Assembly (NCBI GenBank): GCA_902774365.1
Contig: CACYHX010000030.1
Coordinates: forward strand, 25,705-89,704
Length of the DNA stretch: 64,000 nt
Reading direction: 5' to 3'
Source of the DNA: an uncultured Bacteroidia bacterium
GTDB taxonomy: Bacteria; Bacteroidota; Bacteroidia; Bacteroidales; F082
Shown piece after piece: positions 1 through 64,000 of the stretch. The position numbers were made by a program, and so were the translations under genes. Position 1 is the stretch's first letter. Each line of letters begins with the position of its first letter. The notes beneath the pieces were generated by a model that had not been told where the DNA came from, did not search any database, and saw only the letters and a program-made list of their open reading frames with translations.

Positions 1-469
1 TGGCGTAATCACCGTTGGCGATTTCGATGCCCGTGAATCCGGCGTTTACATCATTGAAAGCAAAAGTGATCTTCTCGCCAATGCCATAACCGTCGACGCC
101 TTCCGCCCACGATGTCTGGTAGTCTTCATCGTAGAGGTTTTTCTCGTCGTAGTTGACATTACCCTGCGCGGCAAGGCGGCTTGTGGCAAAGATGTTTGAG
201 GTGGGATAACAGTCCTGCGGGCTGTCGTAGCCGTCTTCATCCTCCTCCTCGTCTTCGCCGTCGTAGGCTTTGCCGAGTTCTTGAGCGGTCATTATTTCAT
301 AGACACCGACAGGGTCTATTTCGGTGATTTCCACGTCAGATGTTGTGGCTTCGATTTGTGGCTCGGTGGTTTCGGCGCTTTCTTGTGCAGCGTTTTTGTT
401 GGCGGAACCTCCACAGGCTACGCAAATCAATGCTATTACAAAGAACAACAGATAGATGGCTTTTTTCAT
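1..469 (-). CDS. Lipoprotein with NADase-type glycan-binding-like domain (partial)
   Basis: The frame opens at the ATG complementary to 467-469 and runs off the left edge, so the C-terminus is missing. The product starts with a basic and hydrophobic signal sequence ending in a lipobox-like ICVAC (Cys at residue 19), followed by an acidic low-complexity linker (EDEEEDEDG). The last ~60 visible residues have the pattern TSNIFATSRLA...YDEDYQTSWAEG...GYGIGEKITFAF, which resembles the discoidin-like NADase-type glycan-binding domain found in many Bacteroidetes surface proteins. I infer an outer-membrane lipoprotein that binds carbohydrate. The domain call rests on pattern recall only. It lies downstream of glyQS on the same strand, 27 nt away, and could be co-transcribed. 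Confidence 0.7.
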   Translation of the reverse strand, partial: MKKAIYLLFFVIALICVACGGSANKNAAQESAETTEPQIEATTSDVEITEIDPVGVYEIMTAQELGKAYDGEDEEEDEDGYDSPQDCYPTSNIFATSRLAAQGNVNYDEKNLYDEDYQTSWAEGVDGYGIGEKITFAFNDVNAGFTGIEIANGDYA

Positions 470-496
470 AGTTGGATTGATTTGTAAGTGTTGTTA

Positions 497-1929
497 TTAC
501 TTTTTCGGCTTCAATTCGTCGAAAATCATGCTGCGCAGGTTGTCGATCGGTACGCGCACCTGTTGCATCGTGTCGCGGTCGCGCACGGTGACGCAGTTGT
601 CGACCAAGGTGTCGTTGTCCACCGTGACGCACATCGGCGTGCCGATGGCATCCTGTCTACGGTAGCGCTTGCCGATGGAGTCTTTCTCCTCGTATTGGCA
701 CATGAAGTCGGACTTCAGCGAGTCGATGATCTCGCGGGCCTTCTCAGGCAGACCGTCTTTCTTGACCAACGGCAGCACGGCGACTTTGTAAGGTGCCAAA
801 ATGGCCGGCAGTTTCAACACCACGCGCTCCGAGCCGTCTTCCAGCTTCTCCTCGGTGAAGGCATTGCTGAACATGGCGAGGAACATGCGGTCGAGGCCGA
901 TGGAGGTCTCGATGACGTAAGGCGTGTAGCTCTCGTTGGTGTCGGGGTCGAAGTACTGGAGTTTCTTGCCCGAGTATTTGGCATGGGCCGAGAGGTCGAA
1001 GTCGGTGCGGCTGTGGATGCCTTCCAGCTCCTTGAAGCCGAAGGGGAAGTCGAACTCGATGTCGGTGGCAGCGTTGGCGTAGTGGGCCAGCTTCTCGTGG
1101 TCGTGGAAGCGGTATTTCTCGGCGGGCAGACCCAGCGAGAGGTGCCAAGCGAGGCGTTCCTGTTTCCAGTGTTGGAACCATTCGAGCTCCGTACCAGGGC
1201 GTACGAAGAACTGCATCTCCATCTGCTCGAACTCGCGCATGCGGAAGATGAACTGACGGGCCACAATCTCGTTACGGAAGGCCTTACCGGTCTGGGCGAT
1301 GCCGAACGGGATCTTCATTCGGCCGGTCTTCTGCACGTTGAGGTAGTTGACGAAGATGCCCTGTGCCGTCTCGGGACGCAGGTAGATGGTGTCGGAGCCG
1401 TCGGCCACGCTACCCATCTTGGTGGCAAACATCAGGTTGAACTGACGCACGTCGGTCCAGTTGCGAGTGCCGCTGATGGGGCAGACGATTTCCAAGTCGA
1501 GGATGAGTTGTTTGATGGCGTCGAGGTCGTTACGCTCCATGGCGCCATAGAGGCGGTGGCTGATTTCCTCGATTTTGGCCTTGTGTTCCAGCACGCGTGG
1601 GTTGGTGGTCACAAACTGTTCCTCGTTGAAGGCGTCACCGAAGCGCTTGCGGGCTTTCTCCACCTCTTTATTAATCTTCTCTTCGATTTTGGCCATGTAG
1701 TCTTCGACGAGCACATCGGCGCGGTAGCGTTTCTTGCTGTCGCGGTTGTCGATAAGCGGGTCGTTGAAGGCGTCGACGTGGCCCGAGGCCTTCCAGGTGG
1801 TGGGGTGCATGAAGATGGCGGCGTCGATGCCGACGATGTTCTCGTGCATCTGCTCTCGCTCGAAGGGAAGATGAAACCATATTCCTTGGCATGAGCGGTT
1901 ATCTTCTTAAAGAAATCTTCTTGATTCAT
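497..1929 (-). pseudogene. glyQS: Glycyl-tRNA synthetase (class II, single-chain), broken by an internal deletion with frameshift
   Basis: Charges tRNA-Gly with glycine in the cytoplasm. The start at 1929 (MNQEDFFKK) gives the family N-terminus for 25 codons up to FPSSE (to 1855). The reading then continues in another frame from 1849 (MHENIVGIDAAIFMHPTTWK) to the stop at 497. Family members normally have about 32 residues between these blocks, the motif 1 stretch around YDYGQNG. Here only 5 nt separate them, so roughly 91 nt are absent, and the total length (1433 nt) is not a multiple of three. The rest looks intact: the PISGTRNWTDVRQFNLMF block, motif 2 region (RPETAQGIFVNF-like, FRNEI), motif 3 (SIGLDRM) and the anticodon-binding C-terminal domain. 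An essential enzyme in this state suggests an assembly error, or a second copy elsewhere. A -7 element TATTTTTG lies at 1953-1960. Confidence 0.88.
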
Positions 1930-1952
1930 AGTGCATGATTTAAATTTGAGCG

Positions 1953-1960
1953 CAAAAATA
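1953..1960 (-). promoter_or_regulatory. -7 promoter element of glyQS
   Basis: TATTTTTG on the minus strand matches the Bacteroidetes -7 consensus TAnnTTTG and ends 24 nt before the glyQS ATG. It is divergent from the promoter at 2014-2021. Confidence 0.6.
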
Positions 1961-2013
1961 CGTTTTTTTGATGTTGAAAGCGGCAAAAGACGTCAAATAA
2001 TGGGGAAAATGTC

Positions 2014-2021
2014 TACTTTTG
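2014..2021 (+). promoter_or_regulatory. -7 promoter element of the L,D-transpeptidase gene
   Basis: TACTTTTG. It excludes a translation start at 2019, which would lie inside the element, and favours the ATGs at 2040 or 2052. Confidence 0.6.
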
Positions 2022-2039
2022 CAGGAAATAATGGCTCAA

Positions 2040-2663
2040 ATGAAGGGAAAGATGAACATACTTTATATTTTGGCGGCTTTCTTCGCCATGTACTCATGCG
2101 GCTCGGGCAACGCGACCGAAACCGTTGAACCCGTTAATGAAACGATAGAGATGCAACAAGATACGGTGGAAGTGGTCGCCGCCGACACCGCGACCATCTA
2201 TTCCGATGTCGTGAGCCAAAAGAATTGTTTCATCCTCATTTCGAAACCAGAATACCGCTTGTATGTCTGCGAGGTGGTGGATGGCGACACGGTGAAACGT
2301 GCCCATTTCCCCGTCTGCGTGGGCAAAGCCAAGGGCCAGAAGCAGAAGAAAGGCGACATGAAGACCCCGGAGTGTACGGTTGAGAATCCGTTTACCATCA
2401 CCGAGATTGTGGATGCCTCCAATTGGCATCACGACTTTGGCGACGGCCGTGGTAGCATCCTTTCCTACGGCCATTGGTTCATGCGCCTCAAGACGCCAGG
2501 CCATTCGGGTATCGGCATCCATGGCAGCACCAACAACGAAAGCTCGGTGCCAGGACGTGGCAGCGAGGGTTGCATCCGTCTGCGCGACAATGACTTGATT
2601 CAGCTGAAAGAGAAATATGCCTTCGTCGGGATGCGGGTGGTCATCCTGCCCGACGAGGAATGA
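2040..2663 (+). CDS. L,D-transpeptidase family (YkuD domain) lipoprotein
   Basis: Predicted to form or edit 3-3 peptidoglycan cross-links, or to attach proteins to peptidoglycan, in the periplasm. The N-terminus has a short basic region, a hydrophobic stretch and a lipobox-like AMYSC, so the protein is probably lipid-anchored. After a Glu/Thr-rich linker, the YkuD fold begins near KNCFILISKPEYRLYV. The catalytic signature is clear: the upstream histidine block IGIHGS followed by GRGSEGCIRL, with the nucleophilic Cys in SxGC(I/V)R. At about 207 residues it is a minimal single-domain member. I chose the ATG at 2040 because the promoter rules out 2019; 2052 (MNILYIL) is equally possible. It is transcribed alone and convergent with the glycosyltransferase gene that ends 5 nt later. 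Confidence 0.85.
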   Translation: MKGKMNILYILAAFFAMYSCGSGNATETVEPVNETIEMQQDTVEVVAADTATIYSDVVSQKNCFILISKPEYRLYVCEVVDGDTVKRAHFPVCVGKAKGQKQKKGDMKTPECTVENPFTITEIVDASNWHHDFGDGRGSILSYGHWFMRLKTPGHSGIGIHGSTNNESSVPGRGSEGCIRLRDNDLIQLKEKYAFVGMRVVILPDEE

Positions 2664-2667
2664 CGGT

Positions 2668-4269
2668 TTATTCAATAGGACAGTAGAACTGCCAGTCGGC
2701 TTGATAAACCCAGTTGTTGGTAGGAGTGCAGACGCTGAAATGTTGGTTGCCTCCAATCTTTTTCAGGCGTGAGAGCAATTCACGGTTTTTGTCGAGATGT
2801 TCAGAGAACTTGCCGTTTTCGATGACGATATAGTCGTAGTCCCAAGAGAGGGCAGTCTCAAGCCATCCCTCTTCGTCCCACATCATCGTATATCCCTTGC
2901 GCCCCATCTGGATGAAAGGGCCGTTTTGTGCATAGCCGTAGAGGCATAGGATCTTGGCGTCGCGCGAGATGCCGAGTGAGTCAAGTACCTTGTCGGCGTC
3001 TTTGAAGCGTTCGTATGAATAAACCCCGTCGTATTCCATGGTGCGCCGCACTTCTTGCATCGTCTTTGCACCTCGAATCCAAAAGATACACAAGACAACG
3101 ACAGCTGTGGCTCCAATGATTCTTGTTGACAGCCGTCTGACTTGGATTTGTCGCAAGAGCAGTGCGACAGCGAAAATGAAGGGCAGGAAGAACGTGTCCA
3201 AGAGATAATAGTCGTGGTAGGGCATCTGCTGCATCATGGCCACGGCAAACAGCAGGCATCCGAAGGTCTCGATGAGCACCAACCACCATAGGGAGAGCGG
3301 GGTAGGGCTGTTGCTGGGTTTAGTGTCGTTGTTCTTGAGGGTCTTCTTTTGAATAAGGGTCACCACCAAGGCTGTTAAACCCAAGGCAGCGACGGCAATA
3401 TATTGAAGCCGCTGGAAGTAATGGTACGTCCATTGATGATAGGTGTCAGCGACGAGTTCCTTGGCGTCTTGCCAGTCTTCGGGCGGCACCAGTTGGCTGA
3501 GGAAAATCGTCCCGTGCAGCTCGCGCAAGTGCCTGTTCCAAAGGAAATAAGCCAAAAACAATGCCGCAGAAACGAGCACGCTGGGCAACTTGTCGAGCAA
3601 AGAGGATTCCTTACGGAAAACGCGGAGCAGCTCAAAGCAGAGGATGGCGATGAGCTCGATGGCGAAGGTGGTGCGCATCAGCATGGCCAGGGTGAGGAAG
3701 GCGATGCTGAGGTGGAACTGCCGGCGAGCCTGGCTTTCGTAATATCTCAGATAGAACCAGAGTCCGATGATGCCCATGGTGAGGGCAGGGATGCTGGGGA
3801 GGAAGCCGTTGCTGTAGTACAAAAACACGGGTGAGCAAAGGGTTAAGAAGCAGACAAACAAGGATCGGGTGAATCTCTTGGTCACGAAAAATGCGATTCG
3901 GTAGACGAACAACAACCCGATGGTGGCCCATAAGAGCGTCCAAAGCCGAAACACCCAAGGCGAGGTGGTGTCGAACAACTTCATCAGGAGGGCGGCGAGG
4001 TATTCGTGGATGGGGAAGTCGGCAGAGGTGATGGTGGTGGCGGAAGGCTCTTGCCACCAGCCTGGGAATTGTTTGTTGTACACCATCGTCTCAGGATGAA
4101 ACAGGTCGAAGCCGTTGTTGATGAAGCCGAGGGCGAGGGCGTAGTGGTCTTGTTCGGCCCAGGCATGGATGTGCACAGGATATTCGTCCATGTATTGGCG
4201 CTGAAGGAAAAACATAGTCAGCCCGATGAGAATCAATGGGATGGGTAGGAAGATCCGTATGCGTTTCAT
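2668..4269 (-). CDS. Polytopic membrane glycosyltransferase-like protein (GT-C/ArnT-PMT fold)
   Basis: A 533-residue integral membrane protein. The start at 4269 (MKRIRIFLPIPLILIG) gives an immediate first membrane helix and lies 11 nt after the preceding gene; the open frame upstream of it is Arg/Pro-rich shadow. The first luminal loop has the acidic pair DEYPVHIHAWAEQDHYA, reminiscent of the Asp-Glu motif of GT-C enzymes that use polyprenyl-phosphate sugars. About ten hydrophobic segments follow, then a soluble C-terminal domain from roughly residue 420 (ISRDAKILCLYGYAQNGPF). Sugar donor and acceptor cannot be read from sequence. It is probably co-transcribed with the Ig-like lipoprotein gene. 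The exact family is uncertain. Confidence 0.7.
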   Translation of the reverse strand: MKRIRIFLPIPLILIGLTMFFLQRQYMDEYPVHIHAWAEQDHYALALGFINNGFDLFHPETMVYNKQFPGWWQEPSATTITSADFPIHEYLAALLMKLFDTTSPWVFRLWTLLWATIGLLFVYRIAFFVTKRFTRSLFVCFLTLCSPVFLYYSNGFLPSIPALTMGIIGLWFYLRYYESQARRQFHLSIAFLTLAMLMRTTFAIELIAILCFELLRVFRKESSLLDKLPSVLVSAALFLAYFLWNRHLRELHGTIFLSQLVPPEDWQDAKELVADTYHQWTYHYFQRLQYIAVAALGLTALVVTLIQKKTLKNNDTKPSNSPTPLSLWWLVLIETFGCLLFAVAMMQQMPYHDYYLLDTFFLPFIFAVALLLRQIQVRRLSTRIIGATAVVVLCIFWIRGAKTMQEVRRTMEYDGVYSYERFKDADKVLDSLGISRDAKILCLYGYAQNGPFIQMGRKGYTMMWDEEGWLETALSWDYDYIVIENGKFSEHLDKNRELLSRLKKIGGNQHFSVCTPTNNWVYQADWQFYCPIE

Positions 4270-4280
4270 GGCTGCATGGC

Positions 4281-5936
4281 TTAGAGTTCCCAAGGATCGG
4301 AAAGGTCGATGTCCCAGCCGGCTTTCAGGTCGAGGACGTCTATGTAGTCGATGATGGTCTCGGGAAGGGTGTGGTGGTGGTAGTTGCCCGTGCTCCACTT
4401 GCCGTTGCCGTCGGCGTCAAGGATGGCGCGAAGCTTGTATTTGGCAGGCATGAGGTAGTCGAACATCACCTCGCTGTTTTTTGTAATCACCTGTTCTTTA
4501 ACCACTTTACCGCTCTCGTTGGTGAGTTGCACCACGACTTGTTTCATGCCTTTGGGCGGCATCACGGTGATGTAGATGTTGCCATATTCATCGTCGTTCA
4601 CCACATGGAAGTCCAGCTTGATGGCTTCGTTGGTGCGGTTGCGGATGCCGAAGAACACCGAGTCGGGGATTTCGATGTGGTAACTCACATCGTCGGCGAC
4701 GGGGTTGACGAGGCGGTATTTCATGCCTTGTTCGTCGGCAGGCTCGAAGGCGAGGGTGTCGTAGAAGACAAGGGTGTCGCACTTGAAGACGGCCGAGTCG
4801 CGCATGGCATAGCGCACGATAGGCTCGGAGAAGGTCAAGGTCAAGGTGTCGTCGTGAACCAAGGCGCCGCGTCCGATGAGGTTGTTCTTGACCTTCAGTG
4901 GCTCGGTTTTTTTGTTTCTGCCCTTTTTGTCCTTGAATTTCAGGCTGTAGCGCGATGAGTCATTGATGACAGTGTCGTATTTCACCTGTACCCACAGGCT
5001 GTCCTTGACATTGGGCGTGAAGTACCACCAAACGGTGTCGTAGGCGGCGGAGTGTGTCGTGACGAGGTTGAAGGTGTCGGGCAGCATCTCGGGTGTCATG
5101 ATGACGGCGTCTTTGGCGGGATGGCGAAACACGAAGCGCAACAGGCCTTCTTCGATGAGCTTCTTTTCCAAAAGCACCTGGGTGGAGTCCACCTCGGTGA
5201 ACATACGCAAGGTGATGGGTTTTAATGTTGAGTCGGAAGGTGAGACCAGCATGTCGTGAAAAGCGGATGCCTCGTTGGCCAGGTCGAAATAGAGATTGGC
5301 GTTGGCGTCCTTGAGGGCGAAGACGCGGTAGCTCTTGTCGGCCAGCCCGTTGAGGCTGAATTGGCCTTCCTTGTCGGTTTTGCTGATGTAGTTGGGTGCC
5401 GTGGTCATCGGTAGCGAGTCGAGGTTGTCGCGGTCGGCGGCATAGAGGCCGACATAGACATTCTCAATGGGTTTCATGGTCTCCGCGTCGACCACCTTGC
5501 CTGTGATGCTGAGGGTGTCGATATGGTCGCCCGTCGAGAAGCTGTAGACATAGTCCGTGAAAGGGTTGCCCTCGTGCAGGTCCTTGATGGCTGCGCCGAA
5601 GTTGATGGTGTAGGTGGTGTTGGGCACCAAGTCCTCCTTGAACTTGACGACGACGGTCTTGTTTTTCAGCTTGATGTCGAGTTTTTCCTTCAACGGCGGC
5701 GAAATCATCACGTTTTGGTTGGCGTTTTCAAGGGTGATGAATTCATCGAAGGTGATTTCTATCTTCTTGCCGATGAAGTGAGTGCTTTGGTTTTCGGGCA
5801 CGGCGGCCACCACTACTGGCGGCGTGGTGTCCTTGGGACCGCCCGTAGGCGCCACGGCGTTGGCGCAACGCTGGGCGAGGAAGGCCACTAGCAACAATCC
5901 AAGGCAGAAAAATAGGTGTTTTTGTTTAGAAATCAT
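4281..5936 (-). CDS. Ig-like domain outer-membrane lipoprotein (SbsA/Big_5 type)
   Basis: A 551-residue lipoprotein. The hydrophobic N-terminus ends in the lipobox LAQRC (Cys about residue 24). It is followed by PTGGPKDTTPP, a hallmark of the conserved Bacteroidetes lipoprotein family with an N-terminal SbsA-type Ig domain (about residues 35-135: FDEFITL, NTTYTINFG, YVYSFSTGD). A carboxypeptidase-regulatory-like beta domain follows (GKVVDAETMKPIENVYVGLY, about 145-235), then beta-rich Ig-like segments to the C-terminus. Role unknown; probably surface or periplasmic structure. The -7 element at 5941-5948 is only 4 nt before the ATG, and no other Met precedes the lipobox Cys, so the mRNA may be leaderless. 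Confidence 0.8.
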   Translation of the reverse strand: MISKQKHLFFCLGLLLVAFLAQRCANAVAPTGGPKDTTPPVVVAAVPENQSTHFIGKKIEITFDEFITLENANQNVMISPPLKEKLDIKLKNKTVVVKFKEDLVPNTTYTINFGAAIKDLHEGNPFTDYVYSFSTGDHIDTLSITGKVVDAETMKPIENVYVGLYAADRDNLDSLPMTTAPNYISKTDKEGQFSLNGLADKSYRVFALKDANANLYFDLANEASAFHDMLVSPSDSTLKPITLRMFTEVDSTQVLLEKKLIEEGLLRFVFRHPAKDAVIMTPEMLPDTFNLVTTHSAAYDTVWWYFTPNVKDSLWVQVKYDTVINDSSRYSLKFKDKKGRNKKTEPLKVKNNLIGRGALVHDDTLTLTFSEPIVRYAMRDSAVFKCDTLVFYDTLAFEPADEQGMKYRLVNPVADDVSYHIEIPDSVFFGIRNRTNEAIKLDFHVVNDDEYGNIYITVMPPKGMKQVVVQLTNESGKVVKEQVITKNSEVMFDYLMPAKYKLRAILDADGNGKWSTGNYHHHTLPETIIDYIDVLDLKAGWDIDLSDPWEL

Positions 5937-5940
5937 GGTG

Positions 5941-5948
5941 CAAAATTA
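5941..5948 (-). promoter_or_regulatory. -7 element very close to the start of the Ig-like lipoprotein gene
   Basis: TAATTTTG on the minus strand, 4 nt upstream of the ATG at 5936. With the usual spacing, transcription would begin at or next to the start codon. Confidence 0.5.
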
Positions 5949-5979
5949 GTCATTTTTATTGTAATTTCAGAAAAAGTAT

Positions 5980-5987
5980 TATTTTTG
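5980..5987 (+). promoter_or_regulatory. -7 element of hicAB
   Basis: TATTTTTG, 21 nt upstream of the hicA ATG at 6009. This fixes the hicA start and rules out longer N-terminal extensions. Confidence 0.55.
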
Positions 5988-6008
5988 CAACCGAAAAATA
6001 GTTGCAAT

Positions 6009-6266
6009 ATGACCAAAAAGGAAAAACTAATTGAAAGGATGCGCCATTTACCCAAAGATTTTACTTTTGCGGAATTGGAAACCATTCTCTTTCAACTTGG
6101 TTTTGAGAAGGATGACAAAGGGAAAACATCGGGATCAAGAATAAGATTTTATAACAAAGACAAGCAAATGCAGTATTTGGCACACAAGCCGCACCCATCA
6201 AATATTATCAAGGAAAAAGCATTAAAAGACATCGTGAATTATCTTACAGAAAACAAACTCATATAA
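6009..6266 (+). CDS. hicA: HicA-family toxin (mRNA interferase-like)
   Basis: An 85-residue protein with the compact dsRBD-like HicA layout: KLIERMRHLPKDFTFAELETIL, then LGF......GSRIRFYN and LAHKPHPSN, where the catalytic His of HicA toxins sits. HicA toxins cleave mRNA and are held inactive by HicB. It is translated from the first ATG after its promoter. Only 2 nt separate it from the downstream hicB, giving the classic toxin-first hicAB order. Its slightly lower GC than neighbouring housekeeping genes fits mobile toxin-antitoxin modules. Confidence 0.85.
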   Translation: MTKKEKLIERMRHLPKDFTFAELETILFQLGFEKDDKGKTSGSRIRFYNKDKQMQYLAHKPHPSNIIKEKALKDIVNYLTENKLI

Positions 6267-6268
6267 TA

Positions 6269-6604
6269 ATGGATACACTGAAATATAAAGGATTTATCGG
6301 AAGCATCGAAGCCGAATTGGACGATGACACGCTTTATGGAAAAGTTCTCGGTTTAGACAAAGGCACTTTGGTGACATACGAAGGCAAGACCCTTTCTGAG
6401 CTGAAAGAAGATTTTATTAATGCTGTGGAAGACTACATTGCCTCTTGCAAGGAAAAAGGATTGCCATTGCATAAGTCATACACTGGCAGTTTCAATATCC
6501 GCATCCCAATCGAACTCCATGCAAAAGCTGCAGCCAAGGCTCAAGAAGAAGGCATTTCTCTTAATGCTTTCGTAAAAGAAAGTTTAATGCAAGCGGTGAT
6601 TTAA
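6269..6604 (+). CDS. hicB: HicB-family antitoxin
   Basis: A 111-residue partner of HicA. The N-terminal half is the HicB RNase H-like fold (YKGFIGSIEAELDDDTLYGKVLGL and TYEGKTLSELKEDFINAVEDYI). The C-terminal ~40 residues (SGSFNIRIPIELHAKAAAKAQEEGISLNAFVKESL, written here as its two blocks TGSFNIRIPIELH and EGISLNAFVKESL) form a ribbon-helix-helix DNA-binding domain, so the pair probably autoregulates the promoter at 5980-5987. It ends 51 nt before glnS, which has its own promoter. Confidence 0.85.
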   Translation: MDTLKYKGFIGSIEAELDDDTLYGKVLGLDKGTLVTYEGKTLSELKEDFINAVEDYIASCKEKGLPLHKSYTGSFNIRIPIELHAKAAAKAQEEGISLNAFVKESLMQAVI

Positions 6605-6621
6605 TCTATACAACATTTTAC

Positions 6622-6629
6622 TATTTTTG
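6622..6629 (+). promoter_or_regulatory. -7 element of glnS
   Basis: TATTTTTG, 26 nt upstream of the glnS ATG. Confidence 0.55.
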
Positions 6630-6655
6630 CATTTTAATACAAACTCAATTGACTT

Positions 6656-8401
<1,746 letters not shown>

Positions 8402-8428
8402 TTTGTAATCATCTTGAATTCATTGTTT

Positions 8429-8466
8429 TGTGGAGACGGAGTGCACACCGTCTCCACATCTTTTTT
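8429..8466 (+). terminator. Intrinsic terminator of glnS built from a palindromic repeat
   Basis: A perfect 11-bp stem, TGTGGAGACGG (8429-8439) with CCGTCTCCACA (8448-8458), loop of 8, then TCTTTTTT. The outer arms GTGGAGACG/CGTCTCCAC are those of the dispersed palindromes at 10949, 18576, 47599 and 54431, with a different core. Confidence 0.75.
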
Positions 8467-8487
8467 GTCCAGTTCGGACAATAATCG

Positions 8488-8495
8488 TACATTTG
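8488..8495 (+). promoter_or_regulatory. -7 element of the ostA-like gene
   Basis: TACATTTG, 17 nt before the ATG at 8513. It rules out the longer open frame that begins at 8414. Confidence 0.55.
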
Positions 8496-8512
8496 CACGT
8501 TATTTCATCACG

Positions 8513-10171
8513 ATGAAAGCCAAATTGTTGCTCATAGTGTCTGTTTTCTTCTTGTTGTCGCAAGTCGTTGTGGCACAGGAACAGGACACTGTGCAACGCA
8601 AGAAAACGCGCATCCATATCGAGCATTACGACGTGGCTACCTACTCAAAAAGCATGGGTGACATGCAGCGGCTCATCGGCCATGTGAAGATGCGCCACGA
8701 CTCGGCTTATTTCTTCTGCGACTCGGCTTATTTCTTCCAGAAGACCAACAGCTTCAAGGCTTTTCAGAATGTCCACATCATCGTTAACGACAGCGTGGAG
8801 GTCTTCAGCGACTTGCTGGACTATGACGGCAACACCCGCTTTGCCGAGTTCTTCGACAACGTGAAGCTCATGGATGACTCCACGACATTGCTCACAGAAT
8901 ACCTCACCTACGACCGTAACCTGCATCTGGCCTGTTATCCTGATAGTGCAACCACCTATCGCGGCGACAAGACCTTGATCAGTTGCATCGGCTATTACCG
9001 CGACAACATCAAGGAGTTTTCGTTCTTTGAGAATGTGGAGGTCCTCAGCCCCAAATACCAGATGTACACTGATACCTTATATTATAATACGGACATTGAA
9101 AAGATGTGGTTTGAGGGGCCGACGACCATTCTTGACAAGGAAAACACCCTTGAAGGTCGGCATGGCTATTATCTTGTGGATGAAGATGTTGCATTTTTGG
9201 ACAAACGGCCATTGATGTACAACGAGACGCAACGGATGCAGTCGGATTCGATTTATTACAACCGCGATGTCGGTTTGGCGAAGGCCTTCGACCACGTGGA
9301 CATGATTGACACTTCGTATAAAATTGTCATGCGAGGCAACTACTTTGAGATGTGGGAGGACAGCGGCTTCAGCTTTGCCACCGACAGCGCATACGCCATC
9401 AGCTACGAAGGCGGCGACTCGTTATATATCCACGGCGACACGTTGTTCGTGCATATTGACAAGGAAAAGGAAGAGGTCGAAAAACTCATCGCCCGCCGTA
9501 ACGTGCGTTTCTTCAAGAGCGACATGCAAGGCAAATGCGACACCTTGACCTACCTTATGGCCGACTCCACCATCAGGATGCGCGTGGCCCCTATCCTTTG
9601 GGCAGAGGACAGTCAGTTGAGTGGCATCGACATCGACATCAAGCTCAAAGACCAGAAAGTGGAGTGGGTATTGCAGAAGGGCAACGCCTTTATCATCTCG
9701 CAGGACACGATCGAGGGCTTCAACCAAATCAAGGGCGCCGACATCACTTCGAGGTTCAGGGATGGCAACATCCACCGTGTCAATGTGGATGGCACCAAGG
9801 CCGAAACCATCTATTGGATTCGCGACAACGACGGCTCGCTTATTGGCATCGACGTGTCAGATTCGGAGACCATGGCTATCGAGATTGAAAACCAAAGCGT
9901 TTCCATTATCAAGTCGTTCAAGGACATCCATGAGACGATGTATCCCGAAGAGGACCTGAAAGAAAGTGACCGTTACCTCTCGGGCTTCAAGTGGCACGAC
10001 GAGGCGCGTCCCACCGACAAGGACGACATCTTCCGCCGCATTGAGGCCGAGATGCCTCAAGCTGAGGTCACGCCACAGGAGGCTCCAACAGAATCGGTAG
10101 CCGAAGAGGAAGTCCAGGAAGAACAGCCGAAACGGCACAGGAAAAGAAAGAATCTTGAAAACAACGATTAA
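8513..10171 (+). CDS. OstA/LptA-like periplasmic protein
   Basis: A 552-residue exported protein. The signal peptide MKAKLLLIVSVFFLLSQ...VAQ is followed by a long series of short beta-strand repeats with the OstA_N character (VKMRHDSAYFFCDSAYFF, VFSDLLDYDGNTRFAEFFDNV, MYTDTLYYNTD, MQSDSIYYNRD). This is the jelly-roll repeat shared by LptA, LptC and LptD, so the protein probably takes part in moving LPS across the periplasm. A charged C-terminal tail (EEEVQEEQPKRHRKRKN) lies outside the fold. Such long OstA-like proteins are typical of Bacteroidetes. gpmA follows after 18 nt and is probably co-transcribed, though the pairing has no obvious functional logic. Confidence 0.85.
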   Translation: MKAKLLLIVSVFFLLSQVVVAQEQDTVQRKKTRIHIEHYDVATYSKSMGDMQRLIGHVKMRHDSAYFFCDSAYFFQKTNSFKAFQNVHIIVNDSVEVFSDLLDYDGNTRFAEFFDNVKLMDDSTTLLTEYLTYDRNLHLACYPDSATTYRGDKTLISCIGYYRDNIKEFSFFENVEVLSPKYQMYTDTLYYNTDIEKMWFEGPTTILDKENTLEGRHGYYLVDEDVAFLDKRPLMYNETQRMQSDSIYYNRDVGLAKAFDHVDMIDTSYKIVMRGNYFEMWEDSGFSFATDSAYAISYEGGDSLYIHGDTLFVHIDKEKEEVEKLIARRNVRFFKSDMQGKCDTLTYLMADSTIRMRVAPILWAEDSQLSGIDIDIKLKDQKVEWVLQKGNAFIISQDTIEGFNQIKGADITSRFRDGNIHRVNVDGTKAETIYWIRDNDGSLIGIDVSDSETMAIEIENQSVSIIKSFKDIHETMYPEEDLKESDRYLSGFKWHDEARPTDKDDIFRRIEAEMPQAEVTPQEAPTESVAEEEVQEEQPKRHRKRKNLENND

Positions 10172-10189
10172 ACAATAAACAAATCAACA

Positions 10190-10936
10190 ATGAAAAAACT
10201 GATTTTAATCCGTCACGGAGAAAGTGAATGGAACAAATTGAACCTCTTCACGGGGTGGACCAACGTCGACCTTTCGGAGAAAGGCGTCCAAGAAGCCATT
10301 GAGGCTGGTAAAGTACTGAAAGAAAACGGCTACAAGCCTGAAATCTGCTTCACCTCCTATCTGAAACGCGCCATCAAGACCTTGAACCTCGCCCTTGAGG
10401 CCATGGACATGGACTGGCTGCCGGTGTACAAGTCGTGGAGACTGAACGAAAAGTCGTATGGCCAGCTGCAAGGCCTCGACAAGAAGATGACCGCCGAGAA
10501 ATACGGCGACGAGCAAGTGCGCCTGTGGCGCCGCGCCTTCGACGTGCGTCCGCCTGCGTTGGAGATGAATGACCCCAAGAGTCCCCGTATGGACCCGCGC
10601 TATGCCGAGCTTACCGATGAGCAAATCCCGCTTACCGAGGCTCTTTGCGACACCATCGAGCGTGTGATGCCTTACTATGAAAACAACATCATGAAGGCCT
10701 TCGAGACCCACGACCAGGTGCTGGTGGTGGCCCACGGCAACAGCCTCCGTGGCGTGGTGAAGGTGCTGAAAGGCATGAGCAACGACGAAATCATCGCTTT
10801 CAACATCCCGACAGGCATCCCGTATGTCTTCGAGTTCGATGACAACATGAAGCTCCAGAAGGACTTCTTCCTCGGTGACCCCGAGAAGGTGGCCGCGCTG
10901 ATGGCTGCCGTCGCCAATCAAGGAAAAGCGAAATAA
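10190..10936 (+). CDS. gpmA: 2,3-bisphosphoglycerate-dependent phosphoglycerate mutase
   Basis: Interconverts 3- and 2-phosphoglycerate in glycolysis. The phosphohistidine motif is at residues 6-13 (LIRHGESEWN), followed by the family hallmark FTGWTNVDLSEKG. The catalytic Glu block is RLNEKSYGQLQGLDK, and the second active-site His is in VAHGNSLRGVVK. At 248 residues it is a normal dPGM. The start is the first ATG 18 nt after the upstream gene. Transcription probably ends at the hairpins at 10949 and 11011. Confidence 0.97.
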   Translation: MKKLILIRHGESEWNKLNLFTGWTNVDLSEKGVQEAIEAGKVLKENGYKPEICFTSYLKRAIKTLNLALEAMDMDWLPVYKSWRLNEKSYGQLQGLDKKMTAEKYGDEQVRLWRRAFDVRPPALEMNDPKSPRMDPRYAELTDEQIPLTEALCDTIERVMPYYENNIMKAFETHDQVLVVAHGNSLRGVVKVLKGMSNDEIIAFNIPTGIPYVFEFDDNMKLQKDFFLGDPEKVAALMAAVANQGKAK

Positions 10937-10948
10937 ATGTGGATTTGT

Positions 10949-10971
10949 AGAGACGCATTGCATGCGTCTCT
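10949..10971. repeat. GAGACGC palindrome, intergenic copy
   Basis: AGAGACGCA and TGCGTCTCT around the 5-nt loop TTGCA. The arms match the palindromes at 18576, 47599 and 54431 but the core differs. It lies 13 nt after the gpmA stop. Confidence 0.75.
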
Positions 10972-11010
10972 GAAAAGGGAAACAAATCTACCACAAATCT
11001 GTTACAAATA

Positions 11011-11049
11011 AAATCGGTCGGCAAGGATTTTCCTCGCCGACCGATTTGT
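11011..11049. terminator. Hairpin terminator between gpmA and the convergent barrel gene
   Basis: The 12-bp stem AAATCGGTCGGC/GCCGACCGATTT has a loop that can fold further (AGGA/TCCT). Flanking A- and T-rich runs suggest it works in both directions between the convergent genes. Confidence 0.65.
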
Positions 11050-11097
11050 TGTAATCCATTTATGTAAGATTTATGTAAGATTTGTTTCCGAGAAAAA

Positions 11098-12537
11098 TCA
11101 GAAAATGTAATTAAATCCGACGAAGGTCTTGAACTTCTGACCGTCGCGGTTGTCCAAGGCCCTGCCCACGTCGACGGACACGATGAGGTTGCGGTTCATG
11201 ATGAGCTTGAAGCCGCAGCCGGCGCTCATGTGAACGCCTTCCTTGTCGCCGCTATAGTAAATCTTCTCGGCTTTCTGGCCTTCTGGAAGTGTTGCTTCGT
11301 ATTCCTCTTGTGCCTTTATCATCTCCTTTTCGCGGTACTGTTGTGTCACGATACCTGCGTCGAAGAAGGGGTTCAGACCCACAGTCCAGTTTTGGTTGAT
11401 GAGCTTGAAGTTGACAATACGCCAGCGCAATTCCACGTTGGCAAAGGCAAAGCCTTCGCCGAGCACGCCGTTGCGGTTGACGCCGCGCATGGTCACGCTG
11501 CCACCTAAACCCTCGGTGTACATCTTCTGGAAGAACATGGTGTTCAGGTTGTTGATCATGTACCAAGGCGTCTCGCCCACGATACGGTTCTGCGCGCCGA
11601 GGCGGTAGGACAACGTCAGTTTTTCCTTATATAAAGGAATGTAATGGCGCCACAGGAAAGTGAAGGAGAGGTTGTATTTTGTGCGGTCTTTAATTGCATA
11701 GTCGGTGTCGCTGTCGATGTTAAACGCGCCGACGAGGGTGCCTTCGGCGTAGATGCCTCGGGTCGGGTCGCTGTTTTGGTCACGGCTGTCGTAAACCATG
11801 CCAATACGAAGTTGTCCCGTGTGGCCGCCTTTGGCCTCTTCTTTTTTGATGATACCTGCATTCACATAGTTCTCGTAAAGTGTAGCCGGTTGGTCTACAT
11901 AGTTGTGCATTTTCACCGTGTCGATGGGGCGGGCGGTGGTATAGAAATAGCCCAGACCTGCACTCCAGTTGAGGTTAGGCTCTCCGAAAAGAGGTCTTTG
12001 CATGCTGCCCACAAAACGCAACTGATTGCGGTCGATAAAGTGATAGCCGCTCTTGATTTTTTTATCCAACGTATCAGGATTGATGAGATGTGCTTGTTCC
12101 ACTACGGGGTCGTAGGTGCTGGACTGGTAGCCGTTGAAGCCGAAGAACTCGTACTTGTTGGCATAGAAATAAGTCAAGTCGAAGAAGAGCTTGGTGTCTT
12201 TGACGACATAGGGCAGGTCGCTATAGAAACGGAACACGCCCGAGCCTTTGGTATAGCGCGAGGCCTCCACGTTGAACTTGTAGTTGTATCGGGGATAGCG
12301 CAAACCATCGCCGAAGTTGAAGATGTCGCAGCATAGGCCGTATTGGAAGCCCAGGTCGGCGTCGTAGCCCACCACGGGCAGGGGACCGAAGTTCCATCCT
12401 TGCTTGATGATTTCACCTTTTTCGTTGTATATCTTTTCCTTTTTGGCTTTCTTTGGTTTCTTGGGCGTTTGTTCGTCTTGTGCGAAGCAGCTCACTGCCA
12501 ATAGCAGGGCGAGCATTAGGAGTAGTGTTTTTTTCAT
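11098..12537 (-). CDS. Outer-membrane beta-barrel of the Omp85 (BamA/TamA) superfamily
   Basis: A 479-residue barrel with a signal peptide (MKKTLLLMLALLLAVSCFAQ) and a Lys-rich linker (TPKKPKKAKKEK). No POTRA repeats are evident, so it resembles the short surface-antigen D15-type barrels of Bacteroidetes rather than BamA itself. Barrel-like strands run throughout (GWNFGPLPVVGYDADLGFQYG, RIGMVYDSRDQNSDPTRG, NVELRWRIVNFKL). The C-terminus is VGFNYIF, ending in the Phe used for BAM recognition. The DSRD...P.RG block is the diagnostic Omp85 feature. The start at 12537 is the Met preceding the signal peptide. Substrate unknown. Confidence 0.8.
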   Translation of the reverse strand: MKKTLLLMLALLLAVSCFAQDEQTPKKPKKAKKEKIYNEKGEIIKQGWNFGPLPVVGYDADLGFQYGLCCDIFNFGDGLRYPRYNYKFNVEASRYTKGSGVFRFYSDLPYVVKDTKLFFDLTYFYANKYEFFGFNGYQSSTYDPVVEQAHLINPDTLDKKIKSGYHFIDRNQLRFVGSMQRPLFGEPNLNWSAGLGYFYTTARPIDTVKMHNYVDQPATLYENYVNAGIIKKEEAKGGHTGQLRIGMVYDSRDQNSDPTRGIYAEGTLVGAFNIDSDTDYAIKDRTKYNLSFTFLWRHYIPLYKEKLTLSYRLGAQNRIVGETPWYMINNLNTMFFQKMYTEGLGGSVTMRGVNRNGVLGEGFAFANVELRWRIVNFKLINQNWTVGLNPFFDAGIVTQQYREKEMIKAQEEYEATLPEGQKAEKIYYSGDKEGVHMSAGCGFKLIMNRNLIVSVDVGRALDNRDGQKFKTFVGFNYIF

Positions 12538-12590
12538 ATTGTTTGAATTGTTGATTGACTTTTTGGTAATGGATAAACCTTCGCCTTTAT

Positions 12591-12676
12591 CGTCATGGCG
12601 GAGGAACATCCGCCATCTCCTGCATACGGAAACGAATCCTTATGATAGGAGATTGCGGGTCAAGCCCGCAATGACG
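12591..12676. repeat. Composite two-hairpin repeat (copy a)
   Basis: Begins CGTCAT and ends ATGACG. The first hairpin is ATGGCGGA-n6-TCCGCCAT and the second ATTGCGGG-TCAA-CCCGCAAT-like (12652-12672). Between them a loop is bounded by ATCTCCT and AGGAGAT. The same architecture recurs at 24811 and 48877. It occupies most of the spacer between the barrel gene and mntP. Confidence 0.85.
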
Positions 12677-12742
12677 CATGAGGCTTTGGAATACACTCAA
12701 GTTGCAAAAATATGCTTTTTATCAATAAAAGGGCAAAAAATG

Positions 12743-12750
12743 CTATTTTT
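12743..12750 (+). promoter_or_regulatory. -7 element of mntP
   Basis: TATTTTTG, 19 nt upstream of the ATG at 12770. I see no room for a yybP-ykoY manganese riboswitch between it and the start codon. Confidence 0.55.
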
Positions 12751-12769
12751 GCGCCATAAATCATCCGAA

Positions 12770-13336
12770 ATGACCTTCATTGAATTGTTATTGATTGCCA
12801 TTGGCCTTTCCATGGATGCCTTCTCGGTCTCCATCTGTAAGGGACTGACCACCAAGAAATTCTCTTGGCGCATGGCCTTGGTCTGTGGCCTATGGTTCGG
12901 CTTTTTCCAGGCCTTGATGCCTATCATCGGCTATTTTTTGGGTGCACAATTCCAGGAGATGATTGAGGCTTATGACCATTGGATTGCTTTCGGTTTGCTC
13001 TTCCTCATCGGTGCCAACATGATTCGTGAAGCGGTTTGGGGCAAGGAGGAAAGTCAAGATGGGTCCTTGGGATTCAAGACTATGCTTTTGCTTGCCATCG
13101 CCACCAGCATCGATGCCTTGGCTGTGGGCGTTTCGTTTGCTTGCATTAGGGTAAAGCTATGGTCGTCGGTGATTGTTATCGGCTTGACCACTTTCGCTTT
13201 CTCGGTCTTGGGCGTGAAAATCGGCAATGTGTTTGGCTCCAAGTACGAGAAGTCAGCGGGGATTATTGGTGGTATCATACTGATTCTCATAGGATTGAAG
13301 ATTCTTCTGGAGCATTTGGGTGTGATAGCTTTTTGA
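12770..13336 (+). CDS. mntP: Manganese efflux pump MntP
   Basis: A 188-residue, six-helix inner-membrane exporter of Mn2+. The two halves carry the internal-duplication signatures with conserved Asp: GLSMDAFSVSICKG in helix 1 and ATSIDALAVGVSFA in helix 4. Length is standard. The start at 12770 follows a good promoter and gives the canonical MTFIELLLIAIGLS N-terminus. The last two codons and stop (GCT TTT TGA) are part of the left arm of a 111-bp inverted-repeat element at 13328-13438, whose right arm is a perfect inverted copy of this gene end. Confidence 0.95.
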   Translation: MTFIELLLIAIGLSMDAFSVSICKGLTTKKFSWRMALVCGLWFGFFQALMPIIGYFLGAQFQEMIEAYDHWIAFGLLFLIGANMIREAVWGKEESQDGSLGFKTMLLLAIATSIDALAVGVSFACIRVKLWSSVIVIGLTTFAFSVLGVKIGNVFGSKYEKSAGIIGGIILILIGLKILLEHLGVIAF

Positions 13337-13438
13337 AGGGATGTCATACCGAACGGAGCAGCCCATAGATACACTCCCTTGTTCCTTGGTCGGTATGACA
13401 TGGGCTGCGTAGAGAGCGTATCTATCCCTTCAAAAAGC
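13328..13438. repeat. Complex inverted-repeat element with interleaved internal pairs
   Basis: Outer arms are a perfect 15-bp pair: GCTTTTTGAAGGGAT (13328-13342, overlapping the mntP stop) and its complement (13424-13438). Inside, three further pairs are interleaved, not nested: ATGTCATACCGA (13341) with TCGGTATGACAT (13390), GCAGCCCAT (13358) with ATGGGCTGC (13400), and ATAGATAC (13365) with GTATCTAT (13418). It shares the ATGTCATACCGA...GGGAGTGTATCTAT core with the element at 47026. Confidence 0.85.
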
Positions 13439-13500
13439 GGTTTTTCTTTATTTTTCAAAAAAACTAGTGCATTAATTGTTCACCATAATTAAAAAATGTG

Positions 13501-13508
13501 TAATTTTG
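13501..13508 (+). promoter_or_regulatory. -7 element of tRNA-Pro
   Basis: TAATTTTG, 15 nt upstream of the tRNA 5' end. Confidence 0.55.
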
Positions 13509-13523
13509 CAGCGCAAAACGGTT

Positions 13524-13597
13524 CGGGATGTAGCGCAGCCCGGTAGCGCGCTTCGTTCGGGACGAAGAGGCCGCAAGTTCGAATCTTGTCATCCCGC
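13524..13597 (+). tRNA. tRNA-Pro (anticodon CGG)
   Basis: A cloverleaf can be drawn. The acceptor stem is CGGGATG/CATCCCG with the Pro-typical C1:G72 pair, and the anticodon stem CTTCG/CGAAG encloses loop TTCGGGA (anticodon CGG). The T-arm is GCAAG-TTCGAAT-CTTGT with one G-T pair. The base after the acceptor stem is C, not the A expected at position 73 of most bacterial tRNA-Pro, and a full CCA is not encoded. The following bases (CCAGCTTGA) form the terminator stem. Confidence 0.88.
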
Positions 13598-13623
13598 CAG
13601 CTTGAGAATCAAGCTGGTTTTTT
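13597..13623 (+). terminator. Terminator of tRNA-Pro
   Basis: The 9-bp stem CCAGCTTGA/TCAAGCTGG has loop GAA and is followed by six T. It starts at the base directly after the acceptor stem and ends 4 nt before the next ATG. Confidence 0.8.
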
Positions 13624-13627
13624 CATA

Positions 13628-14869
13628 ATGCCTATGAAGAAACACATCGAAATCATGGCCCCCGTGGGCTCTTACGAAGCCCTGTCCGCCGCCATACAGG
13701 CCGGCGCCGGAAGCGTCTATTTTGGCATCGGCAAACTTAACATGCGCTCGCGCTCGGCGAAGAATTTCACCCTTGATGACTTGCACCAATTGGCTAAAAC
13801 TTGCAAAGAACACAATGTGAAGAGCTATGTTACAGTCAATACCATCATCTACGACGAAGAGATGGAAGAGATGCACCAGCTGCTTGATGCCATCAAGGCC
13901 AACGGCATCTCGGCCATCATCGCCTCCGACCAGAGCGTGATCCAATATGCCCGACAAATTGGCGTCGAGGTACACATGTCGACCCAATGCAACATCACCA
14001 ACCTGGAGGCCGTGCGTTATTATTCCCATTTTGCCGATGTGATGGTGACTGCCCGCGAGCTGAATATCGACCAGGTGCGCCACATCACCGAAGAAATTGA
14101 ACGCCAACAAATCCGTGGCCCCCATGGCGACTTGGTGCGTATCGAGGTGTTTTGTCACGGTGCCTTGTGCATGGCCATCTCGGGCAAGTGCAACCTGAGC
14201 CAGGACATCTACAACTCGTCTTCGAATCGTGGTGCGTGCATGCAGCTTTGCCGTCGGGGTTATGATGTGCGTGAGCGCGAGGAAGGCTACGAACTGATGC
14301 TTGACAATGAATACATCATGTCGCCGAAAGACCTCTGCACTTTGCCTTTCCTGGACAGGGTGTTGGATGCCGGTGTCGAAGTGCTGAAAATAGAAGGCCG
14401 GGGTCGTTCGCCCGAGTACACCAAGCTGACGGTGTCGGTGTATAGCGAGGCAGTGAAAGCCATTCAGGCAGGCACCTTCACTCAAGAGAAGATTGACGCC
14501 TGGATGGAGCGGTTGAAGAGTGTGTACAACCGTGGTTTCTGGGATGGCTATTATCTGGGTCGCAGGACCTTTGAGTGGTCGAAACAGTATGGCTCACATG
14601 CCACGCAAAGCAAGGAGTATATCGGGCTGATTACCAACTATTACAGCAAGTTGGGCGTGGCCGAAATCCGTATGGACAGCCACGACCTCAAACTCGGTGA
14701 ACAAATCATGATCATCGGGCCGACCACAGGCGTTTACGAGGACACGCTCACTGAGATCCGTGTGGACTTGGGCAATGTACAGCAGACCGTGAAGGGAGAG
14801 TATTGCTCCATTCCCGTTAAGTCGTTGGTACGGCGCGGCGACAAAGTCTATAAGGTAATCAATAATTGA
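13628..14869 (+). CDS. Peptidase U32 family protein, TrhP-like (tRNA uridine hydroxylation)
   Basis: 413 residues. U32 proteins of the TrhP (YegQ) branch help form 5-hydroxyuridine at tRNA position 34. The N-terminal TIM-barrel-like domain starts IEIMAPVGSYEALSAAIQAG, followed by VYFGIGKLNMRSRSAKNF. The cysteine cluster thought to hold an Fe-S centre is present: EVFCHGALCMAISGKCNLS and SNRGACMQLCRRGYD. The C-terminal beta-barrel ends with LVRRGDKVYKV. The ATG at 13628 comes just after the tRNA terminator; 13634 (MKKHIEIMAPVG) is an equally good start. The second U32 gene at 53173 is longer and of the RlhA-like branch. Confidence 0.85.
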   Translation: MPMKKHIEIMAPVGSYEALSAAIQAGAGSVYFGIGKLNMRSRSAKNFTLDDLHQLAKTCKEHNVKSYVTVNTIIYDEEMEEMHQLLDAIKANGISAIIASDQSVIQYARQIGVEVHMSTQCNITNLEAVRYYSHFADVMVTARELNIDQVRHITEEIERQQIRGPHGDLVRIEVFCHGALCMAISGKCNLSQDIYNSSSNRGACMQLCRRGYDVREREEGYELMLDNEYIMSPKDLCTLPFLDRVLDAGVEVLKIEGRGRSPEYTKLTVSVYSEAVKAIQAGTFTQEKIDAWMERLKSVYNRGFWDGYYLGRRTFEWSKQYGSHATQSKEYIGLITNYYSKLGVAEIRMDSHDLKLGEQIMIIGPTTGVYEDTLTEIRVDLGNVQQTVKGEYCSIPVKSLVRRGDKVYKVINN

Positions 14870-14878
14870 CACGCTTCG

Positions 14879-14897
14879 CGTCATTGCGAGGAGGAAC
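14879..14897. repeat. Solitary half of the CGTCATTGCGAGG repeat
   Basis: These 19 bases (CGTCATTGCGAGGAGGAAC) are identical to 31218-31236, the left arm of the 100-bp palindrome between pth and the methyltransferase gene. Here the right arm is absent. It sits directly upstream of the PHP gene. Confidence 0.7.
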
Positions 14898-14910
14898 CAG
14901 AGATTAAATT

Positions 14911-15795
14911 ATGCAAAACTTCAATCTACATACCCACAGCATTTATTCCGACGGCAAGTCGCAGCCTCGCGAAATCGTGGAAGAGGCTGTCCGTCAGGGC
15001 TTGACCACGCTTGGCTTTTCGGAGCACAGCCCCCTGCCTTTCGACAATACTTTTTCGGTGAAATCAGCCGACATGCCGAATTATGTAGCTGAAATTGCCC
15101 AACTTAAAGAAGAGTTCAAGGACAAAATCGACATCTATTGCGGTTTGGAAGCTGACTACCTCACAGGCGTTTCAGAGCCTTTTACTGTAACCAAAGAGAA
15201 GTATCGCCTTGATTATCTGATTGGTGGGGTGCACCTTGTGGTGGAAAAGGTCCCTGAGCCTGTCGAAGGGCCGACACTTTCAGAAAAAATCTGGTTCATT
15301 GATGGTCCTAAGTGGGAGGTCTATGACGAAGGCTTGCAGAAATTCTTCGATGGCGACATCCGTCGTGCAGTGCGTCGATTCTTTGAGCAGTCGAACGAAA
15401 TGATTGAAAACGAGCAATTCGACATCATCGCGCACTTCGACAAAATCAAGATGCATAACCGCGACCGCTATTTCCATGAAGACGAGCCTTGGTATCGCAA
15501 ATTAGCCCTCAAAACCCTCGACCTCATCCGCGAGAAAGGCCTCGTTATGGAAATCAACACGCGCGGCATCTACAAGAAACGCTACAACGGCTTTTATCCC
15601 TCGCCTTGGCTGATGGAAGAGGCCTGCAAGATGGGCGTTCCCGCCATCATCTCCGCCGATGCCCACCATTTCAGCGAAATCACACTAGAATTTGACCACG
15701 CCGAGGAAGCCTTGAAGCGGGCAGGGTATCGTAGCGTAGTCAATTTCAAGGATGGGCACTGGGTTGAGGTGCCGCTTTGTGAAAAATCGCTGTGA
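14911..15795 (+). CDS. PHP-domain phosphatase (histidinol-phosphatase HisJ/HisK-like)
   Basis: A 294-residue PHP-fold metal-dependent phosphatase, probably histidinol-phosphate phosphatase. Metal ligands appear in NLHTHSIYSDG, in GFSEHSPLPF, in YCGLEADYL, in IAHFDKIKMHNRDRYFHEDE and in the C-terminal SADAHHFSE. No other his genes are nearby, so substrate is inferred only from family. A small palindromic repeat at 15249-15272 is inserted in frame, adding VPEPVEGP to a surface loop where relatives are shorter (between GGVHLVVEK and KIWFIDGPKW). Confidence 0.85.
   Translation: MQNFNLHTHSIYSDGKSQPREIVEEAVRQGLTTLGFSEHSPLPFDNTFSVKSADMPNYVAEIAQLKEEFKDKIDIYCGLEADYLTGVSEPFTVTKEKYRLDYLIGGVHLVVEKVPEPVEGPTLSEKIWFIDGPKWEVYDEGLQKFFDGDIRRAVRRFFEQSNEMIENEQFDIIAHFDKIKMHNRDRYFHEDEPWYRKLALKTLDLIREKGLVMEINTRGIYKKRYNGFYPSPWLMEEACKMGVPAIISADAHHFSEITLEFDHAEEALKRAGYRSVVNFKDGHWVEVPLCEKSL
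15249..15272. repeat. CCTGAGCCTGTCGAAGG repeat inserted in frame
   Basis: The 24-nt imperfect palindrome contains CCTGAGCCTGTCGAAGGG, a motif I recall as a common dispersed repeat in many bacterial genomes. Here it encodes VPEPVEGP inside the PHP phosphatase without breaking the frame. Confidence 0.7.
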
Positions 15796-15821
15796 AGACG
15801 ATAGGTTTTCGGGATTTTTGC

Positions 15822-15829
15822 TATTTTTG
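15822..15829 (+). promoter_or_regulatory. -7 element of the DUF4160/DUF2442 pair
   Basis: TATTTTTG, 17 nt upstream of the ATG at 15847. Confidence 0.55.
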
Positions 15830-15846
15830 CAGAAAAATATCTAACT

Positions 15847-16116
15847 ATGGCTGTATTGACAATGTTTTATGGAATTATTATTTCCATGTATTATTTTGAC
15901 AACCGACAGCATCACTTTCCTCACATTCATGTTAAATGTCAGGACAAGGAAGCAGTAATTAGAATTCCTGATGGTGAGATAATAGAAGGTGAACTTCCTG
16001 TTGGAAAGAACAAACTCGTTCAGGCGTGGTTGGAAATTCATAAGGACGAGCTGATGGCGGATTGGGATTTGGCCTCCAATGGTACCAATGTCTTCCAAAT
16101 AGAACCTTTAAAGTAA
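15847..16116 (+). CDS. DUF4160 domain protein
   Basis: An 89-residue protein with the DUF4160 pattern: GIIISMYYFDNRQHHFPHIHVKC (central HHFPHIHV histidine cluster), then VIRIPDGEIIEGELP, KNKLVQAWLEIHKDELMADW. The biochemical role of the family is not established, but it is usually encoded immediately next to a DUF2442 gene and the pair has been suggested to act like a toxin-antitoxin module. It begins after its own promoter and is followed 6 nt later by the DUF2442 gene. Confidence 0.85.
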   Translation: MAVLTMFYGIIISMYYFDNRQHHFPHIHVKCQDKEAVIRIPDGEIIEGELPVGKNKLVQAWLEIHKDELMADWDLASNGTNVFQIEPLK

Positions 16117-16122
16117 ATAGAA

Positions 16123-16359
16123 ATGAACCCTCGTGTAAAATCAGTGAAGGCGGAAAGCAATTATGTTTTGCTGTTGGAGTTTGCCAACGGCGAAATGAAA
16201 CGTTTTGATGTTTCCCCATATATAGGGAAGGGAATCTTTGCTCCTCTTTCCGACGAGTCTTTTTTCCGTAAGGTAAGAGTCTTTTTGGGAAGCATCCAAT
16301 GGCCAAATGGTGCCGACCTTTGCCCTGATACTTTATACTTGGATTCAACAAGTGTATAA
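16123..16359 (+). CDS. DUF2442 domain protein
   Basis: A 78-residue partner of the DUF4160 protein. Diagnostic features are YVLLLEFANGEMKRFDVSPY, GIFAPLSDESFFRKVRV and IQWPNGADLCPDTLY, the standard DUF2442 sequence. Function is unknown; it is predicted to form a two-gene unit with the preceding gene. A 240-bp non-coding stretch with strong hairpins follows (16360-16601). Confidence 0.87.
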   Translation: MNPRVKSVKAESNYVLLLEFANGEMKRFDVSPYIGKGIFAPLSDESFFRKVRVFLGSIQWPNGADLCPDTLYLDSTSV

Positions 16360-16495
16360 GCGTAGCAATTTAAAACAATATACCAAACATAGCATAACAA
16401 CAAAGAATAGCAAAAACAGACACATAATCATTTAGAATAGCATTTCAAAAACGAATTCTTGACCCAATAATTTCCACTTTTCTCGAAAGAGAATT

Positions 16496-16548
16496 CACCA
16501 AGAAGTCGTCACGAAACGCCAGTTTTGGCGTGGAATGACTTGTTGGTG
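16496..16548. other. 53-nt imperfect hairpin upstream of the XRE gene
   Basis: Outer stem CACCAAGAAGTC/GACTTGTTGGTG with one mismatch; inner stem CGCCA-GTTT-TGGCG. The spacer 16360-16495 holds no gene, only AT-rich sequence with a CTTGACCCAA block that is inverted near 16565 (CTTGGGTCAG). The hairpin may be a terminator for the preceding pair or part of a switch with the structure at 16554-16601. Confidence 0.5.
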
Positions 16549-16553
16549 GATGG

Positions 16554-16601
16554 GCGTGGAACCCCTTGGGTCAGCAAGTTGAATATATTCCACGCTTTTT
16601 T
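16554..16601 (+). promoter_or_regulatory. Terminator-like hairpin abutting the XRE start codon (possible attenuator)
   Basis: GCGTGGAA (16554-16561) pairs with TTCCACGC (16588-16595), followed by six T and then directly by the ATG at 16602. A second GCGTGGAA at 16528-16535 could pair with the same TTCCACGC, and itself overlaps the right arm of the hairpin at 16496-16548. Mutually exclusive folds are therefore possible. Confidence 0.45.
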
Positions 16602-16811
16602 ATGCACATCGGGCAACATATCAAAGAGATAATGCGGCAGCAGGGTGTTACGGCTACCCAGTTGGCGAAGGACATCTGTTGTGCCCGCCCTCATATCTAT
16701 AGGATTTTCCGTAAGGAGAATATTGACATTGCCCTGCTTGAGCGTATTTCCAAGGCATTGAATTATGACTTTTTTCGTGACCTTTCCGAAGAGTTTCAAG
16801 GGAAAGTGTAA
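16602..16811 (+). CDS. Small XRE-family helix-turn-helix regulator
   Basis: A 69-residue single-domain HTH protein: IGQHIKEIMRQQGVTATQLAKDI, the recognition region CCARPHIYRIFRKENID and LLERISKALNYDFF, the standard Cro/C1 layout. The ATG at 16602 is chosen because a terminator-like hairpin and T-run occupy the bases just before it. GTAAC-containing dyads begin at its stop codon and lead into the promoter of the next lipoprotein gene, suggesting it may control that gene. Confidence 0.75.
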   Translation: MHIGQHIKEIMRQQGVTATQLAKDICCARPHIYRIFRKENIDIALLERISKALNYDFFRDLSEEFQGKV

Positions 16812-16866
16812 CCAAAGTGGTTACTGTAACTGAATAGGTTACTTGGAAGATTGTTTTGTAACAAAA
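16808..16866. promoter_or_regulatory. Cluster of three GTAAC dyads (candidate operator)
   Basis: GTAACC-N5-GGTTAC (16808-16824), GTAAC-N7-GTTAC (16826-16842) and TTTTGT-A-ACAAAA (16854-16866, which also contains GTAAC). They lie between the XRE gene and the -7 element TATTTTTG at 16875-16882, where a repressor or activator would bind. Confidence 0.5.
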
Positions 16867-16874
16867 GGAGAGAG

Positions 16875-16882
16875 TATTTTTG
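16875..16882 (+). promoter_or_regulatory. -7 element of the lipoprotein gene
   Basis: TATTTTTG, leaving a 5' leader of about 70 nt before the ATG at 16959. Confidence 0.5.
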
Positions 16883-16958
16883 TGGCACAATATACTAACA
16901 AACTTATCTCAAAACAAAAACCGATGTGTGCAATGGAATATAACTGCGCAAAAAAGAA

Positions 16959-17450
16959 ATGAAGAGAGCATTACATTTAATACTTATGGCAGCATTAATA
17001 ATCTTGATATGTCTGCCATCATGCACAAAGCCTGAAAAACAAATTGTTGGCAAATGGAAAATCACCTACGCTAAATTTGACGGATACGAAGATGAAAATG
17101 CTGCGGGTGAGGTTTGGACATTTAAAGAAAACGGTAAGTTCAGAGGCTATATGGTTTTTGATAATAAGAAAATTCGTAGTACAGTAAAGGAGGGCGGTGA
17201 AATCGACTGTAATTGGTATATTGATGGGAATGAACTGGTGCTTAAAGGTGGTGATTTGGAATATAGTGAATCTGGTTCTGGCTGGAGTTCCAGACTAGAG
17301 ATAGTAATTACTATGGATATAGAACAATTGGACAAGGAAAAACTAATTCTTTCGGGAAAGATGAAAATTGAGGATAGTTATACCGAGGATGGGTATACAG
17401 ACTACGACTCTGAAGTCATTAAAGTTGCTTATGAGTTAGAAGCAAAATAA
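16959..17450 (+). CDS. Small lipocalin-like lipoprotein
   Basis: A 163-residue lipoprotein with signal MKRALHLILMAALIILICLPSC (lipobox LPSC, shown here as part of the signal; Cys at residue 22). The mature part starts IVGKWKITYAKFDGY and contains EVWTFKENGKFRGY, NWYIDGNELVLKGG and a long series of beta strands. This matches the lipocalin-like fold common among Bacteroidetes lipoproteins. Ligand unknown. The context suggests control by the XRE protein through the GTAAC dyads. It is followed by a hairpin terminator at 17471. Confidence 0.7.
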   Translation: MKRALHLILMAALIILICLPSCTKPEKQIVGKWKITYAKFDGYEDENAAGEVWTFKENGKFRGYMVFDNKKIRSTVKEGGEIDCNWYIDGNELVLKGGDLEYSESGSGWSSRLEIVITMDIEQLDKEKLILSGKMKIEDSYTEDGYTDYDSEVIKVAYELEAK

Positions 17451-17470
17451 CAGACTATAAAGACATTCAG

Positions 17471-17512
17471 AAAATCCTCCCGTTGGTTGATTCCAGCGAG
17501 AGGATTTTTTGT
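17471..17512 (+). terminator. Terminator of the lipocalin-like lipoprotein gene
   Basis: AAAATCCTC pairs with GAGGATTTT and is followed by a T-run. The loop can form a small secondary stem. Confidence 0.7.
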
Positions 17513-17584
17513 TACCCTTTAGTGAAAAACATACATCTTCACCCTAAAAAGTGCCGAAAAATATGCAAAATTATTGCAGATTTT

Positions 17585-18529
17585 TCATAACTTCAAGTAG
17601 CTCAATACATTATTTTCAATTCGTTTCACCAGGTCTTCCGAGTCAGGAGCCTTCTCAAACTTGTGCCCCGTGACCTTCTCGTAGAGTTCGATGTAACGCT
17701 CCGAAACGCTGTTGACGTATTCGGGTGTCATTTCGGGCACTTGCTGTCCTTCCTTGCCTTGGAAGCCGTTGGCCATCAGCCACTCACGGACGAATTCCTT
17801 CGAGAGCTGCACCTGCGGCTCGCCCTTGGCGAAGCGTTCCTCGTACTGGTCGGCGATGAAGTAACGCGACGAATCGGGCGTGTGGATTTCGTCCATCAGC
17901 ACGATCTGGTCGCCGATTTTGCCGAACTCGTATTTGGTGTCGACGAGAATCAAGCCCTGCTTGGCTGCGATTTCGGTGCCGCGCTGGAAGAGCTTGCGGG
18001 TGATGTCTTCAATCTGCACATAATCGCTCTCGCTGATGAGTCCACGGCTGATGATTTCCTCGCGTGAGATGTCCTCGTCGTGGCCTTCCTCGGCCTTGGT
18101 GGTCGGGGTGATGATGGGCTCAGCGAAACGTTGGTGCTCTTTCATGCCGTCAGGAATCTGCACGCCGCAGATGGTGTGCTGACCGCTCTTGTAGGTGCGC
18201 CACGAACTGCCAGTGAGGTAGCCACGTATGATCATCTCAATCGGAAAGGGCTTGCAGAGGCGGCCTACGGTGACCATCGGGTCGGGGGTGGCGAGCTTCC
18301 AGTTGGGGACGATGTCGGCGGTGGCGTCGAGGAACATGGCGGCTATCTGGTTGAGGACCTGTCCTTTATAGGGGATACCCTTGGGCAGGATGACATCGAA
18401 AGCCGAGATGCGGTCGGTGGCGACCATCACCATATATTCGTCGTTGATGAAATAACAATCGCGGACCTTGCCGTGATAGACCTTGGTCTGGCCAGGGAAT
18501 TGATAATCTGTTCTGGTTAATGCGTTCAT
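17585..18529 (-). CDS. purC: Phosphoribosylaminoimidazole-succinocarboxamide synthase
   Basis: Joins CAIR and aspartate to give SAICAR in purine synthesis. The 314-residue protein is the longer form usual in Bacteroidetes. Diagnostic stretches are [48 protein letters not shown] and LVDTKYEFG. Its ATG overlaps the stop of the upstream phoH-like gene by one base (TAATG), so translation is probably coupled. Confidence 0.96.
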
Positions 18530-19557
18530 TATTGTTGATTGTTGATTGTTGAATCGTTTAATTGTTGTTCGGTCGGTAGAGACGCGATTAATCGCGTCTC
18601 TACAGGTTCGTCAATATTGTGCTTCTTATATGCATTAATAATATCCGTCACCAGTTTATGTCTGACCACATCCTTGTCGTCCAAATAGATGAATTCGATG
18701 CCTTTGACGTCTTTCAGCACCTCCATGGCTTGTGGCAAGCCTGATGGTGTCTTGGGCGGCAGGTCGATTTGGGTGATGTCGCCGGTGACGATGAACTTGG
18801 CCGAGCGCCCCATGCGGGTGAGGAACATCTTCAGCTGGCTGCGCGTGGCGTTTTGCGCCTCGTCGAGGATGACGAAGGCATGGTCCAAGGTGCGGCCGCG
18901 CATGAAGGCCAAAGGCGCAATCTCGATGGTGTGGTCTTCGAGGTAACCCTCCAGTTTGGTGCCCGGTATCATGTCGCGCAAGGCATCATAAAGCGGTTGC
19001 AGATAGGGGTCGAGCTTGTCTTTGAGGTCGCCGGGGAGGAAGCCTAAGTGTTCATCGGCTTCGACGGCGGGACGGGTGAGGATGATCCTTCGTACCTCTT
19101 TGGCTTTCAACGCTCTGACGGCCAATGCCACGGCGGTGTAGGTCTTACCGGTGCCCGCGGGACCGATGGCGAAGATCAAGTCCTTTTGTTCCGATGCCGT
19201 CACCATGCGTTTCTGGTTGGCGGTGATGGCCTTGACGGGGACACCGTTGCGCCCGAAGACCAACACGTCGCTCTCCGACATCTTGCGTTGCAGTTCGCTG
19301 TCGGTGCTGGCCATCATGACGTCTTCAACGGTTTGGGCTGTGAGTTTGCCGAAACGCTCAAGTTGCACCATCAAGGTCTCGTAGCGGTTGGTGAAATACT
19401 CTATCTCCTCATCGTCGCCGATGACCTTCACGAAGTCGCCACGCGCGATGATTTTCAGCTTAGGGAACATGCTTTTCACTAGTTCCAGGTACTTGTCGTT
19501 GGGGCCGTGAAGGTCCTTGGGGTCAACATTTTCTATCTGAAGGATCTGTTCTGCCAT
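18529..19557 (-). CDS. phoH: PhoH-family ATPase
   Basis: A 342-residue cytoplasmic ATPase of the PhoH/YbeZ family, thought to act in RNA metabolism and ribosome maturation. An N-terminal KH-like segment ([19 protein letters not shown]) precedes the P-loop [19 protein letters not shown]. The Walker B equivalent is [19 protein letters not shown], followed by GDITQIDLP. The catalytic domain ends near residue 315. The tail holds the 28-nt palindrome at 18576-18603, read in the frame VETRLIAS, so the C-terminus is repeat-derived. The promoter TATCTTTG lies at 19575-19582. Confidence 0.93.
18576..18603. repeat. 28-nt perfect palindrome, in frame in phoH
   Basis: The half-site GTAGAGACGCGATT is followed directly by its exact reverse complement. 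It encodes VETRLIAS near the PhoH C-terminus. Identical or near-identical copies lie at 47599 and 54431. Confidence 0.95.
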
Positions 19558-19574
19558 GTCGTTTTATTAAACTG

Positions 19575-19582
19575 CAAAGATA
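19575..19582 (-). promoter_or_regulatory. -7 element of phoH-purC
   Basis: TATCTTTG on the minus strand, 17 nt upstream of the phoH ATG. Confidence 0.55.
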
Positions 19583-19651
19583 GATTATTTTTTAAAATGA
19601 AAAAAATGTAGTTTTTTTAAAAAACTATTGGCGAGATTGACATAAATGATA

Positions 19652-19659
19652 TACCTTTG
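19652..19659 (+). promoter_or_regulatory. -7 element of the SAM hydroxide adenosyltransferase gene
   Basis: TACCTTTG with a TTG at about 19637-19639, near the expected -33 position. The start codon is 41 nt downstream. Confidence 0.55.
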
Positions 19660-19700
19660 CAATTCCGATTTCACGGGAACAAATAGCACTACTCAAAGCG

Positions 19701-20516
19701 ATGGCAATTATCACAATAACAAGCGATTGGGGTACAAAGGATTATTATGCTGCCGCGGTAAAAGGCACCATTCTATCCATGTTGCCTACGGCGACCATCG
19801 TTGACGTCACCCATGAAATCGAGCCTTTCAATGTAGCGCAGGCTGGTTTCACGCTGAAAAACTGCTACCGTTGCTTTCCTCCAGGTACGATTCATATCAT
19901 CGCTGTCGATACGATCGAGTCGATGGAATGTCCCCACGTGGTGGTGAAGGCAGAAGGACAGTATTTTATCTCCACCGACAATGGCATTTTCAGCCATATC
20001 CTTGACGGCAAATTCGATGAGGCGGCTTGTATCGACGTGATGCAGGACTCTGATTTCTTCACCTTTGCCTCGCGCGACCGTTTTGCCAAGGTGGCCGTGA
20101 TGCTGGCCAACGGCGAGCCGCTCTCCAGCATCGGTGAGCCGCGTCCAAAGCTGAACCCTGGTGGCGCTTTCTGTGCCGTGGCTCGCGACAACACCATCGA
20201 AGGCGTGGTGATGCACATCGACTCCTACGATAACCTGATTACCAATATCTCCAAAGAGCTCTTTGAACAGGAGCGTCGTGGTCGTGACTTCACCATCCAG
20301 GTGAAGGGCGACCTCTACACCGTCGATGAGATTTCGGACAGCTATTTGGATGTCGATGTGGTGGATCTCGTTGCCATCTTCGGCACGCACGGCTACCTCG
20401 AACTCGCTTTGAACAAAGCCAAGTTAGCCTCACTTTGCGGCATCGAGCTTAAGTCGACCATCAAGGTGATTTTCGATGACGGCAAACAAAACATTACGAC
20501 CGACTCATTGTTTTGA
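19701..20516 (+). CDS. S-adenosyl-L-methionine hydroxide adenosyltransferase family protein (DUF62)
   Basis: A 271-residue enzyme. Family members hydrolyse S-adenosylmethionine to adenosine and methionine and are related to fluorinases. The N-terminal SAM-binding fold has ITITSDWGTKDYYAAAVKG (the conserved Asp that binds the ribose) and IVDVTHEIEPFNVAQAG. The second domain contains YFISTDNGIF and IDSYDNLITNI. Length and motifs are typical. The last 12 nt overlap the 3' end of the convergent PAP2 gene. Confidence 0.9.
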   Translation: MAIITITSDWGTKDYYAAAVKGTILSMLPTATIVDVTHEIEPFNVAQAGFTLKNCYRCFPPGTIHIIAVDTIESMECPHVVVKAEGQYFISTDNGIFSHILDGKFDEAACIDVMQDSDFFTFASRDRFAKVAVMLANGEPLSSIGEPRPKLNPGGAFCAVARDNTIEGVVMHIDSYDNLITNISKELFEQERRGRDFTIQVKGDLYTVDEISDSYLDVDVVDLVAIFGTHGYLELALNKAKLASLCGIELKSTIKVIFDDGKQNITTDSLF

Positions 20517-21080
20517 TTTCCAGACTTTTCGTTGAATGATTTGGAATAGCTTCCAAATAATCATCCCTACCAGTATGCCTAGGATGGCACCGCAAATGAT
20601 GTCGCCAGGGTAATGGTAGCCGATGTAGATGCGGCTGTAGCTGGAGATGAAGGCCCATAGATACAGCGTTATGGCAGGCCAGGGACGGTAGTTACCTAAT
20701 GCCGGCGTAAGAAATGCCGCAATGGCAAAGGTGTTGGCGGCATGGGATGAGACAAAGCCGTATCGTCCGCCCGCCATTCCTTTTGGGAGATATATCAACT
20801 CTTGTAAGTCAGGGTTAAAACAAGGTCTAAGGCGCTGAAACAAGGGCTTGCAGACATGGGCGGAAAGTTGGTCGGAGCAAAGCACTACAATCCCGATGGC
20901 CAAGAAAACCCACCAACAGCGTTTGCCATATTGTTTCACCACCCAATATATTAATAATAGGTAGAAAGGCATCCAAACCCACATGTCGGTGATGAGAGTC
21001 ATCACCTTATCCAACCAAGCGGCATGCAGGCCGTTGAGGAAAAGGAAGAGGTCGGAGTCGATGGTGGAGAGGGATTCCAT
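20505..21080 (-). CDS. PAP2-family membrane phosphatase
   Basis: A 191-residue integral membrane phosphatase, possibly acting on undecaprenyl pyrophosphate or lipid phosphates. The three PAP2 motifs are visible: KPLFQRLRPCF (KxxxxxxRP), SSHAANTFA (the PSGH equivalent) and SRIYIGYHYPGD (SRxxxxxHxxxD). Five to six hydrophobic segments are seen. It is the last gene of the ricT-gldH-pbp1A-obg-pap2 run and lies 11 nt after obg. A role in lipid carrier recycling beside a peptidoglycan synthase is plausible but inferred. Confidence 0.9.
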   Translation of the reverse strand: MESLSTIDSDLFLFLNGLHAAWLDKVMTLITDMWVWMPFYLLLIYWVVKQYGKRCWWVFLAIGIVVLCSDQLSAHVCKPLFQRLRPCFNPDLQELIYLPKGMAGGRYGFVSSHAANTFAIAAFLTPALGNYRPWPAITLYLWAFISSYSRIYIGYHYPGDIICGAILGILVGMIIWKLFQIIQRKVWKSKQ

Positions 21081-21091
21081 GGGCCTTGTGT

Positions 21092-22102
21092 TTACCAGTC
21101 TTCCTCCTCGTCATTCTTGTTCAGCGTCAGCCAGATCAGGTCTTTCAGTTCGGTGATGCCTTGGTTGGCTACGGAGCTGATGAAGACATGCGGCACCTTC
21201 TTGGGCAGGTGTTTCTTGATGTCCTTGATGGTGTCGTCGTCCACGAGGTCGCACTTCGTGATGGCCAGGATGCGGTCCTTGTCCATCAGCTCGGGGTTGT
21301 ATTTCTTCAACTCGTTGAGGAGGATGTCGTATTCTGCCTTCACGTCCTCGGTGTTGGCGGGCACCATGAAGAGCAGGGTGGAGTTTCTTTCGATATGACG
21401 CAAGAATCTGATTCCAAGACCTTTCCCTTCTGCTGCGCCTTCGATGATGCCGGGGATGTCGGCCATGACGAAGCTCTTATGGCCGCGATAGCTGACGATG
21501 CCGAGGTTGGGTACCAAAGTGGTGAAGGGGTAGTCGGCGATTTCGGGTTTGGCCGCCGAGACGACAGAGAGTAGGGTGGACTTGCCCGCATTGGGGAAGC
21601 CGACCAACCCGACATCTGCCAACAGTTTCAGCTCCAAGGTAATCCATTCCTCTTGGTTGGGTTCTCCAGGTTGGGCGAACTTAGGCGCTTGAAGCGTTGC
21701 CGTCTTGAAGAAGGCATTGCCTTTGCCGCCTCGACCGCCTTTGAGCAGCACGACTTCTTGTCCGTCTTCGGTGATCTCACCTATCTGTGTATGGTCTTCG
21801 GCATGAAAGGCCACGGTGCCCAGTGGGACGTCGATGTAGACATCATCGCCAGCGGCACCGGTGAGTTGGTTTTTGCCACCAGGAACCCCGTCTCCAGCGA
21901 AGATATGCTTCGTGTAACGCAGGTGGAGCAAGGTCCACAGCTGTGCATTGCCACGCAGGATGACATCACCGCCGCGACCGCCGTCGCCGCCGTCGGGACC
22001 GCCTTTTGGGATGTATTTCTCCCTACGGAAGTGCAACGAACCTGCACCGCCTTTGCCCGAGCGGCAGAATATCTTTACGTAATCTACAAAGTTTGAAGTC
22101 AT
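21092..22102 (-). CDS. obg: Obg GTPase
   Basis: A 336-residue ribosome-associated GTPase needed for late 50S assembly. The N-terminal glycine-rich Obg fold is intact ([46 protein letters not shown]). The G domain has G1 [10 protein letters not shown]3 [17 protein letters not shown]4 TKCDL and G5 SSVANQG. It is short at the C-terminus, ending NKNDEEEDW, as is usual when no OCT domain is present. It starts 8 nt after pbp1A in the operon. Confidence 0.96.
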
Positions 22103-22110
22103 GTCTTTAA

Positions 22111-24366
22111 TTAAAATTCATCTATATATTCGATGCTTTCTTCATCGTCATAACGGTTGCAGTCGAAGTTCAAATCAACACCGGGGATATTAGGCTTGGT
22201 GAAGTCGCCCTTGCTAATGCCTAAATTCTTGTCGGCGTAAACTTTTTTCATGTATAATGCCCAAATGGGTAATGCCGTATGTGAGCCTTGGCCCAGCTTG
22301 GTGGAGCGGAAGTGTACGCTACGGTCTTCGGCTCCCACCCAGACGCCTGTGGTGAGGTCGGGAGTGATACCCATAAAATAACCATCACTATTCTTCTGTG
22401 TGGTTCCGGTCTTGCCGGCAATGGGATTGTTGAAGCCGTACAAAGAACGCAGACGGATACCCGTGCCACTTTGCACTACGCCCTTCATCAGTTCAATCAT
22501 CTTGTATGCCGTCAGCTCACTCATAGCCTCCGACTCCTCTGGGCTGAAGCGTTGGATGACGTTGCCGTTCTTGTCTTCGATACGGGTGATGAACATAGGC
22601 TTGATGTAGACGCCTTGGTTGGCAAAGGTGCTCATGGCGCCGACCATCTCGATGAGCTTCAGGTCGCAGACACCCAAGCAGATGGCAGGTACGGCGTCGA
22701 TGGGTGATTCCACACCCATGCGGCGGGCTTGTGCGATGACGGCATTGGGGCCGAATTGGTTCATCAAGTAGGCAGAAATCCAGTTGTTGGACTGGGCCAA
22801 AGCATACTTTAAGGTGATTTCTTCGCCGACGCGGCCACCCGAGTTGCCTGGTGACCAAACCTTTCCATCTTCCAGCTGGATGTTGTATTGGATGTTAGGA
22901 ATCTTGGTGCAAGGCGTGTATTCGCCTTCTTGCATCGCCAAAGAATACAGGAAGGGCTTGAACGTGGAACCCACCTGACGGCGTGCTTGTGTGACGTGGT
23001 CGTATTTGAAGAAACGATAGTCCAGGCCGCCCACATAAGCCTTCACATGGCCCGTGTGTGATTCTATGGAGATAAGGCTGGCTTGCAAGAACCACTTGTA
23101 ATAGCGGATGGAATCCATGGGCGACATGACGGTGTCGATAGGGCCATCCCAAGAGAAGATGGTCATCGGGACGGGACGGTCGAACTCAGCCTTGATGGAA
23201 TCCATAGGCATACCGGCGTTTTTGAGGATGCGATAACGGTCGCTGCGTTTCATCGAGGTCTCAAGGATGTGGTCGATCTCGTCGGCGGTCACATTGGAGA
23301 AAGGCGCGTTTTTCTGTCCTTTCCAGTGTTTGTAGAACATGGGTTGCAGCTCGCCTCCCATAAACTCCCTGACAGCTTCTTCCGCATAGCGCTGCATGCG
23401 TGAATCGATGGTGGTGTAGATGCGTAAGCCGTCGCGATAGATGTTGTATGGCTGTCCGTCGGCGCGGGTGGTGTTTTTGGCCCAATCGTTCAGTTCGCCT
23501 CTCAAGAACTCACGGAAGTAGGTGGCCTGGCCGCTGTTGTGGTCCCTGATGCTAAAATGCGACATGTCGATTGGAATCTGTGAGATGGAGTCACATTCTG
23601 CATCGGTGATATAGCCGTTTTCAGCCATCTTCTTCAAGACGAGGTTGCGGCGGTTCAAGGCGTTGTTGGGGTTGCGCACAGGGCTGAAACGTGTTGGGGC
23701 ATTGACGACGCCTGCCATCAAGGCACATTCCTCGATGTTCATCTCACAGGGCTTCTTATCAAAGAAGGTGCTGGCGGCGGAACGGATGCCAAAGGCGTTG
23801 TGGCCGAAAGCCACAGTGTTGAGGTACATGGCGATGATCTCTTCCTTCGAGTAGTTGTGCTCCAGCTTGGTGGCTGTAATCCATTCCTGGAACTTACGCA
23901 GGACAAGTTTGGGTTTGCTAAGGTTTTCGCCACGTGGAAACAGGTTCTTGGCCAGCTGTTGTGTGATGGTGCTGCCGCCGCCTTTCTTTCGGCCTGTCAG
24001 CACGCCGAAAGCCACGCGGAACAAGGCCCTCTCGTCGATGCCGGAGTGCTCCGTGAAGCGTTCGTCTTCAATGCTGATGAGGGCTTCCGGCATGTAGTGC
24101 GACAGCTCGGCATAGCGCACGTTGGAGCGGTTCTCGATATGATAGGTGCCAAGCACCTTGCCGTCGGCGGAGATAATCTCGGTGGCCAAGTTGGTGCGTG
24201 GGTTTTCTAGCTCATCGAAGGTGGGCATGGTGCCAAACACGCCTTTGGCAACGCAGAAGAAGAACAAAATGACAAGCAGTAGGAACGACCCGAAGACAAT
24301 CCATAGGTTGCGGATGGCCTTCGAACCGCCGTTTTGTTGCTTTTCTTTTTTCTTGTTATCGCTCAT
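22111..24366 (-). CDS. Penicillin-binding protein 1A (bifunctional class A PBP)
   Basis: A 751-residue peptidoglycan glycosyltransferase/transpeptidase. A cytoplasmic Lys-rich tail and one membrane anchor (about residues 22-45) lead to the GT51 domain, with catalytic-Glu motif [12 protein letters not shown] and [14 protein letters not shown]. The transpeptidase domain has the SxxK motif STFKPFLYS, the SxN motif SNN and [12 protein letters not shown]. Length is normal for class A PBPs. It starts 3 nt after gldH. Its place between gldH and obg suggests an envelope and growth operon. Confidence 0.93.
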
Positions 24367-24369
24367 ATC

Positions 24370-24927
24370 TTATTGTTTTTCAATGTATAAACCAATATCT
24401 GAGATGCCTTTCAACACAGGCTCGCGCATGGCTTGCTCGATTTCGAAGTGGTAGGTGCCGTTCATGGGGAAGAGCAGGTTGTCGTTGAGGGGGACGACGC
24501 GGTCTCTCATGCTGCCGCTGCTTTTGCCGATCCAACGTCCTTCGGGTGTGGCCAGCGTACATTCTATAGTGTCGTGCGTGACGTTGCCGTTGGGCATGCG
24601 AGTGTGGAGAAACACGAAGAGGTTGCTGTAGCGGTAGTTCTCCAAATGACGTAAGCCGATGCCGAAACGGTAAAGGCTGACGGTGTCGTTGATGTCGACG
24701 TCGAAGGCCACACGGTCCTCTTGTCGCCACTCGGCTTCGGGGATGACGGTGCGTTTGTTGAACGACTCGCTGGTGCAGCTCGCAAAAAACAAAAAAACTA
24801 ACAGAAAAGCCGTCATTGCGGGCTTGACCCGCAATCTCCCATGCAGAAGAGGTTGTACTAATGCATGGGAGATGGCGGATGTGCCTCCGCCATGACGCCT
24901 TTTGGAATTGGTTATGTCGTTTTTCAT
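24370..24927 (-). CDS. gldH: GldH-like gliding-motility lipoprotein with repeat-derived N-terminus
   Basis: A lipoprotein associated with gliding and type IX secretion in Bacteroidetes. The mature domain reads RTVIPEAEWRQEDRVAFDVD, YRFGIGLRHLENYRYSNLFVF and GKSSGSMRDRVVPLNDN, matching GldH. The N-terminus is unusual: after MKNDITNSK, 29 codons come from an 87-bp composite repeat (24811-24897) and read RRHGGGTSAIS...RLRVKPAMT before the hydrophobic AFLLVFLFFASC. The start at 24927 fits the operon (15 nt after ricT), but a Met inside the repeat (24816) would give a short signal without basic residues. The lipobox FASC is intact either way. Confidence 0.85.
   Translation of the reverse strand: MKNDITNSKRRHGGGTSAISHALVQPLLHGRLRVKPAMTAFLLVFLFFASCTSESFNKRTVIPEAEWRQEDRVAFDVDINDTVSLYRFGIGLRHLENYRYSNLFVFLHTRMPNGNVTHDTIECTLATPEGRWIGKSSGSMRDRVVPLNDNLLFPMNGTYHFEIEQAMREPVLKGISDIGLYIEKQ
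24811..24897. repeat. Composite two-hairpin repeat (copy b), in frame in gldH
   Basis: 87 bp, a multiple of three. The ATTGCGGG hairpin and the ATGGCGGA hairpin flank a middle segment whose ends, ATCTCCCATGCA and TGCATGGGAGAT, are a perfect 12-bp inverted pair. It begins CGTCAT and ends ATGACG like copy a. Confidence 0.9.
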
Positions 24928-24942
24928 ATGATGTTTCTTTAA

Positions 24943-26061
24943 TCAGTCACTCATTTTCTTAAGGTCGGCCTCGCCGTAGCCTTCGTTGGTGTTGGTCTGG
25001 GCTTCCTTCGTAACGGCGTAGTCTTCCAGTTTCGCAGGTTTCTGTCCCTTCTTGTTCATGGCGATGATGTCCTTCACCTTGGCTACGGGAATGGCCATGA
25101 TGTTATTCTTGTCCGTGGTATAGGAATACCACATGATGCCTTTGAAGACGTCGTTTTTCTGGTGCACGGCGTCGCCGCTCTCGAAATGCAGCACGATGTT
25201 GGGGTCGGAGAAGGCTTTCAATGCTTCAACATAGGCTTCATATTCGTAGTTGAGGCAGCACTTTAGTTTGCCGCACATGCCAGCCAGTTTCTGGGGGTTG
25301 GGAGAAAGCTGCTGCACGCGGGCCACGTTGGTGGTCACCGATTGGAAGTCTGTAATCCAAGAGGCACAGCACAACTCGCGTCCACAGGAACCGAGGCCGC
25401 CTAGCTTGGCCGACTCCTGACGCACGCCGATTTGTCGCATCTCGATACGGATGTGGAACTCCTCGGCCAGTTTCTTGATGAGTTCACGGAAGTCGACACG
25501 GCCGTCGGCGGTGTAGTAGAAGATGGCTTTTGTCTTGTCGCCTTGGTATTCCACATCGTTGAGTTTCATCTCCAAGCCGAGGTTGTCGATAATGGTACGG
25601 GTGCGAGCTAAAGTACTGTCTTCCAATTGGATGGCCGACAAAAACTTCTCCACGTCGTTCACTCTGGCACGACGGTAGATTTTCTTCATCTCCTCCAATG
25701 GGGTGCGGAATTTCTTCCGTTTCATTTGGCGCTTCACGATGTCGCCCAGCAGGGTGACGATGCCGATGTCGTGCCCGATGGCGGTTTCCACGGCGACAAA
25801 CTCGCCCACCTCCAAATCCAAGTCTTCGGGATAGGTGAAATAGTCTTTGCGGTCGTTCTTGAAACGCACCTCGGCCAGACGCACCTCACCTTTTACCTCT
25901 TGGTTTTCGTAGTCTTTCAACCAGTCGAACTGGCTCAGCTTGCAACGGCCGCATGAGAGCACCTTTTGACCCGTGTTGTAGGTCGTTCCAAGGGTGCATC
26001 CGCGGTTGAGTAGTTGTCCGTCAATGCTTTTAATATCGTTTTTCTGTTGATTTTCAGTCAT
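24943..26061 (-). CDS. ricT: PSP1/RicT-family regulatory protein
   Basis: 372 residues. RicT (YaaT) proteins are Fe-S-binding partners in RNA-processing complexes in Firmicutes; the Bacteroidetes role is not established. Conserved cysteines sit in LSCGRCKLSQFDWL, GSCGRELCCASWITDF and GMCGKLKCCLNYE. The N-terminal PSP1 domain covers about residues 45-170 (EVRFKNDRKDYFTYP, GHDIGIVTLLGDIV). The start at 26061 (MTENQQKND) follows its own -7 element. It heads the operon leading through gldH to pap2. Confidence 0.88.
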   Translation of the reverse strand: MTENQQKNDIKSIDGQLLNRGCTLGTTYNTGQKVLSCGRCKLSQFDWLKDYENQEVKGEVRLAEVRFKNDRKDYFTYPEDLDLEVGEFVAVETAIGHDIGIVTLLGDIVKRQMKRKKFRTPLEEMKKIYRRARVNDVEKFLSAIQLEDSTLARTRTIIDNLGLEMKLNDVEYQGDKTKAIFYYTADGRVDFRELIKKLAEEFHIRIEMRQIGVRQESAKLGGLGSCGRELCCASWITDFQSVTTNVARVQQLSPNPQKLAGMCGKLKCCLNYEYEAYVEALKAFSDPNIVLHFESGDAVHQKNDVFKGIMWYSYTTDKNNIMAIPVAKVKDIIAMNKKGQKPAKLEDYAVTKEAQTNTNEGYGEADLKKMSD

Positions 26062-26096
26062 TTGATAAAATGGATTAGGTAAATATGTATAAATTG

Positions 26097-26104
26097 CAAA
26101 AATA
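26097..26104 (-). promoter_or_regulatory. -7 element of the ricT-gldH-pbp1A-obg-pap2 operon
   Basis: TATTTTTG on the minus strand, 35 nt before the ricT ATG and divergent from the lemA promoter. Confidence 0.55.
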
Positions 26105-26118
26105 CAAAAAATATTGTT

Positions 26119-26126
26119 TACCTTTG
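26119..26126 (+). promoter_or_regulatory. -7 element of lemA
   Basis: TACCTTTG, 57 nt upstream of the lemA ATG at 26184. Confidence 0.5.
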
Positions 26127-26183
26127 CATTCTGATATAACATCGCTGAAAATCATATTATTGTCCAATAAAAAATCAGAAAAA

Positions 26184-26774
26184 ATGAAAAAAGGTATTAT
26201 CATCATTCTCGCCCTCGTCGTCTTGGCGATTGTATGGGGCGTTGGCATCTACAACGGATTGGTTACCAAGCAAGAAGGCGTTGAAAAAGCCATCGGTAAC
26301 GTGCAAACGGCATTCCAGAAACGCGCCGACCTGATTCCTAACCTCGTCGCCACGGTGAAGAACTACGCCGAGTATGAGCAAGGCACGTTGACGGCTGTCG
26401 TCGAAGCTCGCGCCAAGGCCACTTCGGTCACCCTTGACCCGCAGAACCTCACTGAGGAGAGCGTGAAAGCCTACATGAACGCCCAGAACGAGTTGTCGGG
26501 CGCCCTGTCGCGCTTGCTCGTCACGGTGGAGCAGTACCCTGACCTGAAAGCCAACCAGAACTACCTCGACCTGCAGTCGCAACTGGAAGGCTGCGAAAAC
26601 GGCATCGCAAATGCGAGACGCGAATGGCAGGAAGCCGTGAGGGTCTACAACACCTCTGTGCGCCGCTTCCCCGCCAACGTCATCGCAGGCATGTTCGGCT
26701 TCGAGAAGTCGCCTTATTTTGAGGCTTCCGAAGGTGCCGAGAAGGCTCCCGACGTGAAAGGGCTATTTGAATAA
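26184..26774 (+). CDS. lemA: LemA family protein
   Basis: A 196-residue membrane-anchored coiled-coil protein. One N-terminal membrane helix (GIIIILALVVLAIVWGVGIYNGL) precedes the diagnostic LemA signature QTAFQKRADLIPNLVATVK. It continues with helical segments (NYLDLQSQLEGCENGIANARR) and ends with FPANVIAGMFGFEKSPYFEA. Function is unknown in general. LemA genes are often followed by a TPM-domain gene, but here glmS follows with its own promoter, so this copy stands alone. Confidence 0.92.
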   Translation: MKKGIIIILALVVLAIVWGVGIYNGLVTKQEGVEKAIGNVQTAFQKRADLIPNLVATVKNYAEYEQGTLTAVVEARAKATSVTLDPQNLTEESVKAYMNAQNELSGALSRLLVTVEQYPDLKANQNYLDLQSQLEGCENGIANARREWQEAVRVYNTSVRRFPANVIAGMFGFEKSPYFEASEGAEKAPDVKGLFE

Positions 26775-26811
26775 AAATCAAAAAATTCTTGCGTCGTTTT
26801 TTCCAAACATA

Positions 26812-26819
26812 TATTTTTG
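26812..26819 (+). promoter_or_regulatory. -7 element of glmS
   Basis: TATTTTTG, 22 nt upstream of the ATG. No glmS ribozyme fits in this short leader. Confidence 0.55.
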
Positions 26820-26841
26820 CGCCCTTTAAAACAACGCAAAT

Positions 26842-28686
26842 ATGTGTGGAATAGTTGCTTATGTAGGCCAGCAAGAGGCCTATCCCATTCTCATCGAGGG
26901 CTTGAAGCGTCTCGAATATCGTGGCTACGACAGTGCCGGCGTGGCGCTGCTCAACGAGGCTAACGAACTCAACGTCTATAAAGCTAAAGGAAAGGTGTCC
27001 GACTTGGAGGCCTTTGCTTCTTCCAAGGATGTCAGCGGTCACATCGGCATCGCCCACACCCGTTGGGCCACCCACGGAGAGCCCAACCAGGTGAACGCCC
27101 ACCCGCATATGTCGCAATCAGGTCGCATCGCCTTGATTCACAATGGCATCATCGAAAACTACCTCAGCCTCCGTAAGGAACTGGAGAAACGTAGCTTTAC
27201 CTTCAAGTCGTCGACCGACACGGAGGTGCTTACCAACCTCATCGAAGACGTGCAGCAGAGCGAGCATGTCGACCTCTTTGAGGCCGTGCGCATCGCCCTG
27301 AACCACGTGGTGGGTGCCTATGCCATCGCTATCGTGGAGAAAGGTCACCCCGACGAATTGATTGCCGCCCGTAAGGGCAGCCCCATGGTCATCGGCATCG
27401 GCGAGGACGAGTATTACATCGCCTCCGACGCCACGCCCATTGTGGGCCGAACCCAAAAGGTGGTCTACCTTGAGGATGAGCAAGTGGTTCGTATCAAGTT
27501 AGGCGAAGAACTGCACATCAAGACCATCCAGGACGTGGAGGCCATGCCTTACGTGCAGGAGCTGAAGATGAACCTCGACAGCATCGAGAAGGCCGGCTTT
27601 GACCACTTCATGATGAAGGAGATCTACGAGCAGCCTACCATCGTGCGCGACACCATGCGTGGACGTCTGCATCCCGAAGCCAACACCGTGCGTCTCGGCG
27701 GCATTTTACAATACGAGAAACAGCTGCTCTATGCCGACAATATCGTCTTTGTGGCTTGCGGTACCTCGTGGCACGCCAGCCTTGTTGGTAGCTATCTCAT
27801 CGAAAAACTGGCGAAGATCCGCGTCAAGGTGGAGTATGCCTCTGAGTTCCGTTACCGCGACCCCGTGGTCACGCCGCACGACGTGGTGATTGCCGTGTCG
27901 CAGTCGGGTGAGACCGCCGACACGCTGGCCGCTATACAGCTGGCGAAGGAGAAAGGCGCCGTGGTGTTAGGCATCTGCAATGTCATCGGATCGTCCATCT
28001 CGAGAGCCACCGATGCAGGCATCTACACTCACGCAGGACCGGAAATCGGCGTGGCATCCACCAAGGCCTTCACCTCGCAGGTGACCGTGATGGCTATGCT
28101 GGCCTTACGTCTCGCTGAGCTGAAAGGCTCGATGAAAGACGAGGAACGCCTTGAATTCATACAAGAGCTGGACCGCATTCCCGATAAGATACAATGGACC
28201 CTCGACCACAGCGGCCATGTGAAAGACATCGCCGAGAAATATAAGGATGTGCATAATATGTTGTATCTCGGCCGTCTGCAGAACTATCCCGTGGCCCTCG
28301 AAGGCGCCTTGAAGCTGAAGGAAATCTCCTACATCCATGCCGAAGGCTATCCTGCCGCTGAGATGAAACACGGTCCCATCGCCTTGATCGACAAGGATAT
28401 GCCAGTGGTCTTCATTGCCACCAACCACAGCACCTACGAGAAGGTGCTGAGCAACATCCAGGAGGTGAAAGCGCGCGACGGCAAGATCATTGCCATCGTT
28501 AGTGAGAAGGACGTGTTGGCCCGCAAGATGGCCGATTATGTCATCGAGATTCCTGAGACGGAGTGCCTCTATTCGCCGTTGTTGGCGACGGTGCCCTTGC
28601 AGATATTGGCCTACCACATCGCCGTGATGCGAGGTTGCAACGTCGACCAGCCGCGCAACTTGGCGAAGTCGGTGACGGTAGAATAA
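26842..28686 (+). CDS. glmS: Glutamine--fructose-6-phosphate aminotransferase (isomerizing)
   Basis: Makes glucosamine-6-phosphate, the first step to UDP-GlcNAc for peptidoglycan and LPS. The 614-residue protein begins MCGIVAYVGQQEA, exposing the catalytic Cys after Met removal, with TRWATHGEPNQVNAHPH in the glutaminase domain. Two SIS isomerase domains follow (CGTSWHASLVGSYLIE, SQSGETADTLAAIQLAK, YLGRLQNYPVALEGALK). The C-terminus NLAKSVTVE is the conserved tail. A bidirectional terminator follows at 28690. Confidence 0.98.
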   Translation: MCGIVAYVGQQEAYPILIEGLKRLEYRGYDSAGVALLNEANELNVYKAKGKVSDLEAFASSKDVSGHIGIAHTRWATHGEPNQVNAHPHMSQSGRIALIHNGIIENYLSLRKELEKRSFTFKSSTDTEVLTNLIEDVQQSEHVDLFEAVRIALNHVVGAYAIAIVEKGHPDELIAARKGSPMVIGIGEDEYYIASDATPIVGRTQKVVYLEDEQVVRIKLGEELHIKTIQDVEAMPYVQELKMNLDSIEKAGFDHFMMKEIYEQPTIVRDTMRGRLHPEANTVRLGGILQYEKQLLYADNIVFVACGTSWHASLVGSYLIEKLAKIRVKVEYASEFRYRDPVVTPHDVVIAVSQSGETADTLAAIQLAKEKGAVVLGICNVIGSSISRATDAGIYTHAGPEIGVASTKAFTSQVTVMAMLALRLAELKGSMKDEERLEFIQELDRIPDKIQWTLDHSGHVKDIAEKYKDVHNMLYLGRLQNYPVALEGALKLKEISYIHAEGYPAAEMKHGPIALIDKDMPVVFIATNHSTYEKVLSNIQEVKARDGKIIAIVSEKDVLARKMADYVIEIPETECLYSPLLATVPLQILAYHIAVMRGCNVDQPRNLAKSVTVE

Positions 28687-28689
28687 ACA

Positions 28690-28722
28690 GAAAAAGAGCA
28701 GCTCGACGAGCTGCTCTTTTTC
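28690..28722. terminator. Bidirectional terminator between glmS and tRNA-Leu
   Basis: AAAAAGAGCAGCTC pairs with GAGCTGCTCTTTTT across loop GAC. A-run and T-run flanks let it serve both converging transcripts. Confidence 0.85.
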
Positions 28723-28726
28723 TTCG

Positions 28727-28810
28727 TACCGAAGGCCGGGATCGAACCGGCACGAGTGTTACCTCATCGGTTTTTGAGACCGACGCGTCTACCGATTCCG
28801 CCACTTCGGC
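28727..28810 (-). tRNA. tRNA-Leu (anticodon CAA)
   Basis: A class II tRNA of 84 nt: acceptor GCCGAAG/CTTCGGT, discriminator A, anticodon stem TCGGT/ACCGA with loop CTCAAAA (anticodon CAA). It has a long variable arm (GAGGTAACACTC) and T-arm GCCGG-TTCGATC-CCGGC. CCA is not encoded. Confidence 0.95.
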
Positions 28811-28872
28811 ATGTGCTTCATCGCGTGAGTAAAATTTTCTCTTTTTTGTCTTGTCCGCTCGAAGAAAATCCC

Positions 28873-28880
28873 TAATTTTG
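28873..28880 (+). promoter_or_regulatory. -7 element of prs
   Basis: TAATTTTG, 32 nt upstream of the prs ATG. The gap 28811-28872 contains nothing else I can support. Confidence 0.55.
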
Positions 28881-28912
28881 CAGCCCGAAAATCACTCTAA
28901 AACGCCTTCAAA

Positions 28913-29848
28913 ATGTCAGGAAAAGTCGTTTCCATATTCGCTGGTAGAGCCACCAGGGACTTGGGCGCCAAGATAGCCGAAGCCTATGGTACTCAACTAG
29001 GTAAATCACAAGTCGTCGTCTTCTCCGACGGTGAGTTCCAACCTTCTTTCGAGGAGAGCATCCGTGGCCATCACGTGTTCATCGTGCAGTCCACCATGCC
29101 TTCCACCGACAACTTGATGGAGCTTTTGCTCATGATCGACGCCGCCAAGCGTGCCTCGGCACACAAGGTCATCGCTGTGATACCCTATTTCGGATGGGCC
29201 CGTCAGGACCGTAAGGACCAGCCCCGCGTGAGCATCGGATCTAAGTTGGTAGCCAATATGCTGACCGCTGCCCATGTGGACCGTATCATCACGATGGACC
29301 TTCACGCCGACCAGATCCAAGGCTTCTTCGACATCCCGATGGATGCCTTGTACGCCTCCAGCATCTTCATCGACCATATCCAGAAGATGAACATCGACAA
29401 CCTGCTGATTGCCGCTCCCGACTTGGGCGCCTCCAAGCGTGCTTCGGCCTATGCCAAGCGTTTGGGCTGCGACCTGGCTGTGTGCCACAAACAACGTGCA
29501 CGTGCCAACGTGGTGGAGAGCATGACCCTCATCGGCGATGTGAAGGACAAGAATGTCATTATCCTTGACGACATCATCGACACGGCCGGTACCATCGTGA
29601 AAGCTGGTCAGGTGATGATGGACAACGGCGCCAAGAGCGTCCGCGCCTTCGCTACCCATGCCGTGTGTAGCGGACCCGCCATGGAACGCCTCGACAACTC
29701 GGTGTTCAGCGAAGTGGTCGTCACCGACACTATCCCGCTGCCCGCCAACGCCTCCAAGAAAATCCGTGTGGTCAGCTCGGCACCCTTGTTTGCCGACGTC
29801 ATCCACCGTGTAGAATCATACGAGAGCATTAGCTCTTTATTTAAATAA
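28913..29848 (+). CDS. prs: Ribose-phosphate pyrophosphokinase
   Basis: Synthesises PRPP from ribose-5-phosphate and ATP. The 311-residue protein has GRATRDLGAKIAEAYG, FSDGEFQPSFEESIRG (flexible N-terminal region), PYFGWARQDRKDQPR (catalytic loop region), TMDLHADQIQGFFDIP and the PRPP-binding loop ILDDIIDTAGTI. Length matches class I PRPP synthases. rplY follows after 32 nt, and rplY and pth form the common PRPP synthase/L25/Pth neighbourhood. Confidence 0.98.
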   Translation: MSGKVVSIFAGRATRDLGAKIAEAYGTQLGKSQVVVFSDGEFQPSFEESIRGHHVFIVQSTMPSTDNLMELLLMIDAAKRASAHKVIAVIPYFGWARQDRKDQPRVSIGSKLVANMLTAAHVDRIITMDLHADQIQGFFDIPMDALYASSIFIDHIQKMNIDNLLIAAPDLGASKRASAYAKRLGCDLAVCHKQRARANVVESMTLIGDVKDKNVIILDDIIDTAGTIVKAGQVMMDNGAKSVRAFATHAVCSGPAMERLDNSVFSEVVVTDTIPLPANASKKIRVVSSAPLFADVIHRVESYESISSLFK

Positions 29849-29880
29849 CTAATTTATTAACAACCAAACAATTAAACACA

Positions 29881-30459
29881 ATGAAAACTGTATCATTGAG
29901 CGGTTCTCTTCGCGAGAACGTAGGGAAAAAGGATACTAAGGCATTGCGTAATGCCGAAATGGTTCCATGTGTCATGTACGGTGCCGGTGAAGAACAAATC
30001 CACTTCGCCACTGCCGAGAAGAACTTCACCAAGATCCTCTTCACCCCTGAGACTTACATCATCGACTTCGATGTCAATGGCAAGACCTACAAGACCATCC
30101 TGCAAGACATCCAGTATCACCCTGTGACCGACAAGGTGTTGCACGCCGACTTCCTCATCGTGAAGGAAGACAAGCCGATCACCGTCACCCTGCCTATCGC
30201 CCTCGAAGGCTCGGCTACCGGTGTCATGCGTGGTGGCAAACCCAAGATGGGTATTAAGAAGGTGAAGGTCGCCGGTCTCATCAAAGACCTGCCTGACTAC
30301 GTGAAGGTCAACATCAGCAACGTGAACATCAACGAAGCCATCAAGGTGAAGGACCTCGCTATCGAGAATGTCACGCCCGTTACCCCTGGCTACACCGTTA
30401 TTTTCGCTGTCAACGCCGCCCGTGGCGCCGCCGTTGCCGAAGAAGAAGCCGCAGAATAA
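29881..30459 (+). CDS. rplY: 50S ribosomal protein L25 (CTC form)
   Basis: A 192-residue 5S rRNA-binding protein. The N-terminal L25 domain (LSGSLRENVGKKDTKALRNA, CVMYGAGEEQIHFA) is followed by the TL5/CTC C-terminal beta domain (HADFLIVKEDKPITVTLPI, GVMRGGKPKMGIKKVKVAG). A short acidic tail (AEEEAAE) ends it. It lies 32 nt after prs and is followed by a strong terminator at 30479. Confidence 0.96.
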   Translation: MKTVSLSGSLRENVGKKDTKALRNAEMVPCVMYGAGEEQIHFATAEKNFTKILFTPETYIIDFDVNGKTYKTILQDIQYHPVTDKVLHADFLIVKEDKPITVTLPIALEGSATGVMRGGKPKMGIKKVKVAGLIKDLPDYVKVNISNVNINEAIKVKDLAIENVTPVTPGYTVIFAVNAARGAAVAEEEAAE

Positions 30460-30478
30460 TCATTTATTCACCCATACG

Positions 30479-30508
30479 AATAGGCCGTCTTCGGGCGGCC
30501 TATTTTTT
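30479..30508 (+). terminator. Terminator of prs-rplY
   Basis: AATAGGCCG/CGGCCTATT stem around loop TCTTCGGG, followed by a T-run. Confidence 0.85.
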
Positions 30509-30645
30509 AGTTTTTGGAATTTGCTTCGCAAAGAAATCAATCAAAAATCAATCAAAATACTTAAAGAAATATGTGCTTAAGAAAGATTTTTGAACGATTT
30601 CTTGGCCGTAGGCCAATCCCAAATAGGGAAACAAAAGAAGAAAAC

Positions 30646-31209
30646 ATGAAATACCTGATAGCCTGTTTGGGAAATATCGGCGCTGAGTACGACAACACGC
30701 GCCATAATATCGGCTTCAAGATTGCCGACCGCCTGGCGAAGGACCTCGAAGGTTCCTTCACCACAGGACGTTTGGCCCAGACCGCAGAAATGAAGTTCAA
30801 GGGCAAGACCTTGCTCGTCATCAAGCCAACCACCTACATGAACCTGAGCGGCAAGGCGGTGAAATACTGGCTGCAACAGGAGAAGATTCCGATAGAGAAC
30901 CTGCTGGTCGTCAATGACGACATCGCATTGCCTCTGGGTACGTTGCGTCTCCGCAAACAGGGTGCCGATGGCGGTCACAACGGCCTGACCGACATCATCG
31001 AGAAGCTGGGTACCAACGTGTTCTGTCGTTTGCGTTTCGGCTTGGGCGACGACTTCCCGCGTGGCCGTCAGGTGGATTTCGTGCTGGGACAATGGAAGCC
31101 CTCAGAAGAGCCTATTGTCGACGAAAAAGTGGATCAAGCCGTCGAGATCATCAAGAGTTTTGTCACCCAAGGGGTGGACAGAACGATGAACCAGTTTAAT
31201 AAGAAGTGA
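30646..31209 (+). CDS. pth: Peptidyl-tRNA hydrolase
   Basis: Releases tRNA from peptidyl-tRNA that drops off ribosomes. The 187-residue protein starts MKYLIACLGNIGAEYDNTRH (first 20 residues), with the catalytic His in TRHNIGF. KPTTYMNLSGKAV, VNDDIALPLGTLRLR and GADGGHNGL are the other hallmark blocks. An in-frame ATG at 30571 would add 25 basic residues unlike any Pth, so I use 30646. It ends 8 nt before a large palindromic repeat shared with the convergent methyltransferase gene. Confidence 0.96.
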   Translation: MKYLIACLGNIGAEYDNTRHNIGFKIADRLAKDLEGSFTTGRLAQTAEMKFKGKTLLVIKPTTYMNLSGKAVKYWLQQEKIPIENLLVVNDDIALPLGTLRLRKQGADGGHNGLTDIIEKLGTNVFCRLRFGLGDDFPRGRQVDFVLGQWKPSEEPIVDEKVDQAVEIIKSFVTQGVDRTMNQFNKK

Positions 31210-31216
31210 TGACTTT

Positions 31217-31316
31217 ACGTCATTGCGAGGAGGAACGACGAAGCAATCTAGGGATGATACTTAATAATATAATGCCCCTAGACTGCTTCGTTCCTCGCAG
31301 TGACGTTAAACGTGGT
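31217..31316. repeat. 100-bp palindromic repeat between convergent genes
   Basis: The left arm starts ACGTCATTGCGAGGAGGAAC and the right arm ends CTTCGTTCCTCGCAGTGACGT (as its complement with few mismatches). An inner CTAGGG/CCCTAG pair surrounds an AT-rich loop. It can act as a bidirectional terminator. A lone left-arm copy is at 14879. Confidence 0.85.
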
Positions 31317-31317
31317 G

Positions 31318-32493
31318 TTAAGCTTGGTCCTCCGCCTCCCTCGCCTTCTTTTCCTTTAAGGATCCCTCAAAAATATCGAACCTCACGAAACGGCACTCCA
31401 ATGGTCCGTTCCAAATCGGGATTTTGGCCGTGGGCTTCAGCCCCACATGGCGCAGCGCCACCGCGTCGTCGGTGATGAGCCAACACTGGAAGCCTTGGAA
31501 GTTGTGCTTCAGCGTGCTGCCGATCTCCTCATACAGTTTGTCGATGTCGTCTTCCTCCAGACGGTCGCCGTAGGGTGGGTTGATGATGACGATGCCTCCG
31601 CCTTCGGGTGGGGTGAGGTCGTGCATATCTTTCTTCATCAGGTGGATGTCGTGCTGCAAGTGGGCGTAATTTATGTTGCCCTCAGCGATGGCTACGGCCT
31701 TCGGCGAGCGGTCGGAAGCCCAGATCTCGTAGTCGAAATCACAAATCTTTTCATCGGCTTCTTGACGGATGCGTTGCCAAAGCTCGGCGTCGTAGTCGTC
31801 CCATTTCATGAAGCCCCACTGCTTGCGATAATAGCCCGGCGGTATCTTCATCGCGTACATCGCTGCCTCGATGGGCAGGGTGCCCGAGCCGCACATGCAG
31901 TCGAGGAAGTTGCAGTCGGCTTTCCAGCCCGAGAGCAGGATGAGGCCTGCCGCCAGCACCTCGTTCATCGGCGCCTTGTCGACTTGTTTGCGGTAGCCAC
32001 GGTGGTGCAGGCTCTCGCCCGAGCTGTCGAAAAGGAGGGTCACCTTGTCCTCACGGATGTGAAGGCTGATGCGCAGGTCGGGGTTCAAGGTGTTGATGCT
32101 CGGACGGATGCCGTAGACGTCGCGAAACTGGTCGACGATGGCGTCTTTCATGCGCAGGCTGGCATATTGTGAGTGGGTGAAGAAGCGGCCACTCGTCACC
32201 GCATCGATGCAGAAGGTCTGGTCGGTGCGGATGAGTTCGCACCAGTTGATTTCCTGCACTTTCTTGTATAGCTCGTCGTCATTTTTGGCGAAGAAGGTCT
32301 TGAATGGCTTCAGTACCTTGAGGGCGGTGCGCACCTCGTAGTTGATGCGGTACATCAGTTCCTTGTTGCCTTCGCAGATGACGGCGCGGTGCATGGGACG
32401 CACGTTCTTGGCTCCCAAAGCCTTGATTTCCTTGACCAGCACGTCTTCGAGTCCGGCGGCGGTTTTGGTTATTAATTGGTAGTTGTCTTCCAT
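31318..32493 (-). CDS. THUMP-domain RNA methyltransferase (RlmL/YpsC-like)
   Basis: A 391-residue class I SAM-dependent methyltransferase, probably modifying 23S rRNA guanine as in the N-terminal RlmL half. An N-terminal ferredoxin-like and THUMP region covers about residues 1-160 (NYQLITKTAAGLEDVLVKEI, FFTHSQYASLRMKDAIVDQF). The Rossmann domain has the SAM motif LDCMCGSGTLPIEAAM and the catalytic NPPYGDRLEEDD. The start at 32493 (MEDNYQLIT) follows a -7 element, so the long open frame upstream is not used. Confidence 0.9.
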   Translation of the reverse strand: MEDNYQLITKTAAGLEDVLVKEIKALGAKNVRPMHRAVICEGNKELMYRINYEVRTALKVLKPFKTFFAKNDDELYKKVQEINWCELIRTDQTFCIDAVTSGRFFTHSQYASLRMKDAIVDQFRDVYGIRPSINTLNPDLRISLHIREDKVTLLFDSSGESLHHRGYRKQVDKAPMNEVLAAGLILLSGWKADCNFLDCMCGSGTLPIEAAMYAMKIPPGYYRKQWGFMKWDDYDAELWQRIRQEADEKICDFDYEIWASDRSPKAVAIAEGNINYAHLQHDIHLMKKDMHDLTPPEGGGIVIINPPYGDRLEEDDIDKLYEEIGSTLKHNFQGFQCWLITDDAVALRHVGLKPTAKIPIWNGPLECRFVRFDIFEGSLKEKKAREAEDQA

Positions 32494-32510
32494 AGGGGAT
32501 AAATTTGTGG

Positions 32511-32518
32511 CAAAGATA
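32511..32518 (-). promoter_or_regulatory. -7 element of the RNA methyltransferase gene
   Basis: TATCTTTG on the minus strand, 17 nt before the ATG at 32493. Confidence 0.55.
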
Positions 32519-32541
32519 AGGAATATTGTTGAATTGTGAGA

Positions 32542-32664
32542 TTCCCTATCGGGAATGGAGGCTTTTCTTCCATTAAATAAGCGGCGGCTGTAAGATTCTT
32601 CAACTCGTAAACATAACCAGCCGCCGTATAACAATACAAGATACAATGCCATTCCCGAAGGGAA
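32542..32664. repeat. MITE-like inverted-repeat element
   Basis: About 120 bp bounded by TATCGGGAATGG and CCATTCCCGAAGG, near-perfect inverted ends. Inside is the hairpin GGCGGCT...AGCCGCC around a ~30-nt loop. No gene is present in it. It fills the spacer between two divergent promoters. Confidence 0.6.
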
Positions 32665-32701
32665 ACTCAATAAAAATCTAAAAAGATACCGATAATTTTC
32701 T

Positions 32702-32709
32702 TATCTTTG
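32702..32709 (+). promoter_or_regulatory. -7 element of the S46 peptidase gene
   Basis: TATCTTTG, 57 nt upstream of the ATG at 32767. Confidence 0.55.
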
Positions 32710-32766
32710 CAGGCTCATTAACATGGAGTTTCTATATAAAAAATTGAACAACAATAATTTAAATCA

Positions 32767-34892
32767 ATGAAGAAAGTATTAGGAATCATCGCGATGGCCA
32801 TCATGGTTTCGGTGGGTCGCGTGTATGCCGATGAAGGCATGTGGCTCCCGATGTTCGTCGAGCGCCTGAACGCTTGGGCAGCGATGCCATGCCGAGCATG
32901 TTCTTCTGCACCGGTGAAATCGTCAGCGAGCACGGCTTGCTGTTCACCAACCACCACTGCGGCTACGGTGCCGTGCAAAAACTCAGCTCCGACGAGCACG
33001 ACTATCTGAAAGACGGCTTCTGGGCCAAGGACTATAGCGAAGAACTGCCCGCTCCCGACATGACTGCCAGCTTCCTCGTCCGCATGGAAGACGTGACGAA
33101 AGACGTCTTGGGCGTGGTCACCGACGACATGGACTACGAAGACCAGGTGAGCGCAAAGCGTGCCAAGATGAAGGAACTGGAAGTGGCTGCTTCCGAGAAT
33201 GGCAAGTACTATGCCATGGTGAAGAGCTTCTTCGAGGGTAACGAATACTATATGTTCGTCTACAAAGTCTACACCGACGTGCGTCTCGTGGGCGTCGCCA
33301 ATGCCTCCATCGGTAAGTTCGGTGGCGACACCGACAACTGGATGTGGCCCCGCCACACCGGCGACTTCAGCATCTTCCGCGTCTATGCCGACAAGGATGG
33401 CAACCCCGCCGCCTACAGCAGAGACAATGTGCCGTTGACTCCCAAGCACCACCTGCCCATCAGCCTCGACGGCGTGCAGAAGGACGACTTCACTATGATT
33501 TGGGGCTTCCCCGGCAGCACTGAGCGTTACATGTCGAGCTACGGCATCAACTACAACGTTGAGACTTTCTATCCCGCTATCATCGACATCTTCGGCACAC
33601 AGCTCAAAGTGATGGAAGAATACATGAAGGTGGACGACCACATCAACCTGATGTATGCCGACAACCACGCCGGCCTCGCCAACACCTGGAAGAACTTCAT
33701 CGGCCAGTGCGAAATGCTGCGCAAGAACAAGGTCGAAGAGAGAAAAGTGGCCTTGGAGCATGACTTCACCAGATGGATCAACGCCAACAACAAGACCGAA
33801 TACAAAGACGCCCTGCCGAACCTGAGAAAAGCCTACCAGAGCCTCGGCGAGGTGGCCAAGTATATCTATTATCCCAACTTCGTCGCCCAGGCAGGCCCTG
33901 CCGGCATCGCCGCTCAGTTTGCCGCCTACTATCAGGCTTATCTTGAAAAGGATAAGGATTCCCAAGAGATGTCGCTGATGATTCTCCAATCCATGAATGT
34001 CGACGACCTTTTTGCTGAGACGGACCAACAAGTCGAAAAGAAGACCTTCGCCGAGATGCTGAAGACCTACAAGGCCGCCTTTAAGGCTGAGGAACTCCCC
34101 GAAATCTACAACATCATCGACAAGAAATTCGGTGGCGACATTGACGCCTTCGCTGACGACGTGTATGCCAACTCCATCTTCGGCAACGCTGAAAACATCA
34201 AGGCCTTCCTGGCCAAGCCCAACCCCAAGAAGATCGGTAAGGACTATGCCTATATCATGAACACCTCGATGATGGAAGTCATCATCAACGCCATGCCTGC
34301 CTACCGCAATGCCATGGGTGCCGTGAGCGAGAACGACCACGTCTTCGTGAAGGGTCTGCGTGAGTACTACGCTGCCACCCAACCCGAGAAGAGCCTCTAT
34401 CCCGATGCCAACTCGACCATGCGTATGAGCTATGGCTCGGTGCAGGACTACATGCCCGCCGACGCTGTGCATTACGACTATGTGTGCACTGCCAACGGCA
34501 TCCTCGAAAAATACGTCCCTGGCGACTTCGAGTTTGACGCTCCCAAGCGCCTCATCGACCTCATCGAGAAGAAGGACTTTGGCGCCTATGCCGACGAAAA
34601 CGGCGAACTCATCGTGTGCTTCCTGTCGACCAACGACATCACTGGCGGTAACTCCGGTAGCCCCATCATGAACGGCAAGGGCGAACTCATCGGCCTCGCT
34701 TTCGACGGCAACTGGGAAGCCATGAGCGGCGACGTCAACTTCGAGCCTAAACTGCAGCGCACCATCAACGTCGACGTGCGTTACGTGCTCTTCATCATCG
34801 ACAAGTACGCCGGTGCCACCAACCTCATCGACGAACTCGACATTCGCAGAAGCGAACCCAAGCCGCTGCGCGTGGAAGAAGAAAAAATCTAA
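32767..34892 (+). pseudogene. S46 family dipeptidyl-peptidase (DPP7-like), disrupted near the N-terminus
   Basis: An exported serine peptidase that releases dipeptides in the periplasm. Residues 1-35 read as a signal peptide plus ADEGMWLPMFVERLN (to 32871). The family then continues in another frame from ERLGSDAMPSMFFCTGEI (32868 on). The ~25-30 residues normally found between these blocks are absent, so tens of bases are missing with a frameshift. Everything after is intact: catalytic His in TNHHCGYGAVQ, Asp in GGDTDNWMWPRHTGDF and Ser in TGGNSGSPIMNG. Eighteen residues after that Ser is Gly (AFDGNWEAMSGD), the residue linked to hydrophobic P1 specificity (DPP7) rather than Arg (DPP11). Confidence 0.85.
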
Positions 34893-34912
34893 CATTAGGT
34901 CTAATATTTGTA

Positions 34913-34952
34913 GAAAGGCGGGGGCCATGCGGCCTCTGCCTTTCTTTTTTTG
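34913..34952 (+). terminator. Terminator of the S46 peptidase gene
   Basis: AGAAAGGC/GCCTTTCT stem with an inner GGCC-ATGC-GGCC hairpin, followed by seven or more T. Confidence 0.8.
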
Positions 34953-35071
34953 GGTGAAGATGATAGACAATGGTAGGAAATGCAGGCTTGTAATAGTTTG
35001 ATTTTTAATAACTTGATGTTATGGATAAATAGACAAAGCCTTTTCTTCATCTTGTATTGCATTTTATTGTG

Positions 35072-35079
35072 TATTTTTG
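35072..35079 (+). promoter_or_regulatory. -7 element of the CotH-like gene
   Basis: TATTTTTG, 23 nt before the ATG at 35103. It excludes the in-frame ATG at 34980. Confidence 0.55.
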
Positions 35080-35102
35080 CACTGATAATCAAGCTAGTTA
35101 TT

Positions 35103-36929
35103 ATGAAAAGATGCCTGTGGCTCATAGGATTTGTTTTGTTTGCCGCGTTTTTTGCGAATGCACAAAACGACACGGTCATTTTTTCTGTTCCAGGCGGGTT
35201 TTATGAGGATGTGTTCCAATTGGAATTGTACAATTATTATCCGCAGAACCATATCCGCTATACCACCAATGGCAATCGGCCAACGGCGCAGTCGCCGCTG
35301 TATGAAGGAGCTATGACGTTGGATTACAGCATGTATTCAACATCTGACATTTACACCATTCAAATTTCTCCCGATAACTTGGTTTATATCCCTGATTCCG
35401 TCCAGCATTGTGTTGTGATTCGTGCTGCCGTTTTCAACGAAAATGATAGCTGTATTAGCAAGGTGATGACCAACAGCTATTTTATTCATGCCTTGGGCTG
35501 TGATACGCATGGTTTGCCTGCCGTTTCGCTTTGTGCCGATTCGCTGGATTTGTTCGGCTTTGAGCAAGGCATTATGGTGCCAGGTGCACTGTTCGACCCG
35601 CTTGATCCTGAACATACTGGGAATTACTACATACACGATCGGGAATGGGAGCGTTTGGCTCATGTCGAGTTTTATGAAAGTGAAGACAATAGCGGCATCA
35701 ATCAAGATTGTGGGTTGAGGACACATGGCAACATTTCGCGGCGCTATCCTTCGAAAGGGTTGAAGATTTATGCACGTAAGGAGTATGGAAAGAAAAGGTT
35801 CAAATACGATTTCTTCAATGACTCTATCGTAGGAGGTTACAAACATTTGGTATTTAAGCCGTTCGCTTTAGGGTATCCCTTTTCGGGAACACAAGACTAT
35901 ACTAGCAATAAGCTGGCTTTGAGACTTGGTTTGCCGTCTTCGAATAGCCGTCCCTTTATCCTTTATCTGAATGGTGAATATTGGGGCGTGTATTTCCTTC
36001 AGGAAAAAATGGATGAGGACTTTTTGGAAGACCATTTTGGAACCAATCCCGACAACTGCAACATCATAGGAGCTTGGTATGGAACCGTGGAATGTGGCAA
36101 CAATGTCAACTTCATGCAAATGATGAACTGGTTCCAAAACTTGACTCAGGTGGATGACGAAGCATATCAACACATTTGCGAGTTGATTGACATCGACAAC
36201 TACATTGACTATATGGTGTTTGAGACCTATATTGCCAACTGGGATTGGCCAGGCAATAACATGCGATGTTGGCAAGAAGGCAATGGCAAGTGGAGGTGGA
36301 TGTTTTTCGACGGCGATGCCGCTCTCATTTCTAGTGAATGGGACGTTTTTGGCAATGCAGCGGTCTACACTCCACCTGAAACTTGGATCAACTATCCTAA
36401 TGCGAAGCTGATATTTGGTAAGCTGCTTGAAAACGAGCAGTTTAAGGAGGAATTTGAGTCAAGAGCGATGGAATTATCCCAAGGATTGTTCAGTTATGAA
36501 AACACCTTCCCGATACATCATGACATCGTGGAGACATTGCGTCCCAATGTGGAAAGCCACATACATCGTTTCGGGATTCCTGAATCAATGAGTTTATGGG
36601 ATGAGGGAAATGCCATCATCGATAGTTTCCTTTCTCGTCGATTTGAGACTTTTTGGAATGGGTGGGACGTTTTCGTGGGACTGCATCAGTATTCAGAGGA
36701 AATGCCCAGTGTTTATCCCAATCCTTTCTCGGATGAGCTTCACATCAGCATTGATGCCGATTTTGGTGCAGACGAAATCGCCATCTACGACATGATGGGT
36801 AGAAAAGTGTTCACTCAACATTGTGAAATACATCAAGGACAAAACGACATTGTGTTTCAACCCAATTTGAAAGCAGGCGTCTATGTCCTTAAAATCGGCG
36901 AACTGACCCAGAAAATCGTGAGATATTAG
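35103..36929 (+). CDS. Secreted CotH-kinase-family protein with type IX sorting domain
   Basis: 608 residues. A signal peptide (MKRCLWLIGFVLFAAFFANA, cleaved before QN) precedes a chitobiase C-terminal-like beta domain (HIRYTTNGNRPTAQSPLYEG, about residues 40-130). The CotH kinase-like region has LRTHGNISRRYPSKGLKIYA, SNSRPFILYLNGEYWGVYFL, QEKMDEDFLEDHFG and the Asp-rich WRWMFFDGDAAL (about 180-520). CotH proteins are atypical surface protein kinases in spores; substrates here are unknown. The last ~75 residues (YPNPFSDELHISIDADFG, IYDMMGRKVFTQ, AGVYVLKIG) are a type A C-terminal sorting signal for the type IX secretion system, so it is exported to the surface. Confidence 0.88.
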   Translation: MKRCLWLIGFVLFAAFFANAQNDTVIFSVPGGFYEDVFQLELYNYYPQNHIRYTTNGNRPTAQSPLYEGAMTLDYSMYSTSDIYTIQISPDNLVYIPDSVQHCVVIRAAVFNENDSCISKVMTNSYFIHALGCDTHGLPAVSLCADSLDLFGFEQGIMVPGALFDPLDPEHTGNYYIHDREWERLAHVEFYESEDNSGINQDCGLRTHGNISRRYPSKGLKIYARKEYGKKRFKYDFFNDSIVGGYKHLVFKPFALGYPFSGTQDYTSNKLALRLGLPSSNSRPFILYLNGEYWGVYFLQEKMDEDFLEDHFGTNPDNCNIIGAWYGTVECGNNVNFMQMMNWFQNLTQVDDEAYQHICELIDIDNYIDYMVFETYIANWDWPGNNMRCWQEGNGKWRWMFFDGDAALISSEWDVFGNAAVYTPPETWINYPNAKLIFGKLLENEQFKEEFESRAMELSQGLFSYENTFPIHHDIVETLRPNVESHIHRFGIPESMSLWDEGNAIIDSFLSRRFETFWNGWDVFVGLHQYSEEMPSVYPNPFSDELHISIDADFGADEIAIYDMMGRKVFTQHCEIHQGQNDIVFQPNLKAGVYVLKIGELTQKIVRY

Positions 36930-36941
36930 ACAATTGTTTGT

Positions 36942-36990
36942 TTTTATGTAGAAAAAATTATTGCTTTTCCATAATTATTTCTACATAAAA
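36942..36990. terminator. Long AT-rich hairpin after the CotH-like gene
   Basis: A perfect 13-bp stem TTTTATGTAGAAA/TTTCTACATAAAA with an inner ATTAT/ATAAT pair. Probably a bidirectional terminator; the next gene's promoter starts 12 nt later. Confidence 0.65.
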
Positions 36991-37001
36991 GTGATTGTTT
37001 T

Positions 37002-37009
37002 TAATTTTG
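37002..37009 (+). promoter_or_regulatory. -7 element of the GH16-like gene
   Basis: TAATTTTG, 23 nt before the ATG at 37033. Confidence 0.55.
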
Positions 37010-37032
37010 TACGCTCAAAATCGAACGTAATC

Positions 37033-39006
37033 ATGGAAAAAAGCAACAAAAAATACTGGTGGCTGTTATTGCTACTCTTGGGTTTAATCTTGTTGAAAAC
37101 CAATTATTTCCGCCCGATGTCAAACTTCGGTCGCAGTCGAACGGTTACCCTCGATATGGACCTGGACAATGCCGTTTTGGAAGGCATCACCTTGCCTTCG
37201 GTGAATCAGACTAAAGACGGTTCTGGGATGTTTGAGTTCCGCTTTTTCACGCTGTCGAAAAAGTATAAATACTATAAGGTTTACTACCAAAACGAGAGCT
37301 ATAAGTTTCCCGACACCTCGGCTTTGGCCAATGAGAACTTCTACGGCAGTTGGGAGGACGTGAGCATCGGCTTCAAGCCTATTGAGCACCACCGCACGAA
37401 AGACGCTTTCCGTATTGTGGGCAACCCGCGCGACGAAAAGCAATACTATGGCGCCGACCTCTCCGAAAACAGTTTCAGTCCCGAGCATATCCAACAGGTC
37501 ATCAACTCCATCCACAACGTGCCGGAATGGTACAACAGCATAGTGGATAAGGCGGAGAAAAACGGTCGAGATGTGGATGAACAACTTTACTTAGATGCCC
37601 TCTGGGTCATCAGCGATAGCAGGAACAATGGTGACGTGAACCACCGCTGGAAACGCAACCCGCGCGTGGGCGAATACAGCTTTATCTTGGTGCTCTGCAA
37701 GGAAGAAGGCTTGAACGAAATCCCTGATTATGTGCAACATATCGGGCAGACCGACGAAAACGGACAGTTTGTGAACCCTTACGGTTGGTTTGAGACGCAT
37801 CCCTCGAAAAACATCAAGGTCATCCGCTCGAAACGCAAGCTGAAAACACGCGCCGTCATCGCCGTCGACAAGGGCGTGTTCATTGACGAGTCGAAGGTGA
37901 ACAATATTGGTTATCATTTGGATACCACCAATTGCCATTGTGGTACGGACGACTCGTTGTATCGCTCAGCCCTCTACGAGCAGTTTTTCAGTTCCATCAG
38001 CAAGCAATACACCTTGCGCAACATCCCTGTCATTCAAGATGTGGTGGGCGAAAATCCTTATACCCGCGAACAGTACGAAGCCAACCGAAACCGTTTCGAT
38101 AGCACAGAGCTGCAGATGAACTGGCCTGTGACGAGCCAAACGCCTTGTCAGACGGTACGCCTTGCCGATGATGGCAGCTACATCTCCCTCATCAACCCGG
38201 GCAACAACGACTTGAATGACTTGCACAAAGAATCGACGGGCATCCGTACCCGCGTGGGCTTCACCTACGGCAAATTTCGTGGCAAAATCAAGTTCCCCGT
38301 GATGCTCAACGATGAGAACATTTGGAACGGCTTGACGTATGCCTTCTGGTTGATTTACAGTGATAACCACGCTTGGAACAACCGTCGTCACGATGAGGCT
38401 GAAGGAGGTTATGTGGATAAGAATGACGACTCGGAGAACCCTGTGCGCCGACCCGACTACCATTATTCCGAAATCGATATCGAAATCGTGAAGGCCTCGC
38501 GTTTTTGGCCGAAAGACTACTATGGCAAGCGTGCCGACAGCATCTGTGTGGAGCAAGACGAGACCTTGAACGATGATGTGATGTACTGCTGCACCAACTG
38601 GGACCTCGCCGTGCCTTCACCGAAGTATTTCTCATGGGGCATCGACAGCATCCCTTACGGCAAAGAGAACAAGTTTGAGACCTTGCGCTGGTACAAGCTC
38701 TACAAGGCCCTCACCGAGCGTATCCCGATGAGCAACAAAGCCTTTAAGGAACCCTATTATTACTACGAAATCGAATGGAAGCCGACCGAAATCATCTGGC
38801 GTCTCGGCCCCAGCCCCGACAAGATGCGGGTGATGGGCTACATGAACAATGAGTACACCTCGATTCCGAACAACCAAATGAAGGCCATTGTCACGCAGGA
38901 ATACCATTACAGCGAATGGTGGCCGCCCATCGTTTGGGAGCAGGGGTTGATTCCTTACAATAAGACGGATATCGAGGGGAGGGTGTATGAAATAGTCGTT
39001 GAGTAA
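37033..39006 (+). CDS. Membrane-anchored GH16-like (laminarinase/carrageenase fold) protein
   Basis: 657 residues. One N-terminal membrane anchor (YWWLLLLLLGLILL) exposes the rest to the periplasm. The C-terminal half has the GH16 layout: YGKFRGKIKFPVMLND (substrate cleft strand), GLTYAFWLIYSD, the catalytic ExDxE motif SEIDIEIVKA, and YYEIEWKPTEIIWRLG. It should cleave or transglycosylate a beta-glycan if active. The N-terminal half contains a helical motif (HNVPEWYNSIVDKAEKNGRD...LYLDALWV, about residues 160-195) also seen at the C-termini of the AlgX-like proteins encoded downstream. This link suggests it works on the same glycan; that is inference. Confidence 0.78.
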   Translation: MEKSNKKYWWLLLLLLGLILLKTNYFRPMSNFGRSRTVTLDMDLDNAVLEGITLPSVNQTKDGSGMFEFRFFTLSKKYKYYKVYYQNESYKFPDTSALANENFYGSWEDVSIGFKPIEHHRTKDAFRIVGNPRDEKQYYGADLSENSFSPEHIQQVINSIHNVPEWYNSIVDKAEKNGRDVDEQLYLDALWVISDSRNNGDVNHRWKRNPRVGEYSFILVLCKEEGLNEIPDYVQHIGQTDENGQFVNPYGWFETHPSKNIKVIRSKRKLKTRAVIAVDKGVFIDESKVNNIGYHLDTTNCHCGTDDSLYRSALYEQFFSSISKQYTLRNIPVIQDVVGENPYTREQYEANRNRFDSTELQMNWPVTSQTPCQTVRLADDGSYISLINPGNNDLNDLHKESTGIRTRVGFTYGKFRGKIKFPVMLNDENIWNGLTYAFWLIYSDNHAWNNRRHDEAEGGYVDKNDDSENPVRRPDYHYSEIDIEIVKASRFWPKDYYGKRADSICVEQDETLNDDVMYCCTNWDLAVPSPKYFSWGIDSIPYGKENKFETLRWYKLYKALTERIPMSNKAFKEPYYYYEIEWKPTEIIWRLGPSPDKMRVMGYMNNEYTSIPNNQMKAIVTQEYHYSEWWPPIVWEQGLIPYNKTDIEGRVYEIVVE

Positions 39007-39031
39007 ACATCATTTTGACTATACTTGCCTT

Positions 39032-39089
39032 TTGAAAGCATAGATCCCCAGCCTTCGCACCGCCTACCGCAGGGATGACATGCTTTCAA
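39032..39089. repeat. GTCAT-type hairpin with locus-specific arms (1)
   Basis: Arms TTGAAAGCAT/ATGCTTTCAA are perfect. The inner core AGATCCC...GGGATGAC belongs to the family seen at 39114. ATGCTTTCAA occurs again at 39183-39192, beyond the second element. Confidence 0.75.
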
Positions 39090-39113
39090 GAGCCTATCAC
39101 TTAGTGGCAGTTA

Positions 39114-39168
39114 GCCTCCTATGTCATTCCAGCAAAGGATTGTGCGTGAGCGGGAATCTATAGGAGGC
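39114..39168. repeat. GTCAT-type hairpin with locus-specific arms (2)
   Basis: Arms GCCTCCTAT/ATAGGAGGC are perfect and differ from those at 39032. The core GTCATTCC...GGGAATCT is the same type. It sits between the convergent GH16-like and AlgX-like genes; 39007-39197 has no gene. Confidence 0.75.
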
Positions 39169-39197
39169 AAGGTCAGAATAACATGCTTTCAATAGCT

Positions 39198-40901
39198 TTA
39201 GAACAACTCCCCGTTTCTCAGCCGTTCATTAACCACCCAGCGGGCGTCTTCTTCGAGGACGGTCTCAAAGGTCTTGCCGTTCTCTTGGGCTTTGCCTTCC
39301 AAGAACTTGATGCTTTCGGGGTTGTTGCGCCATTGTTCCATCAGTTTGTTTACCTCGAATTCGATAATGGAAGCCGTGTCCACTTGGATTTCTTGGCGCA
39401 TCAAGGGGCGACCGTGCAGTACGTTTTCGGCTTCTTCATCCAGGATATCATCGAAGAGGCGACCGGTCCTTGAGGCTTGGATGCGCAAGGCGGTGCACCA
39501 TTCCTTGTCGTTGGCGATGGCATTGGCTTGTTGCACCAGCTGAATGGCTTGAGTGTTGCGTATGGTCGGCATGGCTTCACCACCGAGACCAGGAATGAGT
39601 TCGGGGTCGTCTCTCAGCGTCTTGACGGCGTAATGCCTCAGGCTGTCGTCGCGGTGCTCGGAATAGCGCCATTGGTAATGGTATTTCCAGAAAAGGCTGT
39701 CGTGGCTCAAGCTGTCCATCACCCACGGAATCTGTGCGTCGAAGAGGCTGTCGGTGACGCAAAGACGCAGCAGGGCGTCTTCTACGAAGTCGTACGACGA
39801 CAGACCCCATTGATAGCCAGAAGAATACCAAACGACAAAGTCAGAATTGAGGATGGAACGCAGGCGGTTGATGTCGCCAATGGGATGCTTCTCTTTCTCG
39901 AAGCCCAGGAAGGCGGACTTGTTGTAAAACCAGATTTCGACATAGTCCATGAATTGCTTCCAAGGCATATAGGTCTCCAAGTCCCAAACGAAGGAGTCGC
40001 CGACAAAGAGCACCTTGGGCTTGCGGCAGCCTTCGCCACAGTCGACACTGATGTCGGCGCGGTATTTCGGCGAGTCGTTGCCGATGGGGAAGATGAGGTT
40101 GAGGGTCTGTTCGTCGTTTTCGGGATATATTGTGTCGAGTTTGACCAACCGGTCGACATGGATGTCAGGGATGCCAAAGTCGTTGAGGCTGTTCATGTAG
40201 CTAAACAAGCTGTCGTAGCCATAGACGGCGGAGTAACGCCAGTGGGTGTCGCGCTTGGGAAACAGCAGGAACGAGGCGGTGTCTTTCATGCTTTGGTACC
40301 ATTTCGTCATTTCCACATGGGGAAAGTCGATGGCGGTCATCAGCGAGTCGTAATAGGCTGCCGTGTGGATGGCATCGGTGGGAGCAGGTTGGTGATAAGG
40401 TAGGTATTCGGGATATACTTCCGCCTTGTTGGGCGCCATAAAACACAGGAACTCAACGCCGTAATCTTTCAGCACATACCTGAGCTTATTCATCATCCTG
40501 ACGTTTTTCCTTGCCCATTCACGGGCGCGGTCGTATGTCTTGTATTGGTTGATGGGTTCGATGCCGTAGTAGTCTCGGAAGGCTTCGGCATAAAAAAGCC
40601 AGCCGTCCTTGCCAGGGGTGATGAAATGGCAGGTGGTCTGGTTGAAAAGGCTATAGTTGACTTGGTTGTAGAGTTTGATATGCCATTCACGGAAGCCGAA
40701 GTTCTCGCGGCTGTACTGTTCCGCTTGGCTTTGGTATTGGCCCGAGGCGAAGTTCTTTAGCGTCAGTTCGGGTTTCTCTGTGGCAAAAGTGACGCCCGCC
40801 AATGGATTTAGCTTGAAAGGCCGCCATTTTTCCTGCACGAAGACGAGTACGAAACCTATCATCGTCAGTATGCATAATATGGTGCAAACGCGGCTTTTCA
40901 T
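39198..40901 (-). CDS. AlgX/AlgJ-like SGNH-type acyltransferase (A6, canonical DxHW)
   Basis: A 567-residue periplasmic protein with an N-terminal membrane anchor or signal (CTILCILTMIGFVLVFVQ). AlgX/AlgJ proteins pass or attach acetyl groups to exported alginate. Here the conserved FGFREWHIKLYNQ, DGWLFYAEAF and VYPEYLPYH blocks lead to KRDTHWRYSAVYGYDSL, which keeps the Asp-x-His pair, and to VLFVGDSFVW with the Ser. It is the only one of the six copies with the full DTHW motif. Two copies of the helical end motif follow (IANDKEWCTALRIQA; NNPESIKFLEGKAQ...EEDARWVV). Its start overlaps the A5 stop by 4 nt (ATGA). Last gene of the locus. Confidence 0.85.
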   Translation of the reverse strand: MKSRVCTILCILTMIGFVLVFVQEKWRPFKLNPLAGVTFATEKPELTLKNFASGQYQSQAEQYSRENFGFREWHIKLYNQVNYSLFNQTTCHFITPGKDGWLFYAEAFRDYYGIEPINQYKTYDRAREWARKNVRMMNKLRYVLKDYGVEFLCFMAPNKAEVYPEYLPYHQPAPTDAIHTAAYYDSLMTAIDFPHVEMTKWYQSMKDTASFLLFPKRDTHWRYSAVYGYDSLFSYMNSLNDFGIPDIHVDRLVKLDTIYPENDEQTLNLIFPIGNDSPKYRADISVDCGEGCRKPKVLFVGDSFVWDLETYMPWKQFMDYVEIWFYNKSAFLGFEKEKHPIGDINRLRSILNSDFVVWYSSGYQWGLSSYDFVEDALLRLCVTDSLFDAQIPWVMDSLSHDSLFWKYHYQWRYSEHRDDSLRHYAVKTLRDDPELIPGLGGEAMPTIRNTQAIQLVQQANAIANDKEWCTALRIQASRTGRLFDDILDEEAENVLHGRPLMRQEIQVDTASIIEFEVNKLMEQWRNNPESIKFLEGKAQENGKTFETVLEEDARWVVNERLRNGELF

Positions 40902-42247
40902 CTTACAAATCCTTTAGGCTCAATATTGTTGCGATAGGTGTATGCGGCGACATCCCAAAGCGACTGCTCTAAACTGACGCCTTTCTCTTTGGCGTTTTGC
41001 TCGACGCTCTCCAACCATTCAGGCGTTTCCTTGATGTGTTGGATGATGTTTTCGATTTTCTCATTCCTGAAAACAACATAAAGATTATCGGCGGCATCAT
41101 ATTGTTCGGGTTGCTTGTAGCGGAAAACGTCGTCGTAGGCACTCAGATAACGCTCAAAGAAACCGTAAGGCCAAAGGTGGTTGGTGGCTTCGGTGCAAAC
41201 CAAAAGAATGAATTCTTGGTTCTCGATTTCCTGCTTATAGTTGATGGACTCCACGTTTTGGATAGGAGTGCGCTTGGGATAGATGGTCTTGTTGTAAAAC
41301 CAGAAGTCGCCAGGAGAGAACAGGTTTTGATGCAAGGCCACTTTCCAATCATAGATGGCCCACCAATAAGAGTCGGAGATGGACAGCACTTTGGGTTTGT
41401 AGCCTTCGGTGAAGCTAAACTTGGGTTGGTCGATGGTGTTGTGCTTGAAAGGAAACATGAGGTTCATCATGCGCCACAGTTCATCGTCTTGTTCCATCAG
41501 ATAGGTGGAGTCGAATGCGGTGATGACGGCACGGGCTTGGGTTTTGTGCGTCTTGCTTTCCATGTAGTTCACCAATGAATCGATGGCCAAAGAAGCACCG
41601 TAAACAGTCCAATGGGAACTTAGGTTGCAATAAAGCGGGTGCGGTTCGTTATCTTTCCGCTCGCAAAACCAGCGGTTGAAGTCGATCATTTCAACGCCCT
41701 GTTCGGCAAAGGCTTTCAAATAGCCTTGATAATTGTTGGTCTCACGACGCTTGGCCATGTATTCGTCGGGGATGAGTTCGGGAAAATAGGAGGCCTTGCC
41801 CACGACAAAAACGGGCAGCAGCGTGATGCCCTTGGTACCGAGCATGTCTTGTATGAGCTTGAGTTGCTGCGTGTTTTTCTCGATGGTTTCCTCGCCCATA
41901 TAGGTCTCGCCAATATAGCTGATGACATACGACTTGTCAAAGAAATTGCTTCCGTCTTTTCCTTTTACGAGATGGGTGACCGGGATTTTTCCGAAAGTGG
42001 AATACAACATTTGGTTGTTGACTCTTATCATTGAATTGCGGAACCCCGTTTGCTCCGTGCACCAGTTCATCAAGGAGTCTTGGGCTGTTTCCTGATAAAG
42101 TGTCGTGGCATTGACAATGGGCTTCTTTGCTGGAACGTAGGCACCGTCCAAAGGCTTCTCATCCACCAAATGGAAACAGGTCTGCATCATCGGCAGGAAA
42201 AGTACCGCGAGCAGCACGAGGAACCATATTTTCTTGAACGTTTTCAT
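40898..42247 (-). CDS. AlgX/AlgJ-like protein (A5, divergent active site)
   Basis: 449 residues with an N-terminal membrane segment (IWFLVLLAVLFLPMMQTCF). It has TGFRNSMIRVNNQMLYS in place of FGFREP, and SSHWTVYGASLAIDSL where A6 has DTHW, so the Asp is replaced by Ser. The nucleophile block is VLSISDSYWWAIYDW. One helical motif ends the protein (IKETPEWLESVEQNAKEKG, then VAAYTYRNN). It is the most divergent of the set and may have lost catalysis or serve a binding role. The start overlaps the M3 stop by one base (TGATG), implying coupled translation. Confidence 0.8.
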   Translation of the reverse strand: MKTFKKIWFLVLLAVLFLPMMQTCFHLVDEKPLDGAYVPAKKPIVNATTLYQETAQDSLMNWCTEQTGFRNSMIRVNNQMLYSTFGKIPVTHLVKGKDGSNFFDKSYVISYIGETYMGEETIEKNTQQLKLIQDMLGTKGITLLPVFVVGKASYFPELIPDEYMAKRRETNNYQGYLKAFAEQGVEMIDFNRWFCERKDNEPHPLYCNLSSHWTVYGASLAIDSLVNYMESKTHKTQARAVITAFDSTYLMEQDDELWRMMNLMFPFKHNTIDQPKFSFTEGYKPKVLSISDSYWWAIYDWKVALHQNLFSPGDFWFYNKTIYPKRTPIQNVESINYKQEIENQEFILLVCTEATNHLWPYGFFERYLSAYDDVFRYKQPEQYDAADNLYVVFRNEKIENIIQHIKETPEWLESVEQNAKEKGVSLEQSLWDVAAYTYRNNIEPKGFVR

Positions 42248-43674
42248 CAGAACCTAAAGTAAATGAAGGGGTTGAAACTGCCTTTGAGGATGAACGAAGC
42301 CGAGAGGATGAGTAGCACAATCATCAGCAAGCCGACAAAAATGTATTGTTTCGCGTTGTAGAACTTGCGGTCGAAGAAGAAGTCCAAGGCTTTGTCGCCC
42401 GCTTTGGTGAGTGCGAAGAAGGAGAAGAGAACTGCAACGATGAGGGTGAACACAAACTGGCTGTTGACGAAGAGTGCAGGTGTGCTGCCGTTGGCTCCGA
42501 ACATGGCGCCTACATATTGCACGGCATAGCCAATGGTGTCGGCACGAAACATCACCCAGCCAATCATCACAATGACGAAGGTGATAAGTATCCTAGGTAT
42601 CTTGCCGATTTTCTTGCTCGTCTTCAACCAAAACATCTTGTCAATGACGATGAAGAGACCATGGAAGGCACCCCAGGCCACGAAGGTCCAGGCGGCACCG
42701 TGCCACAAACCTGAGAGGAAGAACACAATCCAGAGGTTGAGGTAAGTGCGTCTCTTGCCTTTACGGTTGCCACCGAGCGGAATATAGAGATAGTCCATCA
42801 TCCAGCTGCCGAGGGTGATGTGCCAGCGTTTCCAGAACTCCGACACGCTTTGGCTGATATAAGGGTTGTTGAAGTTTTCGGGGAACTTGAAGCCTATCAT
42901 GCGCCCGATACCGATAGCCATGTCGCTGTAGCCCGAGAAGTCGAAATAGATTTGCATGGTGTAGGCAAGGATGCCCAACCAAGCAGTTGAGAGGCCGATT
43001 TCTGTGGTGGGCAAGGCAAACACTTGGTCGACATATTCTGCCAAGATATTGGCAATCAGCATCTTCTTTGATAAGCCGATAACGAAGCGGTAGAAACCTA
43101 AAATGCGATTGTCGGCGGTTTCGTTGGCACTTCGGTCGGTGATTTGTTCGGCAATCTCGTTGTAGCGCACAATGGGGCCGGCAATGAGTTGCGGGAAAAG
43201 CATGATAAACAAGGCATAATCAGCGATGCTCTTTAGCGGGGCCGAGGTCTTGCGATAGACATCGATGCTGTAGCTCATCTTCTGGAAGGTGAAAAACGAG
43301 ATGCCGATGGGTAGCACCACCTTGGTCCAACGGACGGGAGGCGAGCCAAAGGCACTCAAGATAGCATTGAAATTGTCAATAAAGAAGTTAGCGTATTTGA
43401 AATAGGCCAACAGCCCGATGTTGAGAATCACGGAAAAGACGAGGAAAAGCTTTCGTCGTTTGGCGTCAGTACTTTTGTCGATTTGTCGCACCAAGAAAAA
43501 GTCGATGGTGATTGACAATAGTAAGACTATCAAGAATTTAGGAGACCCAAAGCCATAGAATAGCAGACTTGCAAGCAGAGCAACGGCATTTTTATAACGC
43601 TTATCGACGAGGAAATACACCCCGAGGAAAATGGGCAAAAACCAAAAAAGGAATATGCTGCTGCTGAAAACCAT
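42247..43674 (-). CDS. MBOAT O-acyltransferase, AlgI-like (M3)
   Basis: A 475-residue polytopic inner-membrane protein of the MBOAT family, which imports acyl groups across the membrane for glycan O-acylation. It begins MVFSSSIFLFWFLPIFLGVY and has LPIGISFFTFQKMSYSIDVY, FPQLIAGPIVRYNE, YFDFSGYSDMAIGIGRM and FWKRWHITLGSWMMDYLYIPLG-type loops. The MBOAT histidine region is SGLWHGAAWTFVAWGAFHGL, with both His present. It ends in PFIYFRF, as do M1 and M2. It has its own -7 element at 43694-43701, so it starts a new transcription unit with A5 and A6. Confidence 0.93.
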   Translation of the reverse strand: MVFSSSIFLFWFLPIFLGVYFLVDKRYKNAVALLASLLFYGFGSPKFLIVLLLSITIDFFLVRQIDKSTDAKRRKLFLVFSVILNIGLLAYFKYANFFIDNFNAILSAFGSPPVRWTKVVLPIGISFFTFQKMSYSIDVYRKTSAPLKSIADYALFIMLFPQLIAGPIVRYNEIAEQITDRSANETADNRILGFYRFVIGLSKKMLIANILAEYVDQVFALPTTEIGLSTAWLGILAYTMQIYFDFSGYSDMAIGIGRMIGFKFPENFNNPYISQSVSEFWKRWHITLGSWMMDYLYIPLGGNRKGKRRTYLNLWIVFFLSGLWHGAAWTFVAWGAFHGLFIVIDKMFWLKTSKKIGKIPRILITFVIVMIGWVMFRADTIGYAVQYVGAMFGANGSTPALFVNSQFVFTLIVAVLFSFFALTKAGDKALDFFFDRKFYNAKQYIFVGLLMIVLLILSASFILKGSFNPFIYFRF

Positions 43675-43693
43675 GACCCTTGTTTTGAGTGTG

Positions 43694-43701
43694 CAAAAAT
43701 A
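43694..43701 (-). promoter_or_regulatory. -7 element in front of the M3-A5-A6 module
   Basis: TATTTTTG on the minus strand, 19 nt before the M3 ATG, in the 33-nt gap after A4. Confidence 0.55.
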
Positions 43702-43707
43702 CGATTT

Positions 43708-45489
43708 TTATGGATTATACCCTTGTATTGTGTCGGTTTTTGGAAGTTTTATCTTGCCTTCGTGGATTTGCTGGTCCACTGTATAGGTGGCATGGTTGCG
43801 TACGGATTCGTCAACGGTGATGCCTAATCTTTCGGCATCAGCTTTCGCAACATCGAACCATTCCTTGTAGTTTCTGATTTGCTGTTCAGTTTGTTGGATG
43901 AGGATTTCGCGGTATTCTTTGGCTCCGACTTTGGTGCCACGCATCAGTGGACGCCCGAAGAGCACGTTTTCTGTCTCTCGGTCGATGGCCTGTTGCAGAG
44001 AAATGCCTTCGGTCACCATGAAGCCGGAAACGCTATTCATCCATTCAGGGTCGCATTTGATTTGTCGGCGAATGTCGCGTTTCTTCCAGTAGTCATCGTT
44101 GAGAAGCCTGGGATTGCGAGCTGTTGGTATGCCTTCGCCGGCGATTTCGGGGAAATAGGCTTCGGGATTTTTCCGCAACAAGTTCAATGTGTAGCCTTCC
44201 AATTTGATGCGGTAGAGCGAGTCGGGATAGTTCCATGCGATGGTATTGTGGGCGTTTTGGTCGTGGAAGAGGCTGTCGATGAGTTGCTCCTGCCGTTGGC
44301 GGAAACGCTCCTCGCCGATGCAGAGTTGTATGATGGCATCTTCGGCAAAGCCTTCGGTGGCGCGGTACATCTGGCTGCTGCTTGAGAACCAAACAATGTA
44401 GTCGGCATCAAGGAGGTAATCGAGGCGGTCGAGCGTGTTGACACTGTCGATGATTTTGTCGACATCCTGATAGGCGACGCGGTTGTAATACCAGAATTGG
44501 AAGTCGGAAAACACCTCTTGGGGTGGAATATAAGCCATTGTTCTCAGCAAGAACGAGTTACCAATGAACAGGGCTGAGGGCTTGACCGTCGTGGAATCGG
44601 AAGTCAGCCAGTAGTCGCGTTCCTTGTAGTCGAATTTCGGGTCGAATTTGATAGGTCGCATCAGGTTGAGTTCGCCTTCAAGGTCTCGGTTCATTGGTTC
44701 GCCGATGCGGCAGGTGTTGTGCCATTCGTTGCCATATTCGATGCGAGGCATTCGGATGTCGCGTTGTGTCTCCATGAAACGCAGCAACGAGTCGGTGGCG
44801 TACACGCACGAAAAGTTCCAGTGGTCGCCCGTGGGCGGAAACAGGTAGAACGAGCAGGTGTCTTTCATCCGCAGGAAATATTCGTTCATGTCGAAGCAGG
44901 GCATGACCGTTTCGGAAAAGCGTTTGATGAAGTATTCCCTCGCGTTGAGCGAGGTGGTGTCGTGCTCGCGTCGAGGCAGGTATTCTGGATAGATGATGCT
45001 CTTGCTCGGCGCGATGAAGGTCAATAAGGTGACATCATAGTCAGCCAGGATGCCTCTCACCTTGTTCATCAGGCGCACTTCCTGCTCATAGCCTTTACGG
45101 GCGGCCTCGGCATCGGGAAACCAGTGGTACATCTCGGTGCCGTAATAATCTTCGATGTTGTGGCCATAGTAGAGCCATCTTTCCTTGCCCGAATAGATGT
45201 AGCTCACATATTCCTTCCCGAAAAAGTCCCAGCAATATTGGTGATAGAGCCTGATGATAGGCTCGCGGAAGCCATAGTTGTTCGTGATGTATTTTTCAAG
45301 GTGCTCCTGAAAATAGCCGTTCTTGTACCATTCCCAACGGAATTTCGGTTTGTTGGGTTTCATGAAATACCCCATCAGTTCCTTAGTCTTGAAGGGCTTG
45401 AAGTGTTCTTGTATCATGAACGAGAACAAAAAGACCATCAAGAGGCCGAAGAGAATGCCGTAGAATATGTTGCCGTTGCCCTTTTTCAT
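43708..45489 (-). CDS. AlgX/AlgJ-like protein (A4)
   Basis: 593 residues. Membrane anchor IFYGILFGLLMVFLFSFMI, then YGFREPIIRLYHQYCWDFFG, ERWLYYGHNIEDYYGTE and IIYPEYLPRREHD. The His block is PTGDHWNFSCVYATDSL: Asp is adjacent to His instead of two residues before it. The Ser block is ALFIGNSFLLRTMAY. Two helical end motifs follow (IKCDPEWMNSVSGFM...ETENVLFGRP; IRNYKEWFDVAKADAERLG). The start overlaps the M2 stop by one base (TGATG), so M2 and A4 are a coupled pair. Confidence 0.83.
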   Translation of the reverse strand: MKKGNGNIFYGILFGLLMVFLFSFMIQEHFKPFKTKELMGYFMKPNKPKFRWEWYKNGYFQEHLEKYITNNYGFREPIIRLYHQYCWDFFGKEYVSYIYSGKERWLYYGHNIEDYYGTEMYHWFPDAEAARKGYEQEVRLMNKVRGILADYDVTLLTFIAPSKSIIYPEYLPRREHDTTSLNAREYFIKRFSETVMPCFDMNEYFLRMKDTCSFYLFPPTGDHWNFSCVYATDSLLRFMETQRDIRMPRIEYGNEWHNTCRIGEPMNRDLEGELNLMRPIKFDPKFDYKERDYWLTSDSTTVKPSALFIGNSFLLRTMAYIPPQEVFSDFQFWYYNRVAYQDVDKIIDSVNTLDRLDYLLDADYIVWFSSSSQMYRATEGFAEDAIIQLCIGEERFRQRQEQLIDSLFHDQNAHNTIAWNYPDSLYRIKLEGYTLNLLRKNPEAYFPEIAGEGIPTARNPRLLNDDYWKKRDIRRQIKCDPEWMNSVSGFMVTEGISLQQAIDRETENVLFGRPLMRGTKVGAKEYREILIQQTEQQIRNYKEWFDVAKADAERLGITVDESVRNHATYTVDQQIHEGKIKLPKTDTIQGYNP

Positions 45490-46958
45490 CAGAACCTAAA
45501 GTAAATGAACGGACTAAAACCACTGGCATTCAAGGCACCGAGGCAGAAAACGAAGGCAAAAATGCTGACCACGAAGGCGATGATATGCTGCCGCTTGTTG
45601 TATTCGGTGAAGTAGACCTTATCCTGCACCTTGAGGCCGAACTTCGAGAGGGTGAAGAACGAGAAGAAGGCCGCCACGAGCATGGTGACATAAAGGTGCG
45701 GATTGTCGCTGAAGTGGAATGGCGCAAAGTCGAAGGCGAAGAGGCGCTTGATGAAGAGCCAAGATAGGTCGATGCGCTCGATGCGGAAGAAGCAACGCGT
45801 CAACACGATGATGAGGAAAGTGAAAAACACACTCGGAATCCTGCCCAACCGCTCGTTGAACTTTTTCAAAAACAACTTGTCGGCGCAGATGAAAATGCCT
45901 TGCAAGGCACCATAAACCACGAAGTTCCACGCAGCACCGTGCCACAAACCGCTGACTAAGAAGCAGAACCACAGGTTGAAGTATTTTCTCGCTTCTGTTT
46001 TCACGCGGCTACCGCCCAAGGGAAAATACAGATAGTTCTTGATGAACACGCTGAACGTTTGGTGCCAACGACGCCAAAACTCTGAGATGGTGGTGGAGAC
46101 GTACGGGTTATCAAAGTTCTCGGGGAACTTGAAGCCCATCATGCGGCCCAAACCGATGGCCATGTCACTGTAGCCCGCAAAGTCGAAGTAGATTTGGAAG
46201 GTGAAGGCGAAGATGGCAATCCAAGCCGTGGTCGAGTCGATGGTGGCGATTTTTGTAGCAATGTCAGCAAGTTGCTCGGCAGTCAGCACATCGTAGTTTG
46301 AGGGGCCTAAAACCTTATCGACTTGGAAACCAATGACGTCGGCAATCAACACTTTCTTGGCCAAACCAATGACAAAGCGGTAGAAACCTTGCAAGCGGTC
46401 TGTATAAAGCGATTCGCGGTTGCGGATTTGGTCGGCAATATCACAGTAGCGCACGATGGGTCCTGCAATCAGTTGCGGGAACATGACAATGTAGAGCATG
46501 TAGTCGCTCAGCCGTTTCATCGGAGCATTGACGCCACGGTAGGTGTCCAAGGTGTAAGTCACGCTTTGGAACGAGAAGAACGAGATGCCGATGGGCAGTA
46601 GGATCTTGGTCCATTGCAACGGCCGGCCTCCAAACCAACCTAATACCGAGTTGATGTTTTGCATGGTGAAGTTGCCGTACTTGAAATAGAACAACAACCC
46701 GATGCTGATGGCTATGCTGATGCCGCAGAGTAGTTTCTTCAACCCTGGCTTCTCCGTCTTGTTCATCCATCGCACCAAGTAGAAGTTGGCAATGACCGAC
46801 ACGATGAGGTGGATGATGAACTCGGGCGCGCCGTAGGCGTAAAAGACGAGTGAGGCCAACAGCAGGAAGTAGTTGCGGACTTTCTTCGGCAGGATGAAAT
46901 ACACCAGGAAGAAAATCGGCATGAAGTAGAGTAGGAATACGTTGCTGCTGAATACCAT
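45489..46958 (-). CDS. MBOAT O-acyltransferase, AlgI-like (M2)
   Basis: A 489-residue polytopic MBOAT protein. Hallmarks are LLPIGISFFSFQSVTYTLDT, FPQLIAGPIVRYCDIADQ, FDFAGYSDMAIGLGRMMG and FWRRWHQTFSVFIKNYLYFP. The histidine region is SGLWHGAAWNFVVYGALQGI: the first His is kept, but the second position, His in M1 and M3, is Gln. The C-terminus is GFSPFIYFRF. The -7 element TACTTTTG is at 46983-46990, downstream of a complex repeat that separates it from A3. Confidence 0.92.
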   Translation of the reverse strand: MVFSSNVFLLYFMPIFFLVYFILPKKVRNYFLLLASLVFYAYGAPEFIIHLIVSVIANFYLVRWMNKTEKPGLKKLLCGISIAISIGLLFYFKYGNFTMQNINSVLGWFGGRPLQWTKILLPIGISFFSFQSVTYTLDTYRGVNAPMKRLSDYMLYIVMFPQLIAGPIVRYCDIADQIRNRESLYTDRLQGFYRFVIGLAKKVLIADVIGFQVDKVLGPSNYDVLTAEQLADIATKIATIDSTTAWIAIFAFTFQIYFDFAGYSDMAIGLGRMMGFKFPENFDNPYVSTTISEFWRRWHQTFSVFIKNYLYFPLGGSRVKTEARKYFNLWFCFLVSGLWHGAAWNFVVYGALQGIFICADKLFLKKFNERLGRIPSVFFTFLIIVLTRCFFRIERIDLSWLFIKRLFAFDFAPFHFSDNPHLYVTMLVAAFFSFFTLSKFGLKVQDKVYFTEYNKRQHIIAFVVSIFAFVFCLGALNASGFSPFIYFRF

Positions 46959-46982
46959 GTTCTATCGTCTGTTATTGGTTTG

Positions 46983-46990
46983 CAAAAGTA
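46983..46990 (-). promoter_or_regulatory. -7 element in front of the M2-A4 module
   Basis: TACTTTTG on the minus strand, 24 nt before the M2 ATG. Confidence 0.55.
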
Positions 46991-47025
46991 GTAATTAATT
47001 TAATTTAATGCTCATAGATACTCTC

Positions 47026-47100
47026 GGAGTTTGTCTGCATGTCATACCGACCGACGAAGGAGGGAGTGTATCTATACAGACAAACTCCTCGGTATGACAT
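47026..47100. repeat. Repeat element with two interleaved 12-bp inverted pairs
   Basis: GGAGTTTGTCTG (47026) pairs with CAGACAAACTCC (47077), and ATGTCATACCGA (47039) pairs with TCGGTATGACAT (47089). The order is A-B-A'-B', the arrangement of a pseudoknot. It shares ATGTCATACCGA and GGGAGTGTATCTAT with the element at 13328. It ends 5 nt before the A3 stop codon region. Confidence 0.88.
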
Positions 47101-47105
47101 AGGCA

Positions 47106-48833
47106 TCAGTCTGGCGGTATTGGGATTTCGGCATCGGGGTCGTCGATGAGGCGGCAGTGGTCGAGGCCGTATTTTTCGCGGGTGATCCAAATGGCGGCAT
47201 CTTCAATGGCTTTATCAATCGGTTTGTGGCGTTTTTCAGCATCTTTGCGAATGTGTTCCAGCAGTTCCGCATTGCCAGGAATCCTTTCGATGCGCCCCCT
47301 GACTTCCTCTTGGCATTGCCGCGCAAACTGAATCTCGGCAGTTTGGTCCTTATAGAGCGGTTTGTCCGCCTTGATGCGGTCCACCTCGGCATGGAGCATC
47401 TGATTCATGTTGGCACTGCGCAAAAATGCCTGTGCCTCTAGGGCGGCCATCCATACGCTGTCTTTTCGGATGTCCTTGATGACCTTGGCGTAAGGTATTT
47501 CATTGTTTTTGGAGGTCAGTGTTTCGGCATTTAATTCGGGGATGATTTCCGGGTGGTTGTGCAGGATGGCGATGGCCTCTTTTCGGATGATGCTGTCTGT
47601 GGAGACGCGATTAATCGCGTCTCTACAAATCGTGTCGGCAATGCGGTCAATGTATGCCTGCCGGATGCTGTCGTCAACACCAAGGGTGAGGATGACGGAA
47701 TTGGCAAAGCCATTGGTGCCTTTGTTCAGCTGGTTGCCTGTGGTGAACCACACGATATAGTCGAAATCCAACAGCTTTTCGAGTAGGTTGAGGTCGACGA
47801 CATTGCCGCTCGGTGTCAACGGGTCGCCAGTGTAGGCGGTGGAGAAGTAGTACCAAAACTCCACCTCGTCAAACACTTCCTTCATTGGCAACCGGGTGGC
47901 GAAGCCCCACATGAACGAGTTGCCAATAAACAGCACTCTGGGTTTGACACTGTTTGTCCTATGCTCTACCGTGACCTCTGCTGTAGGGCTATAGCCTTGG
48001 CGTTTCCTGATGGGTAGCGAAAGGTTAAGCAGCCGCTCCAGGTCGTTGTCGGTGCCGTGGTTGTCGCTTTCGTGCAACGCACCGTATCTCAGCTTGGGCA
48101 GCTCGATGCCTTTCAATTCGCCCATGAAGCGAAACAGCGAGTCGGCGGCATACACGGCGGGGAAGACCCAATGGGCGCCCGTTTGCGGAATCACGGGATA
48201 GTCGACGGTGTCTTTCATCTGCTTGAACCAGCTGGTCATGTCGATGCAAGGGAATCCGTTTTCCGCGAACCTGTGCAAAAAAGTGGCACAGGCGTTAATG
48301 GTAGTGGTATCGTGTTCACCATCAGGGAGATACTCGGGGTAGACAAAACTTTTTTCTGGGGCAATGAAGGCCAACAATTCCACGTCGTTTTCCTTGAGGA
48401 TGTCGCGAGCGTGGCATAGGTATTTCACCTCACGTTCGAAATTACGTCGGGCCTCTTCGACCGAGGGCTGCCAGTTCAGTAGCTCGGTGCCATAGTAGTC
48501 GCTGACGCTCTCGGGGGTGTAAAGCCAGCCTTGTTTGCCTGCCATCACGTCGTGGGCGTAGGTTTTCTTGTAACAGCTCCAGAGGTATTGGTTGTAAAGT
48601 CGGATAATAGGCTCCCGAAAGCCGAAATGTTCGCCCACATAAGCCTCTTCTTGTTTGGCGTATGCGCCCGAACGATAGGATTCAAGCTCAAATTCCGGCT
48701 TCTCCGTTTCGATGGTCACGCCGTTCAAAGGCTTCAAGGGGATGAGTTGGAAGCGGCCTTGAAGAAGGGGCATGAAAAGCAATATCATCAGTATGATGAA
48801 CAGAACTTTATCATATATTGGCTTCTTACTCAT
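47106..48833 (-). CDS. AlgX/AlgJ-like protein (A3) with an in-frame palindrome
   Basis: 575 residues from the ATG at 48833 (MSKKPIYDKVLFII); an ATG 15 nt upstream is also possible. Membrane anchor, then FGFREPIIRLYNQYLWSC, KQGWLYTPESVSDYYG and FVYPEYLPDGEHD. The His block is QTGAHWVFPAVYAADSL, with Gly at the Asp position. The Ser block is VLFIGNSFMWGFATR. The 28-nt palindrome at 47599-47626 adds CRDAINRVS between ADTI and TDSIIRKEA. Two degenerate helical motifs end the protein (IRKDSVWMAALEAQA; KPIDKAIEDAAIWITREK). Composite repeat copy c and 143 nt separate it from M1, so it may be transcribed separately. Confidence 0.83.
   Translation of the reverse strand: MSKKPIYDKVLFIILMILLFMPLLQGRFQLIPLKPLNGVTIETEKPEFELESYRSGAYAKQEEAYVGEHFGFREPIIRLYNQYLWSCYKKTYAHDVMAGKQGWLYTPESVSDYYGTELLNWQPSVEEARRNFEREVKYLCHARDILKENDVELLAFIAPEKSFVYPEYLPDGEHDTTTINACATFLHRFAENGFPCIDMTSWFKQMKDTVDYPVIPQTGAHWVFPAVYAADSLFRFMGELKGIELPKLRYGALHESDNHGTDNDLERLLNLSLPIRKRQGYSPTAEVTVEHRTNSVKPRVLFIGNSFMWGFATRLPMKEVFDEVEFWYYFSTAYTGDPLTPSGNVVDLNLLEKLLDFDYIVWFTTGNQLNKGTNGFANSVILTLGVDDSIRQAYIDRIADTICRDAINRVSTDSIIRKEAIAILHNHPEIIPELNAETLTSKNNEIPYAKVIKDIRKDSVWMAALEAQAFLRSANMNQMLHAEVDRIKADKPLYKDQTAEIQFARQCQEEVRGRIERIPGNAELLEHIRKDAEKRHKPIDKAIEDAAIWITREKYGLDHCRLIDDPDAEIPIPPD
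47599..47626. repeat. 28-nt palindrome, in frame in A3
   Basis: Differs from the copies at 18576 and 54431 by single bases in the outer arms (GTGGAGACG on the left). Encodes CRDAINRVS. Confidence 0.95.
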
Positions 48834-48876
48834 GCTTTTTCTGCGCAAACACTATTTGACCGTTAAACACCAAACT

Positions 48877-48961
48877 GTCATTGCGGGCTTGACCCGCAAT
48901 CTCCTGAATGTAAGGGTAATCCTTCTAGCGCAGGAGATGGCGGATCCTTGTCCGCCATGAC
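48877..48961. repeat. Composite two-hairpin repeat (copy c)
   Basis: 85 bp from GTCAT to ATGAC with the ATTGCGGG and ATGGCGGA hairpins and a middle segment bounded by ATCTCCTG/CAGGAGAT. It lies between A3 and M1. Confidence 0.9.
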
Positions 48962-48991
48962 GGTTAAAATGAGAAATCTTGCTCATTTATT

Positions 48992-50449
48992 TTAGAACCT
49001 AAAGTAAATGAACGGGCTGAAGCTCGTAGCATTGAGCGCGGCCACACAGAAGATGAACACGATGGCGGCCACAATCCACACCCAGATGTGCTGGCGGTCG
49101 CTATAGTCGGTGTAGTAGACCTTTTGCTCCACTTTCTTGCCCCATCCCGTCAGGGTGAAGAAGGAGAAGAGGGCTGCCACCACCATAATGGTGTAAACCT
49201 GGGCGTTGCCGTCGAAAGCGAAACCGCTAAAGTCGAAGGCGAACATGCGCGTGACGAAGGTCCAGGCCAAGTTGAGGTTCTCGATGCGGAAGAACACCCA
49301 GATGACGCAAATCGTGATGAAAGTAAGGATGACGGATGGCACCGTGCCGATTTTCTTCATCACCTTGCCGAGGAAGAGTTTGTCGAGGCAGATAAAGAGG
49401 CCGTGCAAGGCACCCCAAACAACGAAGTTCCATGATGCGCCGTGCCACAAGCCGCTAAGCAGGAAGCATAGCCAGAGGTTGAGGTACATGCGTCCCGTGC
49501 CCTTGCGGTTGCCGCCCAGCGGGATGTAGAGGTAGTTCATGATGAAGGCGCCAAGGGTCTTGTGCCAACGTCTCCAGAACTCGGTGATGCTGCGTGAGGT
49601 GTAGGGGTTGTCGAAGTTCTCGGGGAACTTGAAGCCCATGATACGTCCCAATCCGATGGCCATGTCGGAATAACCGGCGAAGTCGAAATAGATTTGGAAG
49701 GTGTAGGCCAAAGCCACAAGCCAGGCCGTGCCCGTGTCTAAAGTGGCGATGCGTGTCATGATGTCGCCCACCTGTGAGGGGTCGAGGGCGGCGGGCCCCA
49801 GCATCTTGTCGACACACAAGCCGATGACATCAGCGATGAGGATTTTTTTGGCCAAGCCGATGACGAAGCGGTAGAAACCCTGCAGGCGGTCGGCCATCGT
49901 CGACTCACGCGTGCGGATTTGGTCGGCGACGTCGCAGTAACGCACGATGGGACCTGCGATGAGCTGCGGGAACATGGTGATGTATAGCATGTAGTCGCTC
50001 AGCTTCTTCAACGGCTGGTTGACGCCACGGTAGGTGTCCAAGGTGTAGGTCACGCTCTGGAACGAGAAGAACGAGATGCCTATAGGCAGCATGATATGCT
50101 TCCAACTCAAAGGAGCATGCCCCGTGAGGCCAAGGATGGCGTTGAGGTTCTCCATGGTGAAGTTGCCGTATTTGTAGACAAACAGCAGTCCAAGAGGTAT
50201 GGCGATGGAGATACCGCAGAGCCATTTGCGCCCTCTGACGTTTTGGGTAGCACACATCCATTTGACCAACAGGAAGTTCAGGATGGTGGAAACGACCAGT
50301 TGTATGATGAACTCGGGCGCACCCCAGGCATAGAAGATGAGTGAGGCCAGCAAAAGCACATAGTTGCGGGTCTTCTTTGGCATGAGGAAATACACCAGGA
50401 AGAACGCTGGCATGAAATAGAGTAGGAATACGTTACTGCTGAATACCAT
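48992..50449 (-). CDS. MBOAT O-acyltransferase, AlgI-like (M1)
   Basis: A 485-residue polytopic MBOAT protein very similar to M2: LPIGISFFSFQSVTYTLDTY, FPQLIAGPIVRYCDVADQ, YFDFAGYSDMAIGLGRIMG and FWRRWHKTLGAFIMNYLYIP. The histidine region SGLWHGASWNFVVWGALHGL has both His. The C-terminus is SFSPFIYFRF. It begins 18 nt after the A2 stop, within the same run as A1 and A2. Close similarity of M1 and M2 suggests duplication within the locus. Confidence 0.93.
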   Translation of the reverse strand: MVFSSNVFLLYFMPAFFLVYFLMPKKTRNYVLLLASLIFYAWGAPEFIIQLVVSTILNFLLVKWMCATQNVRGRKWLCGISIAIPLGLLFVYKYGNFTMENLNAILGLTGHAPLSWKHIMLPIGISFFSFQSVTYTLDTYRGVNQPLKKLSDYMLYITMFPQLIAGPIVRYCDVADQIRTRESTMADRLQGFYRFVIGLAKKILIADVIGLCVDKMLGPAALDPSQVGDIMTRIATLDTGTAWLVALAYTFQIYFDFAGYSDMAIGLGRIMGFKFPENFDNPYTSRSITEFWRRWHKTLGAFIMNYLYIPLGGNRKGTGRMYLNLWLCFLLSGLWHGASWNFVVWGALHGLFICLDKLFLGKVMKKIGTVPSVILTFITICVIWVFFRIENLNLAWTFVTRMFAFDFSGFAFDGNAQVYTIMVVAALFSFFTLTGWGKKVEQKVYYTDYSDRQHIWVWIVAAIVFIFCVAALNATSFSPFIYFRF

Positions 50450-50456
50450 TTTTTTT

Positions 50457-50489
50457 CAGTTTATAGTTTACAGTTTATAGTTTACAGTT
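50457..50489. repeat. Tandem 14-bp repeat at the A2 3' end
   Basis: CAGTTTATAGTTTA twice plus a partial third unit. It overlaps the last codons and stop of A2, which read TTVNYKL. Confidence 0.85.
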
Positions 50490-51703
50490 GTAGGGCTGTC
50501 ACAGTGTGGCAGCCGTACATATTGTTCAGTTTGTTGTTTTTGTATTAATTTGTTGAGCAGGCTTTGGCTGAAGCCGTTGCTCATTTTGTAGAGTGCCGTG
50601 GTGGAGTAAGAGAGCATGACGAAGTCGGCGTCGATGACCTCTTGAAGCACGTCGATGTCGCTGATTTTATGGGTTACGTTAAGGTCGTCGTCACCGAAAT
50701 AGACGGTGCTGAAGTAATACCAATAGGGGACGCTTTCAAACACGGCCCACACGGGCGTGTAGTTGAGGATGTTCCAATAGAACGAGTCACCAACGGTGAT
50801 AAGCTTCGGACGCCAGGCCGTGGTGTCGAAGTCATAAATGGCCGTAGCGAACATGTTGGGCGCTTTTTGTATGGGCCAAATGAGGTTCATCAGGCTTTCG
50901 AGGTCGGCATCGGGCTTGAGGGTGCGCTGCCAAGCGTTGCCAGCCTTGACATTGATCATGTTGGAGTCGCTCAGGTGTTCCATGTAGCGGATGAGGGTGT
51001 CGGCGCTGTGGATGGCGGCGAGGTTGCTCCAGTGTGTGCCCGTCTGCGGAAACAGCGGATAGCTTACCGTGTCTTTCATCTGCACGAACCACTCGCCCAG
51101 GTCGATATGGTTGATGCCCAGTTCCTTGAAGCGTGTCCTATAGAACTCGTATGCCGTGATGGTCTTTTTCTTGAGATAACCTGGGTTTTTGGGCATGTGC
51201 TCGCCGCAAACTAATTCCTTGCCTGGCAGCAGTGCCACGAAGAGGCGGGTGTGGTAAGGCTCAAGCAGCTGTTGTAGTCTGAGTAGTCTTTGCGCTTCAG
51301 CCTCTAATGTTTCAGCCATCTCCGTTGAGTCCTTGGCAAATTCATAGGTGAGGCTTTGGTAGTATTCTTCCATATTCCATGGCTCGAAGATCCAATTGTC
51401 TCGAGTGATGACGATGCGTTGGTCTTCGGCCACCTGAGAATAGCGGAACAAAGTCCACTCCGTCTGGTTGTAGAAGCGCGTCAGAGGCTCGCGGAAGCCA
51501 AAGTTTTGTTGCAAATAGGCCTCGGTGGAGTCCTGCAAGCCACCGTCGATGAAGTTGTGCCAAGTCAAGTCGGGTTTAGAGTTCGAATAGACCACGCCAT
51601 TCAGCTCCTTGAACTTGAAAAGCCCAGTCTGTTGTTGTATTGCGGAGGCAAACAGCAACAGGGCAGTCAAGGCGAACAATATGACTTGGGTGCGACTATT
51701 CAT
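50468..51703 (-). CDS. AlgX/AlgJ-like protein (A2), C-terminally truncated
   Basis: 411 residues. Membrane anchor (VILFALTALLLFASAIQQQ), then NFGFREPLTRFYNQTEWTLF and RDNWIFEPWNMEEYY. The His block is QTGTHWSNLAAIHSADTL (Gly at the Asp position), and the Ser block LITVGDSFYWNILNYTP. Its nearest relative is A1, but it ends about 85 residues earlier: after SQSLLNKLIQKQQTEQY the sequence becomes VRLPHCDSPTT from a 29-nt palindrome and VNYKL from a 14-bp tandem repeat. The helical end motif is therefore missing. The start overlaps the A1 stop by 8 nt. Confidence 0.82.
   Translation of the reverse strand: MNSRTQVILFALTALLLFASAIQQQTGLFKFKELNGVVYSNSKPDLTWHNFIDGGLQDSTEAYLQQNFGFREPLTRFYNQTEWTLFRYSQVAEDQRIVITRDNWIFEPWNMEEYYQSLTYEFAKDSTEMAETLEAEAQRLLRLQQLLEPYHTRLFVALLPGKELVCGEHMPKNPGYLKKKTITAYEFYRTRFKELGINHIDLGEWFVQMKDTVSYPLFPQTGTHWSNLAAIHSADTLIRYMEHLSDSNMINVKAGNAWQRTLKPDADLESLMNLIWPIQKAPNMFATAIYDFDTTAWRPKLITVGDSFYWNILNYTPVWAVFESVPYWYYFSTVYFGDDDLNVTHKISDIDVLQEVIDADFVMLSYSTTALYKMSNGFSQSLLNKLIQKQQTEQYVRLPHCDSPTTVNYKL
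50490..50518. repeat. 29-nt imperfect palindrome encoding the A2 C-terminus
   Basis: GTA-G-GGCTG-T-CAC around AGT pairs with GTG-G-CAGCC-G-TAC. On the minus strand it reads VRLPHCDSPT in frame with A2. Confidence 0.8.
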
Positions 51704-53102
51704 TGGTATGGCTCTTTTGTGTTATGATTTGTTCGGCTTTGCTCGACCGTTTGAGCGGAACGCTGTCGGTCAGGGCAGGGAAGCAGACATCCGGACGCTT
51801 GGTAATGAAATAGGAAGTCTCCATATTCAGCATAGAATCTACGGAAACGCCCATGTTTTCGGCTTTTTTGATGATACCGTCCATCCAGGGCGTGTCATGG
51901 CTGATGCGTTCCTTCATCTTCTGTTTCAAAGGCTCAATTTCTTCTTTGTCGTAACACCATTCCATCAGGAAGCGTTGCGCGAAGCCGTTGCTCATCTCAT
52001 ATTGCTGTGGCGTGCTATAGGCCAGCATGATGAAGTCGGCTCCCGTCACCTTTTCGAGCAGGTCGATGTCGGCTACATTCACCTCTGGGCCATCGAAATA
52101 GATGGTGCTGAAGTAATACCAATAAGGGACGCTGCCGAAGATTCTCTTGAATGGCGCGTGATTGAGGATGTTCCAATAGAACGAGTCGCCGATGGTGATG
52201 AGCCTGGGTTTCACGGCAGTGGGGTCGTCCACGATGGGGGTCTTGGCGTAATAGTTAGGCTCTCCTTTCAGAGGGCGCATGAGGTTCAGCCATTCTTCGA
52301 GGTCGTTGTCAGGCTCTTTGGTCTTGACGTATTTCTCGCCAATGGTGAAATTCAGTATGTTGACGTCGCCTAAGTCTTCCATGTAGCGGATGAGGCTGTC
52401 GGCGACATACATGGCGGCGAGGTTGCTCCAGTGCGTTCCCGTCTGCGGAAACAGGGGAAAGTCGACGGTGTCTTTCATCTGCAAGAACCATTCTCCCGCG
52501 TCGATGTAGTGGATGCCCAGCTCCTCGAAGCGTTGGTGAAGGAAGTCGTGGGCCGAGAACACCTTGTCGTGATGGTATCGCGTGTTGGCAGGGATGTGCT
52601 CGGGATAAATCAATTCTTTTCCAGGCTCCAGCAGCACAAAAAGGTGGACCCCCATGCTGTCGAGAATCTGTTGGGTTTGGGAAAGCATCAAGGCTTCTCT
52701 GCCAAGGATATTCGCCATCTGCAAGGAGTCTTGGGTGTATTTCCAGGAGCTGCCTTCGTAGTATTCCTGCACATAACTCGATTCGTAATACCATCCGTCG
52801 TCGCTGACGAAGACCCAGTTTCTTTCCTTGGCGAAGGTCAAGCCGTAGCAATCCCAGATGTACTGGTTGTAAAGGCGCGTCAATGGCTCCCGAAACCCAT
52901 AATGCTGTTGCAGATAGGCCTCGGCGCCGTCCTGAAAGCTGCAGTCAAGCCATTGCTGTGCCGTCAGTCGGGGCTTGGGCTGTTCCTCCATAGCACCATA
53001 AAGCTTCTTGAATTTGAAGAGGCCCGTGGCTTGCTGTATCGGGAAGAGAAACAAGACGACAGCGGTGAGTGAAAACAATATGACCTTGACGTTGGCTTTC
53101 AT
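51696..53102 (-). CDS. AlgX/AlgJ-like protein (A1), first gene of the locus
   Basis: 468 residues from the ATG at 53102. Membrane anchor (VILFSLTAVVLFLFPIQQ), HYGFREPLTRLYNQYIWDC, DDGWYYESSYVQEYYEG and LIYPEHIPANTRYHHD. The His block is QTGTHWSNLAAMYVADSL (Gly at the Asp position) and the Ser block LITIGDSFYWNILNHAP. One helical end motif is present (ISHDTPWMDGIIKKAENMG, METSYFITKRP). The -7 element TATTTTTG at 53122-53129 heads the locus and diverges from the U32 gene. Confidence 0.84.
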   Translation of the reverse strand: MKANVKVILFSLTAVVLFLFPIQQATGLFKFKKLYGAMEEQPKPRLTAQQWLDCSFQDGAEAYLQQHYGFREPLTRLYNQYIWDCYGLTFAKERNWVFVSDDGWYYESSYVQEYYEGSSWKYTQDSLQMANILGREALMLSQTQQILDSMGVHLFVLLEPGKELIYPEHIPANTRYHHDKVFSAHDFLHQRFEELGIHYIDAGEWFLQMKDTVDFPLFPQTGTHWSNLAAMYVADSLIRYMEDLGDVNILNFTIGEKYVKTKEPDNDLEEWLNLMRPLKGEPNYYAKTPIVDDPTAVKPRLITIGDSFYWNILNHAPFKRIFGSVPYWYYFSTIYFDGPEVNVADIDLLEKVTGADFIMLAYSTPQQYEMSNGFAQRFLMEWCYDKEEIEPLKQKMKERISHDTPWMDGIIKKAENMGVSVDSMLNMETSYFITKRPDVCFPALTDSVPLKRSSKAEQIITQKSHTNE

Positions 53103-53121
53103 TACAGATGAAAATAACTTG

Positions 53122-53129
53122 CAAAAATA
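53122..53129 (-). promoter_or_regulatory. -7 element heading the acyltransferase locus
   Basis: TATTTTTG on the minus strand, 19 nt before the A1 ATG. Confidence 0.55.
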
Positions 53130-53160
53130 GCAAATTATTCGGTATGATGCCGAAATTGCG

Positions 53161-53168
53161 TAATTTTG
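53161..53168 (+). promoter_or_regulatory. -7 element 4 nt from the U32 start codon
   Basis: TAATTTTG, followed by CGGC and the ATG at 53173. Usual spacing places the transcript start at or inside the start codon. Confidence 0.5.
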
Positions 53169-53172
53169 CGGC

Positions 53173-54891
53173 ATGAATACGAAGAAGATAGAACTGCTCT
53201 CTCCCGCCAAGGATGCCGAGGTAGGCATGGCCGCCATCGACCATGGCGCCGACGCCGTCTATATCGGCGGACCCTCGTTTGGCGCCCGCGAGAAGGCCTC
53301 CAACAGCATCGCCGACATCGAACGCCTCTGCCGTCATGCCGCCCTCTACGACGCCAAGGTCTACGTCACCCTCAACACCTTATTATATACGGAAGAATTG
53401 GAGCGCGCCCGACAACTGGCCTACGACTGCTGGAACGCCGGTGTCGACGCCCTCATCGTGCAGGACATGCAGCTCCTCGACCTCGACCTGCCGCCCATTC
53501 CGCTCCATGCCAGCACGCAGTGCGACAACCTCACCGTAGATAAAGTGCAACAACTTGAAAGTCTGGGATTTAGTCAGGTCGTCCTCGGTCGCGAATTGAG
53601 CCTCAAGGAGATCCGTGAAATCAGGGAGAAGACCACCGTGCCGTTGGAGTTTTTCGTGCATGGTGCCCTTTGTGTCAGCCACAGCGGGCGGTGCTATCTG
53701 AGTCAGTTTATCGGCAACCGCAGCGCCAACCGTGGCGCTTGTGCCCAGCCCTGCCGTCTGCCCTACGACCTCCTCGACGCCGACGGCAACGTGCTGATTA
53801 AAAATAGGCATCTCCTCTGCCTGAAAGACCTCAACAACAGCGCGCATCTGGAAGAATTAATGGACGCCGGCATCACTAGTTTTAAAATCGAAGGACGCAT
53901 GAAAGAGGCTGATTATGTGAAGAATGTGACGGCGTTCTATCGGCAGAAACTAGATGCCATTTTTGAACGTCGGGCTGAATATGAAATGGCCTCGCGTGGT
54001 CATTGCCAATACACGTTTGAGGTCAACCCCGAGAAATCGTTCAACCGGGGTTTCACCGACTTCTTCATTAATGGGCGGCAGAAGGGCATCGACTCGCCTT
54101 TCACACCGAAATCCATGGGTGAATACATCGGCGAGGTGACCTGGTGCAACCCCTTGCGCATGGAACTCGCCACCGACAAGACCCTGCACAACGGCGACGG
54201 CCTCTGTTTCATGAATGAAAACAACGAATTAATTGGCATCCGTGCCGATGTGGTCAACGGCAAAACGGTGTCGTGCAACCGTCCCCACGGTGCCCATCGT
54301 GGCGCGAGAATCTACCGCAACTACGACCTCGAATGGCAAAAACAGGTAGAGGCCTCCACGGGCAACCGAAAGATCGACATTAATCTGACCTTAGCGGAGA
54401 TCGAAACCGGGTATGAAATGGTCGCCGTTTGTAGAGACGCGATTAATCGCGTCTCTGCCAGCGTCACCTGTGAAAAAATCACCGCCACCAACCCCGAAAA
54501 GGCCACTGAAAACATCCGAAAGAAAGCCCTTCAATGGGGCGACACGTCGTTCAACCCCATTAATCTTGAATTGCAATTCGCCGAGCCACGTCTCATCCCC
54601 GCCTCAGTCATCGGTGAGATGAAACGCCAACTGGTTGAAAAACTGATTAATGCATTAATTGAAAATCATCGTGAAAACCGCGAAATTCGCTGTACGGACA
54701 CATCGCAATTAATGACCTGCCACCATTGCATCCGTTATGCCAACGGTATGTGCAGCAAGGAAACCGGCCAAAAGGCCACCGATTTGTTCCTGCGTCCGGT
54801 AGGCTATCCCCCTCTGAGAGGGGGGCAGGGGGGAGTCACCTTCCGTCTCGTCTTTGATTGTCGCCATTGTTTGATGTATGTTCAAAATTAA
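53173..54891 (+). CDS. Peptidase U32 family protein, RlhA-like (23S rRNA hydroxylation)
   Basis: 572 residues. The RlhA branch of U32 is needed for 5-hydroxycytidine in 23S rRNA; the long form with an extra C-terminal domain fits. The N-terminus is IELLSPAKDAEVGMAAIDHG. The Fe-S-type cysteines are in FFVHGALCVSHSGRCYLSQ and SANRGACAQPCRLPYD, with FKIEGRMKEADYV following. The C-terminus has further cysteines (CHHCIRYANGMC, DCRHCLMYV). Two repeats are inserted in frame: the 28-nt palindrome (54431-54458, giving CRDAINRVS) and a C-rich/G-rich hairpin (54808-54834, giving PPLRGGQGG). The start sits 4 nt after its -7 element. Confidence 0.87.
   Translation: MNTKKIELLSPAKDAEVGMAAIDHGADAVYIGGPSFGAREKASNSIADIERLCRHAALYDAKVYVTLNTLLYTEELERARQLAYDCWNAGVDALIVQDMQLLDLDLPPIPLHASTQCDNLTVDKVQQLESLGFSQVVLGRELSLKEIREIREKTTVPLEFFVHGALCVSHSGRCYLSQFIGNRSANRGACAQPCRLPYDLLDADGNVLIKNRHLLCLKDLNNSAHLEELMDAGITSFKIEGRMKEADYVKNVTAFYRQKLDAIFERRAEYEMASRGHCQYTFEVNPEKSFNRGFTDFFINGRQKGIDSPFTPKSMGEYIGEVTWCNPLRMELATDKTLHNGDGLCFMNENNELIGIRADVVNGKTVSCNRPHGAHRGARIYRNYDLEWQKQVEASTGNRKIDINLTLAEIETGYEMVAVCRDAINRVSASVTCEKITATNPEKATENIRKKALQWGDTSFNPINLELQFAEPRLIPASVIGEMKRQLVEKLINALIENHRENREIRCTDTSQLMTCHHCIRYANGMCSKETGQKATDLFLRPVGYPPLRGGQGGVTFRLVFDCRHCLMYVQN
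54431..54458. repeat. 28-nt palindrome, in frame in the RlhA-like gene
   Basis: GTAGAGACGCGATT plus its complement with a single change (CTCTGC end). Encodes CRDAINRVS. Confidence 0.95.
54808..54834. repeat. CCCCCTCT hairpin repeat, in frame in the RlhA-like gene
   Basis: CCCCCTCT/AGAGGGGG followed by a second G-run; encodes PPLRGGQGG. A related unit, TCCCCTC-TAC-GAGGGGA with a trailing CTAGGGAG, is at 55149-55173. Confidence 0.7.
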
Positions 54892-55282
54892 TTCGTACCT
54901 TTGCAGCCCATCTAATTATATAATAAATAATAAATAAGTATATAACCAACTATAAATCAACAACATACAAAAATCGGCGAAAAAAAACGAAAAAAAAGCC
55001 CAATACGACTAAGGGTAAAACCCGACTTGCAAGTCATATAAATGTCTAGACAACATTAAAAACGCGTTTGCTATGCATTCGAATGCAATTTTCATGCTTA
55101 GGAAATTAGCTGACATCGTGCCATTTTGGAACGATGGATTTTGCATTTTCCCCTCTACGAGGGGACTAGGGAGATTTTTTGCCTCTCCCGCATCTTTTGC
55201 TTTCGATCAGAAACAAACAAAACGAACAAAAATTTATCAAATTCAATCAATTCACTTAATTATTAACCAAATTCAATTCATT
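54892..55282 (+). promoter_or_regulatory. Promoter and long structured leader of the HagA-like gene
   Basis: The -7 element TACCTTTG is at 54896-54903, leaving a ~380-nt untranslated leader. It contains A-rich runs, a GGGT-AAA-ACCC hairpin (55013-55023), four perfect palindromes (55024-55087), an ATCGT...ACGAT pair (55115-55134) and the C/G-rich hairpin at 55149. No open frame of note is present. Confidence 0.6.
55024..55087. repeat. Row of four perfect loop-less palindromes
   Basis: GACTTGCAAGTC (55024-55035), TGTCTAGACA (55043-55052), AAACGCGTTT (55060-55069) and TGCATTCGAATGCA (55074-55087). Their centres are 18, 17 and 16 bp apart. Confidence 0.8.
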
Positions 55283-58200
55283 ATGAAAAAGAAAGTATTT
55301 TCTTTGATGATGGCATTGCTCTTGGTTTTTCCTGGAGCGATGTTTGCGCAAAACCGTGTTTCTAACGGTGCGCATGGAACGCCTGCGTCCCCTCTATCGG
55401 GTACCCCGGCCATTAGAGCCGTGGCTCCTAACGCGGGCAACGCCACGATCATTTTGACCGCTGGCGATGTCTGGGAGGATGGTTCGGGCTATCAAATGCT
55501 GCTCGACGCCGATGCAACGGCTTACGGCTCGACGATTCCAGAGACTGGTGCTTTGAGCTTGGATTGCTCTGGCAACGAGTCGATTTATGCCGAGTTCGAG
55601 TACAAACTCCCGACGAATGCTGATGGGGTTTGTGAGACCTCCAACATTGTCATTAACAACAGTGTGAGCATTCAGATTCCTGCTGGAACCTACGACTGGT
55701 GCATCACCAACCCGACTCCCGGTGATCGCATCTGGATTGCCGCTGCAAACGGTTCTGCTGGCGGTCGCCAGGACGACTACGTGTTCGAGGCTGGCGCGAC
55801 CTACGAGTTCGTTGTGAGCCTTTTTGGCAACAATGATGGTGTCGATGTGACCGTCACCCAAGGTGAAACGCCGGATGTTCCTGTCGTAGCTGGCGAACTC
55901 ACCGTGCATGATGGCACTGCCACCAACGGTTATGTTCCGGTGTATGGCTTCTATGCCGATGCCTACCTGAAGTCTGAAATGGTGTATCCTGCCGCTGAAC
56001 TTAGCGACATGGCCAATGGCACCATCAACAGCATGAAGTTCTACCTTTCGTCTCCTGCTACAGACAGCTGGGGTAGCGCCTACTTCCAGGTCTTCCTGAG
56101 TGAAGTCAGCAGCACTAGCATCAATAGCTTCTACGGTCCTGGCACCATCGTTTACGAAGGTCCCCTGGACGGCACTCAGTCCGAGATGACGATTAACTTC
56201 GACACGCCTTACCAGTACAATGGCGGCAACCTGCTCGTCGGTGTGTACAACATCGCCGAGGGTACCTACAAGTCCTGCTCTTTCGTAGGTGAAGCAGTGA
56301 ACGGTGCTTCGTTCCAAGGCTACAGCTACACCAGCCTTGACGCTGTAAGTGGCTCTCAGCGCGACTTCCTGCCTAAGACCACCTTCGGCTACACTACTTC
56401 CGGAGAGGAAGTCGTCGTTGAAATTGGCGATGGTACGAGCACGTACTACTACTATCCTGTCAACATGTACTTCCACTACTCCCTGACGGAGCAGATTTAC
56501 ACTGCTGATGAAATCGGAACTGCTGGAACTATCAATTCCGTCTCTTTCTATTACGACTACACATCGTCGTTCAACATGAGCAATGTTACGTTGTACATGA
56601 AGAACGTGGCAAGAACTGCTTTCACCTCCAACACCGACATGGAGCCTCTGGCTCTCGGTGATATCGTGTGGACTGGCAGTCTGGAAGCCACTGAAGCTGG
56701 TTGGATCACCATCAACCTTGACACTCCTTTCGAGTATGACGGAATGAGCAACCTGCTGATTGGCGCCTTCGACGGCACCAGCGGTTATCCTGGTAGCTCC
56801 TTCAAGTTCCGCACCACGCCTTGCGACGGTTACAAGGGTATCACTTGGTACAGCGACAGCTATACTCCCGATCCGTACAACACCGCCGCCGGCTATAGCG
56901 GTAGCAAAATGTACACTCAATACCGCAACAACATCCAGCTGGCTATTACCCCTGCTGAAGGTCCGACCTATGAAGTTATCGACCTCGTCGAAATCAACGG
57001 CTTCACCGCTCCTGTGTGGGGTGAAACTCCCGACAATGAAGTGAACGTCCCCGAGGATGCCAACTACTACATCAATGAAAGCTTCTGGACCTATTGGTAT
57101 CCCAACCGTGGCCAGACCAGAGCCGATGGCGTCCGCGTTATCGATCCGGAACCCATCTTCAATGAAAACGATGGTCGCGCCTACTACATGGAGATCGTTG
57201 TTTTACCCAACGAAGGTTATGTGTTCAACAACAGCACCGACATTCTCATCAACGGCGATGCCAGCTTGGTGGATATGGATGCCACTTTGGTCGATGCGAG
57301 TGAAGTTGTTATCTGCACCATCGACTTCTACCCCTATGAGGAAGGTCTGCACACCCTGTCGACCTACGGCGTGGGTGAAGATGCCTACGAAAGCATCGAC
57401 CGTCTCATCATCGAACGCCCCAACGGCGCTTGGATGGAGCCTTACCACTTCAACCTCTACAACGATGGTGACGAAGACGTCGAAGTCGTCCTGATCGACT
57501 TCCTCCACAACAACGGCTACTTCAGCATGGACGAAGAGACCACCGAGTATCCCTTCACCGTGGCTGCCAACGGCCGTCCTGGTGTCGACCTCTACATCAA
57601 CACCAACCCCGAATGGACCGACACCGATGTGATCGAGAGCCAGCTCGCAGTGAACACCACTGAACGCAGCACGCACCTCTATCAGATTGTCGCTGCTCCT
57701 TATACTCCTTACTGCCCCGATGTCGTTGAGGCTGCTTATCCTCTCGGCAACGTGACCGAAGGTATCCAGTGGAGACACTACACCTCCTGGATGTGGAACC
57801 AAATCAACCCCCAACCGGAATATGAAATCCATGACAACTACACGCTGCCCTTCCCCGAAATTCCGGAAGGCAGAGACGCTGTCATTAAGTTCACGGTCGA
57901 CAGAGCTATGAGCCTTAACGCCCGCGTTCCTGCTGAATATCCTGATGGCAAGGTGGCCCTCTACACTGAGGACTTCTACGGCCAGCCTGGCCCGATGGCT
58001 GACAACAACTACACCGAACGCCCGATGCAAGGCGGCGGCAGCACTCCTGCCGGCGGCGCCTTCGAGGCTGTGATCGGTGACGGTACCAGCACGACTGGCT
58101 ACATGCCTTTCTACTGCTTCTACAACTACTCCATGAGCCAGCAGCTCTTCCTTGCTGCCGAACTGCAGGCCGCTGGTGTGACCAGCGCCCCGATGACCAG

Positions 58201-61200
58201 CCTGAGCTGGTACTGCACGGGCACCAACGGTAACCTCCAGAGTAACATCACCATCTGGATGGCCAATGTGGCAGAGACCGCTATCGGCGGCAATTCCATT
58301 GTGACTAGCGGTATGACCAAAGTGTATACCGGTAACATGACCCCCACTGTGGGTTGGGATGAGTTCGTCTTCAACCAAGGCAACTTCTCCTGGGACGGAC
58401 ACAGCAACATCCTGATCTCCGTGCAGCGTAACAACGGTGCCTGGGCATCCGGCATCAACTGGCAATGTGGTACTCAAAGCTTTACCGCTAGCGGTTATTC
58501 CTACAATGACTCCCAAGGTGCTTACAACATGGAGACCAACTCCTATGTCTTTGGTACTTCCGGTTATTCGTATGGCGGCACCACCACGAACCGCTCCATC
58601 GTCAAGATGAAGGGTGGCAACCGCAACCGCGATGCCTACACCTACGGCTTCGAAAACGGCCTCGATGGCTGGACTGCCCTTGATGTCAACGTCGATGGCG
58701 GTACTTGGGTCCATAGCAACAACAATCCTGGTCAATATGACTACACTGAACATGCCCACGGCGGCAGCGGCTTTGCCATGTGCTATTCGTTCATTGATTA
58801 TGATGGCGCTTACGACACCGACTCATATCTCATCAGTCCTCAGCAGTACACCCTCGACAACAACTCGTCGATCACCTTCTGGGCTGACAACGCCAACGAT
58901 GATTATCCGGAGAGCTTCTCGGTCTGTGTTTCTACTGCAGCCAACCCGACTGCCAGCAGCTTCACCCAGGTTTGGGGTGGCGGCGCCAAGGCTGGTTCGA
59001 ATGGCAACGCTACCGTTCGTGCTACGAACAATCGTTATGACAACTGGCGTTCACATACCGTCAACTTGGGCGCTTATGCTGGTCAAACCGTGTGGATTGC
59101 TTTCCACGATGTGAACTATGACGCATACGAAATCTGGATTGACGATGTCACCATCAACGCTGCTTCCAGCGCTCCCGTTGATCCCGACCAGCCCGTCGAT
59201 CCTGAAGTGCCTGGCGCATTTGCTGCATTCAGCGCCGGCCCGGTCATCGAGAACCTGAACATCCTGCCCGGTACCTACTATCTGGTGGCCTCTTCAACGG
59301 CTACTGAAGATTACGGTCCTCGCGCCTTCGCCGACCCCGTCGCTGACTTCGAGGTTGAAATCGGCATCGAAGACCTGCCCTGCCCCGAAAAGGCTGTCGT
59401 GGTCGCTCCTGTCGACAACGCCGAAGGCATCCAGCCCAACAGCGTGACCCTGAAGTGGTTGCTTGACCCGAACTGCACTGAATACCGTCTCACCTTCAGC
59501 ACGACCTACTGGCCGGATGATGAAGTGGAAACGCATCCTCAGACCATCCTCGTCGACTGGACGAACGACCTCGCTGAGGAATACACTGTGACCAACCTTT
59601 GGAACAACACCAACTACTTCTGGCGTGTCGACCAGCGCACCAATGGCGGCGAGCCTGTCGGCTGCACCACCATCGGCGACATCTGGGGCTTCACCACGCA
59701 CTTCAACGTGCCTGGCAACTTGACCGCCACCCCGGTTGAACTCTTCGAAGGCCAAACCACCACTTTGAACTGGAACTCGATTGTCGACCGTACCTATCGT
59801 TACTACTTCATCTATAAGGATGACGAGTATCTTGATCGTACCACCGTCAACCAAGTCAACATGACCACCTACACCGTGGCCGCCAGCGAACTGCCTTACA
59901 ACATGGAAGGCTACAAGTTCAACGTCACCGCCATCTACGACGAAGGTGAATCCGCCTTCTCGAACGATGCTATCGTTAAGGTGTCTGGTTACACCAATGA
60001 AACCGGTATCAACGGTTATGCTTACGAGCAGGACGGCGTCACCCCGATCGGCGGCGTCACCGTGACCATCACTGGTACCGACGAATTCGGTCATTCACAC
60101 ACCTACACTGCCACCACCAACGACAACGGTTACTACAACGTGCAAGTCTACGTTGGTGAATACACCGTGGCCGTTGCCAACAAGGATGGCTATCAAGAAA
60201 CCACCACGACTCATGCACTGCCCTTCAATGCTCCGCACCAGGGTCAAGTCAATGACGTCAACTTCATCATGGACGAAGTGTTCTACGCTCCTGCCAACGT
60301 CTGCGCTGAAACCGTTGAGGTTGGTGGCGAAGAACTCGTCAAGATTTGGTGGGACTTCAACTTCTACAATGAGATGGTTGAAGACTTCGAGACCGGCGAC
60401 CTCAGCCAGTACGATTGGGAAACCACTGCCAACTATCCTTGGACCATCACCACGAACAATCCTTACGAAGGCACCTACTGCCTGAAGAGCGGTGGCGCTG
60501 GCGTCAACAACGTGGTGAGCGACCTCAACCTGACTGTTGAAATCCCGAACGACGGTATCCTGAGCTTCTTCATCAAGCCGAGCTGCGAAAACAACTGGGA
60601 CTTCGGTCACTTCTACCTCGATGGTACCGAGATGGCCACCTTCACCGGCGCTGGCAACTGGGGTGAGAAGCGTTATCCTATCACTGAAGGTGAACACACC
60701 CTCAGATGGAGCTATACTAAGGACGGTAGCGTCAACAGCAACGACGACTGCGTGTACCTCGACTACATCCGCTTCAACCTCCTGCCCGAACCGCCTATCG
60801 CTGGCAATACCTACGACTTCGAAGACGGCATGCAAGGCTGGACCACCATCGACGCTGATGGCGACGGCTTCAACTGGGATATGGCTTCCAACTTGATGAG
60901 CGGTCAAGCTGGTCACGACGGCTCGGCTGACTTCGTGTTCTCACAGAGCTACAGTAATACCTCTGGTGTCCTCTATCCTGACAACTACTTCGTGTCGCCT
61001 CAGGTGCAACTGGGTGGCCAGCTGAGATTCTACGCTTGCGCTCAAGACGCCAGCTATGCTGCTGAGCACTTCGGCGTGGCCGTCTCCACGACCAACAACA
61101 CCAGCGCTTCGGCCTTCACGATGGTTCAGGAATGGACGATGAGCGCCAAGGGTGACAACAACGGCAAGCCTGTTGCCATGAACACCCGCAGCGGTCGTGC

Positions 61201-64000
61201 CCAAGGCACTTGGTACGAATACAATGTCGACCTGAGCGCATACGCCGGCCAAACCGGTTACATCGCTCTCCGTCACTTCAACTGCAGCGACATGTTCTAC
61301 CTGGATGTCGACGATATCACCATCGCCGATCCTAACAGAGGCGTTGCCGAGGTTGAAATGAACCGTAGCCTGAATCACTTCAACATCTATCGCACTGACT
61401 GCTACAACGATGGTCCTTACAACAGCGACAACACTGAGTTCTTGTCGACCGTGTGGCTGCCCGACACCGCTTACTTCGATGTGAGCTGGATCGACGCTGC
61501 TCCTGGTGTCTACAAGTGGGGTGTGAGCGCCGTCTATGCTGGCAACCAAGCCGACAACCCGAACAACCCGCGTATCGACTATCCGTTCGAAGAGCGTGAA
61601 AGCGAGATCACGTGGCACACTGGTTGCGCTCCGTGCATCGACAAGGATATGTACATCCTCGACGGTGTGACCATCAACGTGGTCCTCAACAGCGCCGACA
61701 GCCCGGAAGGCACCGTGGTGACCTTCGAGAACACCAATCCTGGTGAACAACTCAACCACCCGATGGAGCCTCTGACTCTCGACCAGACTGGTTACTATGT
61801 GTTCCCCGAGTTCCGCAAGGGTAACTACAACATCACCATCGAAAAGGATGGTTACTTCACGCAGCTTGATTATCAAGAAATCTGGACGCCCATGGATCTC
61901 CGCTACGTGTTGATCGAAAAGATCTTCAACGCCAGAGAGCTCTATGTCAGCCGCACCGGCTGGGCCATGTGGCAACCCAATGGCACCCTCTCGAATCCTG
62001 AAGATGACCCGATGCGTCACCTCGAAGGTTACAAGATCATGTGCACCAGCATCGATGGTGAGCCGATCTTCAACGAGAACACAGTTGCTGAGCAACCGTT
62101 CTGCCAAGTGGCCACCGCCGACCTCGTCGAAGGTGAACACTACATCTGCAAAGTTGCTGCTATCTACAGCACTGGCATGAGCGACTACATTGAAGCCGAA
62201 TGGCAATATGAACCTTGCGAGCACTATGCTGGCGTTGTCGACGGCGTTGTGAACGTCGAAGGCAGCACCATCAGCTGGACGTATCCTGGCGGTGGCGATG
62301 GCCCGACTCCTCCTCCGACTCCTACCGAAGAAGCCACTATCGTCTTGAGCGTTCCTCAGGATGTTTGGGGTGATGGCAGCGGCTATCAGATGCTGATCGA
62401 TGCCGATGCTACTGCTTACGGCACCATCATTCCTGAAACTGGCGGTCTGACCACTAGCGGCAACGCTCCTGCTGGTTTGTACGACAACTTCGAGTACAAG
62501 ATCCCGGAGAATGCCGATGGTAACTTGAACACTAGCAACATCATTGTTACTGGTTCGCAAAGCATCACCATTCCTGCCGGTACCTACGACTGGTGCATCA
62601 CCAACCCGACTCCTGGCGACCGTGTCTGGATTGCTTCCGCCAACGGTACCATTCCTGGCCGCTATGACGACTATGAATTCGAGGCTGGTAAGACCTACAC
62701 CTTCACTGTCACCTTCGGCGGCACCAACGACCAAGTTGACCTCACCATCACTGAAAACGGCAGAGCCCTTGGCTTCGCTTGCAACAAGCCTGCTGTTGAC
62801 AACGGTGAGTACCGTATGGTTGAAAATACCACTAGCGCTTCTGTCGTTGCCAAGACTGTCGTTGGCAAGACTGTCAACTTTGACAACCGTGCTGGTTGGA
62901 TCTATTACGACAATGGTACCGTTAGCGACAACATTCTCGGTTTGTCCAACCAAAGCACTGGTGAGGTCTTCCCGTTCTCATTCGGTGTTATGTTCCCTGC
63001 TGGCAGCTATGAAGGCAACACTCTGACCAAGACTGCTTACTATGATCCTGCTGCTAACACCGGCAACATCGAGATCTACCAAGGCGGTACTACTGCTCCT
63101 ACTACGCTAGTCTACTCACAGCCTTACAGCACCACTGGTACTGAAGACTTTGTTGAGTTCACTTTCACCACTCCTGTGACTATCGATCCTGCTCAAAACC
63201 TGTGGGTTGTGATGCACACCGATGGTGGCTTTGTGGCTGCTTTGGATACGCAGAATGGTAATGCCAACGGCATGTGGCTCTACTCTGACCTGCTGGCTGA
63301 AGATTGGATGACGGTTGTGGCAGCCACTAGTGGTGCCTACAACGGCAACTGGATGATCCGTGCTTACCTTGAAGAAGGTACCACGCCTCCGACACCTCCG
63401 ACTCCTGCTGAAGGCGTCCTCGGTGCTATGATCTTCGTTGACGGTGAATGGGAAGCCTTTGTGCCCGTCCCGACCAACACCTACACCTACGAAGGCGACG
63501 GCCAGGAAATCTGCGTCCGCATTGTCTACGACGGCACTGCTGAACTGCCTGAGAACAACTACTACTACGCTATGAGCTGCGGCGACTGCGTTGGTGGTAT
63601 TGAACCTCAGCCTGAATGCCCGTTCGACGCCACTCTGACCTATGAAGTCAACGACACTGACGACCAAGTCAACCTCTTCTGGGGTGAACAACCCGAACCT
63701 CCGGTTCCGGCCGAAGGCACGACGTTCGTCTATGACTTCGAAAACAGCTCACTCGACGGCTTGACCCTGATCGACGCCGACGGCGACGGCAACAACTGGA
63801 TGCTTGGTAGCGTTGCTATGAGCACCGGCTACGGCCACAACGCTTCTGTCGACATGATCCTGTCGAAGAGCTACGACAACAACACGGGTGTTCTGTATCC
63901 CGACAACTACATCGTGTTCCCGATTGCCACTATCGTTGAAGGTTCGACCTTCAGCTTCTGGGGCTGCGGTCAGGATGCCAGCTATGTCGCTGAGCACTTC
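55283..64000 (+). CDS. Giant HagA/gingipain-type adhesin with cleaved-adhesin and DUF2436 domains (partial)
   Basis: 2,906 codons are open to the right edge with no stop. A signal peptide (KKVFSLMMALLLVFPGAMFAQ) starts a probable type IX-secreted surface adhesin. Domains by approximate residue: DUF2436 (50-195, DVWEDGSGYQMLLDADATAY); beta domains of GxGTSTxxxxP type (370-560 and 930-1115); cleaved-adhesin domain (1120-1297, FENGLDGWTALDVNVDGGTW); FN3-like pair (1370-1570); carboxypeptidase-regulatory-like (1574-1670); adhesin-like (1699-1836); cleaved adhesin (1845-2017); YRTDCYNDGPYNSDNTEF segment; second DUF2436 (2350-2493); beta domain (2533-2703); cleaved adhesin (2816 to edge). In Porphyromonas such proteins bind haem and host ligands. 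No C25 protease domain is visible in this part. The C-terminal sorting domain lies outside the window. Confidence 0.9.
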   Translation, partial: MKKKVFSLMMALLLVFPGAMFAQNRVSNGAHGTPASPLSGTPAIRAVAPNAGNATIILTAGDVWEDGSGYQMLLDADATAYGSTIPETGALSLDCSGNESIYAEFEYKLPTNADGVCETSNIVINNSVSIQIPAGTYDWCITNPTPGDRIWIAAANGSAGGRQDDYVFEAGATYEFVVSLFGNNDGVDVTVTQGETPDVPVVAGELTVHDGTATNGYVPVYGFYADAYLKSEMVYPAAELSDMANGTINSMKFYLSSPATDSWGSAYFQVFLSEVSSTSINSFYGPGTIVYEGPLDGTQSEMTINFDTPYQYNGGNLLVGVYNIAEGTYKSCSFVGEAVNGASFQGYSYTSLDAVSGSQRDFLPKTTFGYTTSGEEVVVEIGDGTSTYYYYPVNMYFHYSLTEQIYTADEIGTAGTINSVSFYYDYTSSFNMSNVTLYMKNVARTAFTSNTDMEPLALGDIVWTGSLEATEAGWITINLDTPFEYDGMSNLLIGAFDGTSGYPGSSFKFRTTPCDGYKGITWYSDSYTPDPYNTAAGYSGSKMYTQYRNNIQLAITPAEGPTYEVIDLVEINGFTAPVWGETPDNEVNVPEDANYYINESFWTYWYPNRGQTRADGVRVIDPEPIFNENDGRAYYMEIVVLPNEGYVFNNSTDILINGDASLVDMDATLVDASEVVICTIDFYPYEEGLHTLSTYGVGEDAYESIDRLIIERPNGAWMEPYHFNLYNDGDEDVEVVLIDFLHNNGYFSMDEETTEYPFTVAANGRPGVDLYINTNPEWTDTDVIESQLAVNTTERSTHLYQIVAAPYTPYCPDVVEAAYPLGNVTEGIQWRHYTSWMWNQINPQPEYEIHDNYTLPFPEIPEGRDAVIKFTVDRAMSLNARVPAEYPDGKVALYTEDFYGQPGPMADNNYTERPMQGGGSTPAGGAFEAVIGDGTSTTGYMPFYCFYNYSMSQQLFLAAELQAAGVTSAPMTSLSWYCTGTNGNLQSNITIWMANVAETAIGGNSIVTSGMTKVYTGNMTPTVGWDEFVFNQGNFSWDGHSNILISVQRNNGAWASGINWQCGTQSFTASGYSYNDSQGAYNMETNSYVFGTSGYSYGGTTTNRSIVKMKGGNRNRDAYTYGFENGLDGWTALDVNVDGGTWVHSNNNPGQYDYTEHAHGGSGFAMCYSFIDYDGAYDTDSYLISPQQYTLDNNSSITFWADNANDDYPESFSVCVSTAANPTASSFTQVWGGGAKAGSNGNATVRATNNRYDNWRSHTVNLGAYAGQTVWIAFHDVNYDAYEIWIDDVTINAASSAPVDPDQPVDPEVPGAFAAFSAGPVIENLNILPGTYYLVASSTATEDYGPRAFADPVADFEVEIGIEDLPCPEKAVVVAPVDNAEGIQPNSVTLKWLLDPNCTEYRLTFSTTYWPDDEVETHPQTILVDWTNDLAEEYTVTNLWNNTNYFWRVDQRTNGGEPVGCTTIGDIWGFTTHFNVPGNLTATPVELFEGQTTTLNWNSIVDRTYRYYFIYKDDEYLDRTTVNQVNMTTYTVAASELPYNMEGYKFNVTAIYDEGESAFSNDAIVKVSGYTNETGINGYAYEQDGVTPIGGVTVTITGTDEFGHSHTYTATTNDNGYYNVQVYVGEYTVAVANKDGYQETTTTHALPFNAPHQGQVNDVNFIMDEVFYAPANVCAETVEVGGEELVKIWWDFNFYNEMVEDFETGDLSQYDWETTANYPWTITTNNPYEGTYCLKSGGAGVNNVVSDLNLTVEIPNDGILSFFIKPSCENNWDFGHFYLDGTEMATFTGAGNWGEKRYPITEGEHTLRWSYTKDGSVNSNDDCVYLDYIRFNLLPEPPIAGNTYDFEDGMQGWTTIDADGDGFNWDMASNLMSGQAGHDGSADFVFSQSYSNTSGVLYPDNYFVSPQVQLGGQLRFYACAQDASYAAEHFGVAVSTTNNTSASAFTMVQEWTMSAKGDNNGKPVAMNTRSGRAQGTWYEYNVDLSAYAGQTGYIALRHFNCSDMFYLDVDDITIADPNRGVAEVEMNRSLNHFNIYRTDCYNDGPYNSDNTEFLSTVWLPDTAYFDVSWIDAAPGVYKWGVSAVYAGNQADNPNNPRIDYPFEERESEITWHTGCAPCIDKDMYILDGVTINVVLNSADSPEGTVVTFENTNPGEQLNHPMEPLTLDQTGYYVFPEFRKGNYNITIEKDGYFTQLDYQEIWTPMDLRYVLIEKIFNARELYVSRTGWAMWQPNGTLSNPEDDPMRHLEGYKIMCTSIDGEPIFNENTVAEQPFCQVATADLVEGEHYICKVAAIYSTGMSDYIEAEWQYEPCEHYAGVVDGVVNVEGSTISWTYPGGGDGPTPPPTPTEEATIVLSVPQDVWGDGSGYQMLIDADATAYGTIIPETGGLTTSGNAPAGLYDNFEYKIPENADGNLNTSNIIVTGSQSITIPAGTYDWCITNPTPGDRVWIASANGTIPGRYDDYEFEAGKTYTFTVTFGGTNDQVDLTITENGRALGFACNKPAVDNGEYRMVENTTSASVVAKTVVGKTVNFDNRAGWIYYDNGTVSDNILGLSNQSTGEVFPFSFGVMFPAGSYEGNTLTKTAYYDPAANTGNIEIYQGGTTAPTTLVYSQPYSTTGTEDFVEFTFTTPVTIDPAQNLWVVMHTDGGFVAALDTQNGNANGMWLYSDLLAEDWMTVVAATSGAYNGNWMIRAYLEEGTTPPTPPTPAEGVLGAMIFVDGEWEAFVPVPTNTYTYEGDGQEICVRIVYDGTAELPENNYYYAMSCGDCVGGIEPQPECPFDATLTYEVNDTDDQVNLFWGEQPEPPVPAEGTTFVYDFENSSLDGLTLIDADGDGNNWMLGSVAMSTGYGHNASVDMILSKSYDNNTGVLYPDNYIVFPIATIVEGSTFSFWGCGQDASYVAEHF

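Follow-up and report, generated by a model that had tools for sequence, protein, structure and literature searches.

A row of nine genes in a gut bacterium of the class Bacteroidia very probably serves to acylate, for example acetylate, a polysaccharide of the cell surface. The row runs uninterrupted along the minus strand at positions 39198-53102 of the window (the whole 64,000-nucleotide stretch of DNA analysed) and encodes three MBOATs (M1 to M3) and six AlgX-like proteins (A1 to A6). We favor, with moderate confidence, the interpretation that these genes form an enlarged MBOAT-SGNH system of modular build, which O-acylates a glycan in the periplasm or at the surface and to which a GH16-like protein encoded beside the row also belongs. 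All nine consecutive open reading frames named by the initial annotation were located; Pfam scored ALGX above cut-off in all six A proteins and MBOAT above cut-off in all three M proteins. This genome's ALGX hits (6/6) and three of its five MBOAT hits fall in the locus, and the description of the region as an expanded O-acyltransferase locus is supported.

Read along the minus strand, the row begins with A1 (51696-53102), which carries the motifs GTHW and GDSF and one copy of a ~41-residue module (51798-51920). We set its start at 53102, passing over a longer reading frame beginning at 53237 because that would overlap the divergent U32 peptidase gene (53173-54891, plus strand), a conserved neighbor that marks the chromosomal site and lies outside the system. 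A2 (50468-51703; GTHW, GDSF) is 51% identical to A1, a level at which the two probably arose by duplication; no module copy was detected in A2. M1 follows (48992-50449), then A3 (47106-48833; GAHW, GNSF; module copies at 47364-47486 and 47175-47294), M2 (45489-46958), A4 (43708-45489; GDHW, GNSF; module copies at 43954-44076 and 43771-43893), M3 (42247-43674), A5 (40898-42247; SSHW, SDSY; module at 40928-41050) and A6 (39198-40901; DTHW, GDSF; module copies at 39411-39533 and 39225-39347). Convergent with A6, on the plus strand, lies the gene for the GH16-like protein (37033-39006), which has an N-terminal hydrophobic anchor, the motif EIDIE and one module copy (37495-37617).

The reported stop-start overlaps are real at A1/A2, M2/A4, M3/A5 and A5/A6; the remaining gaps measure 18 bp (A2-M1), 158 bp (M1-A3), 147 bp (A3-M2) and 33 bp (A4-M3). 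Repeats or "-7 elements" had also been placed at the joints between modules. A TAnnTTTG box does precede A1 and M2, but no exact match was found upstream of A3. In both long gaps, M1-A3 and A3-M2, visual inspection shows palindrome-like sequence; at the A2/M1 joint there is a short tandem repeat of 7/14 bp (50453-50489).

AlgX-like genes occur in 76 of 90 genomes of the genus (this one included), at 1-8 per genome. From these 76 genomes with ALGX hits we assembled a genus set comprising the window and 46 stretches of 45 genomes, picked among the matches listed; open reading frames of at least 200 aa were considered, and many stretches stop at a 20-kb limit or where the contig runs out. M-A cassettes recur across the genus in a common order, with the full nine-gene order present in one near species (L005) and variants elsewhere. 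An A gene follows 100 of the 114 M genes, and in 89 of these cases the two lie within 20 bp or overlap. When M and A genes are sorted into types (M22, a19 and so on, names that reflect distance cut-offs and no formal classification), the M type and the type of the next A gene share a mutual information of 1.08, against a maximum of 0.40 in a shuffle that ignores shared ancestry. Particular A types thus succeed M genes, as the proposed specificity between M proteins and their partners would have it.

M3-type (M6) genes are followed by an A5-type gene in 15/15 cases. For M1-type (M22) genes the commonest follower is an A3-type gene (18/32), which runs against the proposed division of the row into A1-A2-M1 and A3, because the genus joins M1 to the A3 type. 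Of the M-A pairs compared, M1 and A3 also have the highest distance correlation (0.82, 18 loci). We nevertheless reject mirror-tree agreement as evidence for pairs in general, because M3 and A5 correlate poorly despite their constant adjacency (0.36, 10 loci), while M3 correlates better with the A4 type (0.75, 6 loci) and with M1 (0.95, 6 loci). Further, 44 of the 47 stretches, many of them cut, encode more A than M proteins; a strict one-to-one model therefore fails.

The motifs WHG, [RK]WH and FIYFxF are present in all 111 genus M proteins longer than 440 aa, the first two being the conserved His motifs of the MBOAT domain, which have a catalytic role. M1, M2 and M3 all terminate in PFIYFRF, which the initial annotation had read as a trace of duplication. 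The same ending is found in 109/114 genus and 37/48 outgroup M genes; being machinery common to MBOAT-SGNH systems, it is silent on duplication, and we reject the argument drawn from it. The other part of that argument, the high similarity of M1 and M2, is borne out: M2 (type M21) is 68% identical to M1, and the two fall in one clade (SH-aLRT 98), which includes a protein from outside the genus (L067) placed beside the M2 type. M3 is a deeper branch, at 47-50% identity to M1 and M2. The first M tree excluded proteins of 350 residues or fewer; the second, built by a quick method, excluded genus M proteins below 440 residues and kept at most six per genus type.

The initial annotation had noted that no polymerase or export genes were visible. 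Among the flanking reading frames scanned this stands, as we identified no synthase, polymerase or exporter there, but the GH16-like neighbor had been overlooked. A search for a glycan synthase through co-occurrence of GT2 (PF13641) was abandoned: the family matches 109/109 genomes and 14/14 controls and therefore carries no signal. The window's GH16-like protein scores 19.4 bits against a Pfam cut-off of 22, and phmmer returned no solved relative for it at an E-value of 1 or better. One relative passes the Pfam GH16 cut-off (L179:5935-7890, 28.1 bits); four others (L147, L157, L170, L186) score below it or give no match. EIDIE, presumably the GH16 catalytic motif ExDx(x)E, is present in 22/22 genus GH16-like proteins, and SEID(I/F)E in 11 of 12 relatives from across the class, the last having SEINMK.

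What links this protein to the row is the ~41-residue module, common to it and to five of the six A proteins. The genome's nine module matches at E <= 0.01 all lie inside this locus, and eight of eight genus genomes searched confine their matches (53 in total) to one contig each, the one bearing the M/A locus. Across the genus stretches the module occurs in 197/219 A proteins and 22/22 GH16-like proteins, in 0/114 M proteins and in 0/202 other reading frames of at least 200 aa; no copy was detected in the other 22 A proteins. Run on 1512 real proteins, the profile produced 390 domain hits, and on the reversed or shuffled versions of these none; a second model, trained only on copies from the A proteins, recovered all 22 GH16-like proteins. 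The profile itself was trained on its own targets, and the copy boundaries in the cross-test came from the joint model. Pfam and NCBIfam scans found no family for the module, and the sub-cut-off matches that touch it (for example GP17 on A5, 14.1 against 25 bits) are taken as chance.

Elsewhere in Bacteroidia the module sits on GH16-like, AlgX-like, GT-C, CotH and NAGPA-type proteins, and there are lipoproteins consisting of little but two module copies, one of them encoded directly before M and A genes. In 18 loci from across the class, chosen for carrying the module, five have GH16-like, M and A genes as a trio in one direction; module rates in these loci are biased by that choice, neighbor orders less so. 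The order M-A-GH16 occurs in Candidatus Colimorpha merdihippi (L068). A guess that the class loci are CotH-VTC clusters failed, as none of ten genes scanned was CotH or VTC; they were MnmG/GidA, ABC, SpoIIE, GT2, PMT_2 or CoA transferase genes or had no match.

We tentatively propose, as a possibility rather than an expectation, that the module is an undescribed docking element that assembles a glycan-finishing complex whose acylating half this genus has expanded into a combinatorial set. The module, pictured as a two-helix plug-in loosely akin to dockerin/cohesin, would then join interchangeable parts in the periplasm (MBOAT-loaded AlgX-like acyltransferases, a GH16-like glycanase or transglycosylase, sugar transferases of the GT-C kind and CotH-type enzymes), with the motif-only lipoproteins as anchors, and each species would have its own acylation pattern. 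Also rather doubtful is the view that in Bacteroidota envelope proteins it is a purely structural add-on with no docking role, and that the GH16-like gene lies nearby by chance. Its presence on GT-C, CotH and NAGPA-type proteins is consistent with an add-on, as is the finding that, of the 12 GH16-like genes at loci from across the class, 7 stand outside any trio with M and A; yet a decoration of this kind would sit poorly with the confinement of matches to single M/A contigs, with the recurrence of trios in other families and with the two-copy lipoproteins.

The AlgX-like proteins raise a separate question, because five of the six in the window lack the aspartate of the DxH motif. A6 is the only one with a full Asp-His-Ser set, and the serine, histidine and a conserved tyrosine are kept in all six. 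Once 22 hits of the A profile scoring 250 bits or less had been set aside as GH16-like, only 26 of 219 genus A proteins carried the aspartate, and 25 of those belong to the A6 type. On this basis the extra A proteins might be mostly non-catalytic, binding or presenting glycan, relaying or acting as decoys, with only A6 transferring the acyl group. That eight of the 219 have glycine in place of the catalytic serine would agree, as would the precedent of AlgJ and AlgX, which share a fold but have distinct roles in alginate acetylation, and of AlgJ's aspartate, whose mutation abolished acetylation in vivo (PMC4148444). We consider this unlikely, however: histidine and tryptophan are invariant (219/219) and serine (210/219) and tyrosine (217/219) nearly so, which would be odd for dead enzymes.

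Moreover, the DxH aspartate is also missing in 17 of 18 single M-A pairs from outside the genus (L067-L086, among the matches listed), where most loci have one ALGX-like gene beside M. These loci come nearly all from Bacteroidota MAGs, one being labeled Proteobacteria; the groups "Bacteroidota" and "other phyla" denote index ranges of named loci, not individually verified memberships. Twelve of their 19 A-class hits carry the module, one of the twelve being the GH16-like protein of L068. Another aspartate, 10-11 residues past the histidine, is invariant in the genus (219/219), accompanies the Asp-less state beyond it and might help. We do not claim it as a relocated triad residue, because A6-type proteins have both aspartates and a residue at that distance can be reasoned to lie away from the histidine. 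The textbook aspartate is thus absent from 193/219 genus AlgX-like proteins and from single pairs of other Bacteroidota examined, and such proteins, if active, run without it.

That the locus acylates peptidoglycan in the manner of PatA/PatB is highly improbable: the same genome has a separate Pat-like cluster (L141: an MBOAT, two GDSL proteins and LysM/SLT) that would fit better as a dedicated peptidoglycan O-acetylation locus, several M-A sets seem excessive for one MurNAc position, and we know of no GH16 enzyme that acts on peptidoglycan. It draws its plausibility from the MBOAT-SGNH pairs that O-acetylate peptidoglycan in Gram-negatives (PMC12148441).

In the modular glycan O-acylation system that we favor, each MBOAT would load the tyrosine of its C-terminal FIYFRF with an acyl group (probably acetyl) drawn from acyl-CoA in the cytoplasm, and the A protein of the adjacent gene would receive the group on serine and hand it to a sugar hydroxyl. 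The same source describes FIYFRF as a general acyl-Tyr carrier motif of MBOAT-SGNH systems, auto-acetylation of the tyrosine in PatA's C-terminal hexapeptide, and use of an acetyl-Tyr peptide as donor by PatB (PMC12148441). With a number of M-A cassettes whose A proteins differ, more than one acceptor position or linkage could be served. The GH16-like protein may trim this glycan or rejoin its chains, its cutting sites being controlled by the acyl groups, and the module may tether it and the A proteins to one another or to a common ligand.

What is understood of MBOAT-SGNH acylation concerns single pairs. A natural array of cassette types, which recur in order and differ between species, lets partner and position specificity be tested directly by cassette swapping. 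The module ties the acyltransferases to the GH16-like protein and to other Bacteroidia envelope glycan enzymes; it offers a sequence handle on a nameless envelope-glycan machine and predicts partners among proteins that now match no family. In the literature searched, with subscription papers outside its scope, we found neither an array of this kind nor the module described.

Among known systems, alginate acetylation resembles this locus in combining an AlgI-type MBOAT with more than one circularly permuted SGNH protein of the AlgX/AlgJ type (Pfam ALGX), and in having its own polymer degrader, AlgL. It comprises AlgI, AlgJ, AlgX and AlgF, against three M and six A proteins here; the DxH aspartate, which matters in AlgJ and AlgX, is missing from every A protein but A6, AlgX carries a carbohydrate-binding module where these proteins have the C-terminal ~41-aa module, and no alginate synthase, AlgK or AlgE is present among the reading frames scanned. 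PatA/PatB likewise joins an MBOAT with a C-terminal FIYxxF-type hexapeptide to a periplasmic SGNH partner, but it is one pair only, PatB belongs to another SGNH branch, we know of no GH16 partner for it, and a Pat-like cluster is present separately in this genome. The Sinorhizobium succinoglycan system resembles the one proposed here in coupling glycan acylation to endoglycanases, ExoK and ExsH, whose cutting depends on acyl groups (PMC4916376). Its gene order is unrelated, and ExoH and ExoZ are not known to be MBOAT-SGNH pairs. The single M-A pairs of other Bacteroidota (such as L070, L072, L076 and L080) share a related M, an adjoining A and, in part, the module; there a locus holds one pair, whereas here it is a multi-cassette array.

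The nine alternating minus-strand genes that the initial annotation placed at 39198-53102, encoding six AlgX-like proteins (A1 to A6) and three MBOATs (M1 to M3) in the order A1-A2-M1-A3-M2-A4-M3-A5-A6, are borne out by the ORFs, and all six A proteins and all three M proteins score above the Pfam cut-offs for ALGX and MBOAT, respectively. In a Pfam-type search of the assembly (79 contigs, 2.8 Mb, completeness 82.6%), this locus holds all six ALGX matches and three of the five MBOAT matches of the whole genome. The fourth MBOAT (621 aa) lies away from the locus, on the same contig outside the window (minus strand, 2879-8514 of stretch L141), accompanied by two proteins of the GDSL-lipase kind and one LysM/SLT protein, a cluster that looks like a candidate for Pat-like peptidoglycan O-acetylation; the fifth, also elsewhere (stretch L142), adjoins a protein of 495 aa that has no Pfam match. 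Two long intergenic gaps (48834-48991 and 46959-47105) contain sequence that appears palindrome-like by eye and could represent candidate terminators or recombination sites. Farther along, a giant plus-strand ORF (55073-64000), which spans 2976 aa or more and matches Cleaved_Adhesin, DUF2436, MAM and fn3, continues past the window end; the minus-strand ORFs facing it at 55394-62953 are probably shadows.

Convergent with the locus, and initially overlooked, is a plus-strand gene (37033-39006) for a GH16-like protein. Its N-terminus is hydrophobic, it matches GH16 weakly (19.4 bits, below the 22-bit cut-off), and it has an EIDIE motif found in 22/22 relatives. The adjoining gene at 34980-36929 encodes a protein that combines a CotH domain with a type IX secretion tail. 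Between its anchor and its GH16-like part, the GH16-like protein carries a module of ~41 residues (consensus PEW......KA...G...E..L..DA..V) that is also found towards the C-terminal end of most A proteins. Across the window and the chosen genus stretches, the module is present in 197/219 A proteins and 22/22 GH16-like proteins, and in 0/114 M proteins and 0/202 other ORFs of at least 200 aa. At E < 0.01, 390 domain matches were obtained in 1512 real proteins versus none in reversed and none in shuffled decoys. A model trained solely on A-side copies detects all 22 GH16-like proteins; the reciprocal model, trained solely on GH16-like copies, recovers 145 of the 244 carriers on the A side plus two other proteins. 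A single-protein search of 40 genomes with protein P0010 returned short matches at the module position, in ORFs also matching ALGX. All nine module matches of the own genome fall within the locus, and in each of eight genus genomes searched the matches (53 in all) are confined to one contig. Scans of the carriers placed no Pfam or NCBIfam family over cut-off on the module, and no description of the module or of the nine-gene order was found in the open-licence literature searched.

ALGX matches occur in 76 of 90 genus genomes, own included (1-8 per genome), and in 19 of 59 genomes from the rest of the order (1-3 per genome). Our survey of related Bacteroidales found the window's order, expressed as types defined by a distance cut-off (a9 a9 M22 a19 M21 a18 M6 a33 a17), to be identical in stretch L005; three stretches (L002-L004) read a9 M22 a19 M21 a7 M19 a7 a16 M6 a33 a17, others have cassettes lost or exchanged, and in a few the order differs strongly (L040, L042-L046). 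Of the 47 stretches, 35 contain a homologue of the divergent U32 peptidase gene and 22 contain the GH16-like gene. An M6-type gene is always followed by a33 (15/15), M19 usually by a7 (15/18), M22 by a19 in 18/32 cases, and M21 by a7 in 19/33 and by a18 in 4/33; the M-to-A gap is at most 20 bp in 89 of 100 cases. The association between M type and next A type exceeds that in all 2000 shuffles, which ignore shared ancestry. Distance correlations favour an M1-A3 pairing (0.82, 18 loci), not M3-A5 (0.36, 10 loci); M3 correlates with M1 at 0.95 and with the A4 type at 0.75 (6 loci each). A proteins outnumber M proteins in 44/47 stretches.

The PFIYFRF terminus attributed to M1-M3 is present in all three, as well as in 109/114 M genes of the genus and 37/48 outgroup M genes; the five genus exceptions comprise two with a single-letter difference and three that end elsewhere. 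FIYFxF, WHG and [RK]WH occur in all 111 genus M proteins longer than 440 aa. In a tree of 95 M proteins made by a quick method, the M1 and M2 types form a single clade (SH-aLRT 98) that includes the protein of outgroup stretch L067, grouped with the M2 type (95). M3 is 47-50% identical to M1 and M2 and falls outside the 64-row set with most other Bacteroidia M proteins (support 95). Growth by duplication, as first suggested, therefore holds for part of the array, and M3 with A5 appears to be either an older cassette or one gained separately.

AlgJ and AlgX are reported to use a D-x-H and Ser triad, with Tyr in the oxyanion position (PMC4148444). Across the 219 A proteins aligned from the window and 46 chosen genus stretches, His and Trp are invariant, Ser is present in 210 (8 Gly, 1 gap) and Tyr in 217, and the DxH Asp is found in just 26, of which 25 are of the A6 type. 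In the window, A6 reads DTHW, A1 and A2 GTHW, A3 GAHW, A4 GDHW and A5 SSHW. Outside the genus, A proteins lack the Asp in 17/18 rows of the Bacteroidota group with single M-A pairs, and DxH is present in 21/23 rows of other phyla among the matches listed. We read the Asp-less A proteins, putative acyltransferases, as a Bacteroidota variant. The eight Gly-bearing proteins are all of type a7 and, from their sequences, are candidate non-catalytic subunits. Elsewhere in the order, in two further families, AlgX-like proteins of ~1130 aa adjoin an MBOAT (L059:5496-8888 and L060:3890-7273) with NCHW in place of DxHW, a possible fusion.

Beyond the genus, the module was found at E <= 1e-6 in 54/295 class genomes, own included. 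Among the matches listed (30 loci), the 32 carriers comprise 15 A proteins, 4 GH16-like proteins (one being the window's own) and 13 others, some incomplete. A Pfam-type scan of ten of these 13 gave two PMT_2 matches over cut-off, one below, and one NAGPA phosphodiester glycosidase; the rest had weak matches or none, one match-less carrier being SGNH-like by eye. In 18 wider class loci, chosen for carrying the module, it occurs in 13/13 A proteins, 11/12 GH16-like proteins (several relatives being lipoprotein-like by eye), 0/11 M proteins and 9/219 other ORFs. These nine include two PMT_2 proteins, one CotH protein (L174) and two proteins that are lipoproteins by eye (L174:6809-7240, 143 aa; L175:7897-8313, 138 aa), each mostly two module copies with no Pfam family over cut-off; one directly precedes M and A genes. 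Co-directional GH16-M-A or GH16-M-A-A trios occur in 5/18 loci (L176, L179, L181, L187 and L188; the GH16-like ORF of L187 is truncated), and Candidatus Colimorpha merdihippi (L068) has a related M-A pair in the order M-A-GH16. Small GT2 genes occur close by in L174 and L186; the GT2 search for a glycan synthase was without discriminating power.

We propose that each M protein would place an acyl group on its own C-terminal Tyr, from which the neighbouring A protein would transfer it to a sugar; multiple cassettes could diversify the acylation pattern, and the GH16-like enzyme may trim the same glycan. The Tyr of the C-terminal hexapeptide of PatA is reported to be auto-acetylated, and an acetyl-Tyr peptide to serve as acetyl donor for PatB (PMC12148441). 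The acyl-gated cutting proposed here has a precedent in succinoglycan, whose unsuccinylated form is reportedly not cut by ExoK or ExsH (PMC4916376), and the proposed complex assembly has one in AlgX, reported to assemble in a complex with AlgK (PMC9734138).
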